Source of the DNA: an uncultured Oscillospiraceae bacterium
GTDB taxonomy: Bacteria > Bacillota > Clostridia > Oscillospirales > Oscillospiraceae
Length of the DNA: 42,739 nucleotides
Direction: 5' to 3'
Assembly (NCBI GenBank): GCA_949841465.1
Contig: CATKZW010000028.1
Coordinates: 1-42,739 of the forward strand
Below the pieces are notes generated by a model that was not told the origin of the DNA, ran no database searches, and saw only the letters and a list, made by a program, of their open reading frames with translations. Shown one piece after another: positions 1-42,739 of this stretch; position 1 is the stretch's first letter, and the number at the start of each line of letters is the position of its first letter. Made by a program: the position numbers and the translations under genes.

Positions 1-24
1 CGGGCCGCCCTCTGCGGCGGCCCG
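1..24. terminator. GC-rich hairpin at window edge
   Basis: A perfect 9-bp inverted repeat (1-9 pairing with 16-24, loop 10-15) sits 27 bp before the first gene. No U-run follows on the plus strand, so it is either an intercistronic hairpin or the remains of a terminator for a gene outside the window. The adjacent AAGGAG at about 40-45 is the ribosome binding site of the next gene. Confidence 0.4.
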
Positions 25-51
25 AGACGCCTGGGCAGAAAGGAGCAGACT

Positions 52-705
52 ATGAAGCTGCGCATTGATTCCCCCATCATCCAAGTGGGCATTAAAATCA
101 CCAACCTTCTGATTTTGAACCTCTACTGGGTCATTGGCTGCCTGCCCCTGGTTACGATTGGGGCCTCTACCGCCGCTGCCTTTTCTGTCACTTTGAAAAT
201 GACGGAGGACCGGGAGGAGCTCGGTATGACCCGGTCGTTCTGGTCCGCCTATGTCCAGAACCTGAAACACGGTGTCCCTCTGTCCCTTGTCCTCCTGGTG
301 GGTATTTACGCTATTTGGATCAACTGGCAGTGCTTTGACAAGCTGGAGGGTAATCCTATCATTTTCCTGCTGATGGCCGTGATGATGGTGCTGCTGCTCA
401 CCATTCATTTTCTCTTTATCTTTCCGCTGGAGGCGCGGTATCAGAACAGCCTCCTTGCCGCGCTAACCAACGCGCGGAACATCTTTATCCGCTACATTGG
501 CCGCTCTATGGGCCTGATCGGCATCCTGTTCCTGCAATTTCTCTTTTTCACGCAGGTGAATATCGTTTTGATCTTCATCGGCTTTTTCTGTATGCCTATC
601 CTGATGATCTATACCGCCAGCCAGGTTGCTATGCCTATCTTTCGTAAGGTGGAGAAAACCGGCGGTGCGCCGGAGGAATTCGAGATCACTAGCGATCTAT
701 ATTGA
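52..705 (+). CDS. YesL/DUF624 family membrane protein
   Basis: This 217-residue integral membrane protein has about five hydrophobic segments, at roughly residues 12-48, 75-92, 102-126 and 152-188 (the last long enough for two). The N-terminal signature GCLPLVTIGAST (29-40) is typical of the YesL/DUF624 family. Such proteins are usually encoded beside carbohydrate ABC transporters and glycosidases in Firmicutes, and their biochemical role is not established. The start ATG has a good AAGGAG 7 bp upstream. The gene is followed after 21 bp by the GH2 gene on the same strand, so the two are probably co-transcribed. The upstream operon, likely a sugar transporter, lies outside the window. Family call is confident; function is not known. 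Confidence 0.85.
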   Translation: MKLRIDSPIIQVGIKITNLLILNLYWVIGCLPLVTIGASTAAAFSVTLKMTEDREELGMTRSFWSAYVQNLKHGVPLSLVLLVGIYAIWINWQCFDKLEGNPIIFLLMAVMMVLLLTIHFLFIFPLEARYQNSLLAALTNARNIFIRYIGRSMGLIGILFLQFLFFTQVNIVLIFIGFFCMPILMIYTASQVAMPIFRKVEKTGGAPEEFEITSDLY

Positions 706-726
706 GAAGGAAGCAGGGAAGACACA

Positions 727-2460
727 ATGGATATAAATTGCAGGGAGAACCTGGCGACTGCCCAGAGCATGATTTTTATGGGTGGCAGACCCCAGGAATC
801 TTTAAACGGACTGTGGCACTACTGCGTGGACTGGTACAATACCTGTCTGCGGAATGACTGGTACAAAGAAATTCAAACCGATGAACTTGGAAATACGCTT
901 CCCCTGGACTATTCTTTTGATGAATGGCCGGTTATCCAGCTCCCCGTATGCTGGAACCTGTTCCGGGAGGATTTGAAATATTATGATTCCTCGATGGTGT
1001 TTACCAGAAAGTTTTATTACAAAAGCCATCAGGGAAACACGTTTCTCCGCATAGGCGCGGCGAATTACATCTGCCATGTTTTCTTGAATCAGACGTACAT
1101 TGGGACACATGAGGGCAGTTCTACGCCGTTTTTTCTGGACATTACTTCCGCTTTGATTGAGGGAGAGAACCGAATCCTGCTGGTGGTGGACGCGTCCCGA
1201 AGGCCAGACGGCGTTCCAATGGATAACACAGACTGGTTCCCCTATGGCGGGCTGTACCGGGATATCTCCCTTGTGCGGCTTCCAGAGATTTATATCAAAG
1301 ATTTTCGTATTTGTCTGAACCCGGATGGCTCCTATCAAAATATTTTGGCGGAGATGTGCCTTTCAGAACAGGTTTCCGGCACGGCGCGGCTGACAATTTC
1401 GGAAATGGGCATTGAGAAGGAGATCCTTATTCAGGAAGGGCATGGGCAGCTGCTGTTTCGGGCTGACCCCGAGCTTTGGTCGCCCGAGAATCCAAAGCTG
1501 TATGAGATTAAGGCGTCTTTTCAAGAGGATGCTGTCCAGGATCGTGTAGGTTTCCGAATGATCGAGGTGCGGGGCAAGGACATTTTTCTCAATGGAAAAG
1601 CATTGTTCCTCCGGGGCGTCAGCTGTCATGAGGAGAGCGTTTTCAATGGAAAAGCGCTGACGGATGAGGAACGGCTGGAGAACATCCGCATTGCAAAGGA
1701 ACTGGGCTGTAACTTTATGCGTCTGGCCCACTATCCCCACAACGAGCGGATGGCGGAGTTGGCGGATGAGGCCGGTCTGCTGCTCTGGGAGGAGATCCCG
1801 GTGTATTGGTCGATCCAGTTTGAGAAGCCGGAAGTATATGCGAATGCGGAAAATCAGTTGACTGAGCTGGTAAAACGGGACTGGAATCGGGCGTCTGTCA
1901 TCATCTGGTCTGTGGGGAACGAGAACTTGGATACAGAGGAACGTTTGACTTTTATGAGCAGGCTGGCGAACTGTGCGCACAAAATTGACCCGACGCGGAT
2001 GGTATCAGCGGCCTGCCTTGTTTCTGCTGAAAATAAAATCGCTGATCGGCTGGCAGATTATCTTGATATCATCGGCATCAACGAATATCTGGGTTGGTAT
2101 GAGCCGGATTTTGCCAAGCTGCCTGCACTGTTCCAAAACAGTGCGCCCATAAAACCAGTCATTATCACAGAGTTTGGCGCGGATGCCCTGTATGGACATC
2201 ATGGTACGGTCAATGAAAAAGGCACGGAAGAGTGTCAGGCGTATATCTACCAGCGTCAGGTGGAAACGATCACCAAAATCGATTACATCAAAGGCATGAC
2301 GCCCTGGATACTCTATGACTTCCGTTGCCCCAGGCGGACTGCCCTGGTTCAGGATTACTACAACCGAAAAGGATTGCTCACACCAGACAAAACACATCGC
2401 AAAATGGCGTTTCACGTGCTGCAGGAGTTTTATAACCGTATTGCAGGTTTATCAAATTAG
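727..2460 (+). CDS. GH2 beta-glucuronidase
   Basis: This 577-residue glycoside hydrolase family 2 enzyme has the expected order: N-terminal jelly-roll sugar-binding domain (about 20-185), Ig-like domain (about 190-280) and C-terminal TIM barrel (about 285-577). The acid/base glutamate is E399 in WSVGNE and the nucleophile is E482 in ITEFGAD. Near the C-terminus, N546-R-K548-G matches the N-x-K motif that binds the glucuronate carboxylate in bacterial beta-glucuronidases, which argues for GUS rather than beta-galactosidase. The long N-terminal-domain loop type of GUS is not obvious, so this is probably a compact (no-loop or mini-loop) enzyme. It has no signal peptide, so it acts in the cytoplasm on imported glucuronides or oligosaccharides. 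It lies in a run with yesL and the GH42 gene. Confidence 0.88.
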
Positions 2461-2478
2461 TAGTGGAAGGGCTTTGCT

Positions 2479-4440
2479 ATGATACGAATTGGAATCGACT
2501 ACTATCCCGAACACTGGGAGCGTTCCATGTGGGAGGAAGACGCTGCCCGCATGGCGGCTCTCGGGACCCATGTGGTGCGTATTGGGGAGTTCGCTTGGAG
2601 CCGTATGGAACCCCGGGACGGGGAGTTTCACTTTGACTGGTTGGACGATGCCATTGAAGTGCTTTCCAGTCATAATATGAAGATTATTTTGGGTACGCCC
2701 ACCTGCTGTCCGCCCATGTGGCTGTACCAGGCCCATCCGGATACGCTGCGCTGGGAACGTGACGGAAAACCCACCGATACCGGCATCCGGGGCCACCGCT
2801 GCCTGACCAGCCCTACCTTCCGAAAGTATGCTGGCCGGATCGTGGGGGAGATGGCGAGGCGCTACGCTGGGAAGCCAGAGATTTTCGCTTGGCAGTTGGA
2901 CAACGAACTGGACAGCAATCAATGTACCTGTCCCGCCTGCCGCGCGGCGTTTCGGAGTTGGCTGAAGGAAAAATACGGCACTCTGGATGTCCTGAATAAA
3001 GCCTGGGGAAACGAGGTCTGGAGTGGCGAAATCAGTGACTGGGAGCAGATTCAGCCTTTGCTGGGAAGAGGCAACTGTCCCAACTGGTATAATCCGGCCT
3101 GGCTGTTGGACTATGAGCGGTTCTGCGCCCAGTCCACTGCGGATTTCGTCCAGTTTCAGTGTGATATGATTCGGAGCTTTGACCCCCAGGCCGTCATCAC
3201 CACCAACGCCTGCTTCCCTCAACATATGCCAGACTTCCACAGGGAGTTTGCCCCGCTGGATGTGGCCTCCTATGACAACTATCCACCCATCCTGCTGCCG
3301 GAGGATCCGGAGGAACCCTATTCCAACGCCTTCGCCCTGGATTTTGTCCGGGGCTTCAAACGGAAAAACTTCTGGATCATGGAGCAGCTGGGCGGTCCCA
3401 TGGGCTGCTGGGCCCCCATCTCCCCAGCTATGGAGCCGGGGATGCTGGAGGGGTATGCCCTCCAGGCTGTGGCCCACGGCGCGGATCTGCTCAGCTTCTT
3501 CCGCTGGCGCACCTCCCGCACCGGGGCGGAGATGTTTTGCCACGGCCTGCTGGATCACAACAACGTGCCCAACCGCCGTCTGAAGGAGCTGGAGCAGCTG
3601 TGCCGACGGTTGGAAAAGCTGCCGGGTTTGGGAGACACCACGGTACATAGCCAAGTGGCCATGCTTTACTCTGCGGATCAGGAGTTCGCGCTGAAAAACC
3701 AGGAACAGTCCAAGGGGTTTGCTTACTGGACACAGCTGCGGCGGTTCCACGATGCCTGCATGAACCTTGGGGTGGATCTGGACGTCATCGAGGAGCACGC
3801 CTCCCTGGAAGGCTACAAGGTGGTGATTGTTCCTACCCACTTCATCACTGAACCAGAGGTGGTGGCCCGCCTGGAGGACTTCGCAGGAAAAGGCGGCGCG
3901 GTGGTGGTCACCTGCCGCAGCGGCGTGAAGGACAAAAACGGCAACTGCATCTTAGGCCAGGAGCTGCCCACCCTGTTCCGGAATCTGTGCGGTTGCCATG
4001 TGACGGAATACGACGCCATCGGCCCCGCTGTCCAGAATTTAGTGGTGGAGCGGGGCGGTGATTACAAGATCACAGGCTGGTGCGACCTGATCGAGCCGGA
4101 CACCGCCCAGGTGCTGGCTCGGTACCAGGGGCGGTTCTACGGCGGCACTCCGGCCATCACCAAGAATCAGTTCGGAGCGGGCACCGCCTATTACGTGGGT
4201 ACCATCGGGGAACGAGCCATGTACCGCACCCTGCTGATTGAGATATTCCGGGGGAACGACATCCCCCATATGCTTTTGCCCCAGGGGGTGGAGTCGTCCA
4301 GCCGTGTTGGGGAAGATGGCCGCTACCAATTCTTTTTCAACAATACGGTTCACGGACAGAATCTCCGGCTGGATGGGCAGAAGGTTCATTTGCAGCCCTT
4401 TGAAATGAGAATCCTGACGCCGCAGGGAACATGGGCATAA
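2479..4440 (+). CDS. GH42 beta-galactosidase
   Basis: This 653-residue cytoplasmic protein has full GH42 length. The N-terminal TIM barrel starts with the family signature GIDYYPEHW (5-13). The acid/base is E143 in QLDNELDS and the nucleophile is E302 in FWIMEQLGGP. C108, C149, C151 and C154 match the four-cysteine zinc site of the Thermus A4 GH42 enzyme. A glutamine-amidotransferase-like trimerisation domain follows (about 390-590), then a short beta domain. It begins 18 bp after the GH2 gene and probably shares its mRNA. GH42 enzymes release terminal beta-galactose from short oligosaccharides, and some members act on alpha-L-arabinosides. The substrate cannot be fixed from sequence alone. 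Confidence 0.92.
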   Translation: MIRIGIDYYPEHWERSMWEEDAARMAALGTHVVRIGEFAWSRMEPRDGEFHFDWLDDAIEVLSSHNMKIILGTPTCCPPMWLYQAHPDTLRWERDGKPTDTGIRGHRCLTSPTFRKYAGRIVGEMARRYAGKPEIFAWQLDNELDSNQCTCPACRAAFRSWLKEKYGTLDVLNKAWGNEVWSGEISDWEQIQPLLGRGNCPNWYNPAWLLDYERFCAQSTADFVQFQCDMIRSFDPQAVITTNACFPQHMPDFHREFAPLDVASYDNYPPILLPEDPEEPYSNAFALDFVRGFKRKNFWIMEQLGGPMGCWAPISPAMEPGMLEGYALQAVAHGADLLSFFRWRTSRTGAEMFCHGLLDHNNVPNRRLKELEQLCRRLEKLPGLGDTTVHSQVAMLYSADQEFALKNQEQSKGFAYWTQLRRFHDACMNLGVDLDVIEEHASLEGYKVVIVPTHFITEPEVVARLEDFAGKGGAVVVTCRSGVKDKNGNCILGQELPTLFRNLCGCHVTEYDAIGPAVQNLVVERGGDYKITGWCDLIEPDTAQVLARYQGRFYGGTPAITKNQFGAGTAYYVGTIGERAMYRTLLIEIFRGNDIPHMLLPQGVESSSRVGEDGRYQFFFNNTVHGQNLRLDGQKVHLQPFEMRILTPQGTWA

Positions 4441-4463
4441 TAAGTCGTTTAGGGTGAAAGGGA

Positions 4464-4492
4464 TTGACGCGAACTGAAAATATCCGTATAAT
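4464..4492 (+). promoter_or_regulatory. Near-consensus sigma-A promoter for the LacI regulator gene
   Basis: TTGACG (4464-4469) and TATAAT (4487-4492) are separated by exactly 17 bp. They lie in the 106-bp gap between the GH42 gene and the LacI-family gene. The sequence just downstream (around 4502-4512) has an imperfect ACGT-centred half palindrome that could be a LacI-type operator. That part is weak, and autoregulation is only inferred. Confidence 0.75.
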
Positions 4493-4546
4493 CGGGCTGT
4501 GGAATACGTTTAATCACTGATTCGATGATACGAGGGGGTAGGCGCT

Positions 4547-5551
4547 GTGGTGACCATCAAAACCATCGCGGAAAAATGCGGGCTGTCCGTAGCGGCGGTA
4601 TCGAAAGCGCTGAATGACAAGCCGGGGATCAGCCCCGAGCGGGCGGAGTTTGTGAAAAAAACAGCCCGTGAACTGGGGTATTATCCCAATGCGGCGGCTC
4701 AGATATTGAAAACCAACCGCAGCCATAACATTGGCATTCTGTTCCAGAACAAATTGGCCCATGAGTTTTTCTCCATCATCCTGGAGGCGATCCGGGACAC
4801 CATGGAGACCCACGGCTATGATATTACCCTGCTAAGCTGCCACCATGAGGAGGGCTTTTACGAGCACGCCAAGTACCGGCAGTGCGACGGCGTTATCATC
4901 GTCCAGGCCGTGTGGGACTGGGACAATGTCCAGCGTTTGGTGGAAGGGGATATCCCGGTGGTGTCCATTGACCGTATTTATCACGGGCGGACCGCCGTGG
5001 TCAGCGACAACGTGGGCAGCATGGAAGAAATTATACGTTATCTTCGCGGGATGGGGCATACCCGCCTTGCCTTCATCCATGGCGAGGACGGCGATGTGAC
5101 CCGTCAGCGGCTGGCCGGGTTTTATCGGGGCTGCCGGGATGATGGCATAGATGTGCCCGACGAGTATGTGATCCCGGCCCGGTACCATGAGCCCAGGGAT
5201 TCCGGTCAGGCCGTGCAGCGGCTGATGGCGCTGAAAACGCCGCCCAGCTGTATCCTGTTCCCCGACGATATGTGCTACCTGGGCGGGCTGACGGCGCTGG
5301 AAAAGATGAAATTATCTGTCCCGGAGGACGTGAGCTGCTTCGGCTATGACGGCATCCATCTGGCCAGCATCCTGCGGCCCAGCCTGTCCACCTACCGGCA
5401 GAACGCCGCTGGTCTGGGAAAAGCGGCGGCAGAAGAGCTTCTCAGCGCCATTGAGCGCCCTAAATTTTACGTTCCCCAAATTATAACTGTGACTGGAAAT
5501 GTCCAGCCGGGTGGAACAGTAAAAGACTTGACAGCGGAGGATTCCTGCTGA
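4547..5551 (+). CDS. LacI/GalR-family transcriptional regulator
   Basis: This 334-residue protein has an N-terminal LacI helix-turn-helix (about residues 2-55; TIKTIAEKCGLSVAAVSKAL recognition region) with the hinge YYPNAAAQIL. A periplasmic-binding-protein-like effector domain follows, starting near NIGILFQNK and carrying ligand-site style segments such as VSIDRIY and FPDDMCYLGG. The start is one of two consecutive GTG codons (4547 or 4550) behind GGGGG at about 4534-4538. It has its own promoter and is followed 27 bp later by the GH31 gene, so it probably controls this glycosidase cluster in response to a sugar released by it. The inducer is unknown. Confidence 0.9.
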   Translation: MVTIKTIAEKCGLSVAAVSKALNDKPGISPERAEFVKKTARELGYYPNAAAQILKTNRSHNIGILFQNKLAHEFFSIILEAIRDTMETHGYDITLLSCHHEEGFYEHAKYRQCDGVIIVQAVWDWDNVQRLVEGDIPVVSIDRIYHGRTAVVSDNVGSMEEIIRYLRGMGHTRLAFIHGEDGDVTRQRLAGFYRGCRDDGIDVPDEYVIPARYHEPRDSGQAVQRLMALKTPPSCILFPDDMCYLGGLTALEKMKLSVPEDVSCFGYDGIHLASILRPSLSTYRQNAAGLGKAAAEELLSAIERPKFYVPQIITVTGNVQPGGTVKDLTAEDSC

Positions 5552-5578
5552 TCTCTGCTTTATGATAGGAGAATCACG

Positions 5579-7600
5579 ATGAAATTTATAAAAGACAATT
5601 CCGCTCTGGTGTGCTTCCACGAGGGGGAGCAGCTGCGCATCGAGCCCTGGGGCAAGGATTCCTTGCGGGTGCGCGCCACCATGCAGCGGTCATTTTCCGG
5701 GAACAACTGGGCGCTGACGGAACTGGCGGAGAATGGCCAGACCCAGATCGTCATTGAGGAAGTGGACCATTGGGTGGGGGACGGTACCATCGACAAGCGG
5801 GAGCATGCCACCATCGCCTATGGCCGCGTCAAGGCCACGGTGAACCACGCGGGCATCATTTCTTTTTTTAAAGACGATAAGCTGATCCTGCGGGAGTATT
5901 TCCGGGCCTATGACGGCACCATTTCCCGCCAGAGCCGCTGCCTGAAGATTTTCAGCCGGGAGTGGAAGGGCGTCATCGGCGGCAGTGAGTACGCTCTGAA
6001 CGTGAAATTTGAGGCCAATAAAGGCGAGAAGATCTTTGGCATGGGTCAGTATCAGGATGACTGCATGGACCGGAAGGGCTGTGTGTTGGAACTGGCCCAG
6101 CGCAACTCCCAGATCTCTGTTCCCTTCGCTGTGTCCTCCCTGGGCTACGGCTTTTTGTGGAACAACCCCGCCGTGGGCCGGGTGACCTTTGGCAACAACT
6201 ACACCGAGTGGGTGGCCCGGGCTACCAAGGAGATGGACTACTGGGTCACGGTGGCTGACACGCCCAAGGCCATCCTGGAGAATTATACCGCTGTCACCGG
6301 ACGGGCGGAGATGTTCCCCGAGGACCTGATGGGCCTGTGGCAGTGCAAACTGCGCTACCGCACCCAGGATGAGGTGCTCACCGTGGCCCGGCAGTACCAG
6401 AAGGAGGGCATCAAGATCGACCAGATCGTCATCGACTTCTTCCACTGGACCGTCCAGGGCGATTGGAAATTCGACAAGACCTACTGGCCCGACCCCAAGG
6501 CCATGGTGGAGGAGCTTCATGCTATGGGCATCAAGGTGATCGTGTCCGTGTGGCCATCGGTGGATCGCCGCTCCGAGAACTTCGGGCCTATGCTGGACCG
6601 CGGTCTGCTCATGCGCACCGAGCGGGGTGCCCTCCAGACCTACGACTACCAGGGGGACTGTGTGGAGATCGACGCCTTCAACCCCAAAGCCCGGAAGTAT
6701 GTGTGGGATGTGTGCAAGCGCAACTACTATGATCTGGGCATCGACGCCTTCTGGCTGGACAACTCCGAGCCGGACCTGGGCGTGTATGACTTCGAGCACT
6801 ACCGCTACTGCGACGGCCCCGCCCTGGCCCTCAGCAACCTGTATCCCCAGATGTTCAGCCGGGCTTTCTACGATGAGATGGTCAAAGAGGGGAAGCCTGT
6901 GGTGAATTTGCTGCGCTGCTGTTGGGCGGGCTCCCAGAAGTACGGCAACGTGGTGTGGTCCGGCGACGTGCCCAGTACCTTTGAGGCGTTTTACGACCAG
7001 CTCCAGTGCGGTCTGAATATGGGTCTGGCGGGTATCCCCTGGTGGACCACCGACATCGGCGGTTTCATGACCGACGATGTAAACGACCCGGATTTCCAGC
7101 AGCTTTTGATCCGTTGGTATCAGTTCGCGGTGTATTCTCCCGTTCTGCGGATGCACGGAGACCGGGGCCCATACAATATCCCCGCTCTGGATGATCGGGA
7201 TTGGGGCGGCGGCTATCTGCACACCGGCCAGCCCAACGAGCTGTGGAGCTACGGCGAAGACAATTACGCCATCATGAGAAAATACTACGATGTGCGCATC
7301 GCCATGCACGACTATATCAAGTCTCTGTATCAGGAGGCCCACGAGAACGGTTCCCCATTGCTGCGGGCCATGTTCTACGAGTTCCCGGAGGACGGTAAGT
7401 GCTGGGACATCCAGGATCAATATATGTTCGGTTCCAAGTATCTGGCCGCACCCGTTTTCCAGCTCAACCAGTTCAGCCGGGAGGTCTACCTGCCCTCCGG
7501 GCAGTGGAAGCTCACCTCCACCGACCGGGTGTTCCAGGGGGGGCAGACCGTCACCGTGGACGCGCCCATCGAGTATATGCCGGTGTTTGAGAGGATGTAG
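5579..7600 (+). CDS. GH31 alpha-xylosidase/alpha-glucosidase
   Basis: This 673-residue GH31 enzyme has an N-terminal galactose-mutarotase-like beta domain (about 1-230), a TIM barrel (about 245-590) and a C-terminal beta domain. The nucleophile is D394 in FWLDNSEPD and the acid/base is D463 in WSGDVPSTF; the WWTTDIGGF segment (488-496) is characteristic of the family. The W-x-D-x-x-EPD environment resembles alpha-xylosidase-like GH31 members more than starch alpha-glucosidases, but that substrate call is tentative. There is no signal peptide, so it is cytoplasmic. The ATG is preceded by AGGAG at 5568-5572. It is co-directional with the regulator upstream and the flavin-reductase gene 6 bp downstream, which suggests one transcript. 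Confidence 0.9.
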   Translation: MKFIKDNSALVCFHEGEQLRIEPWGKDSLRVRATMQRSFSGNNWALTELAENGQTQIVIEEVDHWVGDGTIDKREHATIAYGRVKATVNHAGIISFFKDDKLILREYFRAYDGTISRQSRCLKIFSREWKGVIGGSEYALNVKFEANKGEKIFGMGQYQDDCMDRKGCVLELAQRNSQISVPFAVSSLGYGFLWNNPAVGRVTFGNNYTEWVARATKEMDYWVTVADTPKAILENYTAVTGRAEMFPEDLMGLWQCKLRYRTQDEVLTVARQYQKEGIKIDQIVIDFFHWTVQGDWKFDKTYWPDPKAMVEELHAMGIKVIVSVWPSVDRRSENFGPMLDRGLLMRTERGALQTYDYQGDCVEIDAFNPKARKYVWDVCKRNYYDLGIDAFWLDNSEPDLGVYDFEHYRYCDGPALALSNLYPQMFSRAFYDEMVKEGKPVVNLLRCCWAGSQKYGNVVWSGDVPSTFEAFYDQLQCGLNMGLAGIPWWTTDIGGFMTDDVNDPDFQQLLIRWYQFAVYSPVLRMHGDRGPYNIPALDDRDWGGGYLHTGQPNELWSYGEDNYAIMRKYYDVRIAMHDYIKSLYQEAHENGSPLLRAMFYEFPEDGKCWDIQDQYMFGSKYLAAPVFQLNQFSREVYLPSGQWKLTSTDRVFQGGQTVTVDAPIEYMPVFERM

Positions 7601-7606
7601 AAACGT

Positions 7607-8251
7607 ATGAAAAAGGAATTTGACGCCTGCCCTTCCGTGATCGACGAGTCCAAGCTCTACGGGTTCTCTTGGATGGAGCACGTTATGGCGATTCCTTCCC
7701 CTCTTGTGGTTGTGACGACCTATAAGGCGAACGGTATGCCCAACGCGACCATGCAGTCCTGGTGCACATTTACCGGGGAAGAAGGGTATCACTGCATTTT
7801 TGCCAGCGTCCATAAAAGCGGGCATATGTATACCTCTTTGAAAGAACGCGGCTGTTGCGTGATTAACTTTCCGTCAAAAGATGCATTTATGAAATGCATG
7901 GCTACGATTGAACACAATGGCTTTGACCAGGATGAAATCACGGCGGCTGGGCTGACTGCCGAGCCTGCTGGAAAGATTGACGCGCCCAGAATCAGGGAGT
8001 GCTTCTTGAATCTGGAATGCGAATTGGAGTGGGAACGAGATCTGTCGGCAGACGGGGCACACGCGGCCATGTGCCTCAAAATCGTCAGTGTTCTGATGGA
8101 CGAAATGCATTTTGACGAAAAGGAAGTTGGGCGATATGGCGAGAGCGGATATCTTTATAATATCCATTCCCCGAGAAACCCTGAGACCGGAGATGTCAGT
8201 GAAACCTATGTGGGCGTGATTAAAAAATACGCCACATATGATGAACTATAG
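7607..8251 (+). CDS. Flavin reductase-like FMN-binding protein
   Basis: This 214-residue protein is of the flavin-reductase-like (FMN-binding split-barrel) family. The N-terminal region has IPSPLVVVTT and the NATMQSWCTFTG segment typical of the FMN-contacting strands. It starts 6 bp after the GH31 stop, with its ribosome binding site (GAGAGGATG) inside the end of that gene, so translation is probably coupled. Family members reduce flavin or use FMN for small-molecule reduction. A link to glycoside metabolism could be reduction or detoxification of aglycones, but that is speculative. A decayed paralogue lies downstream in two pieces (9627-9731 and 11239-11419), so this locus was once duplicated around the GH1 gene. 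Confidence 0.8.
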   Translation: MKKEFDACPSVIDESKLYGFSWMEHVMAIPSPLVVVTTYKANGMPNATMQSWCTFTGEEGYHCIFASVHKSGHMYTSLKERGCCVINFPSKDAFMKCMATIEHNGFDQDEITAAGLTAEPAGKIDAPRIRECFLNLECELEWERDLSADGAHAAMCLKIVSVLMDEMHFDEKEVGRYGESGYLYNIHSPRNPETGDVSETYVGVIKKYATYDEL

Positions 8252-8310
8252 AGCCCTTTATAGGGATATAGCGGAGATATATTGAATTTTTTGAGGTAAG
8301 GGTGAAAGCT

Positions 8311-9594
8311 ATGGAGTATTTCCCGAAAGACTTTCTCTGGGGTGCCGCTTCCGCGTCCTATCAGACTGAGGGCGGCGTAAAAGAAGATGGGCGGGGCGAG
8401 AGTGTCTGGGACACATTCTCCCATACTCCTTGTAAAGTTCGAAACAGCGACACCGGCGATGTAGCGGCGGACAGCTATCACCGCTGGCGGGAAGATGTGG
8501 CACTGGTGAAGGATATGGGCCTGGGGGCCTACCGCTTCTCCATCGCCTGGCCCCGCATCGCGCCCAACGGTGGCACTGATTGGAATCCCGCGGGCTTTGC
8601 CATGTACGACGGGCTGGTGGACGCTCTGCTGGAGGCGGGCGTCCAGCCCTGGGCGACCCTTTACCACTGGGATCTGCCTCAGGCGCTCCAGAACAAGGGC
8701 GGCTGGCAGAACGAGGACACCGCCCGGGCCTTCGGTGCCTATGCCAGGGAGGTAGCAGAGCACTTCAAAGGCCGGGTTACACACTGGTTTACCATCAACG
8801 AGCCCCAGTGCTTCATCGGCATGGGCTATGGCTCCGGAGAGCACGCGCCAGGGCTACGTCTGCGGCCGGAGGATCAGCTTTTATGCTGGAAGAATATGCT
8901 GTTGGGCCACACTTTGGCCATCCAGGCCCTGCGGGGGATAGACCCGTCCAATGTGGTGGGGCTGGCCTCCTGCGGCGGGGTGTGCTATCCGGCCTCTGAG
9001 CGGGCCGAGGACATAGAGGCCGCCCGCAAGAGGATGTTTGCCCGTCCAGAGGGCTTCGGCGGCTTTTCCCACCACGATCTGCTGGATCCCCTGTGTCTGG
9101 AGGACAACCCTGGAAAGCCGGATTTCATTGGACTGAACATCTACAACGGAATTGCCGTGCGGGCGGGGGAGAACGGCCCTGAGGATGTGCCTTACCCGAT
9201 GGGCGGGCCCCGCACCGCTTTTGGTTGGCCTGTCACGCCGGAGGCCCTGGAGTGGGGCCCCCGGTTTGTCTGGGAGCGGTACCATCTGCCCCTTTACATC
9301 AGCGAAAACGGCCTGTCCTGCCGGGACTGGGTGGCGCTGGACGGCAAGGTTCATGACCCAGGACGCATCGACTTCCTACACCGCTATTTGTTAGCCTTGT
9401 CCCGGGCTGTTGACGCCGGGGTTGACGTGCACGGCTATTTCCAGTGGGCACTGATCGACAACTTTGAGTGGGCGGAGGGCTACGACCAACGCTTCGGCCT
9501 GGTATATGTGGACTATGCCACAGGCAGACGAATTCCAAAAGACAGTGCGGAGTGGTATGCCGGGGTGGTAAAAAGCAGCGGCGGGGCACTGTAA
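8311..9594 (+). CDS. GH1 beta-glucosidase
   Basis: This is a full-length family 1 glycoside hydrolase (about 427 residues from this ATG; 430 from the GTG at 8302). The N-terminal signature FPKDFLWGAASASYQTEG is clear. Counting from the GTG start, the acid/base is E167 in TINEP and the nucleophile is E335 in YISENG. The subsite -1 tryptophan region W(A)LIDNFEWAEGY is intact. I prefer ATG 8311, with AAGGG at 8298-8302, because homologues usually begin close to the FPKDFLWG motif; GTG 8302 with GAGG at 8293-8296 is the alternative. There is no 6-phospho-sugar-type evidence strong enough to call a phospho-beta-glucosidase. It is cytoplasmic and the last enzyme of the plus-strand run; no terminator was found after it. 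Confidence 0.92.
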   Translation: MEYFPKDFLWGAASASYQTEGGVKEDGRGESVWDTFSHTPCKVRNSDTGDVAADSYHRWREDVALVKDMGLGAYRFSIAWPRIAPNGGTDWNPAGFAMYDGLVDALLEAGVQPWATLYHWDLPQALQNKGGWQNEDTARAFGAYAREVAEHFKGRVTHWFTINEPQCFIGMGYGSGEHAPGLRLRPEDQLLCWKNMLLGHTLAIQALRGIDPSNVVGLASCGGVCYPASERAEDIEAARKRMFARPEGFGGFSHHDLLDPLCLEDNPGKPDFIGLNIYNGIAVRAGENGPEDVPYPMGGPRTAFGWPVTPEALEWGPRFVWERYHLPLYISENGLSCRDWVALDGKVHDPGRIDFLHRYLLALSRAVDAGVDVHGYFQWALIDNFEWAEGYDQRFGLVYVDYATGRRIPKDSAEWYAGVVKSSGGAL

Positions 9595-9626
9595 GCACGC
9601 GGTATTTCACAAACTGGGAGGCATTC

Positions 9627-9731
9627 ATGAAAAAGAATTTGACGCCTGCCCTACAGCGATTGACGAGTCCAAGCTTTTCGGATTTTCCTGGATGGAACAT
9701 GTTTTGGCGATCCCATCCCCACTTGTTGTTG
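9627..9731 (+). pseudogene. 5' fragment of a second flavin-reductase gene
   Basis: From ATG 9627, with a good GGGAGG site at 9616-9621, the DNA matches the first about 36 codons of the intact gene at 7607. One base is deleted after codon 3, which shifts the frame. Encoded signature segments such as DESKLFGFSWMEH and IPSPLVV are recognisable once the frame is restored. Similarity stops at about 9731, directly before a strong inverted repeat. The matching 3' part is at 11239-11419. The centre of the gene (about codons 37-160) is missing. Confidence 0.85.
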
Positions 9732-9733
9732 AG

Positions 9734-9776
9734 ATGTAATGTATAAAGGTTGGTTTCACCACCGAATACATTACAT
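9734..9776. repeat. Perfect 11-bp inverted repeat at insert edge
   Basis: The arm ATGTAATGTAT (9734-9744) is the exact reverse complement of 9766-9776. The 21-nt centre can pair further (GGT-T-GGT with ACCACC). It lies within 3 bp of the point where similarity to the flavin reductase gene ends, so it may be the terminal structure of the inserted DNA (MITE or IS-end-like) or a hairpin carried by it. Confidence 0.6.
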
Positions 9777-10099
9777 GGCTGGTGGTTCATTTGTGGCAGG
9801 ATGACACAGGCTGGAAAGGCGGTGAACGACCAGCAGGAGGGAACCGAAGCGGGAGCGTCTGGGGATGACATAGGCGCTCCGTTCTCTTTGTAGGCCCTCT
9901 GCTAAGTGCGCTCTTACTCACCACCGCTGCCGACTCGTGATGGTATGGTCTGCGGCCATCGTGTGCCCTCCGGGGGCGGGGGCTCCGCCATCGGCTTTCT
10001 CCTGCCGGTATATACAGCAGACGCCAACGGCGGCTTGTGCATCGGACGCCGCTGCCTCGATGTGCCGGGGGTTTGGGGGCGGCAGCCACCAACAAGCGG
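9777..10099. other. GC-rich non-coding stretch in the insert
   Basis: No convincing gene is seen here. Short open frames exist on both strands, but they overlap one another, have no good ribosome binding sites and have compositions expected of chance frames in GC-rich DNA. The stretch is rich in G and C runs (for example around 9967-9985), in contrast to the AT-rich gene that follows, and looks like a remnant of a mobile element end. Confidence 0.4.
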
Positions 10100-10119
10100 G
10101 CCTCGGTATATACCGAGGC
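10100..10119. repeat. Perfect 20-bp palindrome
   Basis: Positions 10100-10119 form a perfect palindrome with no spacer (arm GCCTCGGTAT). A related CCGGTATATAC core occurs at about 10001-10012. It is about 35 bp upstream of the likely promoter of the AT-rich unknown gene. It could be a dimeric regulator or recombinase binding site; its function is unknown. Confidence 0.6.
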
Positions 10120-10154
10120 ATTGCCATTTACTGTCAGGGCCTATAAAAAAGGGA

Positions 10155-10201
10155 TTGAACATCGTTCGAATTGATGGCATACTCTGCTCGTATCAATTCG
10201 A
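10155..10201 (+). promoter_or_regulatory. Promoter overlapped by a 10-bp inverted repeat (operator candidate)
   Basis: TTGAAC (10155-10160) and CATACT (10178-10183) are separated by 17 bp. An exact inverted repeat, TCGAATTGAT at 10166-10175 and its complement at 10192-10201, has one arm inside the promoter spacer and the other just after the -10 box. This is the geometry of a repressor site. The gene at 10226 starts 25 bp after the second arm. Confidence 0.5.
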
Positions 10202-10225
10202 CAAACCGGGAGTTGTGAAATTTAT

Positions 10226-11209
10226 ATGGGCTTTATTTCGTTCAATGAAAAATATTACATGAAAGCGATGCAACGGCTTGAAAACAATCCGCTTTCTTCG
10301 GCTGATGTTTATGAGGCTAAGCAGTTATTGAAGATGCTTGATGATCTTATGGATGAAGGATACACGGAGCTGAATGACTATCTGGAAAGCAAGTATTCCT
10401 GTCTTTCGCGGCTGCGCAGGGTAATAAAGAACGCTGGTGATGAACCCTTTAAGATCAATCGAAGCAGACTGCCGGAAACAACATACAGCAGCACGGAATA
10501 CGAGCTTGTGTCGGTGATGGAAAATATAAAAAGAGAGGTGGCTTTTCAAGAAATTTGTTCCAAAAGCGCATTTTTGACACGCATTCGGGATTACTGCGGC
10601 TGGATAGGCCATGAGGAAGAAACCGCGTATATCTTCTTGTTCAGAGATTCGCTTTTACCATATCTGTACTATCGAAGCAGGGGTAGAAAACACCTGTATG
10701 CGTGGATCATCAGCCGCAATTTTTTAAGGGATGTATCGGGTGTGGAAGATATCGATGACACTATCCGGCTGTCGGTTTACGAAGCTCTTGAATACGGTCA
10801 TATTTCTTTCGATGATTACCGCTCCTACTGCAAAGAGCAAATGCTGGCGGTACTGGAGCGGCATGGGAAACTGAAAGACCTGCTTTCCCGTCTCCTTTCT
10901 TCCGTTAAAGAAAAGAAAATTGTAGTGGTAGAATCCGGTTACTGCGGCACCATGCCGATGATGCTCAGTGTCCTGGATGACAGAGTGACATTCAAATTAT
11001 ATACAACGGCACCATATCTATATGAAACATACAAGAATCATGTCTATTGCCAAAAGTACGAAGATATTCGTAAATTTGAAACTCTTTATAGCCAAAACCT
11101 TTTGCTGCGGTATTCTTCATTTCGTGAAAATCAATTTTATGTGACGGTAGCAGAGAGTCAAGCAGTATGGAAGCAGGCATTGATGGAAATGAGATACTTC
11201 ACAGCGTGA
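10226..11209 (+). CDS. Protein of unknown function in an inserted segment
   Basis: I do not recognise this 327-residue protein with certainty. It is soluble, mostly helical in appearance and has no signal peptide. The N-terminal half has charged helices; a central block carries LFRDSLLPYLYYRSRGRKHLY; and near the C-terminus there is a hydrophobic strand plus glycine loop, VVVESGYCGTMPMML (about 247-261), followed by LYTTAPYLYETY. The strand-D/E-S/x-G-x-x-GT pattern resembles a nucleotide- or sugar-binding loop, but no family is claimed. The best ribosome binding site (GGGAG at 10208-10212) is rather far (13 bp) from the ATG; an internal ATG at 10259 is possible. It is distinctly AT-richer than its neighbours and sits inside a broken flavin reductase gene, which suggests horizontal acquisition. 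It has its own promoter/operator-like region. Confidence 0.7.
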   Translation: MGFISFNEKYYMKAMQRLENNPLSSADVYEAKQLLKMLDDLMDEGYTELNDYLESKYSCLSRLRRVIKNAGDEPFKINRSRLPETTYSSTEYELVSVMENIKREVAFQEICSKSAFLTRIRDYCGWIGHEEETAYIFLFRDSLLPYLYYRSRGRKHLYAWIISRNFLRDVSGVEDIDDTIRLSVYEALEYGHISFDDYRSYCKEQMLAVLERHGKLKDLLSRLLSSVKEKKIVVVESGYCGTMPMMLSVLDDRVTFKLYTTAPYLYETYKNHVYCQKYEDIRKFETLYSQNLLLRYSSFRENQFYVTVAESQAVWKQALMEMRYFTA

Positions 11210-11238
11210 TGGCTTCCAGTTTGTTGGGAGATTTCATT

Positions 11239-11419
11239 TGGGCAAAATCCCCCTTGTTCTGATGGACGAAAGGTATTTTGACGAGGAAGCATTTGGGAGG
11301 TATGGAGAAAACGGGTATCTATAATAATATACATTTCCCAAGAAATCCTGAAACCGGCGGCAGTCAGTGAAACCTATGTGGGCGTGATCAAAAAATACGC
11401 CACATATGATAAACTGTAA
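11239..11419 (+). pseudogene. 3' fragment of the second flavin-reductase gene
   Basis: This stretch matches codons from about 158 to the stop of the intact gene at 7607-8251, including LMDE, FDE, GRYGE and the terminal VGVIKKYATYD block. Single-base insertions in the repeated TAT/AAT region near 11322 and near 11360 break the frame and create early stops. It pairs with the 5' fragment at 9627-9731. Together they represent one gene that lost about 375 bp and gained about 1.5 kb. Confidence 0.85.
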
Positions 11420-11468
11420 GTGTTCGGCAACGGTACAATTATTACAAAGCGAAGGATCTGGACTGTTG

Positions 11469-11726
11469 CTATTTGATCCGATAAAGGTTGGAGGATAAGC
11501 TCCCATTTTCTCGCCAGCGGTTGTCCTTCTCCACCAGCCCCGCTTTTACCAAATCGTTCAATGCCCGCTTCACTGTAGAGCGGGACAAACTCACCCCAGC
11601 GGCGATGGTCTTGATTCCCGGCCAGCAGGTGCCCTCCTTGTTGGCGTGATCTTTCAGGTAGATATACACGGCCTTGGCCCGGTGGCTTAGCTCCTGGTCA
11701 TGATAGATAGAATCATAATATGCCAA
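11469..11726 (-). CDS. Small winged-helix/HTH protein of the conjugative element
   Basis: This small helix-turn-helix protein (85 residues from the TTG start) resembles the replication-initiator/DnaD-like N-terminal winged helix. Helices span about SHRAKAVYIYLKDHAN, with a recognition helix in SRSTVKRALNDLVKAG, and it ends in a beta wing with SSNLYRIK. I chose TTG 11726 because AAGGAGG lies 7 bp upstream, inside the end of virD4, and the virD4 stop (11731-11733) is 4 bp before it, which indicates coupled translation. An ATG at 11759 would overlap virD4 by 29 bp and has no good site. It is the last gene of the minus-strand element cluster. Its role may be element gene regulation or replication. 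Confidence 0.75.
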   Translation of the reverse strand: MAYYDSIYHDQELSHRAKAVYIYLKDHANKEGTCWPGIKTIAAGVSLSRSTVKRALNDLVKAGLVEKDNRWRENGSLSSNLYRIK

Positions 11727-11730
11727 AGTA

Positions 11731-13578
11731 TCACCCTCCTTCCGCGGGCGGCGGCCCATCTTGTTTTTTTAGAAAATCGGGGATCGTTGCCAGCGGCTGG
11801 CCCGCCTGGGCTTCCTGGTGAACAGGGATACCGTGTTTCTGCGCAGACCGCTCCCGCTGACGGGAGCGGTCTGTCTTTGGTTCGTCTGCACCAAGCAAAA
11901 ACCTCTGCTTGATGGCTTCCTCCAGTTCCTGACATCCGGCGTAGTAGACCTTTCGTTGCCCATGCTCCGGGGTCTGATAGGGTTCCCCGAAGGTGATGCC
12001 CCAATCAAGAAACAGCCGCAGCTTCGTCCACATGGGATGGGAGCCGGTTTTCATTACCACAAACTCGCCCTTTGGAATGGACTTCAGCTCGTCCGGGGTC
12101 ATAAGGGCCCGTTCCGCCATCTGGAGAGATTGGCTGTTTTCTCCCTTACTCCGGCTTATGGAGCCAGACTGTACGGTATAGCTGCCGAGGGCCCGGGAGA
12201 GTACATCGGCGGTCTGGCTGTTGGGGGCAAAGCCGCCGAAAATCGTATCCTGGCAGTTGTCTTGAATGATTTCGGAGCCCTCTTTCCCATAGTTTTTCTC
12301 CAGTTGTGCCAGGGACTGGATGATGGGCAGCATGGTCAACTTCCGGGAGCGTCCGGCGCTGAACAGGGACAGCACATCGAAAGGTGGCATGGTGCCGAAC
12401 TCGTCGCAGAACAGCACCACCCGGTTCTTCAGCTTGCCGCCGTTTTCATCTGCCACAGAAAATAATTCGTGGGATAAATTCTGGATCATCAGCCCCGCCA
12501 TAAAGTTCTTGGTCTGATCCTCCTCGGGCAGTACCAGGAAGATGGCGGTTTTTTTACTGGCAAAGCTCTCGGCGTCAATGGGGCTGTCAAAGCAGATGGT
12601 CTGCTCCAGCTCCGTATCCAGGAAGGCATTCAGCCGGGACAGCACGGTGGACAGTACAGATGCCATAGCCTGCTCCGAGGTATTCAGCGCAGCCCCGGCG
12701 AACCACCGGGCCTTGTGCTCGGAGGGCAGGCGGCCCATCAGCACCTGAAAGCGGCTTTTCCCTTTGGTGCCGGAGGGCTCCAGCAGATCTTGTACCAGTT
12801 TGAAAACCGACACGATATGGCGGCGTTCCTGCATAGCGCCGTCAATTTTCTTGGGTGGCAGAAACTCCGCCAGCAGAAGAATCACGGCAGTGAGGAGCCC
12901 CTCGGCGGAGTCGTAAAAAAATGCGTTCTGCCCGAAGCTGTCCCCCTCTGGGTTGATGATGGTCTTGGACAGGATCTTGGCGTATTTCTCCGCTTTGGCC
13001 CGCGCTGCCAGGTCATCCGGGTTGGTCACCGCCTGATCCATGTAGGCGTTGGCCAGGGTCAAAAAGTTGAACCCATCCGAGCGGGTGGGGTTACGCAGAT
13101 CGATGATGGACACCTGGTAGCCGTAGTATTTCTGAGCAATGGCGCCGTAGTTCCGGGCAAGGTCGCCCTTGGTGTCCAGTGCCAGGAAACTCATGCCGCA
13201 GGCGCAGGCGTATTCCAGGTTGGGGTACAGGAAGAAGGCCGTCTTGCCCACGCCCGCCGCACCGATCATCAGGCAATGGATATCGTCGCTATCCACCAGG
13301 GCAGTGATCTTTCCATTTGTCCCCTGGGAGCCCAGCACGAGCCCTTGGACTTTAGGTAGTTTTTTCCCCTGCCGCCACTGGGCGGGGTGGAAGGGGACGC
13401 GGTGGAAGGTTTTGCTGATCTCCTTGGGTGTGGCCCAGCGGGCGGTGCCGTGCTGGCCGTCGCCCACGTGCTTGGACTTGATGCTGTCCAGCGACCCGCG
13501 CCCGGACAAAAAAGAAGCGCCGCCAATCAGCAACAGGCCGATTGCGGCGATGATCAGGATGATGAATTGTTGGGGCAT
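11731..13578 (-). CDS. virD4: VirD4/TraG-type coupling protein (conjugative ATPase)
   Basis: This is the type IV coupling protein that brings the relaxase-DNA complex to the type IV secretion channel. It is 615 residues from the chosen ATG (13578; 618 from GTG 13587). One N-terminal membrane segment (about residues 4-26) is followed by a TraG/VirD4 ATPase domain with Walker A GAAGVGKT (about 106-113) and Walker B VVLFCDEFG (about 387-395), plus the later conserved Q-S-LAQLEKNYG region. Numbers are relative to the ATG. The site GAGG 8 bp before the ATG supports this start. The family normally has two N-terminal membrane helices; here only one is clear, as in many Tn1549-like elements. It overlaps or abuts genes on both sides. 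Confidence 0.93.
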   Translation of the reverse strand: MPQQFIILIIAAIGLLLIGGASFLSGRGSLDSIKSKHVGDGQHGTARWATPKEISKTFHRVPFHPAQWRQGKKLPKVQGLVLGSQGTNGKITALVDSDDIHCLMIGAAGVGKTAFFLYPNLEYACACGMSFLALDTKGDLARNYGAIAQKYYGYQVSIIDLRNPTRSDGFNFLTLANAYMDQAVTNPDDLAARAKAEKYAKILSKTIINPEGDSFGQNAFFYDSAEGLLTAVILLLAEFLPPKKIDGAMQERRHIVSVFKLVQDLLEPSGTKGKSRFQVLMGRLPSEHKARWFAGAALNTSEQAMASVLSTVLSRLNAFLDTELEQTICFDSPIDAESFASKKTAIFLVLPEEDQTKNFMAGLMIQNLSHELFSVADENGGKLKNRVVLFCDEFGTMPPFDVLSLFSAGRSRKLTMLPIIQSLAQLEKNYGKEGSEIIQDNCQDTIFGGFAPNSQTADVLSRALGSYTVQSGSISRSKGENSQSLQMAERALMTPDELKSIPKGEFVVMKTGSHPMWTKLRLFLDWGITFGEPYQTPEHGQRKVYYAGCQELEEAIKQRFLLGADEPKTDRSRQRERSAQKHGIPVHQEAQAGQPLATIPDFLKKQDGPPPAEGG

Positions 13579-13588
13579 GATGCTCACC

Positions 13589-13918
13589 TCAATACGGATA
13601 CGCCATGCCGTCTGCCATGACGCCGATCTGATTCATGGGCTCCGCGCCGATGGTGCGCTCGGGCCGGGTGACCACCCCGTGGTGCCGGAAAGTGGTGCCG
13701 CCGCCCACGTGGGAGTACAGATTGAGCGGCTTTTCCTGGAACCGCTCGGGGAACATCCGAACGGCAGTGTCCCGCAAAACGTCCAGATCAGTGGTCATGG
13801 CGGCGCGGTAGACTTCCGCCAGTTCCTCAGCACTGAGGGTGGGGGCAGTTTTGAGCGGCTGCCGGTAGAGCATCTCAGCCCCGTGGCGGCGGCAGTGGTT
13901 ACGATAGTTTCTGTTCAT
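13589..13918 (-). CDS. Small element protein of unknown function
   Basis: This 109-residue protein (from ATG 13918, with GGAGG 9 bp upstream; an ATG at 13927 touches the site directly and is less likely) is not recognised. It is basic at the N-terminus (MNRNYRNHCRRHG), then has an acidic helix and an arginine/glycine-rich C-terminal part. It sits between the Toprim protein, which it overlaps by about 20 bp, and virD4, so it belongs to the conjugation operon and is probably translated by coupling. Confidence 0.6.
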   Translation of the reverse strand: MNRNYRNHCRRHGAEMLYRQPLKTAPTLSAEELAEVYRAAMTTDLDVLRDTAVRMFPERFQEKPLNLYSHVGGGTTFRHHGVVTRPERTIGAEPMNQIGVMADGMAYPY

Positions 13919-14819
13919 ATTGAACATCCTCCTGTTGAAAATTGGAGCACAGATCCTCGTTCCAGTCCTTGTAGGCGGGCACCAGTGCGTTCACCGCCAG
14001 CCCCTTGTCTCGTACCAGCTTCGCCAGCCGCCTGGTGGCGAGCTGCCCCGCTTGGTCGTTGTCCAGGCAGAAGTGGACGGTGTCGATGCTGGGGAACCGC
14101 TCCAACATCCCCAGCATGGGCTGGGAGGAGGTGCCGCACAGGGCCACATAGCTGTGCTTGGCCCAGTTGCTGTCGTGGTGCATGGAGATAAAAGAGAGCA
14201 TATCGATGGGCGCTTCGAACACCATCAGATGCCTGCTGGAACCAGGCCAGTTGAAGGCATAGCGGAAGTCGCTGCCCTCCACAGTTATCCGGAAAGATTT
14301 CCCCCGGCTGTTGGTGCTACGCTTGTGGGCATGGTGGGGCTGGCAGTCCTTGTCCATGCCTACGAAGACGGCATTGTGGTATTTCTGCTCCTCGTAGATC
14401 AGCCCCAGCCGGACGAAGGTGGTGACCACCTCCCGATCCAGGCAGCGGTGCTTGAGGAGATAGGCGAACACGCGGCGGTTGTCAGCATTGGCGGGCGGCA
14501 GGGCGAAGGGCTTCCGCTCCTTCTCGCGGGGCATGTCCACCTGGGAGCAGAGCTGGCTGACGTCCTCGTTCAGCAGGGTCAGCACCGCCTGCTGGTAGTC
14601 CATCCCGTAGAATTCCTTAAGGAAGGACACCGGACCGCCGCCTTTCTCAGTGGCATGGTCGTACCACTCGTTGTCCCGGACGGTAATACTGTGGTTGCGC
14701 TCCATGCGCAGTTCCCGCCCAGAGCGGATCAGCGGCTCCCCCTTAAAGCGGAGGAACTCCACCAGGTCAACCGCATTGGCCTGGCGCTTTTGCTCCTCTG
14801 TGAAATGGATGTAGGGCAT
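13899..14819 (-). CDS. DUF3991/Toprim primase-like protein
   Basis: This 306-residue protein has a DUF3991-type N-terminal region and a C-terminal Toprim fold. The catalytic-type acidic residues are visible: E202 in FEAPIDML and D253-x-D255 in LDNDQAG, the Toprim E and DxD pattern. The N-terminal part has the NWYDHATEKGGGPVSFL-like segment that resembles the zinc-free primase leader of this family. I prefer ATG 14819 because GGAGG is 5-6 bp upstream; a TTG at 14831 would put the site inside the gene. It probably acts in replication or complementary-strand priming of the transferred element. It lies between the relaxase and virD4, with an intervening hairpin at 14835-14868. Confidence 0.82.
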   Translation of the reverse strand: MPYIHFTEEQKRQANAVDLVEFLRFKGEPLIRSGRELRMERNHSITVRDNEWYDHATEKGGGPVSFLKEFYGMDYQQAVLTLLNEDVSQLCSQVDMPREKERKPFALPPANADNRRVFAYLLKHRCLDREVVTTFVRLGLIYEEQKYHNAVFVGMDKDCQPHHAHKRSTNSRGKSFRITVEGSDFRYAFNWPGSSRHLMVFEAPIDMLSFISMHHDSNWAKHSYVALCGTSSQPMLGMLERFPSIDTVHFCLDNDQAGQLATRRLAKLVRDKGLAVNALVPAYKDWNEDLCSNFQQEDVQYEQKLS

Positions 14820-14834
14820 TTTTACCTCCAATCA

Positions 14835-14868
14835 GAAGGGCGGACGCCATGGCCGGCGTCCGCCCTTC
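14835..14868. terminator. Perfect 14-bp hairpin between relaxase and Toprim genes
   Basis: The arm 14835-14848 (begins GAAGGGCGG) is an exact inverted repeat of 14855-14868, with a 6-nt loop. A short T-run (CCCGTTTTG, 14869-14875) follows on the plus strand, not on the coding strand. A very similar hairpin plus CCCCGTTTTGT occurs at 28992-29014, read from the other strand. It may be an mRNA-processing or antisense terminator structure. Confidence 0.6.
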
Positions 14869-14884
14869 CCGTTTTGTAATCTTG

Positions 14885-17254
14885 TCATTGCATCTGCTGC
14901 TCCTCATGATCGTCCGGCTTGTGGCCCATGGCGATCTTCTTTTCCCGGATTTTCCTTCTGAGCTTGCTGTCCACCGCCACCCGCATACTGGCTACAGGCT
15001 GGGGGCGCTGTTCCTGGAAGATGCGGCCCATGTGATAGAGGAGTGAAGCGGTTGACGAAAAAATGGAGCTGTACACACGATCCAGATAGTATTTGGCGTA
15101 CTGGTTGCCCTGCTCGGCGGACAGTTTCAGCCAGTGGACGGCCTGCTCCTGATCCTGGGGGATGTCCCCGCCCAGCAGATACGCCTTGCCCAATGTGTAC
15201 TGGGCGTATTGGTTTCCCTGCTCCGCACACTCTGCGAGCAGCTTCAGCGCCAGATCCACATCCTTGGGCACTGTCTCGGCACCGAGAAGCAGGAATTTGC
15301 CCAGTTGATACTTTGCCAGTGCATTGCCGCGCTGGGCTGACCTCTCCAGCCACGGCAGCGCCGCGGCCTCGTCTTGACCTATGCCCACCCCATGGAGGAG
15401 CATCCAGCCGATGCGGTACTGGAGCCGATCATCCGGTGACCTGTCCGCCATGATCTGAAACCCGGTGAACGCTTGGCGGAAATACTGGGCGGCGCGTTCT
15501 TCATCCGCCTCGCAGCCCAGCCCGTCCCGGGACAGCTTTCCCAGCTCAAAGGCGGCATATGGGAAGGTGGCCGCCTTGGCATAGAGTTCTCGCGCTGCGG
15601 CATAGTCCTGCTCCACGCCTTTGCCGTCCCGGTACAACCCGGCCAGAGTGTACTGCGCATACTTGTATCCGGCGTCTGCGGACTTCTCCAGCCATCGGGC
15701 GGCCTTCTCATAGTCCTGTTCTGCACCCAGCCCTGCGGTATACAGTCTGCCGATGCGGTACTGGGTGCAGCGGTCCGGCCCAGACCTTTCCGCTTCCAGG
15801 AATGCGGCCAGCGCTTTGGCGTACCATTCCTGCGCCAGCTCAGGATCAGGTTCCCGTCCCAGGCCCTCTGTGTACATCCGTCCCAGGTCGGCCATCGCCA
15901 GGGCATCCCCGCTTTCGGCCTCCTGGAACAGCAGGTCAAACGCCGCCGCAAAATCTGGCGGGCAATCCTCATCGCCCTGCAGAAGCTGACGGGCAGTACG
16001 GTAGCGACTTGTCCATTGAGCGTGAGGGGAACCTTCTCCGGCGTCGGCGGGCTCGTCCGCAGGCTCACCATCTGGCGGCTCATCCACAGGCTCGGGCTGA
16101 GCCGTGATATTGGGCGGTGGTACACGGCCAAGCCGCACAGCCTCCTGGATGACGATATTTTTGATCCGCTTGAACGCCTTTTGCCGGACGAGTGGGTCAT
16201 GCGGTGGCAGGTCGTCCTTGTACGTCCGCAGCACTTCCTCCTGCTCTCGGTACCACAGGTCATAGGCGGCGGCGATGCGGGGATCTTTCTCCAGCTCGGT
16301 CACGATTTCATCCACCAGGGACTTCACCGCTGGCGGCAGGTAGCCGTACTGCTTTTTGCCAGAGCAGTACACGAGGCGCTGGGCCAGCTCCACCATAAGC
16401 TGCTGGATGCGCTGGTTCTCCAACGTTCCAGTCTGCATCTCGGTGACGAGCTGTGCCATGACCTCTCCAGCATTCTCGGTGAGTTCATCCCGCCGCTGGG
16501 TCTGGCGCTGATAGATTGCAACGAGGTCTTGCTGAAAAATCTCCTTCGCCAGCATGGACTTGATGTCCGCGATGCCCTGCCTGGTGAGGAAGCCGGACTT
16601 GGCGTCTGCGCTGTAGCACACCATGTGAAGATGGGGATGGTGGCCCTCGTCATGAAAGGCCGCGTACCAGCGGAACTGCGCATCTGGGATCTTCATTGCC
16701 TTTGCCATATCCATGGCGTGAGCGGACAGCAGCTTGCGCCACCGTTCGGCGTTGTCGTACCCCAGCCGCGCGGCGTCCTCCCGGCGCAGAGAGATAATGG
16801 GCAGCCACACCACGCCGGGATGATGGGCCACCTCATCTGCCACCTGGGACAGTACCAGCGGGCCGTCATCGGCAGTGAATAGACCATGGGTGCCCAGCTT
16901 CTGCACGCGGGGACGGCTGGCAATGTAGTCCACGTAGTTTTCCTTTTTGGCAATCGCCTCGTAGTTGTCCTCGATAGCGCGGGTGATGAACTCCGAGGCG
17001 TTTCCCCGAGCGGGCGCGGCCTGGTAGTCCTCGTACTCGAACAGCCCACGGCTGGAGGGAAACTCCCGGAGGAGCTGCTCCACCAGCTTGACCTGTTTGT
17101 CCGTGGCAGGGAGCGCAGCCTTGCCGGAATCGATACGCTCTACACCGCTGCGGGTAGCGGCGTACTTGACGTAGTTGCCAAGATGGGCTGCGGCCTTTAC
17201 GCCGGCGCCCTTGATGTGCGGACACTTGAAAATGACGCGCGGCGTACACAGCAC
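14885..17254 (-). CDS. MobP-type relaxase fused to Sel1-like repeats
   Basis: This 789-residue conjugative relaxase nicks the element at oriT and is covalently carried with the DNA. The N-terminal relaxase domain (about 1-330) has the tyrosine-bearing YVKYAATR segment (28-35) and a metal-binding histidine cluster, FHDEGHHPHLHMV (H201, H205, H206, H208, H210). This is the MobP3/MobL pattern. An acidic, proline-rich linker (about 385-415) leads to about eight Sel1/TPR-like repeats (about 440-740), with repeated A-x-Y-x-LG-x-L-Y-x-x-G-x-G units. The C-terminus is basic. The start is uncertain: GTG 17254 directly overlaps a GGGAGG site, and no better in-frame start was found. Sel1 repeats probably mediate protein contacts in the relaxosome or with VirD4, an inference from fold. 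Confidence 0.9.
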   Translation of the reverse strand: MLCTPRVIFKCPHIKGAGVKAAAHLGNYVKYAATRSGVERIDSGKAALPATDKQVKLVEQLLREFPSSRGLFEYEDYQAAPARGNASEFITRAIEDNYEAIAKKENYVDYIASRPRVQKLGTHGLFTADDGPLVLSQVADEVAHHPGVVWLPIISLRREDAARLGYDNAERWRKLLSAHAMDMAKAMKIPDAQFRWYAAFHDEGHHPHLHMVCYSADAKSGFLTRQGIADIKSMLAKEIFQQDLVAIYQRQTQRRDELTENAGEVMAQLVTEMQTGTLENQRIQQLMVELAQRLVYCSGKKQYGYLPPAVKSLVDEIVTELEKDPRIAAAYDLWYREQEEVLRTYKDDLPPHDPLVRQKAFKRIKNIVIQEAVRLGRVPPPNITAQPEPVDEPPDGEPADEPADAGEGSPHAQWTSRYRTARQLLQGDEDCPPDFAAAFDLLFQEAESGDALAMADLGRMYTEGLGREPDPELAQEWYAKALAAFLEAERSGPDRCTQYRIGRLYTAGLGAEQDYEKAARWLEKSADAGYKYAQYTLAGLYRDGKGVEQDYAAARELYAKAATFPYAAFELGKLSRDGLGCEADEERAAQYFRQAFTGFQIMADRSPDDRLQYRIGWMLLHGVGIGQDEAAALPWLERSAQRGNALAKYQLGKFLLLGAETVPKDVDLALKLLAECAEQGNQYAQYTLGKAYLLGGDIPQDQEQAVHWLKLSAEQGNQYAKYYLDRVYSSIFSSTASLLYHMGRIFQEQRPQPVASMRVAVDSKLRRKIREKKIAMGHKPDDHEEQQMQ

Positions 17255-17389
17255 CTCCCACGTTTTATATCCCTCTGAATTAAAAAATCCTTAGAGAGAA
17301 TACCTTCAGGGCAGTCCATCATGAACCGACACTCGGTTCACCGAGAGAGCGCAGTACCCCCTCGTCGGACACTGATTTTTTTTGTACAG
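17255..17389. other. Gap before the relaxase with alternating short inverted repeats
   Basis: This 135-bp spacer lies between the RHH gene and the relaxase. Three interleaved 5-bp elements ACCGA (17325-17329), TCGGT (17333-17337) and ACCGA (17340-17344) allow two mutually exclusive small hairpins. An 8-T run is at 17376-17383. It could hold an oriT nick region or an attenuator; nothing decides this. Confidence 0.35.
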
Positions 17390-17824
17390 TCAATCGTCCT
17401 CGTGCTTTTTCAGCGTGTCCTTGAAGGTGATCGACCCGTTGGTCTTTTTGACTTCCTGGACGCACTGCCAGCGCAGGGCGTCCAGCTGGCTGGCGTCGAT
17501 CTCCAGTCCTGCCGCCAGCACGTGCATCATCACGCTGATCTCCACCGTCAGCTTGAACAGCAGACGCGCAATGCGGTTCTCGCTGTTTTCCACCGTCGCG
17601 CGCAGTGCCGACACCAGCGCGGCGGGGAGGAACTGCACTGCGTCCTCGCCGGAGAGATATCCGGCGTAGAAGCGGATGGCGTTCTCAATAAATTCGCTCC
17701 GGCTCTTGCAGTTGTCTCGCTCCATGGCCCGATCCACCGCCTCCAGCGTGGAGGGGTAGAGCCACAGTGGGATCCGGGTCTTGGTCTCCGGCGTTTCCGC
17801 ACCGGTTTGGTTCTTTTTTTCCAT
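17390..17824 (-). CDS. Ribbon-helix-helix relaxosome accessory protein
   Basis: This 144-residue protein has an N-terminal ribbon-helix-helix DNA-binding motif: strand KTRIPLWLYPST (about 15-26), helix EAVDRAMERDN, turn, and helix SRSEFIENAIRFYAGYL. A helical C-terminal part follows. ATG 17824 is chosen because GGAGG lies 5 bp upstream; a longer open frame upstream would cross the repeat-rich DNA and lacks a site. Its position just upstream of the relaxase, facing repeat-rich DNA, is that of MobC-like oriT-binding proteins, which also repress their own promoter. Homology to MobC itself is not claimed. Confidence 0.78.
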   Translation of the reverse strand: MEKKNQTGAETPETKTRIPLWLYPSTLEAVDRAMERDNCKSRSEFIENAIRFYAGYLSGEDAVQFLPAALVSALRATVENSENRIARLLFKLTVEISVMMHVLAAGLEIDASQLDALRWQCVQEVKKTNGSITFKDTLKKHEDD

Positions 17825-17845
17825 GTTTACCTCCAAAAATGGCCG

Positions 17846-18019
17846 CGACCACCTGCCACAGCCACCTTGAAATGTGGCTGTACTGGCGGTTTGCGACGTG
17901 TTTTTTCCTTCCACGACCACCTGCCACAGCAAAAAGGCCGGAAACCGACCACCCAGGTTGTATCCCCGACCCGCGTTGCGGGGCGGTGTTCACTGGCGGG
18001 AGGGCGCAAAGCGACCACC
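17846..18019. repeat. Iteron-like CGACCACC repeats (oriT/operator candidate)
   Basis: A perfect 17-bp direct repeat beginning CGACCACCTG is at 17846-17862 and 17914-17930. Its first 8 bases recur at 17946-17953 and 18012-18019. Start-to-start spacings are 68, 32 and 66 bp. A 7-bp hairpin (CAGCCAC 17859-17865 with GTGGCTG 17874-17880) overlaps the first copy. The array occupies the non-coding DNA directly upstream of the RHH gene, suggesting binding sites for that protein and possibly the origin of transfer. Confidence 0.6.
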
Positions 18020-18214
18020 CGCGTTTATCCAGCACAAAAATCGAACCTCTGGATTGCCCTCAGCGGCCCGGCGCACCGGGGCGGGACCGTTCCCTCGGGG
18101 AAGCGGGCGGCACAGCCTCAACGCCGCGTGTCACTTCCAGACCGGGCTGGGACTCCACCCGACCCGCAGGTGCGGCGAGAAAGCTCTCCCAGGGGCCGAC
18201 ACGGGGGAGAACGG

Positions 18215-18249
18215 GCAGAGGGGCGCTCCGCAACGGAACGCCCCTCTGC
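18215..18249. terminator. Long hairpin downstream of the 489-residue protein gene
   Basis: GCAGAGGGGCG (18215-18225) pairs exactly with 18239-18249; after one A/C mismatch the stem continues for 4 bp to a CAA loop. It follows the stop at 18267 on the coding strand, but has no U-run. The surrounding 18020-18266 is GC-rich non-coding DNA with further small hairpins and no gene that I can support. It may separate the element's accessory cluster from the mobilisation genes. Confidence 0.5.
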
Positions 18250-18266
18250 ATTGCCCTGACGGGAGC

Positions 18267-19736
18267 TCACATCATTGGCCCGCTGGGCGAGGCTAAACTG
18301 AAAGAGTCCTGCTCCACCACCAGCTTGTCCTCCAGCTGCTCCGCGAAGACGCACCTGCGCGCCTCCCAGTCCGACCAGTGGGGGATAGTTGCGTTCCACG
18401 CCGCCGCCAGAACATCGCTGACGGTATAGGTCTGCCAGCCGTCCGCTCCGGCCATGGTGGAGAATGTGCCCCTGTCCAGATCGATGTCCAGCGCGGCGGT
18501 CACCCTTTCCGCGTCCTGCCGCATCTCGTCCGCGTACTCACGAAACACCTCCGGGGCAATCACCTCCGCCGCTGGAATGGTTTGTGCGAACCGTTCAGAG
18601 GACTCACCTTTGTCCACCAGGTAAGCCCGCAGCCTCAGAGCAGCGTGCAGGGTGTCCATGGCCCCGTCGCCCTCCGTCAGCAGATGGTCCGTCCGGCCAT
18701 CCTGGGTGATGCGGAATACAGAGACATGACGGACTTCGTTCGACTCCTGGTGCTGGTCCGGTTCCAGGTCCTCGGCCATGAGCTGGGCGCTGTAGTCCTT
18801 CAGCGTCATGCCGGTCTGCTCCAGGCAGTACGCCTCCATCTTCCGCAGCAGGATCATCTTCTCAGCGGCGTTGAGGGTGTAGGGAACGTTTTCCTCCCGG
18901 CCATCGGCCCAGTGCAGGTCCACCTCCAGCTCATCACACACCTGGCCTGCCGCCATGTCGTAGTCGGCGTAGACGTTCAGACAGTCGTCGTTTTCATCGG
19001 TGCAGACATGGGTGCCGAACATGGCGTCCACATCGAAATTGGTTTCCATGTAGAAATTCAGCCTGCCGTCGATCTCGCTAATCTCCTCCGCGAAGGATAT
19101 CTGCCTGGCGGACAGGTGGCCCGCCGATTGGATTTCGCAGTCAGCCAGCCGCTCCGTGAACCGGGCCATGCGCTGACGGTTGGACAGACCTTCCGCCCGG
19201 AAGGCGCGGTAGGCCGCCACGGATACGTCCTGCATGAAATACGTCCGCCAGCCGTCTGCGGCGTCAACGGTGGAGAACTCTTTTTTGTCAAAGTCCAGCG
19301 CAAACGCGCCGGTCACTTTTTTCGGGTTTTCCATGTGCACGCCTACCAACTGATCGAATTCCTCAGCAGTGGTCCGCTGGCGGATGCCGCAGAAATCAGA
19401 GAATGAATCCTGCTTATCCTTGCGAAGATACTCCCGCAGGATGCTGGCCGCGTTCAAGACGCCCCAGGAACGCTCCAGCCGGAAGTATTCTTCCTGCCCG
19501 TGCTCCTGCACATGGAACGCCGAGAATTCTTTTGCGGCCTCAATTTCCTGCTGCCGCCGCAGGTCTTCCTCCTGAATCTCCCGGCTGATCTGATCGTACT
19601 CCTCTTTGGGAAGCTGGCTGATGAGCTCCTTCAGATAACGGTCCAGCTGGTCCTCCACAGTCCCGCCGTCCAGATGCCTGGACAGGGCGGCGTACCACCG
19701 CTTGTCCAGCCAGACGCTGATCTCCCTACTGTCCAT
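18267..19736 (-). CDS. Element protein with an internal duplication, function unknown
   Basis: This 489-residue acidic, soluble protein is not assigned to a function. A motif of the form D-(F/L)-D-(K/R)-x2-F-S-T-x-x-x-A-D-G-W-x-T-Y-x-x-x-D-V appears twice, at about residues 148-178 and 419-449, showing an internal duplication of a roughly 80-100-residue unit. The N-terminal part is helical with a charged coiled-coil-like stretch (about 44-70). ATG 19736 has GAGGGGG upstream and overlaps the end of the preceding small gene by 11 bp, so translation is coupled. It lies in the set of element-specific DUF proteins upstream of the mobilisation region; such proteins may manage element maintenance or host interaction, but this is only context. 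Confidence 0.7.
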   Translation of the reverse strand: MDSREISVWLDKRWYAALSRHLDGGTVEDQLDRYLKELISQLPKEEYDQISREIQEEDLRRQQEIEAAKEFSAFHVQEHGQEEYFRLERSWGVLNAASILREYLRKDKQDSFSDFCGIRQRTTAEEFDQLVGVHMENPKKVTGAFALDFDKKEFSTVDAADGWRTYFMQDVSVAAYRAFRAEGLSNRQRMARFTERLADCEIQSAGHLSARQISFAEEISEIDGRLNFYMETNFDVDAMFGTHVCTDENDDCLNVYADYDMAAGQVCDELEVDLHWADGREENVPYTLNAAEKMILLRKMEAYCLEQTGMTLKDYSAQLMAEDLEPDQHQESNEVRHVSVFRITQDGRTDHLLTEGDGAMDTLHAALRLRAYLVDKGESSERFAQTIPAAEVIAPEVFREYADEMRQDAERVTAALDIDLDRGTFSTMAGADGWQTYTVSDVLAAAWNATIPHWSDWEARRCVFAEQLEDKLVVEQDSFSLASPSGPMM

Positions 19737-19998
19737 AATCGTCCCCCTCTTTTACTTGGGCGGCGGGGACCACCGTCCCCTTGGGTGCGTCGGCCTTGGA
19801 CGGACGGCGCGGCCTGGGAGGCGGAGCGGAACGGCTGTCCAGGTACTCCCGCACCGGCTCGGGCACCGCCTGCTCGTAGAGCTGGGCCAGCGATTCCTCC
19901 AGCCGCCGCTGGGCGGTGGTTTTTTCTTTTTTCAGATAAAATTCCAGGGCGTTCAATTTTTCCTGGTCGAAGGCCAGGGTGATGTTCACTTTTTCCAT
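19726..19998 (-). CDS. Small element protein, DUF6103-like
   Basis: This 90-residue protein begins MEKVNITLAFDQEKLNALEFYLKK-like, with a short beta strand then a helix rich in lysine, glutamate and glutamine. The C-terminal tail is proline/arginine-rich and probably disordered. The N-terminal pattern fits the DUF6103 family from Clostridia mobile elements from memory; it also resembles a ribbon-helix-helix strand, so DNA binding is possible. GAGG 7 bp before the ATG supports the start. It shares its first residues (MEKVNI) with the protein encoded just upstream (20008-21129), hinting at a common N-terminal module. Confidence 0.65.
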   Translation of the reverse strand: MEKVNITLAFDQEKLNALEFYLKKEKTTAQRRLEESLAQLYEQAVPEPVREYLDSRSAPPPRPRRPSKADAPKGTVVPAAQVKEGDDYGQ

Positions 19999-20007
19999 AT
20001 TTGATCC

Positions 20008-21129
20008 TCACATGATGTAGAATGTGAATTCTCTGAGCCCTTCCGGGCACGGTTCGGAAACCGGCTCGGCAAAGCGTTCAGCGTAATGAGTAGCGGCGTC
20101 ATCGGAGAGAGAACAGAAATCACCGTCCGCGCAGCCAACGATGAGGAAGGTCCCGGCTATGATATCGCGCCCGATGCGCCGGTTGGCGGGCTGGCCCATC
20201 GTTTTGCCATCCTCGTTGCAGATCAAGGATGCATCGCTGTCCAGGTCCCACACGTCGATGTCCCCGCCCACCGCCGCCTGGAGTGCCTCCAACGTATTAG
20301 GCACAATGACTTCCTCCGGCGCTTTCCCCGGCTCAAATTTCAGTACATGGATTTGCTCATAGACGGACACGGCCAGCTGGTGGCTCCACACCGGGCGCAC
20401 CTCGGGCCGCTTCATAAAAGCCTCCCCCGCCTGGCGGATCACCGCCATGTCCAGCCCGTCCGCGTCTATTGTACCGGCGTCCTCCCGCCGTCCGCCGCCC
20501 ATGCAGACGACGCACAGCGCGGGCCACTCCTCCCGCTTCGGGTATTCAACGGCCAGCCGCTGGAATTCCTGGGTGCGCCGCACAGACTCCTCGTCATTGA
20601 CCATCCCCGGCAGGAACTCAATGCCGCCCGGGTCCAGCTCGCCGCCCAGCAGGACACGGGTGAAGCGGATGGGGCGCTGGGCCACCGCCCGCTGGAGCTG
20701 CTCCCACGCCCGGTCCCGGGCGGACCTGGCGCCGTTGGCGTCCGGGTCCCAGGGCAGATAGGCGCAAACCTCCTCCAGCAGTTCCCGTGCATGAAAAACT
20801 CGGGACCGCTGGTCGCCCTCCATGCGCCCCAGCGCGGAGACGTACCGATCCAGGCTTCGGATCATGTGCTTCTGGTCAGCGGGGGAAAGCATCTCCACAG
20901 CGGACGCGCCATGGGCGTCCGTCAGCCGCTGCTCGAAAGACTGGAGGAGCGGGGCGGCGTCCTGGCCGCACACCTCTGCCATCCCCTGTAGAATGTCTTG
21001 AATCCACTCGTGGCGGGTTTCGGGCTGGCGGTAAGTATCGCCCAGCCGGTGTTGTTCAAACCCTGCCAGCCGCTGGGCCGCATAGGCGGAGAGCCCCTCG
21101 GCGGTGAGGGGGATGTTGACCTTTTCCAT
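20008..21129 (-). CDS. DUF3846-domain element protein
   Basis: This 373-residue protein has a helical, unrecognised N-terminal region (about 1-260). Its C-terminal domain (about 265-355; from IHVLKFEPGKAPEEV to the FLIVGCADGDFCSLSD segment) matches the DUF3846 family seen in mobile elements and phages of Firmicutes. The segment NRRIGRDIIAGTFLIVG is its most typical part. No catalytic residues can be named. It is part of a minus-strand run with short gaps (9-12 bp) on both sides. Function is unknown; its abundance in conjugative elements suggests a maintenance or regulatory role. Confidence 0.75.
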   Translation of the reverse strand: MEKVNIPLTAEGLSAYAAQRLAGFEQHRLGDTYRQPETRHEWIQDILQGMAEVCGQDAAPLLQSFEQRLTDAHGASAVEMLSPADQKHMIRSLDRYVSALGRMEGDQRSRVFHARELLEEVCAYLPWDPDANGARSARDRAWEQLQRAVAQRPIRFTRVLLGGELDPGGIEFLPGMVNDEESVRRTQEFQRLAVEYPKREEWPALCVVCMGGGRREDAGTIDADGLDMAVIRQAGEAFMKRPEVRPVWSHQLAVSVYEQIHVLKFEPGKAPEEVIVPNTLEALQAAVGGDIDVWDLDSDASLICNEDGKTMGQPANRRIGRDIIAGTFLIVGCADGDFCSLSDDAATHYAERFAEPVSEPCPEGLREFTFYIM

Positions 21130-21141
21130 CCTGCCATCCCC

Positions 21142-21993
21142 CTACGGCGTCATATCGCCCATAGCCCACTCCGCCGCCTCAAAGACTTCCAGCGCCTGGT
21201 TGAACCGCGCCAGCTCCTGCGGGTCCACATCGGTGAGCACCACCTCCGTGCCCTCCGGGCTTGGGCTGATCTCCGCTACCCGGGCGTTGAGCAGGGCGGC
21301 ATGGTCCTCCCGCCCGGTGCCGGTGAGCTTCCCCAAATTTTCCACCAGCACGGAGGTATCCGCCTCCTCGTGGGTAAAGAAAGTCAGCCCGCCCCCTTTC
21401 AGCAGCGGCAGGATATCCCGGAGCCGGATGTCCAGCTGTGTTTTCTCCGCACTGCTGCGGAGCTGGGCGCAGAACTCCGGACGGAAGGTGGTTTCAATGT
21501 GCTGGAGGGAAATGTCCACCTGAGCCACCTCGGGGCGGCGTTCCAGCGTGTCCCTCAGCATGGCGTCCAGCCCATTGCCCTCCTGAATGGCCACGCCGAA
21601 TTTTTCATCCAGCTCCTCACAATAGACGTACCAGCTCCCGCTGGCGGTGCTCTGGGCGCCCTGGCTGACGATGAAGTCCGCCACCCGGTCCAGCCTGGCC
21701 TGCACCACGTCCCGCGCGCCTGTCACATAGGCGGAGTATGCGGCGCGGCCATCGTTACCGCACTGCACCAGCACACCGTCCGTGCGGCCCTCGCCCAGCA
21801 CCAGCAGGCAGTGGCCATGGCCGGTGCCCTGATGGGGCTCGACGCTGTTATGCCGGATGAAGTCATAGCAGTCCAGCGGCCTCATCAAAAGGGCCGCAAA
21901 CTGCGTGTTGGGGATATCCGCCACCTTGTCCACCTGGTACTCAGTCGGGCAGAGCGGGGCACGCTGACGTCCCATTTCAGCTCTGATTTTCAT
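21142..21993 (-). CDS. Element protein, DUF6329-like
   Basis: This 283-residue soluble protein has an N-terminal domain with a CPTEYQVDKVADIPN-type start, a central YDFIRHN segment and a HCLLVLGEGRTDGVLV strand-turn region. From memory this resembles the DUF6329 family; I cannot confirm it. The C-terminal half (about 150-283) is a charged, mixed alpha/beta region. AAGGAG 10 bp before the ATG supports the start. It lies within the DUF-rich accessory block of the element; no enzymatic motif is visible. Confidence 0.65.
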   Translation of the reverse strand: MKIRAEMGRQRAPLCPTEYQVDKVADIPNTQFAALLMRPLDCYDFIRHNSVEPHQGTGHGHCLLVLGEGRTDGVLVQCGNDGRAAYSAYVTGARDVVQARLDRVADFIVSQGAQSTASGSWYVYCEELDEKFGVAIQEGNGLDAMLRDTLERRPEVAQVDISLQHIETTFRPEFCAQLRSSAEKTQLDIRLRDILPLLKGGGLTFFTHEEADTSVLVENLGKLTGTGREDHAALLNARVAEISPSPEGTEVVLTDVDPQELARFNQALEVFEAAEWAMGDMTP

Positions 21994-22053
21994 GCTGTCG
22001 CATCTCCTTGCTAAAATTATGTTGTAGATTGATGGGCCAATAGGGGGACGGCC

Positions 22054-22605
22054 TTACAAGCTCATGCCCTCCATGGTCAGCACTGTCTGTTGAGACTCAG
22101 GCGGCGTTATCTTCCACTCCACCCTCAATTGCCGGGAGAGCTGGTCACATTCGTCGATCAGATTGTCCAGATCTCCTGAGTTGTCCATCTCCTGCATATG
22201 CACCTCCAGCCCAGTCAGGACATCCCGCATGGCCTGTTCTGTCAACGGGGGCGCGGAGCCGTTTTGCCGGGCTTCCGCTATAGCCGCATCGAAGGAACGG
22301 CCATATTTCCGCTCTGACACTTCATAAGGATCTACGGAGACATCTTCCTCCGTGCCCCAGAAGCCGCCCATCATCACGATGTGTTCACGCAGCTTGGGGA
22401 GCTGCTCCTCATGATGCGCTGCCGCGCACTGGGCGGCGTAGGCAGTGAGACTGGAGATACATCTGCGGATCTGCTCTGTGTACACCCGGTACACCGGGCC
22501 GGTCAGCTCCTCAAGCTCACTCAAGTTGTACGCTTTTTTCCCGCCTTGCTTCATCAGGATCGGGAGCGCGACTCCAGGCATTGGCACTTGGATCGGTTCA
22601 CTCAT
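22054..22605 (-). CDS. Element protein of unknown function
   Basis: This 183-residue acidic, mainly helical protein is not recognised. It has a proline-rich start (IQVPMPGVALPIL), then long amphipathic helices (about 28-80 and 118-170) and no membrane segment. GAGGAG 10 bp before the ATG supports the start. It follows the M23 peptidase gene by 18 bp on the same strand and so is within the transfer operon. Confidence 0.6.
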   Translation of the reverse strand: MSEPIQVPMPGVALPILMKQGGKKAYNLSELEELTGPVYRVYTEQIRRCISSLTAYAAQCAAAHHEEQLPKLREHIVMMGGFWGTEEDVSVDPYEVSERKYGRSFDAAIAEARQNGSAPPLTEQAMRDVLTGLEVHMQEMDNSGDLDNLIDECDQLSRQLRVEWKITPPESQQTVLTMEGMSL

Positions 22606-22623
22606 CGGTAAATCACTCCTCTC

Positions 22624-23688
22624 TCAGGGCAGGTAATATCTCGGGTTGGTCCTCTGCCCGTTGAGCCGCACCTCAAAGTGGAGGTGCGGCCCGGTGGACC
22701 GCCCGGTGGAGCCAGACAGGGAGATCACGTCCCCTGCCTGAACCACCTGGCCGGGGCGTACCAGCAGGCGGGAGTTGTGCCCGTACAGGGTCAGCAGACC
22801 ATTCTCGTGGCCGATGGTCACGTAGTAGCCGTAGCTGGAATCGTACTTTGCCACCCGCACGGTTCCGGGCAGAGCCGCCCGGACGGGTGTGCCGGTGGGG
22901 ACGGCCAGATCCATGCCGGTGTGGCCATCCCGCTTCCCGGTGATTGGGTCGATCCGCCCGCCGAATTCAGAGGTTACAATGCTCCGCCAGTTTGCCCCCA
23001 CCGGGGAACAGAATCCGCTGGCCCCCACATAGGGCACGTCCGCGCCATCGAAGCCGCCTCCGCTGCCGCCTACCGATGTGCTGGGATAGCCGTATTTGAT
23101 CAGGCTGTACACATTGTCAGCGTTGCTTTTTTGTTCCTCTGTGATGGAAATGCCCATCGAGGCGGCGAGGTTGGCGTACACTGTGGCCATGTCCTCAATG
23201 GGGAGAAACACAGTATAGGTCTGTTCCACCTGAATACCATTACCGTCTGCGTCTTTCTCAGTGACGGTGCGTGTGCGGATCTCGCTGGTAGTGAAGCAGT
23301 GGGCAAACTGGGTGAGGGGCGGGGCCTCGCCGCCGAAATACAGAGAGAAAAACACAGCCTTGACCCGGATGGGGTCGAGGCTGTTTCCCTCATCCATATT
23401 CGATTGGATATCCGCCATGACCGTGTCCAGCTCCGCGAAGCTGGTCCGGGTCTGCTCAATGCACACCCGGTATTCGGCAGGCGTTTCAGCGGGGATCTCG
23501 CCATTCCCGAAGCAGAGCTGGGCGGCGGAGATATTGTGATCCACCGCCCCGGAACCCAGGACGCACAACAGGGCCACCACTAGGGTAATGGGAGAGAGGA
23601 TGGCGGCCACCACCCACCCCAAACGTTTTCTGTTCTGCTCGTCGCCCAGCAGAAGGCCGATCCTGGCCATGGTTATGGGGTCAGCCAA
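22624..23688 (-). CDS. VirB1-like M23 peptidoglycan endopeptidase
   Basis: This 354-residue protein has one N-terminal membrane anchor (about 24-46), an extracellular linker domain (about 50-225) and a C-terminal LytM/M23 metallopeptidase domain (about 235-354). The zinc and catalytic residues are H256 and D260 in HTGMD, H304 (with neighbours LYGH) and the H335-x-H337 pair in GPHLHFE. In Gram-positive conjugation systems such anchored cell-wall hydrolases open the peptidoglycan for the secretion channel. It starts at a TTG with GGGGGG 7 bp upstream and overlaps the end of the upstream gene by 8 bp, so translation is coupled. Confidence 0.9.
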   Translation of the reverse strand: MADPITMARIGLLLGDEQNRKRLGWVVAAILSPITLVVALLCVLGSGAVDHNISAAQLCFGNGEIPAETPAEYRVCIEQTRTSFAELDTVMADIQSNMDEGNSLDPIRVKAVFFSLYFGGEAPPLTQFAHCFTTSEIRTRTVTEKDADGNGIQVEQTYTVFLPIEDMATVYANLAASMGISITEEQKSNADNVYSLIKYGYPSTSVGGSGGGFDGADVPYVGASGFCSPVGANWRSIVTSEFGGRIDPITGKRDGHTGMDLAVPTGTPVRAALPGTVRVAKYDSSYGYYVTIGHENGLLTLYGHNSRLLVRPGQVVQAGDVISLSGSTGRSTGPHLHFEVRLNGQRTNPRYYLP

Positions 23689-25105
23689 GATTTATCCCCC
23701 CAATCTCAGGTTCCTGAGCCTGGCCCTGTTCCGATCCCGCGGACTCCTGAGCCTGGGCCTGGAGCTCGTTCCAGTGCTCCTCCAACGCCTGGATCGTATC
23801 CGGGCTGCCGCTGTCGGGAAACCGCTGCCGGTACTGCCCGAAGTCCATCCCGCCGTCCAGCAGCAGCTTGGCCACGTCCACCGCACCGTTTTTCACGCAG
23901 GCGTTGAGAGCATGGTAGTCGTTGATGTCTACCCACATCCGCTTTTCCAGAAGATCTTCCGCGATCCAGCTGTTCCGGCCTTCATAGGTCAGCATATGAA
24001 GCGTTCTCTCCGCGCTGTTCCCCCCGGAAATCCCCTTCTCCACCAGGGTGGACAACATTCCATAGTCCGGCTCTGCGGCAAACAGCTCCAGAAGGTGGGA
24101 CGGCGCGGCGGCGATCTGTTCCTCATTGCAATGCCTGATGATTTCCTTGGTGATGGATGAGTGATCCATATAGGCATAACTGGCCATCTCCCCATGGAGC
24201 GATGGGGACAGTGCATCTACATAGTGATCTGCCGAAACCAGCAGGAGCAGTGCCCGGTCCCCATCTGCGATATCAATTGCTTTTTGACAGGCGGTACGGT
24301 AGACATCCTCTGTAAAACGCACATCGTTTGCCAGCACCAGAGCCATCATTCTTCCACCCACATCGCCGGGGCGGCCAGCGGTCTCGATCAGCAGCCCATT
24401 CTTGTGATCCCGCAGCACCTTGGGGCACAGCTCTTTAAAGACGGGCATTTCCCCCTCTCGAATAGCCAGCACCGCTTTGTCGTAGTCGCTGATGCGCAGG
24501 GGCCGCTGGCCCACGGTGTCCATATAGGCAGTGATGCTCCCGGTCATGCGGCGCAGGAGCTGCTCCGTTTGACCCATGGCCTCCTCCTGACGCTCCCGCT
24601 GCTCCACCAGCGCGTCGATGATTACCTTCTCCTCCTGCTGGCTGAGATGCACCACTCTGCCGCCAGTGTCCTCCTTCGGACCGCCGACCTGCATATACCG
24701 GGCATGGGTGGCATGGTCGCCATGGAACGCCTTAGTGATGACGGAGGCGGTGAGGAACATCCGGTCCAGGTCGTTTCCGTTCTCTCCCAGGGTCTTGCCC
24801 ACGATGAAACTGCTGGTGATACTCTTTTTTTGCTTTTCGTCGTACCACTTGAGGTAGACATCCACGTACACTCCCTCGCTGGCTCCATAGTCCACGGTAC
24901 AGAACAGGTCCGCGTCCCGGGGGATCTCCCGGCCACCCTCCCACTCGCCGCGCAGCAGAAAATACTCGTCGGGCAGATAGCCTTGACCATCCAGCCTGAA
25001 CTTCAGCTGTTCAAACACATCTTCCGCTGTGCGCTGGCCATCGTATTCCAGCTTCCGGGGATCGTCCGCGGAAGGTTTCCAGCGGTCAAATTCGATTACG
25101 TCCAT
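23681..25105 (-). CDS. Ankyrin-like repeat protein of the element
   Basis: This 474-residue soluble protein has an N-terminal region with mixed strands (from WKPSADD), a charged central helix (about 175-200 with EEKVIIDALVEQRERQEEAM) and a C-terminal helical-repeat region. In the latter, DYHALNACVKNGAVDVAKLLLDGG (only part quoted) has an ankyrin repeat shape. ATG 25105 is chosen because GAGGAGG lies 8 bp upstream; the longer open frame to 25195 would cover the promoter of the divergent acetyltransferase gene. Function is unknown. It is the first gene after the GNAT insertion on the coding strand. Confidence 0.65.
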   Translation of the reverse strand: MDVIEFDRWKPSADDPRKLEYDGQRTAEDVFEQLKFRLDGQGYLPDEYFLLRGEWEGGREIPRDADLFCTVDYGASEGVYVDVYLKWYDEKQKKSITSSFIVGKTLGENGNDLDRMFLTASVITKAFHGDHATHARYMQVGGPKEDTGGRVVHLSQQEEKVIIDALVEQRERQEEAMGQTEQLLRRMTGSITAYMDTVGQRPLRISDYDKAVLAIREGEMPVFKELCPKVLRDHKNGLLIETAGRPGDVGGRMMALVLANDVRFTEDVYRTACQKAIDIADGDRALLLLVSADHYVDALSPSLHGEMASYAYMDHSSITKEIIRHCNEEQIAAAPSHLLELFAAEPDYGMLSTLVEKGISGGNSAERTLHMLTYEGRNSWIAEDLLEKRMWVDINDYHALNACVKNGAVDVAKLLLDGGMDFGQYRQRFPDSGSPDTIQALEEHWNELQAQAQESAGSEQGQAQEPEIGGINLG

Positions 25106-25150
25106 TTCATTTTCCTCCTCAGTCAAAATGTAGAAAATGCCGCCGGCCAC

Positions 25151-25179
25151 TTGGAAAGCGGGCGGCAGCACGGTATAAT
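25151..25179 (+). promoter_or_regulatory. Promoter of the GNAT cargo gene
   Basis: TTGGAA (25151-25156) and TATAAT (25174-25179) are separated by 17 bp. They lie in the 115-bp divergent region between the ankyrin-like gene and the plus-strand acetyltransferase. The transcript would start about 35 bp before the ATG at 25221. Confidence 0.7.
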
Positions 25180-25220
25180 AAACTGCTAAATGCAATCTAA
25201 TAAAGTCGGGATGTGAGACA

Positions 25221-25730
25221 ATGAATATCAGACAGGAGATGGAATCCGACCATATCTCTGTCTATGAGCTGGTAAAGGCAGCGTTTGCATCAGCGGAGCA
25301 CAGCGATGGAAATGAGCAGGACCTGGTGGCGGCATTGCGGGACAGCAGTGCGTTTGTGCCGGAGCTGTCCCTCGCAGCTGTGGAGGATGGCGATATCGTT
25401 GGACACATCCTTTTCACCAAGGCCGCTGTGGACGGGCATACCGTGCTCGCGTTGGCGCCGCTGTCTGTTCTGCCGGCGTATCAGCGGCAGGGGATTGGTC
25501 TGGCGCTGATAGCAGAGGGGCACCAAATTGCGAAAGGGCTGGGGTTTGACTATTCCGTTGTCCTTGGACACGCGGAATATTACCCCAAGGCGGGTTATTG
25601 CCCTGCCAGCCGTTTCGGGATCAGGGCTCCGTTCGATGTGCCTGATGAGAATTTTATGGCAATCAAATTGAGGCCAGACGCAGAGAATGTTGCTGGTATA
25701 ATCAGGTACGCTGCGGCTTTTGGCCTGTGA
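25221..25730 (+). CDS. GNAT-family N-acetyltransferase (YhbS-like)
   Basis: This 169-residue acetyltransferase has the GNAT fold. Strand 4 and the acetyl-CoA loop are at PLSVLPAYQRQGIG (about 80-93; the Q/R-x-x-G-x-G/A motif is Q88-R-Q-G-I-G93), followed by a helix. A later segment, VVLGHAEYYPKAGY, is typical of YhbS-like members. The substrate is unknown: small molecule, antibiotic or protein. It is the only plus-strand gene inside the conjugation cluster, is tail-to-tail with virB4 and has its own near-consensus promoter. It therefore looks like a cargo gene inserted between transfer genes. Confidence 0.85.
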   Translation: MNIRQEMESDHISVYELVKAAFASAEHSDGNEQDLVAALRDSSAFVPELSLAAVEDGDIVGHILFTKAAVDGHTVLALAPLSVLPAYQRQGIGLALIAEGHQIAKGLGFDYSVVLGHAEYYPKAGYCPASRFGIRAPFDVPDENFMAIKLRPDAENVAGIIRYAAAFGL

Positions 25731-25740
25731 GCAGATACAG

Positions 25741-27576
25741 CTATTTACCACCTGCCGTTCCGAACAGCTCCGCCTTGTGGAGTGGGGCTTCCACGATCAG
25801 GTGGAACCGCTCACTGCCGCACTTGTACAGGCACACGCCCTTGGTCGCGTTGTTGACGATCTCATACTCGGACCGCTCCAGCTGGAGGTTGTCCCGAAAG
25901 AATTTGGAGTCGATAGATCCGGCGTTGAACAGGAATTGATGGGTGGGGATGGAGAACAGGGGCCGGGTCAACTCCGCGATGCCGGGAAGGTTGAAGTCCT
26001 CCAGGTTCTGGCTTGCCAGCATCACCGCCGAATCCTTTTTGCGCACCCGCTTCATAAAGCCTCGGATATACTCGATGGCGGTGGGGTTTGACAGAAACAG
26101 GTAGAGCTCGTCGATGGAGGCCACAGCGTTCCCCTCGGTGAGCAGGCGGTGGCTGAGATAGGAAAGCACATTGAATAGCAGGGCATTGCGCACGCTGGCG
26201 GCGGCGTCGGTGAGCCCCTTGCAGCCGAACACCAGGAATTTGGCGCTGGTGATGTTGGTCGGGCCGTTGAAAAATTTGCTTTCCGCACCCTTGCACATGG
26301 AGTGGAGTCCAAGCAGGATCTCCTGGAGGAGCGTCTTGGGGTAGAGGGGATGATCCTCGTTCTCGTAGTGCTGGTAAGCCTCCTCCACCACCGCGTACAG
26401 GTCGGAGAGGATGGGATAATCCACCGGGCGCAGGCAGGAGAAGTCTGCGGCGTCGGTGATCCCGAATTTGGCGTACAGACGCTCCAGCATCAGCTCGATG
26501 GCGTCCACGTGCCGGTCTGTGAAATCCTTGTAGGCCCGGAAGAAGTCTTTCAGGAAGGAGATGTGCTGGCTCAGGCGGGAGCCCTGCTGGAAGGGAGCGG
26601 GCGCGTCGGGATCGTCCTCAGCGTCATCCGCCCACAGCCTGGGTTCCAGGGGATTGATGCGGTACTGCCCGCCCATCAGGTCCACAAAGCACCCGCCCAG
26701 GCTGGCGCACAGCTCGGGGAGCTCATGCTCCGGGTCCAGGCAGATCACCGTCTTGCCGCTCTCCCGCAGATTGGTGAGAAGGAGCTTCATGAGGTAGCTC
26801 TTGCCCTGGCCGGAGTTGCCCAGGATGAGGACGTTGGCGTTGGTCTTGTCCTCGGCGCGGCGGTCCAGGTCCACGATGAGGTTGCTGCCGCAGATGTCTT
26901 TGCCGATATAGAACCCGTAGGGGTCGGTCTTGCCGGAGTAGTTGTTGGGGTCAAGATTGGCCACCGATTTGGCGGGCAGCACCCGCTCAAACTGGGCGCC
27001 AAAGGCGTTGTACCCCGCCAGGTTGGTACACAAAAAGCCCTCCCGCTGGCGGAGCAGCAGGGGGTCCACGGCGATCTTGGCGCGGGTCAGCTCCGCGATG
27101 ACCTTGTCCTTGCACTTGCGCATATCGTCCATGGTGGCGCCGCTGGCGTCGATGTACACCGCGCAGTGGTCCAGAGGCTCCCGGTCCCGGTGAATCTGGG
27201 TGACCAGGGTGGACACATCCTGGAGGTCGCTCTCCGCCGCCACGGACTGTTGCAGGTCGTTGGTGTTGGAGCGGTTCAGGCGGCTGCGGTTGCTGGCATT
27301 CTGGATGATCTGCCGCTCCTCGGCGGCGGTGACCTGCCGGATATACTGCTGGATATACACGCCTTTTTCCGCCCCCAGGTGGCTCAACAGGGCAGGCTCC
27401 TCGGTGGCGGCGGGGTAACCCCGCAGAGCCATAAAACTGTGGTACGCACCGCCGATGACGGCGTGATCCGAGTTGAACTTGACCACGGAGGGTGCGGCCA
27501 TGTCCAGGAAATCCTTGATTTGCGGGATAGCGGCAGGCTTTGCCGCCGTTTTCTTTTTCTGAACTTTTTTAGCCAT
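25741..27576 (-). CDS. virB4: VirB4/TraE-type conjugation ATPase
   Basis: This 611-residue cytoplasmic ATPase powers the type IV secretion channel. Walker A is GNSGQGKS (253-260), followed by the conserved VICLDPEHE strand; Walker B is ASIDELYLFL with D489-E490. The helical all-alpha insertion (about 330-440) and the later MLASQNLEDF region fit VirB4/TraE of Tn1549-like elements. ATG 27576 (GGAGG 9 bp upstream) is preferred over the in-frame GTG/ATG upstream at 27600, which lies inside the preceding gene. It is overlapped by that gene by 8 bp. Family members are usually 600-800 residues; part of the N-terminal domain appears to be provided by the adjacent 190-residue protein. Confidence 0.92.
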   Translation of the reverse strand: MAKKVQKKKTAAKPAAIPQIKDFLDMAAPSVVKFNSDHAVIGGAYHSFMALRGYPAATEEPALLSHLGAEKGVYIQQYIRQVTAAEERQIIQNASNRSRLNRSNTNDLQQSVAAESDLQDVSTLVTQIHRDREPLDHCAVYIDASGATMDDMRKCKDKVIAELTRAKIAVDPLLLRQREGFLCTNLAGYNAFGAQFERVLPAKSVANLDPNNYSGKTDPYGFYIGKDICGSNLIVDLDRRAEDKTNANVLILGNSGQGKSYLMKLLLTNLRESGKTVICLDPEHELPELCASLGGCFVDLMGGQYRINPLEPRLWADDAEDDPDAPAPFQQGSRLSQHISFLKDFFRAYKDFTDRHVDAIELMLERLYAKFGITDAADFSCLRPVDYPILSDLYAVVEEAYQHYENEDHPLYPKTLLQEILLGLHSMCKGAESKFFNGPTNITSAKFLVFGCKGLTDAAASVRNALLFNVLSYLSHRLLTEGNAVASIDELYLFLSNPTAIEYIRGFMKRVRKKDSAVMLASQNLEDFNLPGIAELTRPLFSIPTHQFLFNAGSIDSKFFRDNLQLERSEYEIVNNATKGVCLYKCGSERFHLIVEAPLHKAELFGTAGGK

Positions 27577-28141
27577 CACAGACCGCCTCCTCGCCGTCAA
27601 AGTCGGGTAACTGCTCCGTCACTGCGTCCCGCTGGTAGTAGACGGCCAGCAGCCGCTTGATGTCCTTCTGCTCTGCCAGTCGCACCCTGAGCCCACGGTC
27701 CAGGAGGCTTTTCTCCAGATATCTGGGGTCAAAGGGGTTCTCCTTGTCTACGGGGTAGGCCAAGGCGAACTCCCGGGCCGAGGCGGTGGACGCCTGGATG
27801 GCGTCCAAATGCTCCATATCCTGCTGCAGCAGGTTTCGGATGTGCGGGTCCGTTTCCTGTGCCAGCCGCTCTTGATAGAAGTGCTTGTTGGACAGGAAGG
27901 ACTCCTTGGAGTCCATGGCCAGAAGGCGGACCGAATGGGTGGTGCGCAACAGATCCGCCAGGACGTTTACCCGGCTGTGGACACCCTCCCGGGAGAGGAC
28001 AGACAGGTTGTCCGGCTTGAGCATAAAAAAGACCAGCTCCCCTTTGGCGGTCTTGACGCCGTGATCGGTGAGCTGGGTGATTCCCATGAGTTGGCGGGTG
28101 GACTGGCGCTCCCGCAGCTCCTTTTTCTGTTTTCGGTTCAA
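27569..28141 (-). CDS. Conjugation protein resembling a VirB4 N-terminal domain
   Basis: This 190-residue protein starts at TTG 28141 with GAGGAGG 7-8 bp upstream and overlaps virB4 by 8 bp. It has a lysine/arginine-rich leader (NRKQKKELRERQ), then a strand-rich section ELVFFMLKPDNLSVLSREG and a SVRLLAMDSKESF block that resembles the N-terminal domain of VirB4/TraC-type ATPases. This suggests that the VirB4 N-terminal domain is encoded as a separate polypeptide here. That is inferred from pattern and position; no catalytic motif is present. Confidence 0.65.
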   Translation of the reverse strand: MNRKQKKELRERQSTRQLMGITQLTDHGVKTAKGELVFFMLKPDNLSVLSREGVHSRVNVLADLLRTTHSVRLLAMDSKESFLSNKHFYQERLAQETDPHIRNLLQQDMEHLDAIQASTASAREFALAYPVDKENPFDPRYLEKSLLDRGLRVRLAEQKDIKRLLAVYYQRDAVTEQLPDFDGEEAVCDG

Positions 28142-28153
28142 GGTGGTACCTCC

Positions 28154-28525
28154 TCACATTGTTTGCATCTCCATGCCAGGAGAAGCGGGGCCTTCAAACA
28201 GCACCTGAGAGGGTTTGCCGGAGAACATATCCTGCAAAAACTGCTGACCGCCCAGTTCTATGGCTCTTTGAAACGCCTGGCCGAAGCTGTCACAGACTAC
28301 AGACGATTTCTGAGTAAAAACCGCTTCCCCAATATGGGGGAACGCCCCTTCATAGGTCCCGACAGAGAGTTCTCCCTCCGGCTGAATCCGGATGTAGACT
28401 CCGTCCTCCCCGCCGAAATAGTAAAGCGCACCCCGGCCATTCAGCCGGGTGATCTCATCCTCTGTCCATTGATATTGGCTGTTTGCCGTGACGGCAATCC
28501 ATTGCTTCAGCTCTGTGTCAGTCAT
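28154..28525 (-). CDS. Small conjugation-cluster protein, unknown function
   Basis: This 123-residue soluble protein is not recognised. It reads MTDTELKQW, then a beta-rich middle (YYFGGEDGVYIRI, GELSVGTYEG) and a helix near the end, and has no membrane segment. Its start overlaps the end of the VirB3-like gene by 8 bp, and its stop is 12 bp before the TTG of the next gene, so it is embedded in a coupled set. It may be a channel-assembly accessory factor. Confidence 0.55.
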   Translation of the reverse strand: MTDTELKQWIAVTANSQYQWTEDEITRLNGRGALYYFGGEDGVYIRIQPEGELSVGTYEGAFPHIGEAVFTQKSSVVCDSFGQAFQRAIELGGQQFLQDMFSGKPSQVLFEGPASPGMEMQTM

Positions 28526-28787
28526 TTTTCCGCGACCCCCATTCGTAATATTGCTGTTTGAGAAAGAGAAAGCACATGGCGTATCTCAGAAAGTCCAGGA
28601 TGCTGGCGTCCTCCAGCCGGATGCTGAGAAATGCGTACAGGACGGTGGCAATGAGGGGCGGCACCAGACCCAGCTCTACCAGGGTCAGGATGGACAGAAC
28701 CAGGCAGACGCCGATCACCGCCACGTCCCGCAGGGCCCACAGCCAGAGCGTGGGCTTTGCCTTCAGGTTGTTGGGATAAATGTACAT
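28518..28787 (-). CDS. VirB3/PrgI-like inner-membrane channel protein
   Basis: This 89-residue membrane protein begins MYIYPNNLKAKPTLWLWALRD, which is the characteristic start of the PrgI/VirB3-like family in Tn1549-type elements. It has two hydrophobic segments (about 22-38 and 42-57) followed by a conserved SIRLEDASILDFLRYA block and the YYEWG end. The order VirB3-like to VirB4 N-terminal-like to VirB4 is the standard order in such elements. The ATG has only a weak, distant GAGG site, and the gene start lies inside the tail of the DUF2493 fragment. Confidence 0.85.
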   Translation of the reverse strand: MYIYPNNLKAKPTLWLWALRDVAVIGVCLVLSILTLVELGLVPPLIATVLYAFLSIRLEDASILDFLRYAMCFLFLKQQYYEWGSRKND

Positions 28788-28984
28788 GAAATGTCGTTCG
28801 CCTCCGATTCTGTGGCGGGTATGAGCACCACCACGGGAATGTTTTGTTTTTTACAGTTGTCGATGACATATTTGGCCCCCTGGGACTTCCAATCCCAGAA
28901 GGCCAGCACCAAGTCAGCGTACTTGATGATAGTGATGTTGCGCCGCAGGGGAGCGCCCCTGCCGTAAATGTCAAGAATTGACAA
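28763..28984 (-). pseudogene. C-terminal fragment of a DUF2493/SLOG-type protein
   Basis: The translated fragment contains IYGRGAPLRRN, ITIIKYADLVLAFWDWKSQGAKY and IPVVVLIP, which matches the C-terminal half of DUF2493 (YpsA/SLOG-like nucleotide-binding) proteins. The N-terminal half, with the G-G-A-R-G-x-D nucleotide motif, is absent. The only possible start is a TTG at 28984, with no evident ribosome binding site. The similarity breaks close to the hairpin at 28992-29014. It is probably a decayed remnant whose 3' end overlaps the start of the VirB3-like gene by 25 bp; expression of a short product is not excluded. Confidence 0.75.
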
Positions 28985-28991
28985 AACGGGG

Positions 28992-29014
28992 AAGGGCGGC
29001 AGTCTGCCGCCCTT
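28992..29014. terminator. Hairpin with T-runs on both strands
   Basis: AAGGGCGGCA (28992-29001), loop GTC, then the exact complement to 29014. On the plus strand the stem runs straight into TTTTT (29013-29017), a textbook Rho-independent terminator. On the coding (minus) strand CCCCGTTTTG follows. It lies between the gene ending at 29028 and the DUF2493 fragment, so it could limit read-through into the downstream transfer genes or stop antisense transcripts. Confidence 0.7.
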
Positions 29015-29027
29015 TTTACGCCTGCGG

Positions 29028-29321
29028 TTAGCCCTCCGGGCTGCCGATGGCCGCCATGGCTTCCAGGCACAGGACCGCGTGCTCTTTCAGCGTTTGCATC
29101 AGCACCCGCTCCGCGGGGTTCAGCGCCTCCATGGCCCCGATCTGTCCCAGGGGGTGCATATCAATCCCCAGGGCCAAACAATCCAGGAACATCTCGCCTG
29201 GGTGGTGGATGTGGGGGTGTACGCTGGCCTCGCCCCAGTAAGGGAGCTGGGCCCTGTAACTCTCGCTAGCGACTTTGCCGGAGTGGTCCCTCCGGCCCTT
29301 GTCATTCCAGGTCAGCGCCAT
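29028..29321 (-). CDS. Small element protein of unknown function
   Basis: This 97-residue protein is not recognised. It has several histidines (HPHIHHPGEM) and an acidic/hydrophobic C-terminal half with ALNPAERVLMQTLKEHAV. No membrane segment is visible. It overlaps the RHH gene (29302-29652) by 20 bp, so the pair is coupled. The plus-strand terminator-like hairpin at 28992-29014 comes directly after its stop. Confidence 0.55.
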   Translation of the reverse strand: MALTWNDKGRRDHSGKVASESYRAQLPYWGEASVHPHIHHPGEMFLDCLALGIDMHPLGQIGAMEALNPAERVLMQTLKEHAVLCLEAMAAIGSPEG

Positions 29322-29652
29322 TGTCCGCCGCCTCCTTCCGCTCCTCCGCCTCGTCCAGCGCCTTCTGGATCAGGTTCAGCACGAATTCCTTCTGGCTCAC
29401 CTTTTTGCCGGTGCGGGCGCTTTCGCGCTCCAGATGGGCTTTCAGCCGGTTGAACATTTCCTCCGGCATTTGAAAAGCCATGGTGCGAATTCCTTCCGCC
29501 ATTTTTTCTTCCCCCTTCTTCTCATAGTAGTTTGTCAGCAGCCGGGTCATGTAGTCGCTCAGCGTCAGCCCGGCCTGCTCCTGCTCCGCCCGGACCCGGC
29601 TGTGGAGCTCTGCCGGGATCATGGCGCATAAATTTTTCTGGTTTTCTGCCAT
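29302..29652 (-). CDS. Double ribbon-helix-helix-like DNA-binding protein
   Basis: This 116-residue protein has two similar halves: AMIPAELHSRVRAEQEQAG-LTLSDYMTRLL (about 10-41) and MAFQMPEEMFNRLKAHLERES-VSQKEFVLNLI (about 58-96). Each has the strand-helix-turn-helix pattern of ribbon-helix-helix (Arc/MetJ-like) proteins. It is therefore probably a DNA-binding regulator of the transfer genes. The ATG is preceded by AAGGAG 10 bp upstream. Its start follows 108 bp of non-coding DNA (29653-29760), where its promoter or operator could be. Confidence 0.7.
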   Translation of the reverse strand: MAENQKNLCAMIPAELHSRVRAEQEQAGLTLSDYMTRLLTNYYEKKGEEKMAEGIRTMAFQMPEEMFNRLKAHLERESARTGKKVSQKEFVLNLIQKALDEAEERKEAADNGADLE

Positions 29653-29760
29653 ATTGGCGCTTCTCCTTTCCTTTTTGGTAGCGCAAGTATACCGATAACC
29701 GGGCCATAAAGCTATTCACCATAAGCAACGAAGATTCTGATGAAAACGAAGCAAAAGCAA

Positions 29761-31137
29761 CTAACGGTCCGCTAAGATCGCCAGGGCCACACATTGCATC
29801 AGATGATCTACGCACGGGACCGCGACCGAGTTCCCAAGGCTGCGGTATCTGGGGGCATCCTTTGCCCCAGGCAGGCCGGTCCAGCCCGGGGGATAGCCCT
29901 GGAGTTTTTCACATTCCACAGGCAGGAGGCGGCGAAGAAGCATGACCCGTTTCATGCCGCACTCATTTCGATGCACACAGCGGCGGCAGAATGCGTTTTC
30001 GCCGTTGCTAAGATCGGCTTCTACACGCTGGCCCACCAGATCGGTGGCGTCCTTGTACTGCCTGGCGGCAACCGTGGAGGCTGTCTCGGATTCCACGAAG
30101 CGGTCCACCCGGTTTCGGGCAAAGGTTCGGTCCTCAATAATCGGGAGGTTTCCTCCGCCCGTACCAGCCCGAGCAGATAATGTCGGGGCCACCTCATGGG
30201 GTCCGGTATAGCGGGCATCCTTGCCATGATTGTCGTATAGGACCAGCGGCTGATGCCCATGCTCCTGGGCCCGGAGGGTGCCGGTCACGTTTTCGGTCAC
30301 TTCCATGATTTTCCCGCCCTGGTCGTTGAGACACAGGACCGTTGGCATCATATTACCGCTGGGTGAGCCTTTCAGCGTAGGCGCGACCTCCTCCTGGTAG
30401 CCGATGCCTCCTGCGGACGCTCCGGCGCCGGCGCAAAAACCCGCGGTGAAGCCCAGGCCGCAGGGGTTCCGCCTACCTTTTCCGTCCGCGCCCACCATGG
30501 TTGGCGCAACGCTGTCCGGGGTAAAGACGCGGGCCTGCTGGGTGTCCCAGGCGTTGAGGCAGCCGGAGGTCAGGACACAGGGATAGCCCTGCCCGGCCTG
30601 CCCGCCGCCCCCGCTTAGGGCCGTATGGCGCTCCGGGGTCAGGAAGCAATCGCCGTTTCCCTTGCTCACGATACCTGCCATGAATGTATGCCGGGGTTCA
30701 GACGTGAGTTCACAGGGCGGGATCAGCTCCGCCTGGATCAGCAGCGCCCATTCCAGCGCAGGCGGCAGGGGCTTGCCCCGCGCTTTGCTCCTGCGCAGGA
30801 TACCCAGGCAGGCTTTCCGGGACAAAGAGTATTTGGAGGGAGCGGCAGCCTCCAAAATCTGCGACAAGGAAGATTCTACGGCGCTCTTGGGGCACTCCGA
30901 GGTGTTTAGAATTCCAGGTGACCCAAGCCACGCAGGATCTTTCTCCCAGCACGGCCCCAGCATATTCCCAGCGTCCGCCCGGAGGTTCAGCCACATGAAG
31001 GTGTGGTTCCTCAATGTGGAGGAACGCCTCGAGGACCGCTTTATAGTCGCTGCCGCGGGGTGACCCGCTGCTATAGGAGCCGGGCACGTTTTCCCACACG
31101 GCAATTCTGGGCCGAACAGCGATACCTGTCCTTCCAC
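29761..31137 (-). CDS. C5 DNA methyltransferase C-terminal part (second overlapping frame)
   Basis: This 458-residue frame ends with the C-terminal motifs of a cytosine-5 methyltransferase: motif IX RRLLPVECEKLQGYP (402-416) and motif X RYRSLGNSVAVP (around 430-441). A repetitive, glycine-rich target-recognition-like region precedes them. Its first about 150 residues (MEGQVSLFG, CGKTCPAP, SSLSQILEAAAPSKYSLS, ACLGILRRSKARGK) overlap the other methylase frame and resemble a phage/element protein type that accompanies such methylases. ORF1 (30710-31468) supplies motifs I-VIII and this frame supplies IX-X, offset by one base, so a full enzyme needs a +1 frameshift or two subunits. Alternatively, the pair is a frameshifted pseudogene. 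Confidence 0.7.
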   Translation of the reverse strand: MEGQVSLFGPELPCGKTCPAPIAAGHPAAATIKRSSRRSSTLRNHTFMWLNLRADAGNMLGPCWEKDPAWLGSPGILNTSECPKSAVESSLSQILEAAAPSKYSLSRKACLGILRRSKARGKPLPPALEWALLIQAELIPPCELTSEPRHTFMAGIVSKGNGDCFLTPERHTALSGGGGQAGQGYPCVLTSGCLNAWDTQQARVFTPDSVAPTMVGADGKGRRNPCGLGFTAGFCAGAGASAGGIGYQEEVAPTLKGSPSGNMMPTVLCLNDQGGKIMEVTENVTGTLRAQEHGHQPLVLYDNHGKDARYTGPHEVAPTLSARAGTGGGNLPIIEDRTFARNRVDRFVESETASTVAARQYKDATDLVGQRVEADLSNGENAFCRRCVHRNECGMKRVMLLRRLLPVECEKLQGYPPGWTGLPGAKDAPRYRSLGNSVAVPCVDHLMQCVALAILADR

Positions 31138-31468
31138 GTTCTTTGTCCGCCTCCCTCATCTCTGAAATAATGCGTATTTGTTCAAAAAACAGGCCGGAAC
31201 GCTCTCCCGTGAGGCCCTTTCTAGCCCCAGCCAGGGATACGTCTTGACATGGACTGCCCCCGCAGATAATGTCCACCGGGGGCAGCGCGGCCCCGTCCAG
31301 TTTGGTGATGTCCCCCACATGGACCATGTCTGGGAAGTGCTTCTTGGTCACCTGGATGGGGAACGGCTCGATTTCGCTGGCCCAAAGGGGAACGATGCCA
31401 TTGCGCACCGCCGCCAGGGGAAAGCCGCCGATGCCGTCGAAGAGAGAGCCCATGGTCAGCGTACCCAT
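30710..31468 (-). CDS. C5 DNA methyltransferase N-terminal part (first frame)
   Basis: This 252-residue frame has the catalytic half of a cytosine-5 DNA methyltransferase. Motif I is LFDGIGGFPLA (9-19), motif IV has the catalytic cysteine C74 in GGSPCQD, motif VI is WENVPG (125-130) and motif VIII is GVPQERRRIF (191-200). The C-terminal target domain and motifs IX-X lie in the other frame. It ends in a low-complexity alanine/glycine tail in the overlap. The ATG at 31468 has GGGGG 7 bp upstream. It probably methylates the element's own DNA to evade host restriction; no restriction enzyme is nearby. Confidence 0.8.
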   Translation of the reverse strand: MGTLTMGSLFDGIGGFPLAAVRNGIVPLWASEIEPFPIQVTKKHFPDMVHVGDITKLDGAALPPVDIICGGSPCQDVSLAGARKGLTGERSGLFFEQIRIISEMREADKERGRTGIAVRPRIAVWENVPGSYSSGSPRGSDYKAVLEAFLHIEEPHLHVAEPPGGRWEYAGAVLGERSCVAWVTWNSKHLGVPQERRRIFLVADFGGCRSLQILFVPESLPGYPAQEQSAGQAPAACAGMGAADPGGADPAL

Positions 31469-31484
31469 TTATGGTCCCCCTTTC

Positions 31485-32354
31485 TTACGAGGCGCTTACC
31501 GCCGCCGCGACGATCTTGGTGGTGTTCACCGCCATCTGGGCGGTATGGACGGCGGAGGCCAGGCTGGCTCTGGTGGAGGTGTCCAGGCCGAAGGCTCCGG
31601 CGATCCGGGGCACCTCGCCCGCGGACAGCATCAGGCCCAGGCCCAGCAGGGCGTGGTCGCTGAATACCATGAGTCCTGCCACCAGAATGGTGGATTGCAG
31701 GAATGCGGTGAGGCACAGGCCGATGATCTGCTTGCACCAGTGGGTGAAGCCGTCGCTGTAGCCGCGGGGGACGCTGAACATATACAGCGACCCCACCGCG
31801 ATCTGGATGAGCAGGATGCCGCCCCGTTTCAAGTTGGCGAAGAACACCTTGAGTACGGCGTAGGCCATGAGGATCACACAGAACAGCATCATAATGGGGT
31901 TGAAGCTGGAGCCGCCAAAAATGAAGTCAATGCCCGAGGCGATGAGCCCTTCTGGCGTTGTGAGCTTGGTGATGATGCGCTGGCCCACGTCGCCGATGCT
32001 TGAACCAAGCCCGGTGATGGCGGAGGTGAGGCTGACCTGCAGCGATATGGAAAGCGCGTACAGCCGGACGGGGACGGTGGAAAACAGGCTGACCGCCATG
32101 AAGCCTTTGAGGCAGTTGATGGAGGTCTGGCGGATATTGCCCCGGCCCGAGGAATACTCAATGCCGAACTCGAAGCAGGACACCACCAGGCCAACGCCGA
32201 ACAGCGCCCAGCCCAGCTGGTTGAAAAACTGCACCACGCTCTGCACCCAGGGCAGGTCAAAGAGCTCCACGCCCATATTGCCCATGAGGCCGAAGAACGC
32301 GCCCAGAAAGCCCACAGCCTGGCTGTACGCCCAGTCCAAAAGCTCGTCCAGCAC
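31485..32354 (-). CDS. VirB6/TrbL-like conjugation membrane protein
   Basis: This polytopic membrane protein (289 residues from GTG 32354) has about six hydrophobic segments: around 10-30, 40-65, 85-110, 145-175, 180-200 and 212-240. The block QLGWALFGVGLVVSCFEFGIEY-SGRGN is characteristic of the TrbL/VirB6-like channel proteins of Tn1549-type elements. The family usually begins with a W-D-F-V-A-like segment, which is present in frame 10 codons upstream, from an ATT at 32384 right after an in-frame TGA. The real start may therefore be that ATT, with GTG 32354 the conservative choice. It is followed 16 bp later by the C5 methylase gene. Confidence 0.85.
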   Translation of the reverse strand: MLDELLDWAYSQAVGFLGAFFGLMGNMGVELFDLPWVQSVVQFFNQLGWALFGVGLVVSCFEFGIEYSSGRGNIRQTSINCLKGFMAVSLFSTVPVRLYALSISLQVSLTSAITGLGSSIGDVGQRIITKLTTPEGLIASGIDFIFGGSSFNPIMMLFCVILMAYAVLKVFFANLKRGGILLIQIAVGSLYMFSVPRGYSDGFTHWCKQIIGLCLTAFLQSTILVAGLMVFSDHALLGLGLMLSAGEVPRIAGAFGLDTSTRASLASAVHTAQMAVNTTKIVAAAVSAS

Positions 32355-32445
32355 GGTGGACGCGACAAAGTCCCAAATAAAAATTGTGAATCACTTCTTT
32401 CGTATGGTATCATAGCTGGACACGCTCCGATGTGCCGGGTCCAGC

Positions 32446-33393
32446 CTACAAGGTTAGCTGCTCGTGATCGACCTGCGCGGCGCCGATTCGCTCCATAGCC
32501 ATGTTTCGGTATTCCGGGTTGAGTTCTATGCCAATGAAATTACGGCCCAGGCGTTTGGCCACCGCCCCGGTGGTGCCGCTTCCGGCAAACGGGTCCAAAA
32601 CGGTCCTGTCCTCCGGGCACCCGGCCAGGACGCAGGGCTCGGCCAGCTTCTCGGGGAACACAGCAAAATGCGCGCCCTTGAAGCTGCTGGTGCTGACGGA
32701 CCACACATCACGTTTGCCGCGGCCATTGGGGTTCAGCGGCAGTCCCGCGAAATTTCCTTTCTGGGCCTGATGTCCGGCATCCAGATCGAAGCTGGAGGCA
32801 CATCCCGGCCTGTAGCTCCTGCGGTCTCCTTTCCGGTCCGCCGTGAGAAACGGCTCCCGGATGGCATCACAGTCAAAATGATACCGCTCCGATTTGGACA
32901 GGAGGAAGATGTACTCGTGGCTTTTGGTGCAGCGGTCCCGGACGCTTTCGGGCATGGCGTTGGGCTTATGCCAGATGATGTCCTGCCGCAGATACCAGCC
33001 GTCCGAGCGCAGGGCGAAAGCCAGCAGCCAGGGGATGCCCATGAGGTCCTTGGGCTTCATTCCCTCTGGCGTTTTCGGGCGCTGGCCCATAGTCCTGGCA
33101 GGAAGCTTTTGATCGCAGTCCCTGGTTTTCCTGCCGCCGCTGGTGTAACTGTCCCCGATGTTCAGCCACAGGGTGCCGTCCAGACGGAGGACGCGCCGCA
33201 CCTCACGGAACACCTGGACCAGCTTTTCCACATATTCCTCCGGTGTGGCTTCCAGGCCGATCTGGCCAGGGACGCCATAGTCCCGGAGGCCAAAATAGGG
33301 CGGCGAGGTGACACAGCAGTGGACGCTTTCCGCTTCCAGCGTCTGGAGCTGTTCCGCCGCGTCGCCCAGTAAGATGGTTTCGATGCCGACCAC
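32446..33393 (-). CDS. Beta-class DNA methyltransferase (N4-cytosine/N6-adenine)
   Basis: This 315-residue amino-methyltransferase of the beta class has catalytic motif IV first, TSPPYFGLRDYG (29-40; S-P-P-Y at 30-33), and SAM-binding motif I near the end, DPFAGSGTTG (267-276). That order, IV then I, defines the beta class. An S-P-P-Y motif is more often seen in N4-cytosine enzymes, but N6-adenine is not excluded. GTG 33393 is the start, with AAGGA close upstream. It is probably an orphan methylase protecting the conjugative element; it accompanies a C5 methylase two genes later. Confidence 0.88.
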   Translation of the reverse strand: MVGIETILLGDAAEQLQTLEAESVHCCVTSPPYFGLRDYGVPGQIGLEATPEEYVEKLVQVFREVRRVLRLDGTLWLNIGDSYTSGGRKTRDCDQKLPARTMGQRPKTPEGMKPKDLMGIPWLLAFALRSDGWYLRQDIIWHKPNAMPESVRDRCTKSHEYIFLLSKSERYHFDCDAIREPFLTADRKGDRRSYRPGCASSFDLDAGHQAQKGNFAGLPLNPNGRGKRDVWSVSTSSFKGAHFAVFPEKLAEPCVLAGCPEDRTVLDPFAGSGTTGAVAKRLGRNFIGIELNPEYRNMAMERIGAAQVDHEQLTL

Positions 33394-33545
33394 TTCCTTG
33401 ATTATATTTGATTTCCAAAGCGAGGGCGGGCCCCCTCAGACTAACAGATCAAGGAGGCCCGCACCCATATCACCGTTGGCCTTCCCCCTGTGTTGACGAG
33501 GCTCTGCGCAAAGGGATGATCCGGCTGGTGAGGCAGTGCTCAAGG

Positions 33546-33896
33546 TCAGATGCCGATGATGGTCCAGATGTAGGTGGGCGCCAGGAGGACGAACACCAGA
33601 CAGGCGAACAGGATGGCCGGACCGGCCCACTCGAACTGGCCATGTTTCCGGTAATCAAAGTAAGCCATGCCTAACTTTCCGAAGAAGGCGATGGCCAGGA
33701 TCATGTCCAGTGCGGGAAAGACCACGTTGTTGACCACGGTTTTGATCTGCCCGGCGGCATCCTTCCAGGTCTTTTCCACCACGTCTGCCACGCCGGAGCC
33801 GCCCGTGCCACCGGCGGCGAAAGCTGGGACGCAGCACAGGGCGCACAGAAGCAGAGCAATCAGAATAGAATAAATACGGATGCGAGACTTTTTCAT
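33546..33896 (-). CDS. DUF3852/VirB2-like small membrane protein
   Basis: This 116-residue protein has a signal peptide (positive KKSRIR, hydrophobic core, AFA cleavage site about residue 27), a short glycine-rich linker, then two membrane helices (about 58-76 and 92-112). The TWKDAA-x-QIKTVVNNVVFPALD block and YFDYRKHGQFEW loop fit the DUF3852 family found at this position in Tn1549-like elements, where it may act as a VirB2-like pilin or channel subunit. AAGGAGG 10 bp before the ATG supports the start. A 152-bp spacer (33394-33545) follows, with a 7-bp inverted repeat (33426-33432 with 33456-33462) and no gene. Confidence 0.85.
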   Translation of the reverse strand: MKKSRIRIYSILIALLLCALCCVPAFAAGGTGGSGVADVVEKTWKDAAGQIKTVVNNVVFPALDMILAIAFFGKLGMAYFDYRKHGQFEWAGPAILFACLVFVLLAPTYIWTIIGI

Positions 33897-33923
33897 ATAA
33901 CAAGTTCCTCCTTAATTATAGTG

Positions 33924-33951
33924 GGAGGGCCGCTCCGGTGAGCGGCCCTCC
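33924..33951. terminator. Perfect 12-bp hairpin with plus-strand T-run
   Basis: GGAGGGCCGCTC (33924-33935), a CGGT loop and the exact complement (33940-33951) are followed on the plus strand by ATTTTTTTG. It sits between the adhesin stop (33970) and the VirB2-like gene. The T-run is on the antisense side, so this looks like an antisense terminator or a bidirectional boundary. On the coding strand it is followed by TATAAT (33919-33914 as read) and AAGGAGG. Confidence 0.7.
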
Positions 33952-33969
33952 ATTTTTTTGCGTCTGGGT

Positions 33970-36900
33970 TTAATATCCGGTCTTGGGGAGCGAGGGGATG
34001 ATGGGTTTGCCATAGACCTTGGTGGTCCAGCGGGTGACTGCCTGAATCCACTGGCCGTTATAGACGCCGCCCACGTCCGCGGTGTTGGTGAACTGGCTGC
34101 CGCCCTTCACGGTGTTCAGCACCTTGCAGTCCACCTTGGGGGCCTCCACTTGGCGGAAATTGGCGGGGACCACGCCGAACACGAACATAAACTCTGTGAC
34201 GTACTCATTGGAGGCCAGGCCCAGCGCCGTGGGGGAGGCGTCCAGAGTATAGTTTTTGGCCGTGCTCAGGTTGTCGTACATGGTGCGGTATTCGCCATTG
34301 GTCAGGTTGGTCTTGTACACCACCTTATAATTGCCCACGGCGTTGTAGGTGCCGGTGAAGATCTTGTACAGCCGGACCGCCTGGGTGGGCAGGGTATCCC
34401 TCCAGTAGAAGGAGGTCAGCGCGGTGGTGGAGTTGTTGCCGATCTCGGAGAAGGTATAGCGCAGGCCCTGACCGGGCATGACCTCGGCATAGCCGGTCTT
34501 TTTGATGCTGACGTTGGTGGACAGGGCCTTGTTGGTCATGGCCACCTTGACGATCTGCCCGGCGTGCTCGATCTCTGCCTCAATGGGGGTCTTGTCCAGG
34601 CCGTAATGATCAGCGGCCTTGGACTCTACAATCTGATAACGGCCCAGGGGCAGGGGCTTGGACACGGCCACACCGTTTTTGTCGGTGCGGACGGTGTCCA
34701 CCAGATTGCCGGTGCGGTAGTGGTAGATCTCGAACTCGGTGCCGGGGATGGGTGTGCCAGCGGGCCAGCCGTTCATGGAGTTGTAGTCCTCGGAGGTCTT
34801 TTTGATCTGGATCTGACCTGTGATCGGGGTGTTCTGCCACTCAATGAGGGTGGTTTCGCCCGCCTTGATGTAAACGGTCTTCATCTGCTTGTCTGGAATG
34901 TAACCCTCGTTCTCCAGCTCACGCAGGTAGTAGCGTCCGCCGTCCGTCAGACCCTCGATGTACACGTAGCCGTGGTCATCGGAGGTGTATTGACCGATGG
35001 GCGTATTCTTGCTATCATAGAGCAGGAAGGTGACGCCGTAGAGTTCCTCGCCGGTGACGCTGTCGGTCTTATGAATCAAAATTCCGGAGAAGGGCGTGTT
35101 TTTCACCGTCAAGGTAGTAGTTTTTCCGTCTTTCACGGTGAAATAGTGCGGTGTGTCGTCCAGCTTGAACTCCTTTGGGCACTCGGTTTCCACGGCGTAA
35201 TAGTCGCCCGCCTCCAGGTTGACGTGGACGCGGCCATCCTTGCCAGTGGTGACAGTATCGATCAGCCCGCCGTCCTTCTTTCTGATCTCAAAGGTGACGC
35301 CGGAAATGCGCTGGGTGCTGTCGCTCTCGGACACCTTGATCAGCTCCAAACCGCCTTCGCTCTTGTTGAAGAACGTCAGTGTCTGAGCCACACCGCTCTT
35401 GATGAGGATGGACTGGGGCGTGGTGTCCAGCACATAGCCGCTGACGGTCTTGGTTTCCTTGGCGGTGATGGTGGTGCCGGGGGTGATGTCAGTGATCACG
35501 ATGCGGCCATTTTTATCGGTGATGTACTCGCCATTGTTGGGGCCGAGCACCGCGCCGCTGCTGTCGGTCACCAGGAAGGTGACCCCCTGGATGGGATCGG
35601 TGGTGCCGTCCACATACTTCTGGATGGTCAAAGTCTGCTTGGGGGCGTTGTAGAAGGTCAACGTTTGGGTGTCCTGGGGATTGACCTTCACCGTCTGGGT
35701 CTGGGTGGCGGGGTCGATGGTGTAACCATCGATGGTCCGGGTTTCCTTGACCACAATGGTGCCGGTGACGCCGGAAATATGGATCTCTCCATGAGCGTCG
35801 GTGGTGTACAGGCCGTTGGAGGACAGGTGGCCATCAGCGGTATCCACATAGCCGCCGCCCGCGTAGGTTAGCTCGAACTCGACGCCAGCCAGGGGTTCGC
35901 TAGTGGCCTTGTCCAGTTTGCGGATGATGAGTTCGCCAGCCCGCTTGTTCCAGAAGGTGAGTTCGGGCGCGCCCTGGCCCGCCTTGATCTTTACGGATTT
36001 CGGGGCGCCGTCCAGCACGAAGCCGTCCACGGTCTTGATCTCCCGGGCGGTGATCGTAGTGCCGGGCTCCAGGCCCTCCACCACGATTTCGCCCTTGGAA
36101 TCGGTGTAGAACGTGCCGTCGCCGGGGCCAATAGGGGTGCCGGAGCCATCAACCAGCTTAAAGGCCACGCCAGCCAACGGCTCGTTCTGGGTGCCCTCAA
36201 TATATTTGTGGATGGTGAGGGTCATGGTGGGGTCGTTCTCAAAGGTGAGGCCGTTGCCGCCAGTGCCGCCGATCACGGTGCTGCTGCCCGGATTGACCAC
36301 GGTGCCGCCGCTGGAGCTGCCGGTCAGGGTGTTGGAACCGTTTTTCACGGTAATGATCTGGGGTGTGGTGTTGAGCACATAGCCGGAGGGCACTTTGGTT
36401 TCCGTCACCACCACGGTGCTGTTGGGCGCCAGACCGGTGACGGTTGCGGTGCCGTCCTTCCCGGTGGTGCAGGTGGCCAGGATATTCCCGCTGCTGTCCT
36501 TGACGGTGAATTGGGTGTTGGGCACCGGCTTCCCGGTGACGGAGTCCAGCTTGGTGATGATCAAAGAGCACAGGGGATCGTTGTAGAAGTACAGCGTCTG
36601 CGTGTCGTCCGGCTTGACCTCCACGGTCTGGGTCCGGTTGGTGCCGCTGATGATATAGCCGTCGATGCTGGCCACCTCGGTGACCACCAGGGTGCCGACC
36701 ACGCCGTTGAGCGTGATTTGACCGTTCTCGTCGGTGTAGTACAGGCCGTTGCTGGAGATTTTCCCATTTTCATCGGGCAAAAATTCGCCGGTGCTGGTGG
36801 TGATCTTAAAGGTCACACCCTCCAGCGGGGTCTTTTTGTCCGCGGAGCTGCGCTTGTTGATCACGAGGCTGCCAGCTTTGGCGTTCTCAAAGATCAGGCT

Positions 36901-39795
36901 GTTGGCCGTGTCCTGCTTGATTTTGATGGTCTTGGGCGTCATATCCCGGACGTAGCCGTTGGGGGCCTTCTCCTCGGTGACCACCAGCACCTGGCCCGGC
37001 TGGAGGCCGGTGATGGTGATGAGGCCGTTGCGGTCAGAGGTGTACCGCCCGTTGTTGGTGCCGATGGCCGCGCCATCCTCGTCGGTCACATGGAACACCG
37101 CGCCGGGCAGCGGGTCCTTGCCGGTGCTCTGCTTCAGGATGGTGAGGGAGCAGTCCCGCTTGTTCCAGAAGGTCAGTTCGGGAGCGGGCTGGCCTGCGGT
37201 CACCTTGACAGTCTTGGGGGTACCGTCAAGCACGAAGCCCTCCACAGTCTTGACCTCGCGCACGGTGAGGGTGGTGCCCGGCTCAATGCCGGTTACCTGG
37301 ATCTCGCCCTCTTTGTTGGTGTAATAAACGCCGTCGCCGGTGCCGACCGCCGCGCCGGAACCGTCCACAACCTTGAACGCGACGCCGGACAGCGGCTCGT
37401 TCTGGGTACCCTCGATGTATTTGTGGATGGTGAGCGTCATCTTGGGATCGTTCTCAAAGGTGAGATCGTTGCCATTGCCGGTCCCGGTGCTGGTACTGGT
37501 GCCGCTGGTCACGCTGTTGCCGGCGCCGTTTTTCACGGTGATGGTTTTGGGCGTGGTGTTCAGGACGTAGCCGTCAGGCACGCTGACCTCCGACACCACT
37601 ACGGTGCTGCCGGGCACGAGGCCGGTAACGGTGGCGGCGCCATCCTTCCCGGTGATGCAGCGGGCCAGCACGTTGCCACTGCCATCCTTCACCGCGAAAA
37701 CCGTTCCGGGGACGGGCTTGCCCGTCACAGAGTCCAGTTTCGTGATGGTGAGAGAGCACAGAGGCTCATTCAGGAAAACCAGCGTCTGGGTGTCCATGGG
37801 GTTGACGGTGACGGTCTGGGTCTGGGTTGCCGGGTCGATGGTATAGCCCGGAGCGGCCTTGATCTCCTTGGCCACGATGGTGCCGGTGATGCCGGAGATG
37901 CGGATTTCTCCGTTGTCGTTGGTGGTGTACAGGCCATTGGAGGACAGATGGCCGTTGTCGTTATCCACAAAACCACCTGTGGCGTAGGTGAGCTGGAACT
38001 GCGCGCCGGAGATCATCTCGCCGGACACCTTGTCCTTCTTCTGAATTACCAATGTCCCGGCTCGTTTGTTCCAGAAGGTCAAAGTCTGAGCCTGACCGCC
38101 CACGATCTTGATATCCTGGGGGGTGCCGTCGAGGACATAGCCCTCCACAGTCTTGATTTCGCGTACCTTCACGGTGGTGCCGGGCTCAATGCCGTCTAGG
38201 ACGATCTCGCCCGCTTTGTCTGTGTAATACACGCCGTCGTCCGGGCCGACCGCCGCGCCAGCGCCGTCCACGACCTTAAAAGCCACGCCGGACAGGGGCT
38301 CGTTCTCGGTGCCCTCAATAAACTTCCTGATGATGAGGGTGGTGCCGGGCTCGTTGTCAAAGATCAGGCTGTTGGCCACGCCGGAGCGGACCACGATATT
38401 TTTCGGGGTCTGGTCTAAAACGTACCCGGTGGGGGCGCGCTGCTCCGACACGACGATGGTGGAGTTAGGGGCCAGGCCGGATACGGTGACGGTGCCATCG
38501 GCGCCGGTGGTGTACAGGCCGTTGTTGGGACCAATCACATGGCCGGAGCTGTCCGTCACCAAAAATTCAGCGCCCCGCAGAGGCTTCTTGGTCACAGCGT
38601 CCCGCTTCAAAATGGTCAGGGTGCAGAGGGGATCGTCGTAAAAGCGCAGTGTCTGCGTGTCCCCAGCGTTCACCACCACGGTCTGGGGCGTCGGGTCCTT
38701 CCGGTAATTGTCCGGGGCCATATCCTCAGTCACCACGTAGGTGCCGGGGAGCAGCTTGGACAGCACGATCTGTCCATTAATATCGGTGGTATAGAGGCCG
38801 TTGGAGGAGGTCATCCCCTCATTGTCGGGCGTCAGCTCCCCGTTGGCCATCATGATCTTGAACCGGGCCCCTTCCAAGGGCTGACGGGTGACTTTATCGT
38901 ACTTTTCAACGATGAGCCCCCCTTTTTTGGTGTTTTTGATCACCACGGTCTGCGTATCGCCGCCTTGCCCAATGACTACGTTGGTGGAGGGCGTGTCGAT
39001 CACATACCCGCCGTCCGGGGCCTTGATCTCGTTAATGACATAAGCGCCGGGGGCAAGGTTGGAAATGCGGATCTCGCCCTGGGAATCGGTAGTGAAAATG
39101 CCGTTGGAAGTCAGGCTGCTGGTGCCAATCACACCGTCCAGACCGACCTCGCAGCCTGCGGCGGTGGTGACGCGGAACTCCGCGCCAGGCAGAACATCGC
39201 CAGTCTGGGAATCCCGCTTCTGGATGATCAGTTTACCCTTCGGCTGGTTTTTGAAGGTCAGGGAAACGGTGCGGCCCTCTTTGATCTGAATCGTCTGCGA
39301 CTGGGTGTCGATGATGAAACCCGCAGGGGCCTTGACCTCGGTGACAATCACGCTCTTGCCGGGCTTCAGGCCCTCAATGCGGATCTCGCCGTTTTCATCT
39401 GTTCTGTAGATGCCGTTGCCGTCCCCGATGAAGCTGCCGTCCGCGTAAGTGATTTTAAATTCGGCATTCTGCAGCGTCACAGAGGGATTCGTGGCGCAGA
39501 CCTTCCGGATCAGCAGGTTTCCGTCCGGCATATTGTTGAAGCGGACGGTGACCACGCTCTGCTCCCCGTTGTCCGCGATGAACACGGTTTCAGAGGAATT
39601 GATGATGGAGTAGCCGTCTGCGGGGTCTACCTCCTCCACCACGTAGGCTCCGGGCTCCAGTCCGGTCCACATGGCGATGCCGTTGGCCTTGGTCACCTTC
39701 TGCCCAATGACGGTGCCGCCCGTGCCGCTGGTGCCTGCCAGATAGCGCAGCTGGAAGGTACAGCCGGGCAGGGCCTCATGGGTGACGGAATCGTA
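33970..39795 (-). CDS. Giant CnaB-repeat surface adhesin, 3' exon
   Basis: This part encodes about 1,941 residues, arranged as 18 tandem CnaB-type beta-sandwich modules of about 85-115 residues. Each has an opening strand with lysine (for example LIIRK), a G-x-Y-T-T-D-x-x-G turn, a P-G-T-x-V-V-x-E strand with the catalytic-type glutamate and a closing strand ending in L-x-F-x-N. The K, E and N pattern is that of intramolecular isopeptide-bond domains. Three module types (LCSLTI, IEGTxNEPL and AGxLVIxK) recur in order. A C-terminal domain of about 190 residues ends SLPKTGY-stop, with a sortase motif but no membrane anchor. The gene is interrupted at its 5' side by the group II intron, resuming with Y-D-S-V-T. 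It is probably a surface or mating-pair-contact protein. Confidence 0.9.
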   Translation of the reverse strand, partial: YDSVTHEALPGCTFQLRYLAGTSGTGGTVIGQKVTKANGIAMWTGLEPGAYVVEEVDPADGYSIINSSETVFIADNGEQSVVTVRFNNMPDGNLLIRKVCATNPSVTLQNAEFKITYADGSFIGDGNGIYRTDENGEIRIEGLKPGKSVIVTEVKAPAGFIIDTQSQTIQIKEGRTVSLTFKNQPKGKLIIQKRDSQTGDVLPGAEFRVTTAAGCEVGLDGVIGTSSLTSNGIFTTDSQGEIRISNLAPGAYVINEIKAPDGGYVIDTPSTNVVIGQGGDTQTVVIKNTKKGGLIVEKYDKVTRQPLEGARFKIMMANGELTPDNEGMTSSNGLYTTDINGQIVLSKLLPGTYVVTEDMAPDNYRKDPTPQTVVVNAGDTQTLRFYDDPLCTLTILKRDAVTKKPLRGAEFLVTDSSGHVIGPNNGLYTTGADGTVTVSGLAPNSTIVVSEQRAPTGYVLDQTPKNIVVRSGVANSLIFDNEPGTTLIIRKFIEGTENEPLSGVAFKVVDGAGAAVGPDDGVYYTDKAGEIVLDGIEPGTTVKVREIKTVEGYVLDGTPQDIKIVGGQAQTLTFWNKRAGTLVIQKKDKVSGEMISGAQFQLTYATGGFVDNDNGHLSSNGLYTTNDNGEIRISGITGTIVAKEIKAAPGYTIDPATQTQTVTVNPMDTQTLVFLNEPLCSLTITKLDSVTGKPVPGTVFAVKDGSGNVLARCITGKDGAATVTGLVPGSTVVVSEVSVPDGYVLNTTPKTITVKNGAGNSVTSGTSTSTGTGNGNDLTFENDPKMTLTIHKYIEGTQNEPLSGVAFKVVDGSGAAVGTGDGVYYTNKEGEIQVTGIEPGTTLTVREVKTVEGFVLDGTPKTVKVTAGQPAPELTFWNKRDCSLTILKQSTGKDPLPGAVFHVTDEDGAAIGTNNGRYTSDRNGLITITGLQPGQVLVVTEEKAPNGYVRDMTPKTIKIKQDTANSLIFENAKAGSLVINKRSSADKKTPLEGVTFKITTSTGEFLPDENGKISSNGLYYTDENGQITLNGVVGTLVVTEVASIDGYIISGTNRTQTVEVKPDDTQTLYFYNDPLCSLIITKLDSVTGKPVPNTQFTVKDSSGNILATCTTGKDGTATVTGLAPNSTVVVTETKVPSGYVLNTTPQIITVKNGSNTLTGSSSGGTVVNPGSSTVIGGTGGNGLTFENDPTMTLTIHKYIEGTQNEPLAGVAFKLVDGSGTPIGPGDGTFYTDSKGEIVVEGLEPGTTITAREIKTVDGFVLDGAPKSVKIKAGQGAPELTFWNKRAGELIIRKLDKATSEPLAGVEFELTYAGGGYVDTADGHLSSNGLYTTDAHGEIHISGVTGTIVVKETRTIDGYTIDPATQTQTVKVNPQDTQTLTFYNAPKQTLTIQKYVDGTTDPIQGVTFLVTDSSGAVLGPNNGEYITDKNGRIVITDITPGTTITAKETKTVSGYVLDTTPQSILIKSGVAQTLTFFNKSEGGLELIKVSESDSTQRISGVTFEIRKKDGGLIDTVTTGKDGRVHVNLEAGDYYAVETECPKEFKLDDTPHYFTVKDGKTTTLTVKNTPFSGILIHKTDSVTGEELYGVTFLLYDSKNTPIGQYTSDDHGYVYIEGLTDGGRYYLRELENEGYIPDKQMKTVYIKAGETTLIEWQNTPITGQIQIKKTSEDYNSMNGWPAGTPIPGTEFEIYHYRTGNLVDTVRTDKNGVAVSKPLPLGRYQIVESKAADHYGLDKTPIEAEIEHAGQIVKVAMTNKALSTNVSIKKTGYAEVMPGQGLRYTFSEIGNNSTTALTSFYWRDTLPTQAVRLYKIFTGTYNAVGNYKVVYKTNLTNGEYRTMYDNLSTAKNYTLDASPTALGLASNEYVTEFMFVFGVVPANFRQVEAPKVDCKVLNTVKGGSQFTNTADVGGVYNGQWIQAVTRWTTKVYGKPIIPSLPKTGY

Positions 39796-39869
39796 ATAGC
39801 GATAGGTAATCCGCCGCTTTTACTGCTCTTATGAGAGAACAGCAGTCAGAGCGGATTTTCCCCCGCTTC

Positions 39870-39903
39870 GCACCGTGCGTGCGGCTTTCACCGCACACGG
39901 CGC
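39870..39903 (-). ncRNA. Group II intron domain V
   Basis: The coding strand reads a 34-nt hairpin, GCGCCGTGTGCGG, TGAAAG loop side and the complementary CCGCACGCACGGTGC (partly quoted). This is the length and shape of domain V, the catalytic core of group II introns. It lies 74 nt before the proposed 3' splice site. Confidence 0.85.
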
Positions 39904-41804
39904 TCCATCAATGCAGATTGATTGTTGCGTGTATGTGAAGGAACCAGTTTTTCCCTATAACCGATAATTTTTTTCTGTGCTTTTACATCAAATTCGCTGA
40001 TATCTTGGCTGAGGTTATTTACCGCTGTGAAGCACTTCTTATGGAGCGAAACCAAATTGTTGACGCGATTCACCTTGTCCAGTGGAAGATTCGGGTTAAT
40101 GCGGTGTGCCCATGGCGCGGCTGAAATCAGCCATCCGCCGCAAACCCGGCACCTGAGTTTGTCACGATTGAGAGCATAAGCCCGGTTCATGATGAACTCG
40201 AAATTATTGAGTTTTCCCCACTGTCCGTAGCTGGCACCCCTCGCCGCTTTGTCAGGATACATTTCATCAAGACGCGCATTGATACGTTTCTTTTTCGTGC
40301 GCTGAAAATATGCTTGTCTCCCGGCTTCGGTGTAGGGTGTCTCGGCTTGGTTTTTGTAGCGCGTCTGTTCCCACCTGCAAAAGGTGAGGGCGGTAAAGCC
40401 GACATAAATATCGCGGTACTTCACTGAAGGAATCTTTTGCTTATACTGTTGGTGGATATGGGGAAGATTTTGCGTTTGATTTGCTGGAATCCACTTCCCC
40501 TTGTATTGCTTCAAACGGCGCATTGCCGCAAGCTGTAGCCGCCTTCCATGTTTATCCATGGAAACGCTCACCCACGTACAGCATTGATTGTATTGGATAA
40601 TCCCTCGTACTTTGCTGTTGATACGGTTTATTTCACCAATCAACTGCTCCCGGCTATAACATTCCGGGATATTTTTGATTTCCTCCGCGATTTGGTCAAC
40701 TTTCCGCTTGAGTCTGCCTCTGTCTGGAATCGTTCTTGAGATATAGCCTCTGCGGGATTTGCCCCGAACCATTTTGAACTCATAGCCCAGGAACTTGATG
40801 TACTTCTTTCGGATATCTGTTATCAGCGTTTTCTCTTGGGATAATGTCAGCTTCATTTTGCTGTGAAGAAAGGTTTGCAACCGGGCCCTCCACGCCTCGG
40901 CATGGGCGCGGGTGTCTGTGATGATGACAAAATCATCCGCGTAACGGACGAGGAAACCAGGGGTCAGGGACGTTCGCTTGCGAAATGCGGTATACTTGGT
41001 GTTCTGGGCGCCGTAAGGGCGTTTGGTTTTCTTGCTCTCCCACTGTTTGGCAATCCATTCGTCCATTATGTCTAAGTAGACATTTGCCAGCAGTGGGCTG
41101 ATTAGCCCGCCCTGTGGTGTCCCTTCCTCGTTTATCTCACATTCATCCATAATCCCGGCTTTCAGCATGGCCTTGATGATTTGCAGTACCCGTCTGTCTC
41201 TCACGCCCATGTGATAGAGGCGTTTGAGAAGAATCGCGTGGTCTATACGGTCAAAGCATTTGCTGATATCGCCCTCGACAATCCAGTAATAGCCCGTGTG
41301 GTGGACAAGCAATTTTGCCCGTTCCAATGCCATGGGTGCGTCCCGCATGGGCCGGAAACCATAAGAATGGGCAAAGAATTGCGCTTCAAATATGGGTTCC
41401 AGCACGATTCTCATGCACTCCTGTACGATTCTGTCCCTTATGGTGGGAATGCCCAGCGGGCGCTTTTCGGCTTTCCCCGGCTTGTCGATATACACCCGGC
41501 GTATTTTCTGCGGCTCAAAGTGTTTGAATGCGCTTTGAATATCCCGAATGACCCACGAATGGGAGTGTTGCAGATAATCTCTGCGCATGGTTTTGGAATC
41601 CACGCCGGGAGTTTCACTGCCACGGTTGCTTTTGATATTGTGGATTGCTGTTGTAATGGTCGCTTCTGCTGACATGATTTCCAGCAGGCCCTTGAACGCT
41701 GGCCTTCCGCCTGCGTCATAGACCTCCTTGCTGTGCTGATACAGTTTGTCTTGGATTTCGCGTAGTTGGGTTTCGGTTTTTGGGTAGTTGAATTGTTGTG
41801 CCAT
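39888..41804 (-). CDS. ltrA: Group II intron reverse transcriptase/maturase with HNH endonuclease
   Basis: This 638-residue intron-encoded protein (ATG 41804, GGGAGG 8 bp upstream; GTG 41810 is 2 bp after that site and unlikely) is a group II intron reverse transcriptase. RT motifs are present: EGDISKCFD (catalytic Asp), TPQGGLISPLLANVYLD, and YADD (about 288-291 in this numbering). A maturase/X region follows, then an HNH-type endonuclease region with CRVC (about 552-555) and HINPNLP-type residues, including late H and C (about 588-591). It splices and mobilises the surrounding intron. The frame ends inside domain V (stop at 39888-39890), so its last residues are encoded by catalytic RNA. 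Confidence 0.93.
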   Translation of the reverse strand: MAQQFNYPKTETQLREIQDKLYQHSKEVYDAGGRPAFKGLLEIMSAEATITTAIHNIKSNRGSETPGVDSKTMRRDYLQHSHSWVIRDIQSAFKHFEPQKIRRVYIDKPGKAEKRPLGIPTIRDRIVQECMRIVLEPIFEAQFFAHSYGFRPMRDAPMALERAKLLVHHTGYYWIVEGDISKCFDRIDHAILLKRLYHMGVRDRRVLQIIKAMLKAGIMDECEINEEGTPQGGLISPLLANVYLDIMDEWIAKQWESKKTKRPYGAQNTKYTAFRKRTSLTPGFLVRYADDFVIITDTRAHAEAWRARLQTFLHSKMKLTLSQEKTLITDIRKKYIKFLGYEFKMVRGKSRRGYISRTIPDRGRLKRKVDQIAEEIKNIPECYSREQLIGEINRINSKVRGIIQYNQCCTWVSVSMDKHGRRLQLAAMRRLKQYKGKWIPANQTQNLPHIHQQYKQKIPSVKYRDIYVGFTALTFCRWEQTRYKNQAETPYTEAGRQAYFQRTKKKRINARLDEMYPDKAARGASYGQWGKLNNFEFIMNRAYALNRDKLRCRVCGGWLISAAPWAHRINPNLPLDKVNRVNNLVSLHKKCFTAVNNLSQDISEFDVKAQKKIIGYREKLVPSHTRNNQSALMERRVR

Positions 41805-42173
41805 ACGCACCGCCTCCCTTCGGAATTGGTGTTTCTGGTGTTAGTCAGGTATGCCTACGGCTTCCTCAACTTTCTGTTCACATACGAATCTGCACTGACT
41901 ATGCCCCTTTGCTCCGCCCGCCTTATTATTGCGGACATCATCGCTACTACGGGCTGCTGCCCCATGGATGAACGGGTCATTTCCTACCCGTGCGGCGGAG
42001 GTGCCACTCCACTTACTTCAACAAGTTGAAGTGCCGTCCATGGTTCCTTTGTTCCCTATGCTTTAGCTTTACATATCGGTTTTAGCCCATCCCTTTAGCC
42101 CGGCTGCCATCTTTGGCTTGTGTGATATTCTGCCAAAGACATTCGACCTAAAATGGTTTTCTGCCGTTTTCCA

Positions 42174-42180
42174 CGAGAAA
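42174..42180 (-). other. EBS1 candidate of the intron
   Basis: Read on the coding strand, TTTCTCG can pair over seven positions (two as G-U) with the last seven bases of the 5' exon, TGAGAAG. It lies about 356 nt inside the intron, a normal location for EBS1 in domain I. This supports the proposed 5' splice site but is only a short match. Confidence 0.4.
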
Positions 42181-42536
42181 AGGTTTGAACGGCGGCAGCA
42201 CTCCACATGGGAGAGGGTGGCTGTATTATCACCCCATCGTTCACGAGCCGTACACTCAGGATTATGTCGGTTGCAACAAAACATACTGGACATGACCGAT
42301 TTATAGCCTCCTGCGGCGCAATACCGTCTCAGATATCGCCTCCGCTCTTTACCGAGCTTCGTACATCCCGCATGACACTACGGGCGCACGTCGGAGTATC
42401 AGAGTTTTGGTTACCCGTCACACCGGGTCAGGCAGGTTCTGCCCCTGCCGAATCAAGCATAGAGTTCAGATTTCTTGCGAAATCTGCCTTGTTTTATTGC
42501 GTATTTCTACGCAGATTGTCAAGGAACAAAGCGCGC

Positions 42537-42739
42537 CTTCTCAACGACAATCGCGTTTTTTGGGGTATTTTCAAAGGTAACAGTGTTGTCTTTGCCCGCC
42601 GCCAGATAAATTTCCTGGGTGTCGGGCTGCTTGATGGTGAAGCCGGGGGCGGGCTCCAGCTCCTTGATCTTGTACCAGCCCGTTTCCTGCCGCTCCAGGT
42701 GGATCTGCCCCTGGGCGTCGGTGTAGAAAATGCCAAGGT
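42537..42739 (-). CDS. Giant CnaB adhesin, 5' exon (partial)
   Basis: About 67 codons are visible up to the window edge; the start of the gene is outside. The frame reads a module end with YTDAQGQIHLE, TGWYKIKELEPAPGF, TVTFENTP, then the opening of the next module NAIVVEK. There the frame hits the intron and would stop a few codons later without splicing. The 3' part (33970-39795) continues with YDSVT, completing the normal first strand of a CnaB module. The gene is at least about 2,009 codons long within the window. Confidence 0.85.

Follow-up and report, generated by a model that had tools for sequence, protein, structure and literature searches.

The window, which is the whole stretch of DNA analysed, comprises 42,739 nucleotides of an uncultured Oscillospiraceae bacterium (contig CATKZW010000028.1 of assembly GCA_949841465.1). 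The assembly comprises 136 contigs, and the end of the window falls inside a giant adhesin gene built of CnaB repeats, which is interrupted by a group II intron. The following features were placed on the gene and the intron.

42537..42739, minus strand: 5' exon of the giant CnaB adhesin, open in frame and ending ...NAIVVEK; 98% identical to positions 3860-4062 of contig C24
39796..42536, minus strand: complete group II intron of 2741 nt, 5' end GCGCG, 3' end CTAT, placed by Rfam and by end-to-end match to the C24 copy and relatives
42300..42469, minus strand: ribozyme domain I-IV region (RF02004, 40.5 bits, cut-off 34.5, E = 1.9e-5)
39888..41804, minus strand: intron-encoded reverse transcriptase/maturase, 638 aa, intact, YADD present (RVT_1 and TIGR04416)
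39796..39905, minus strand: domains V and VI (RF00029, 57.7 bits, cut-off 40, E = 6.6e-9)
33970..39795, minus strand: 3' exon, 1941 aa with 18 SpaA stretches, ending LPKTGY

The visible 5' exon is just 203 nt and the gene start is unseen because the window stops at the contig end.

Positions 42536 to 39796 of the minus strand are a complete group II intron, and the earlier note's report of an intron and maturase within a CnaB (SpaA) repeat holds to base level; intron-less paralogues agree. The covariance search proposed there returned Rfam matches for domain I-IV and for domains V/VI, both on the minus strand. Both boundaries were checked in two ways, against the joined exons on contig C24 of the same genome and by alignment of the C24 intron copy from first to last base. 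Group II introns have the boundary consensus 5' GUGYG and 3' AY. The 3' CTAT fits AY and the 5' GCGCG is one base off GUGYG; GCGCG is common to several relatives, with GTGCG in others. The consensus fold of domains V and VI over 16 members contained 39 pairs, 11 of which had changed on both sides, and an unpaired A 8 bases from the 3' end (39803) is the candidate branch point. No second domain V was found in the 42.7-kb window, where one RF00029 match reached Rfam's gathering score, and accordingly nothing resembling the alternative 3' splice sites of Clostridium tetani was seen.

The intron protein matched the TIGR04416 group II reverse transcriptase/maturase model at 307.8 bits (cut-off 300), and its PDB matches were LtrA (176 bits), GsI-IIC (160 bits) and the 6me0 maturase (122 bits). 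Many group II intron proteins, but not all, carry an HNH endonuclease domain. No Pfam match to HNH was obtained in this protein, and CxxC/H/N-like residues were noted by eye only. The protein dN/dS was 0.06-0.12 against six relatives with finite dS, values that are rough because several dS exceeded 1; a seventh comparison was saturated. As judged from these comparisons, the protein has been under purifying selection.

The earlier note had predicted that removal of the intron would rejoin the adhesin with no codon lost or gained. On contig C24 the 203-nt 5' exon (3860-4062) runs straight into the 3' exon (from 4063) with no gap, and the two exons are 98% and 94% identical to those of the window. 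The joined frame reads NAIVVEK/YDSVT in both the window and C24, NAIIVEK/YDSVT in C75 and NGIIVEK/YDSVT in C80, all three paralogues being uninterrupted at this junction, so that the prediction and the proposed comparison with intron-less homologues came out in agreement. C24 carries its own intron, 83% identical to that of the window, at a different CnaB site, and the window has no intron there. The two adhesin genes are thus reciprocal intron-less controls within one genome, and both junctions are codon-exact.

Left unspliced, the host reading frame meets a stop at the sixth codon of the intron, and full-length adhesin therefore needs splicing. This is the point in favour of the regulatory switch suggested in the earlier note, in which the cell would control splicing and make the adhesin only under some conditions. 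The surrounding evidence gave that suggestion no support: the intron is absent from this site in 3/4 adhesin genes found in the genome, its lineage is promiscuous over unrelated genes, the orthologous site of locus L025 has an intron protein shortened to 498 aa, and the one domain V found offers no alternative 3' site. In C. tetani, unspliced RNA was reported to be in the majority throughout the growth and stress conditions tested (PMC3919590). A switch is therefore considered very improbable.

In the C24 intron copy the protein is frameshifted, and the adhesin gene around it reaches a stop 41 codons past the intron; some insertions thus lie in dying genes. The window intron could be in the same state, with splicing no longer efficient and the adhesin effectively knocked out, and the fragmented assembly and the window end within the gene leave room for this. 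The intact protein with YADD, the intact domains V and VI, the open 3' exon of 1941 aa and the full guide pairing given below all argue against it, and we regard a dead or dying insertion as hardly less improbable than a switch. The adhesin exon dN/dS was 0.08 against C24 and 0.13 against C80, although these low values may be older than the insertion.

Guide and target sequences were located as follows.

42236..42240, minus strand: EBS2 (intron nt 297-301), pairing with IBS2; placed by covariation with the exon over 22 introns
42174..42180, minus strand: EBS1 (intron nt 357-363), pairing with IBS1; placed by covariation with the exon over 22 introns
42544..42548, minus strand: IBS2 in the 5' exon (-12..-8), 5/5 positions paired, one as G-U
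42537..42543, minus strand: IBS1 in the 5' exon (-7..-1), 7/7 positions paired, two as G-U

All 12 positions of the window are paired, three as G-U. The comparison set comprised 22 introns, each with its two ends in a single locus; five duplicates (L038, L039, L018, L060, L063) had been removed. Across the set 246/264 positions paired (shuffle mean 139, maximum 183, 20000 shuffles). Because several introns share a site (e.g. L016, L017, L030 and L059), counts were also made with one intron per site, giving 169/180 (shuffle mean 94, maximum 131, 50000 shuffles). The EBS columns in these counts had been picked on the same data, and the test was repeated over 150 shuffles with the columns picked afresh every time: the best column for IBS1 paired at 6.36/7 positions (at most 4.73 in shuffles) and that for IBS2 at 4.82/5 (at most 3.45). 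No outstanding column was obtained for an IBS3/delta' pairing at +1. This covariation shows guides that, as read from the aligned loci, are matched to each insertion site of the lineage.

Full pairing also bears on what happens after splicing. Free Ll.LtrB intron is reported to be able to attack the IBS carried by spliced exons, and a lowering of its relaxase has been attributed to EBS/IBS pairing (PMC6003770). By analogy, spliced intron RNA in the present host might re-attack the adhesin mRNA and lower both adhesin and mating. In favour of such an effect, all 12 positions of the window guide are paired with the exon; against it, G-U at three of the twelve may weaken re-targeting. We consider this dampening unlikely, though a good deal less so than a switch or a dead insertion, and it is compatible with the explanation preferred below.

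The adhesin lies among conjugation genes.

31485..32354, minus strand: TrbL-type conjugal transfer protein (PF19511, E = 1e-134)
25741..27600, minus strand: VirB4-like conjugation ATPase (P-loop_TraG, 37.8 bits; NF045975, 258 bits, below the cut-off of 590)
14885..17254, minus strand: MobP3-family relaxase (NF041499, 385 bits)
11731..13587, minus strand: T4SS coupling protein, VirD4/TraG (PF02534, E = 1.6e-41)
13153..13392, minus strand: within the coupling-protein gene, uninterrupted counterpart of the C/LMIGA(S/A)GVGK site (the slash after C marks the junction), filled by the same intron lineage in relatives

Bacterial group II introns are described as usually lying outside housekeeping genes or within other mobile elements (PMC4424553, PMC8919778). 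The earlier note had set the adhesin intron apart from introns in other mobile elements, a contrast that is not supported, given the relaxase, VirB4-like ATPase, TrbL and coupling protein beside it. The same lineage was also found in genes for coupling proteins, VirB4-like proteins and NlpC/P60 proteins, and a distant relative interrupts a phage tail gene. Named strains that carry the lineage at other sites include Anaerotruncus sp. G3(2012), Oscillibacter sp. 1-3 and Flintibacter muris DSM 110149. Junction-spanning uninterrupted homologues were obtained for 14/22 introns (10/15 sites), and for 8/22 (5/15 sites) none was found among the fetched loci. The L031 homologue is a weak match (63% over 49 aa), and for L061 and L062 (62-66%) different CnaB modules may have been matched. 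None of 191 matching plasmid records covered 80% of the intron, and the four phage records at E <= 1e-60 were all below 60% identity. L036, considered as an intron with a 4.5-kb insert, was rejected because the supposed insert consists of masked N. The lineage sits within conjugative elements, exactly between codons of conserved proteins such as adhesins and coupling proteins, and the genome of the window itself supplies intron-less controls.

The locus is very probably explained by a retromobile group II intron in a conjugative-element adhesin gene, sited by EBS/IBS pairing, whose predicted in-frame splicing would probably leave the gene intact. The intron would have inserted in the CnaB-repeat adhesin gene at a site set by pairing of EBS1 and EBS2 with IBS1 and IBS2. 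Its RNA, with maturase help, is expected to leave the adhesin mRNA at NAIVVEK/YDSVT, and since splicing would fall at the exact junction the adhesin gene is probably not lost. Splicing in cells and mobility are both predicted from sequence features. The intron would be a passenger of conjugative elements. In related elements it would home to the same sites, which encode conserved peptides, and a change of guide would occasionally retarget it. Adhesin output would be expected to change little overall, possibly with a modest reduction as reported for Ll.LtrB. The best reading is of a selfish retroelement that may be nearly harmless through in-frame splicing.

Several known systems are close. The orf14 intron of Tn5397 from Clostridioides difficile is likewise a group II intron with its own protein in a conjugative-element gene of Clostridia, and is reported to splice in vivo with that protein needed (PMC4430133); its host gene differs from the CnaB adhesin, and the likeness is by description, not sequence. 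Ll.LtrB of Lactococcus lactis also interrupts a conjugation gene, that of the relaxase, but the host gene is another one and LtrA is only distantly related to the intron protein described here. C.te.I1 of C. tetani is described as joining surface-protein exons, but has no intron protein, its 5' site is displaced by 8 nt and its splicing follows four alternative reactions (PMC3919590); the window has an unshifted junction and one domain V rather than several domain V/VI copies. The Geobacillus kaustophilus recA intron (cited in PMC4424553) resembles the present one, by description, in lying in a conserved coding gene. The recA introns with RF02004 met here (L160, L163) are phase 1 and fall outside the phase-0 lineage of the window.

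The intron itself is of a known kind, and what is new is the codon-locked guide variation and the lineage-biased phase. Among the open-licence PMC matches listed, no title or abstract opening dealt with an insertion phase specific to a lineage, or with codon-locked EBS/IBS, in group II introns, which is a weak indication. Over 18 phase-0 introns, guide and exon departed from Watson-Crick pairing at 30/72 third codon positions and at 4/144 other positions (p = 6e-13); with one phase-0 intron per site the counts were 22/52 and 4/104. Four phase-2 introns gave 6/16 at third positions against 5/32 elsewhere, which is not significant (p = 0.09). The 72 codons implied by the guides of the phase-0 introns differed from those of the host by 27 synonymous and 5 nonsynonymous changes, whereas random placement of the differences gave a mean of 25 nonsynonymous changes and a value as low as 5 in 0/5000 trials. 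With departures confined largely to third positions, each guide spells nearly the host tetrapeptide. The interrupted genes thus appear to be still selected as proteins, as expected if they are spliced, and the codon-locked departures provide sequence evidence of this. The signal belongs to the family and is not specific to the window, where one of the three non-Watson-Crick positions (-12) is off the third position and changes V to I.

With rather less than even confidence, we propose that insertion phase is inherited by lineage, nearly always 0 in that of the window and nearly always 1 in its sister, and that guides are tuned to coding sequence with tolerated mismatches at wobble positions. 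If so, the introns in effect home to conserved peptides and not to fixed DNA words, which would let them cross diverged conjugative elements with the host protein still readable. Lineage-biased phase would then yield a testable prediction on the choice and retention of coding targets by RNA-guided retroelements, with relevance to the way in which introns first became established in genes. A live alternative is that the bias follows from the target motif, as T at -8, Y at -7 and W at +5 favour frame 0. Motif matches in 26.4 kb of coding sequence were 728:85:262 for phases 0:1:2. A large part of the bias could be accounted for in this way, but the argument is partly circular because the motif was drawn from mostly phase-0 sites. 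The L028/L029 site was not counted as a clean phase because the Rfam 3' end and the 5' exon frame differ by one base.

The sister lineage was counted objectively over 43 rows, 7 without a boundary and 34 with a boundary at most 4 mismatches from consensus. The 34 comprised 18 in phase 1, 1 in phase 2 and 15 undecided, giving phase 1 in 18/19 decided rows, which are not independent events because rows share sites (recA, coupling protein). This recount replaced a hand-picked set of 27 introns (25 rows plus L110 and L111) with 20/20 in phase 1, which had left out L170 and L154 and included L138, whose boundary does not fit. EBS1 was recognisable in 16/27 sister-lineage guides, and of these the 13 with a clear frame were counted. 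L170 is in phase 2, its intron splitting an apparent stop codon, and L154 is in phase 1, depending on the boundary choice. In the lineage of the window the host frame runs into a stop at the sixth or seventh codon of the intron. The idea that such an early stop keeps ribosomes off the ribozyme was rejected, the actual phase of the sister lineage being the earliest to stop in 9/17 by eye, with 1/3 expected by chance. Among further related introns assigned by eye, L114 and L119 gave no clear phase; the others were in phase 0 (L118), phase 2 (L115) and phase 0 or undecided (L113).

The group II intron that the earlier note had placed in the giant CnaB adhesin gene was confirmed by Rfam domain V/VI and domain I-IV matches and an intact maturase.

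Features of the intron in the window
42536..39796, minus strand: complete group II intron (Rfam matches)
42469-42300, minus strand: domain I-IV (Rfam model, 40.5 bits)
41804-39888, minus strand: intact reverse transcriptase/maturase, 638 aa, YADD present
39905-39796, minus strand: domain V/VI (Rfam model, 57.7 bits)

The domain V/VI consensus fold of 16 introns contained 39 pairs, of which 11 had changed at least once on both sides, and most domain V pairs were invariant. The A eight bases from the intron 3' end was unpaired in this fold, as expected of a branch point. Of seven dN/dS comparisons of the intron protein, six gave 0.06-0.12 and one was saturated; this purifying selection argues that the lineage has been active.

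Guide pairing was analyzed in 22 introns with both ends present, representing 15 distinct sites. EBS1 was located at intron nt 357-363 and EBS2 at nt 297-301 (window numbering), pairing with exon -7..-1 and -12..-8, respectively. Guide and exon were paired at 246 of 264 positions against a mean of 139 (sd 9.7, maximum 183) over 20000 shuffles of exons among introns; with one intron per site the value was 169 of 180 (mean 94, maximum 131, 50000 shuffles). As these data had also served to find the guide columns, the test was rerun with the best column chosen anew in each of 150 shuffles, giving 6.36 of 7 for IBS1 (shuffled at most 4.73) and 4.82 of 5 for IBS2 (shuffled at most 3.45). The excess of pairing over shuffles fixes the 5' junction and shows that each copy is targeted to its own site.

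The frame-exact junction claimed in the same note was upheld by an intron-less homologue in the same genome (3.09 Mb, 136 contigs, 92.9% complete). On contig C24 the 5' exon of the window (98.0%, 203 nt) runs straight into its 3' exon (94.3%, 513 nt), in the joined frame NAIVVEK/YDSVT (slash, insertion point). The 3' exon match ends where C24 carries its own intron, at IQI/KEGRTVS, a site that is uninterrupted in the window; the two introns are 82.8% identical and align end to end. The two genes thus serve as reciprocal empty-site controls. No intron was present at either site in the adhesin genes of contigs C75 and C80, both of which are cut by contig ends. Junction-spanning uninterrupted homologues, some weak, were found for 14 of the 22 introns (10 of 15 sites). 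The protein of the C24 intron (L009:4576-7430) is frameshifted, and the adhesin around it meets a stop 41 codons past the intron; this copy shows the decay end of the intron cycle. By eye, the C24 adhesin downstream of the intron is fused into an apparent DNA methylase remnant.

In introns lying between two codons (phase 0), third codon positions correspond to exon -1, -4, -7 and -10. In the 18 phase-0 introns, non-Watson-Crick positions occurred at 30 of 72 third codon positions vs 4 of 144 elsewhere (p 6e-13), or 22 of 52 vs 4 of 104 with one intron per site, and no excess was found in the other two frames. When read back as target, the guide gave the host's own tetrapeptide in 14 of the 18; of 72 codons, 27 differed synonymously and 5 nonsynonymously, where random placement gave on average 25 nonsynonymous differences and more than 5 in every one of 5000 trials. 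For the four phase-2 introns the counts were 6 of 16 at the third positions of that frame vs 5 of 32 elsewhere, which was not significant. Such codon-locked guides reflect either silent exon drift since insertion or homing into silent variants of the same gene; on either reading the interrupted gene would still be selected as a protein, and hence would be spliced.

The intron protein matched 24 loci in the named genome collection. Intron DNA, at any match length, was found in 12 of 60 relatives, 14 of 400 family genomes and 3 of 394 order genomes, and in 6/86, 1/20, 2/34, 5/25 and 9/64 genomes of five genera; these sets overlap, their E-value limits differ and the window's own genome is counted where drawn. 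Insertion was in phase 0 at 13 of the 15 sites (that of L031 being read from its 3' exon and only nine 5'-exon codons) and in phase 2 at one, YFWG/GKS in an NlpC/P60 protein; the L028/L029 site is ambiguous by one base. Introns with a single end add, less surely, ~9 phase-0 sites and a single phase-2 site, several with two open frames. Three to four copies (L035/L102, L103, L104 and the more distant L027) are not clearly within coding sequence.

Host genes of the intron at fetched loci
L013, L021: SpaA/CnaB adhesin (family search)
L016, L022: T4SS coupling protein (family search)
L064: NlpC/P60 protein (family search)
L014: CD1108-family mobile-element protein (family search)
L024: VirB4-like (weak P-loop matches)

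The family search gave no match for the hosts at L020 and L031, and integrase and TrbL-like hosts were named by eye. A distant relative on a viral contig (L074, protein 62% identical) sits in phase 0 within the gene for a phi13-type phage major tail protein. In a rabbit-gut Oscillospiraceae MAG (isolate Lapin, L025) the orthologous adhesin holds two introns: a divergent one with its 3' end at nt 1-76, reading as phase 1, and, after a 752-nt open exon, a window-type intron at 829. In Colidextribacter sp. OB.20 (L019 from ~7873 onward, L107) an insert of ~10 kb with a replication-initiator-like ORF (by eye) splits the intron around nt 2602-2605, immediately ahead of domain V; the L034 match is lost at the same point.

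A coupling protein, a MobP3 relaxase, a VirB4-like ATPase and a TrbL protein are encoded on the same strand of the window as the adhesin, which a DNA methylase gene adjoins, also on that strand; glycoside hydrolases occupy the first 10 kb. The host of the intron is therefore a mobile element, as is usual for group II introns, although the insertion is within coding sequence; the unusual habitat suggested earlier was not borne out. By eye, the adhesins of the window (33970-34000), L011, L013 and L025 carry LPxTG-like motifs (LPKTGY, LPRTGY, LPTTGY, LPKTGF), terminal or within some tens of residues of the end, and lack the membrane tail usual in sortase substrates.

From known group II biology, transcription of the adhesin would give a precursor RNA containing the intron. 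The host frame meets a stop at the sixth intron codon, where ribosomes entering in that frame would halt; the maturase, in a separate reading frame, would be translated from its own start. The ribozyme would ligate the exons at VVEK/YDSV, and the freed RNP could home to vacant copies of this site. The proposal that the intron is a regulatory switch found no support: the lineage is found in genes of unrelated kinds, the site is empty in three adhesin paralogues, and the search of the window yielded a single domain V. A C. tetani surface-protein intron is reported to splice alternatively, unspliced RNA being the majority in all tested conditions (PMC3919590). Mild dampening may occur, as reported for Ll.LtrB (PMC6003770). 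The Tn5397 orf14 intron (PMC4430133) is a known comparable case; the window intron is a further instance of an already known kind, with neither the habitat nor the switch reading supported.

The Rfam domain I-IV model RF02004 had matches in 15 of 300 genomes of the family and 22 of 299 of the phylum, among them a sister lineage. Many of these introns start GTGCGACACGTT or near it; among their hosts are coupling proteins, a VirB4-like ATPase, a RecD-like helicase and recA. Of 43 rows, 7 had no boundary and 34 had one within 4 mismatches of the start GTGCGACACGTT; phase was assigned if the longest upstream open frame was at least 70 codons and 1.5x the next. These 34, some sharing sites, comprised 18 in phase 1, one in phase 2 (L170) and 15 undecided. 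Of 27 introns tried, 13 had recognisable guides and a clear phase 1; in these, non-Watson-Crick positions occurred at 16 of 48 phase-1 third positions vs 12 of 85 elsewhere (p 0.009). By eye, other relatives were in phase 0 (L118), perhaps phase 0 (L113) and phase 2 (L115). In the window's own genome, a sister-lineage intron appears to divide the coupling-protein gene of another element, with the 5' half on C104 (L129, phase 1) and the 3' half, an in-frame continuation by eye, on C113 (L012:3256-2196). Phase is thus strongly lineage-biased, not absolute; the sister lineage is mostly in phase 1, with L170 as an exception. A target preference superimposed on codon periodicity could account for much of this bias. 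Together with the codon-locked guide, it is the part of most interest to a specialist.

At L170 the phase-2 frame of the 5' exon stays open over 147 codons; the codon at the junction reads as a stop, which would place the intron inside a stop codon. Genomes G970 (L156/L168) and G1089 (L157/L167) each hold two RF02004 matches ~0.9 kb apart. Judged by eye, the exon beside one of them resembles recA, a gene also interrupted by RF02004 introns at L160 and L163, so that two introns may share one housekeeping gene here.
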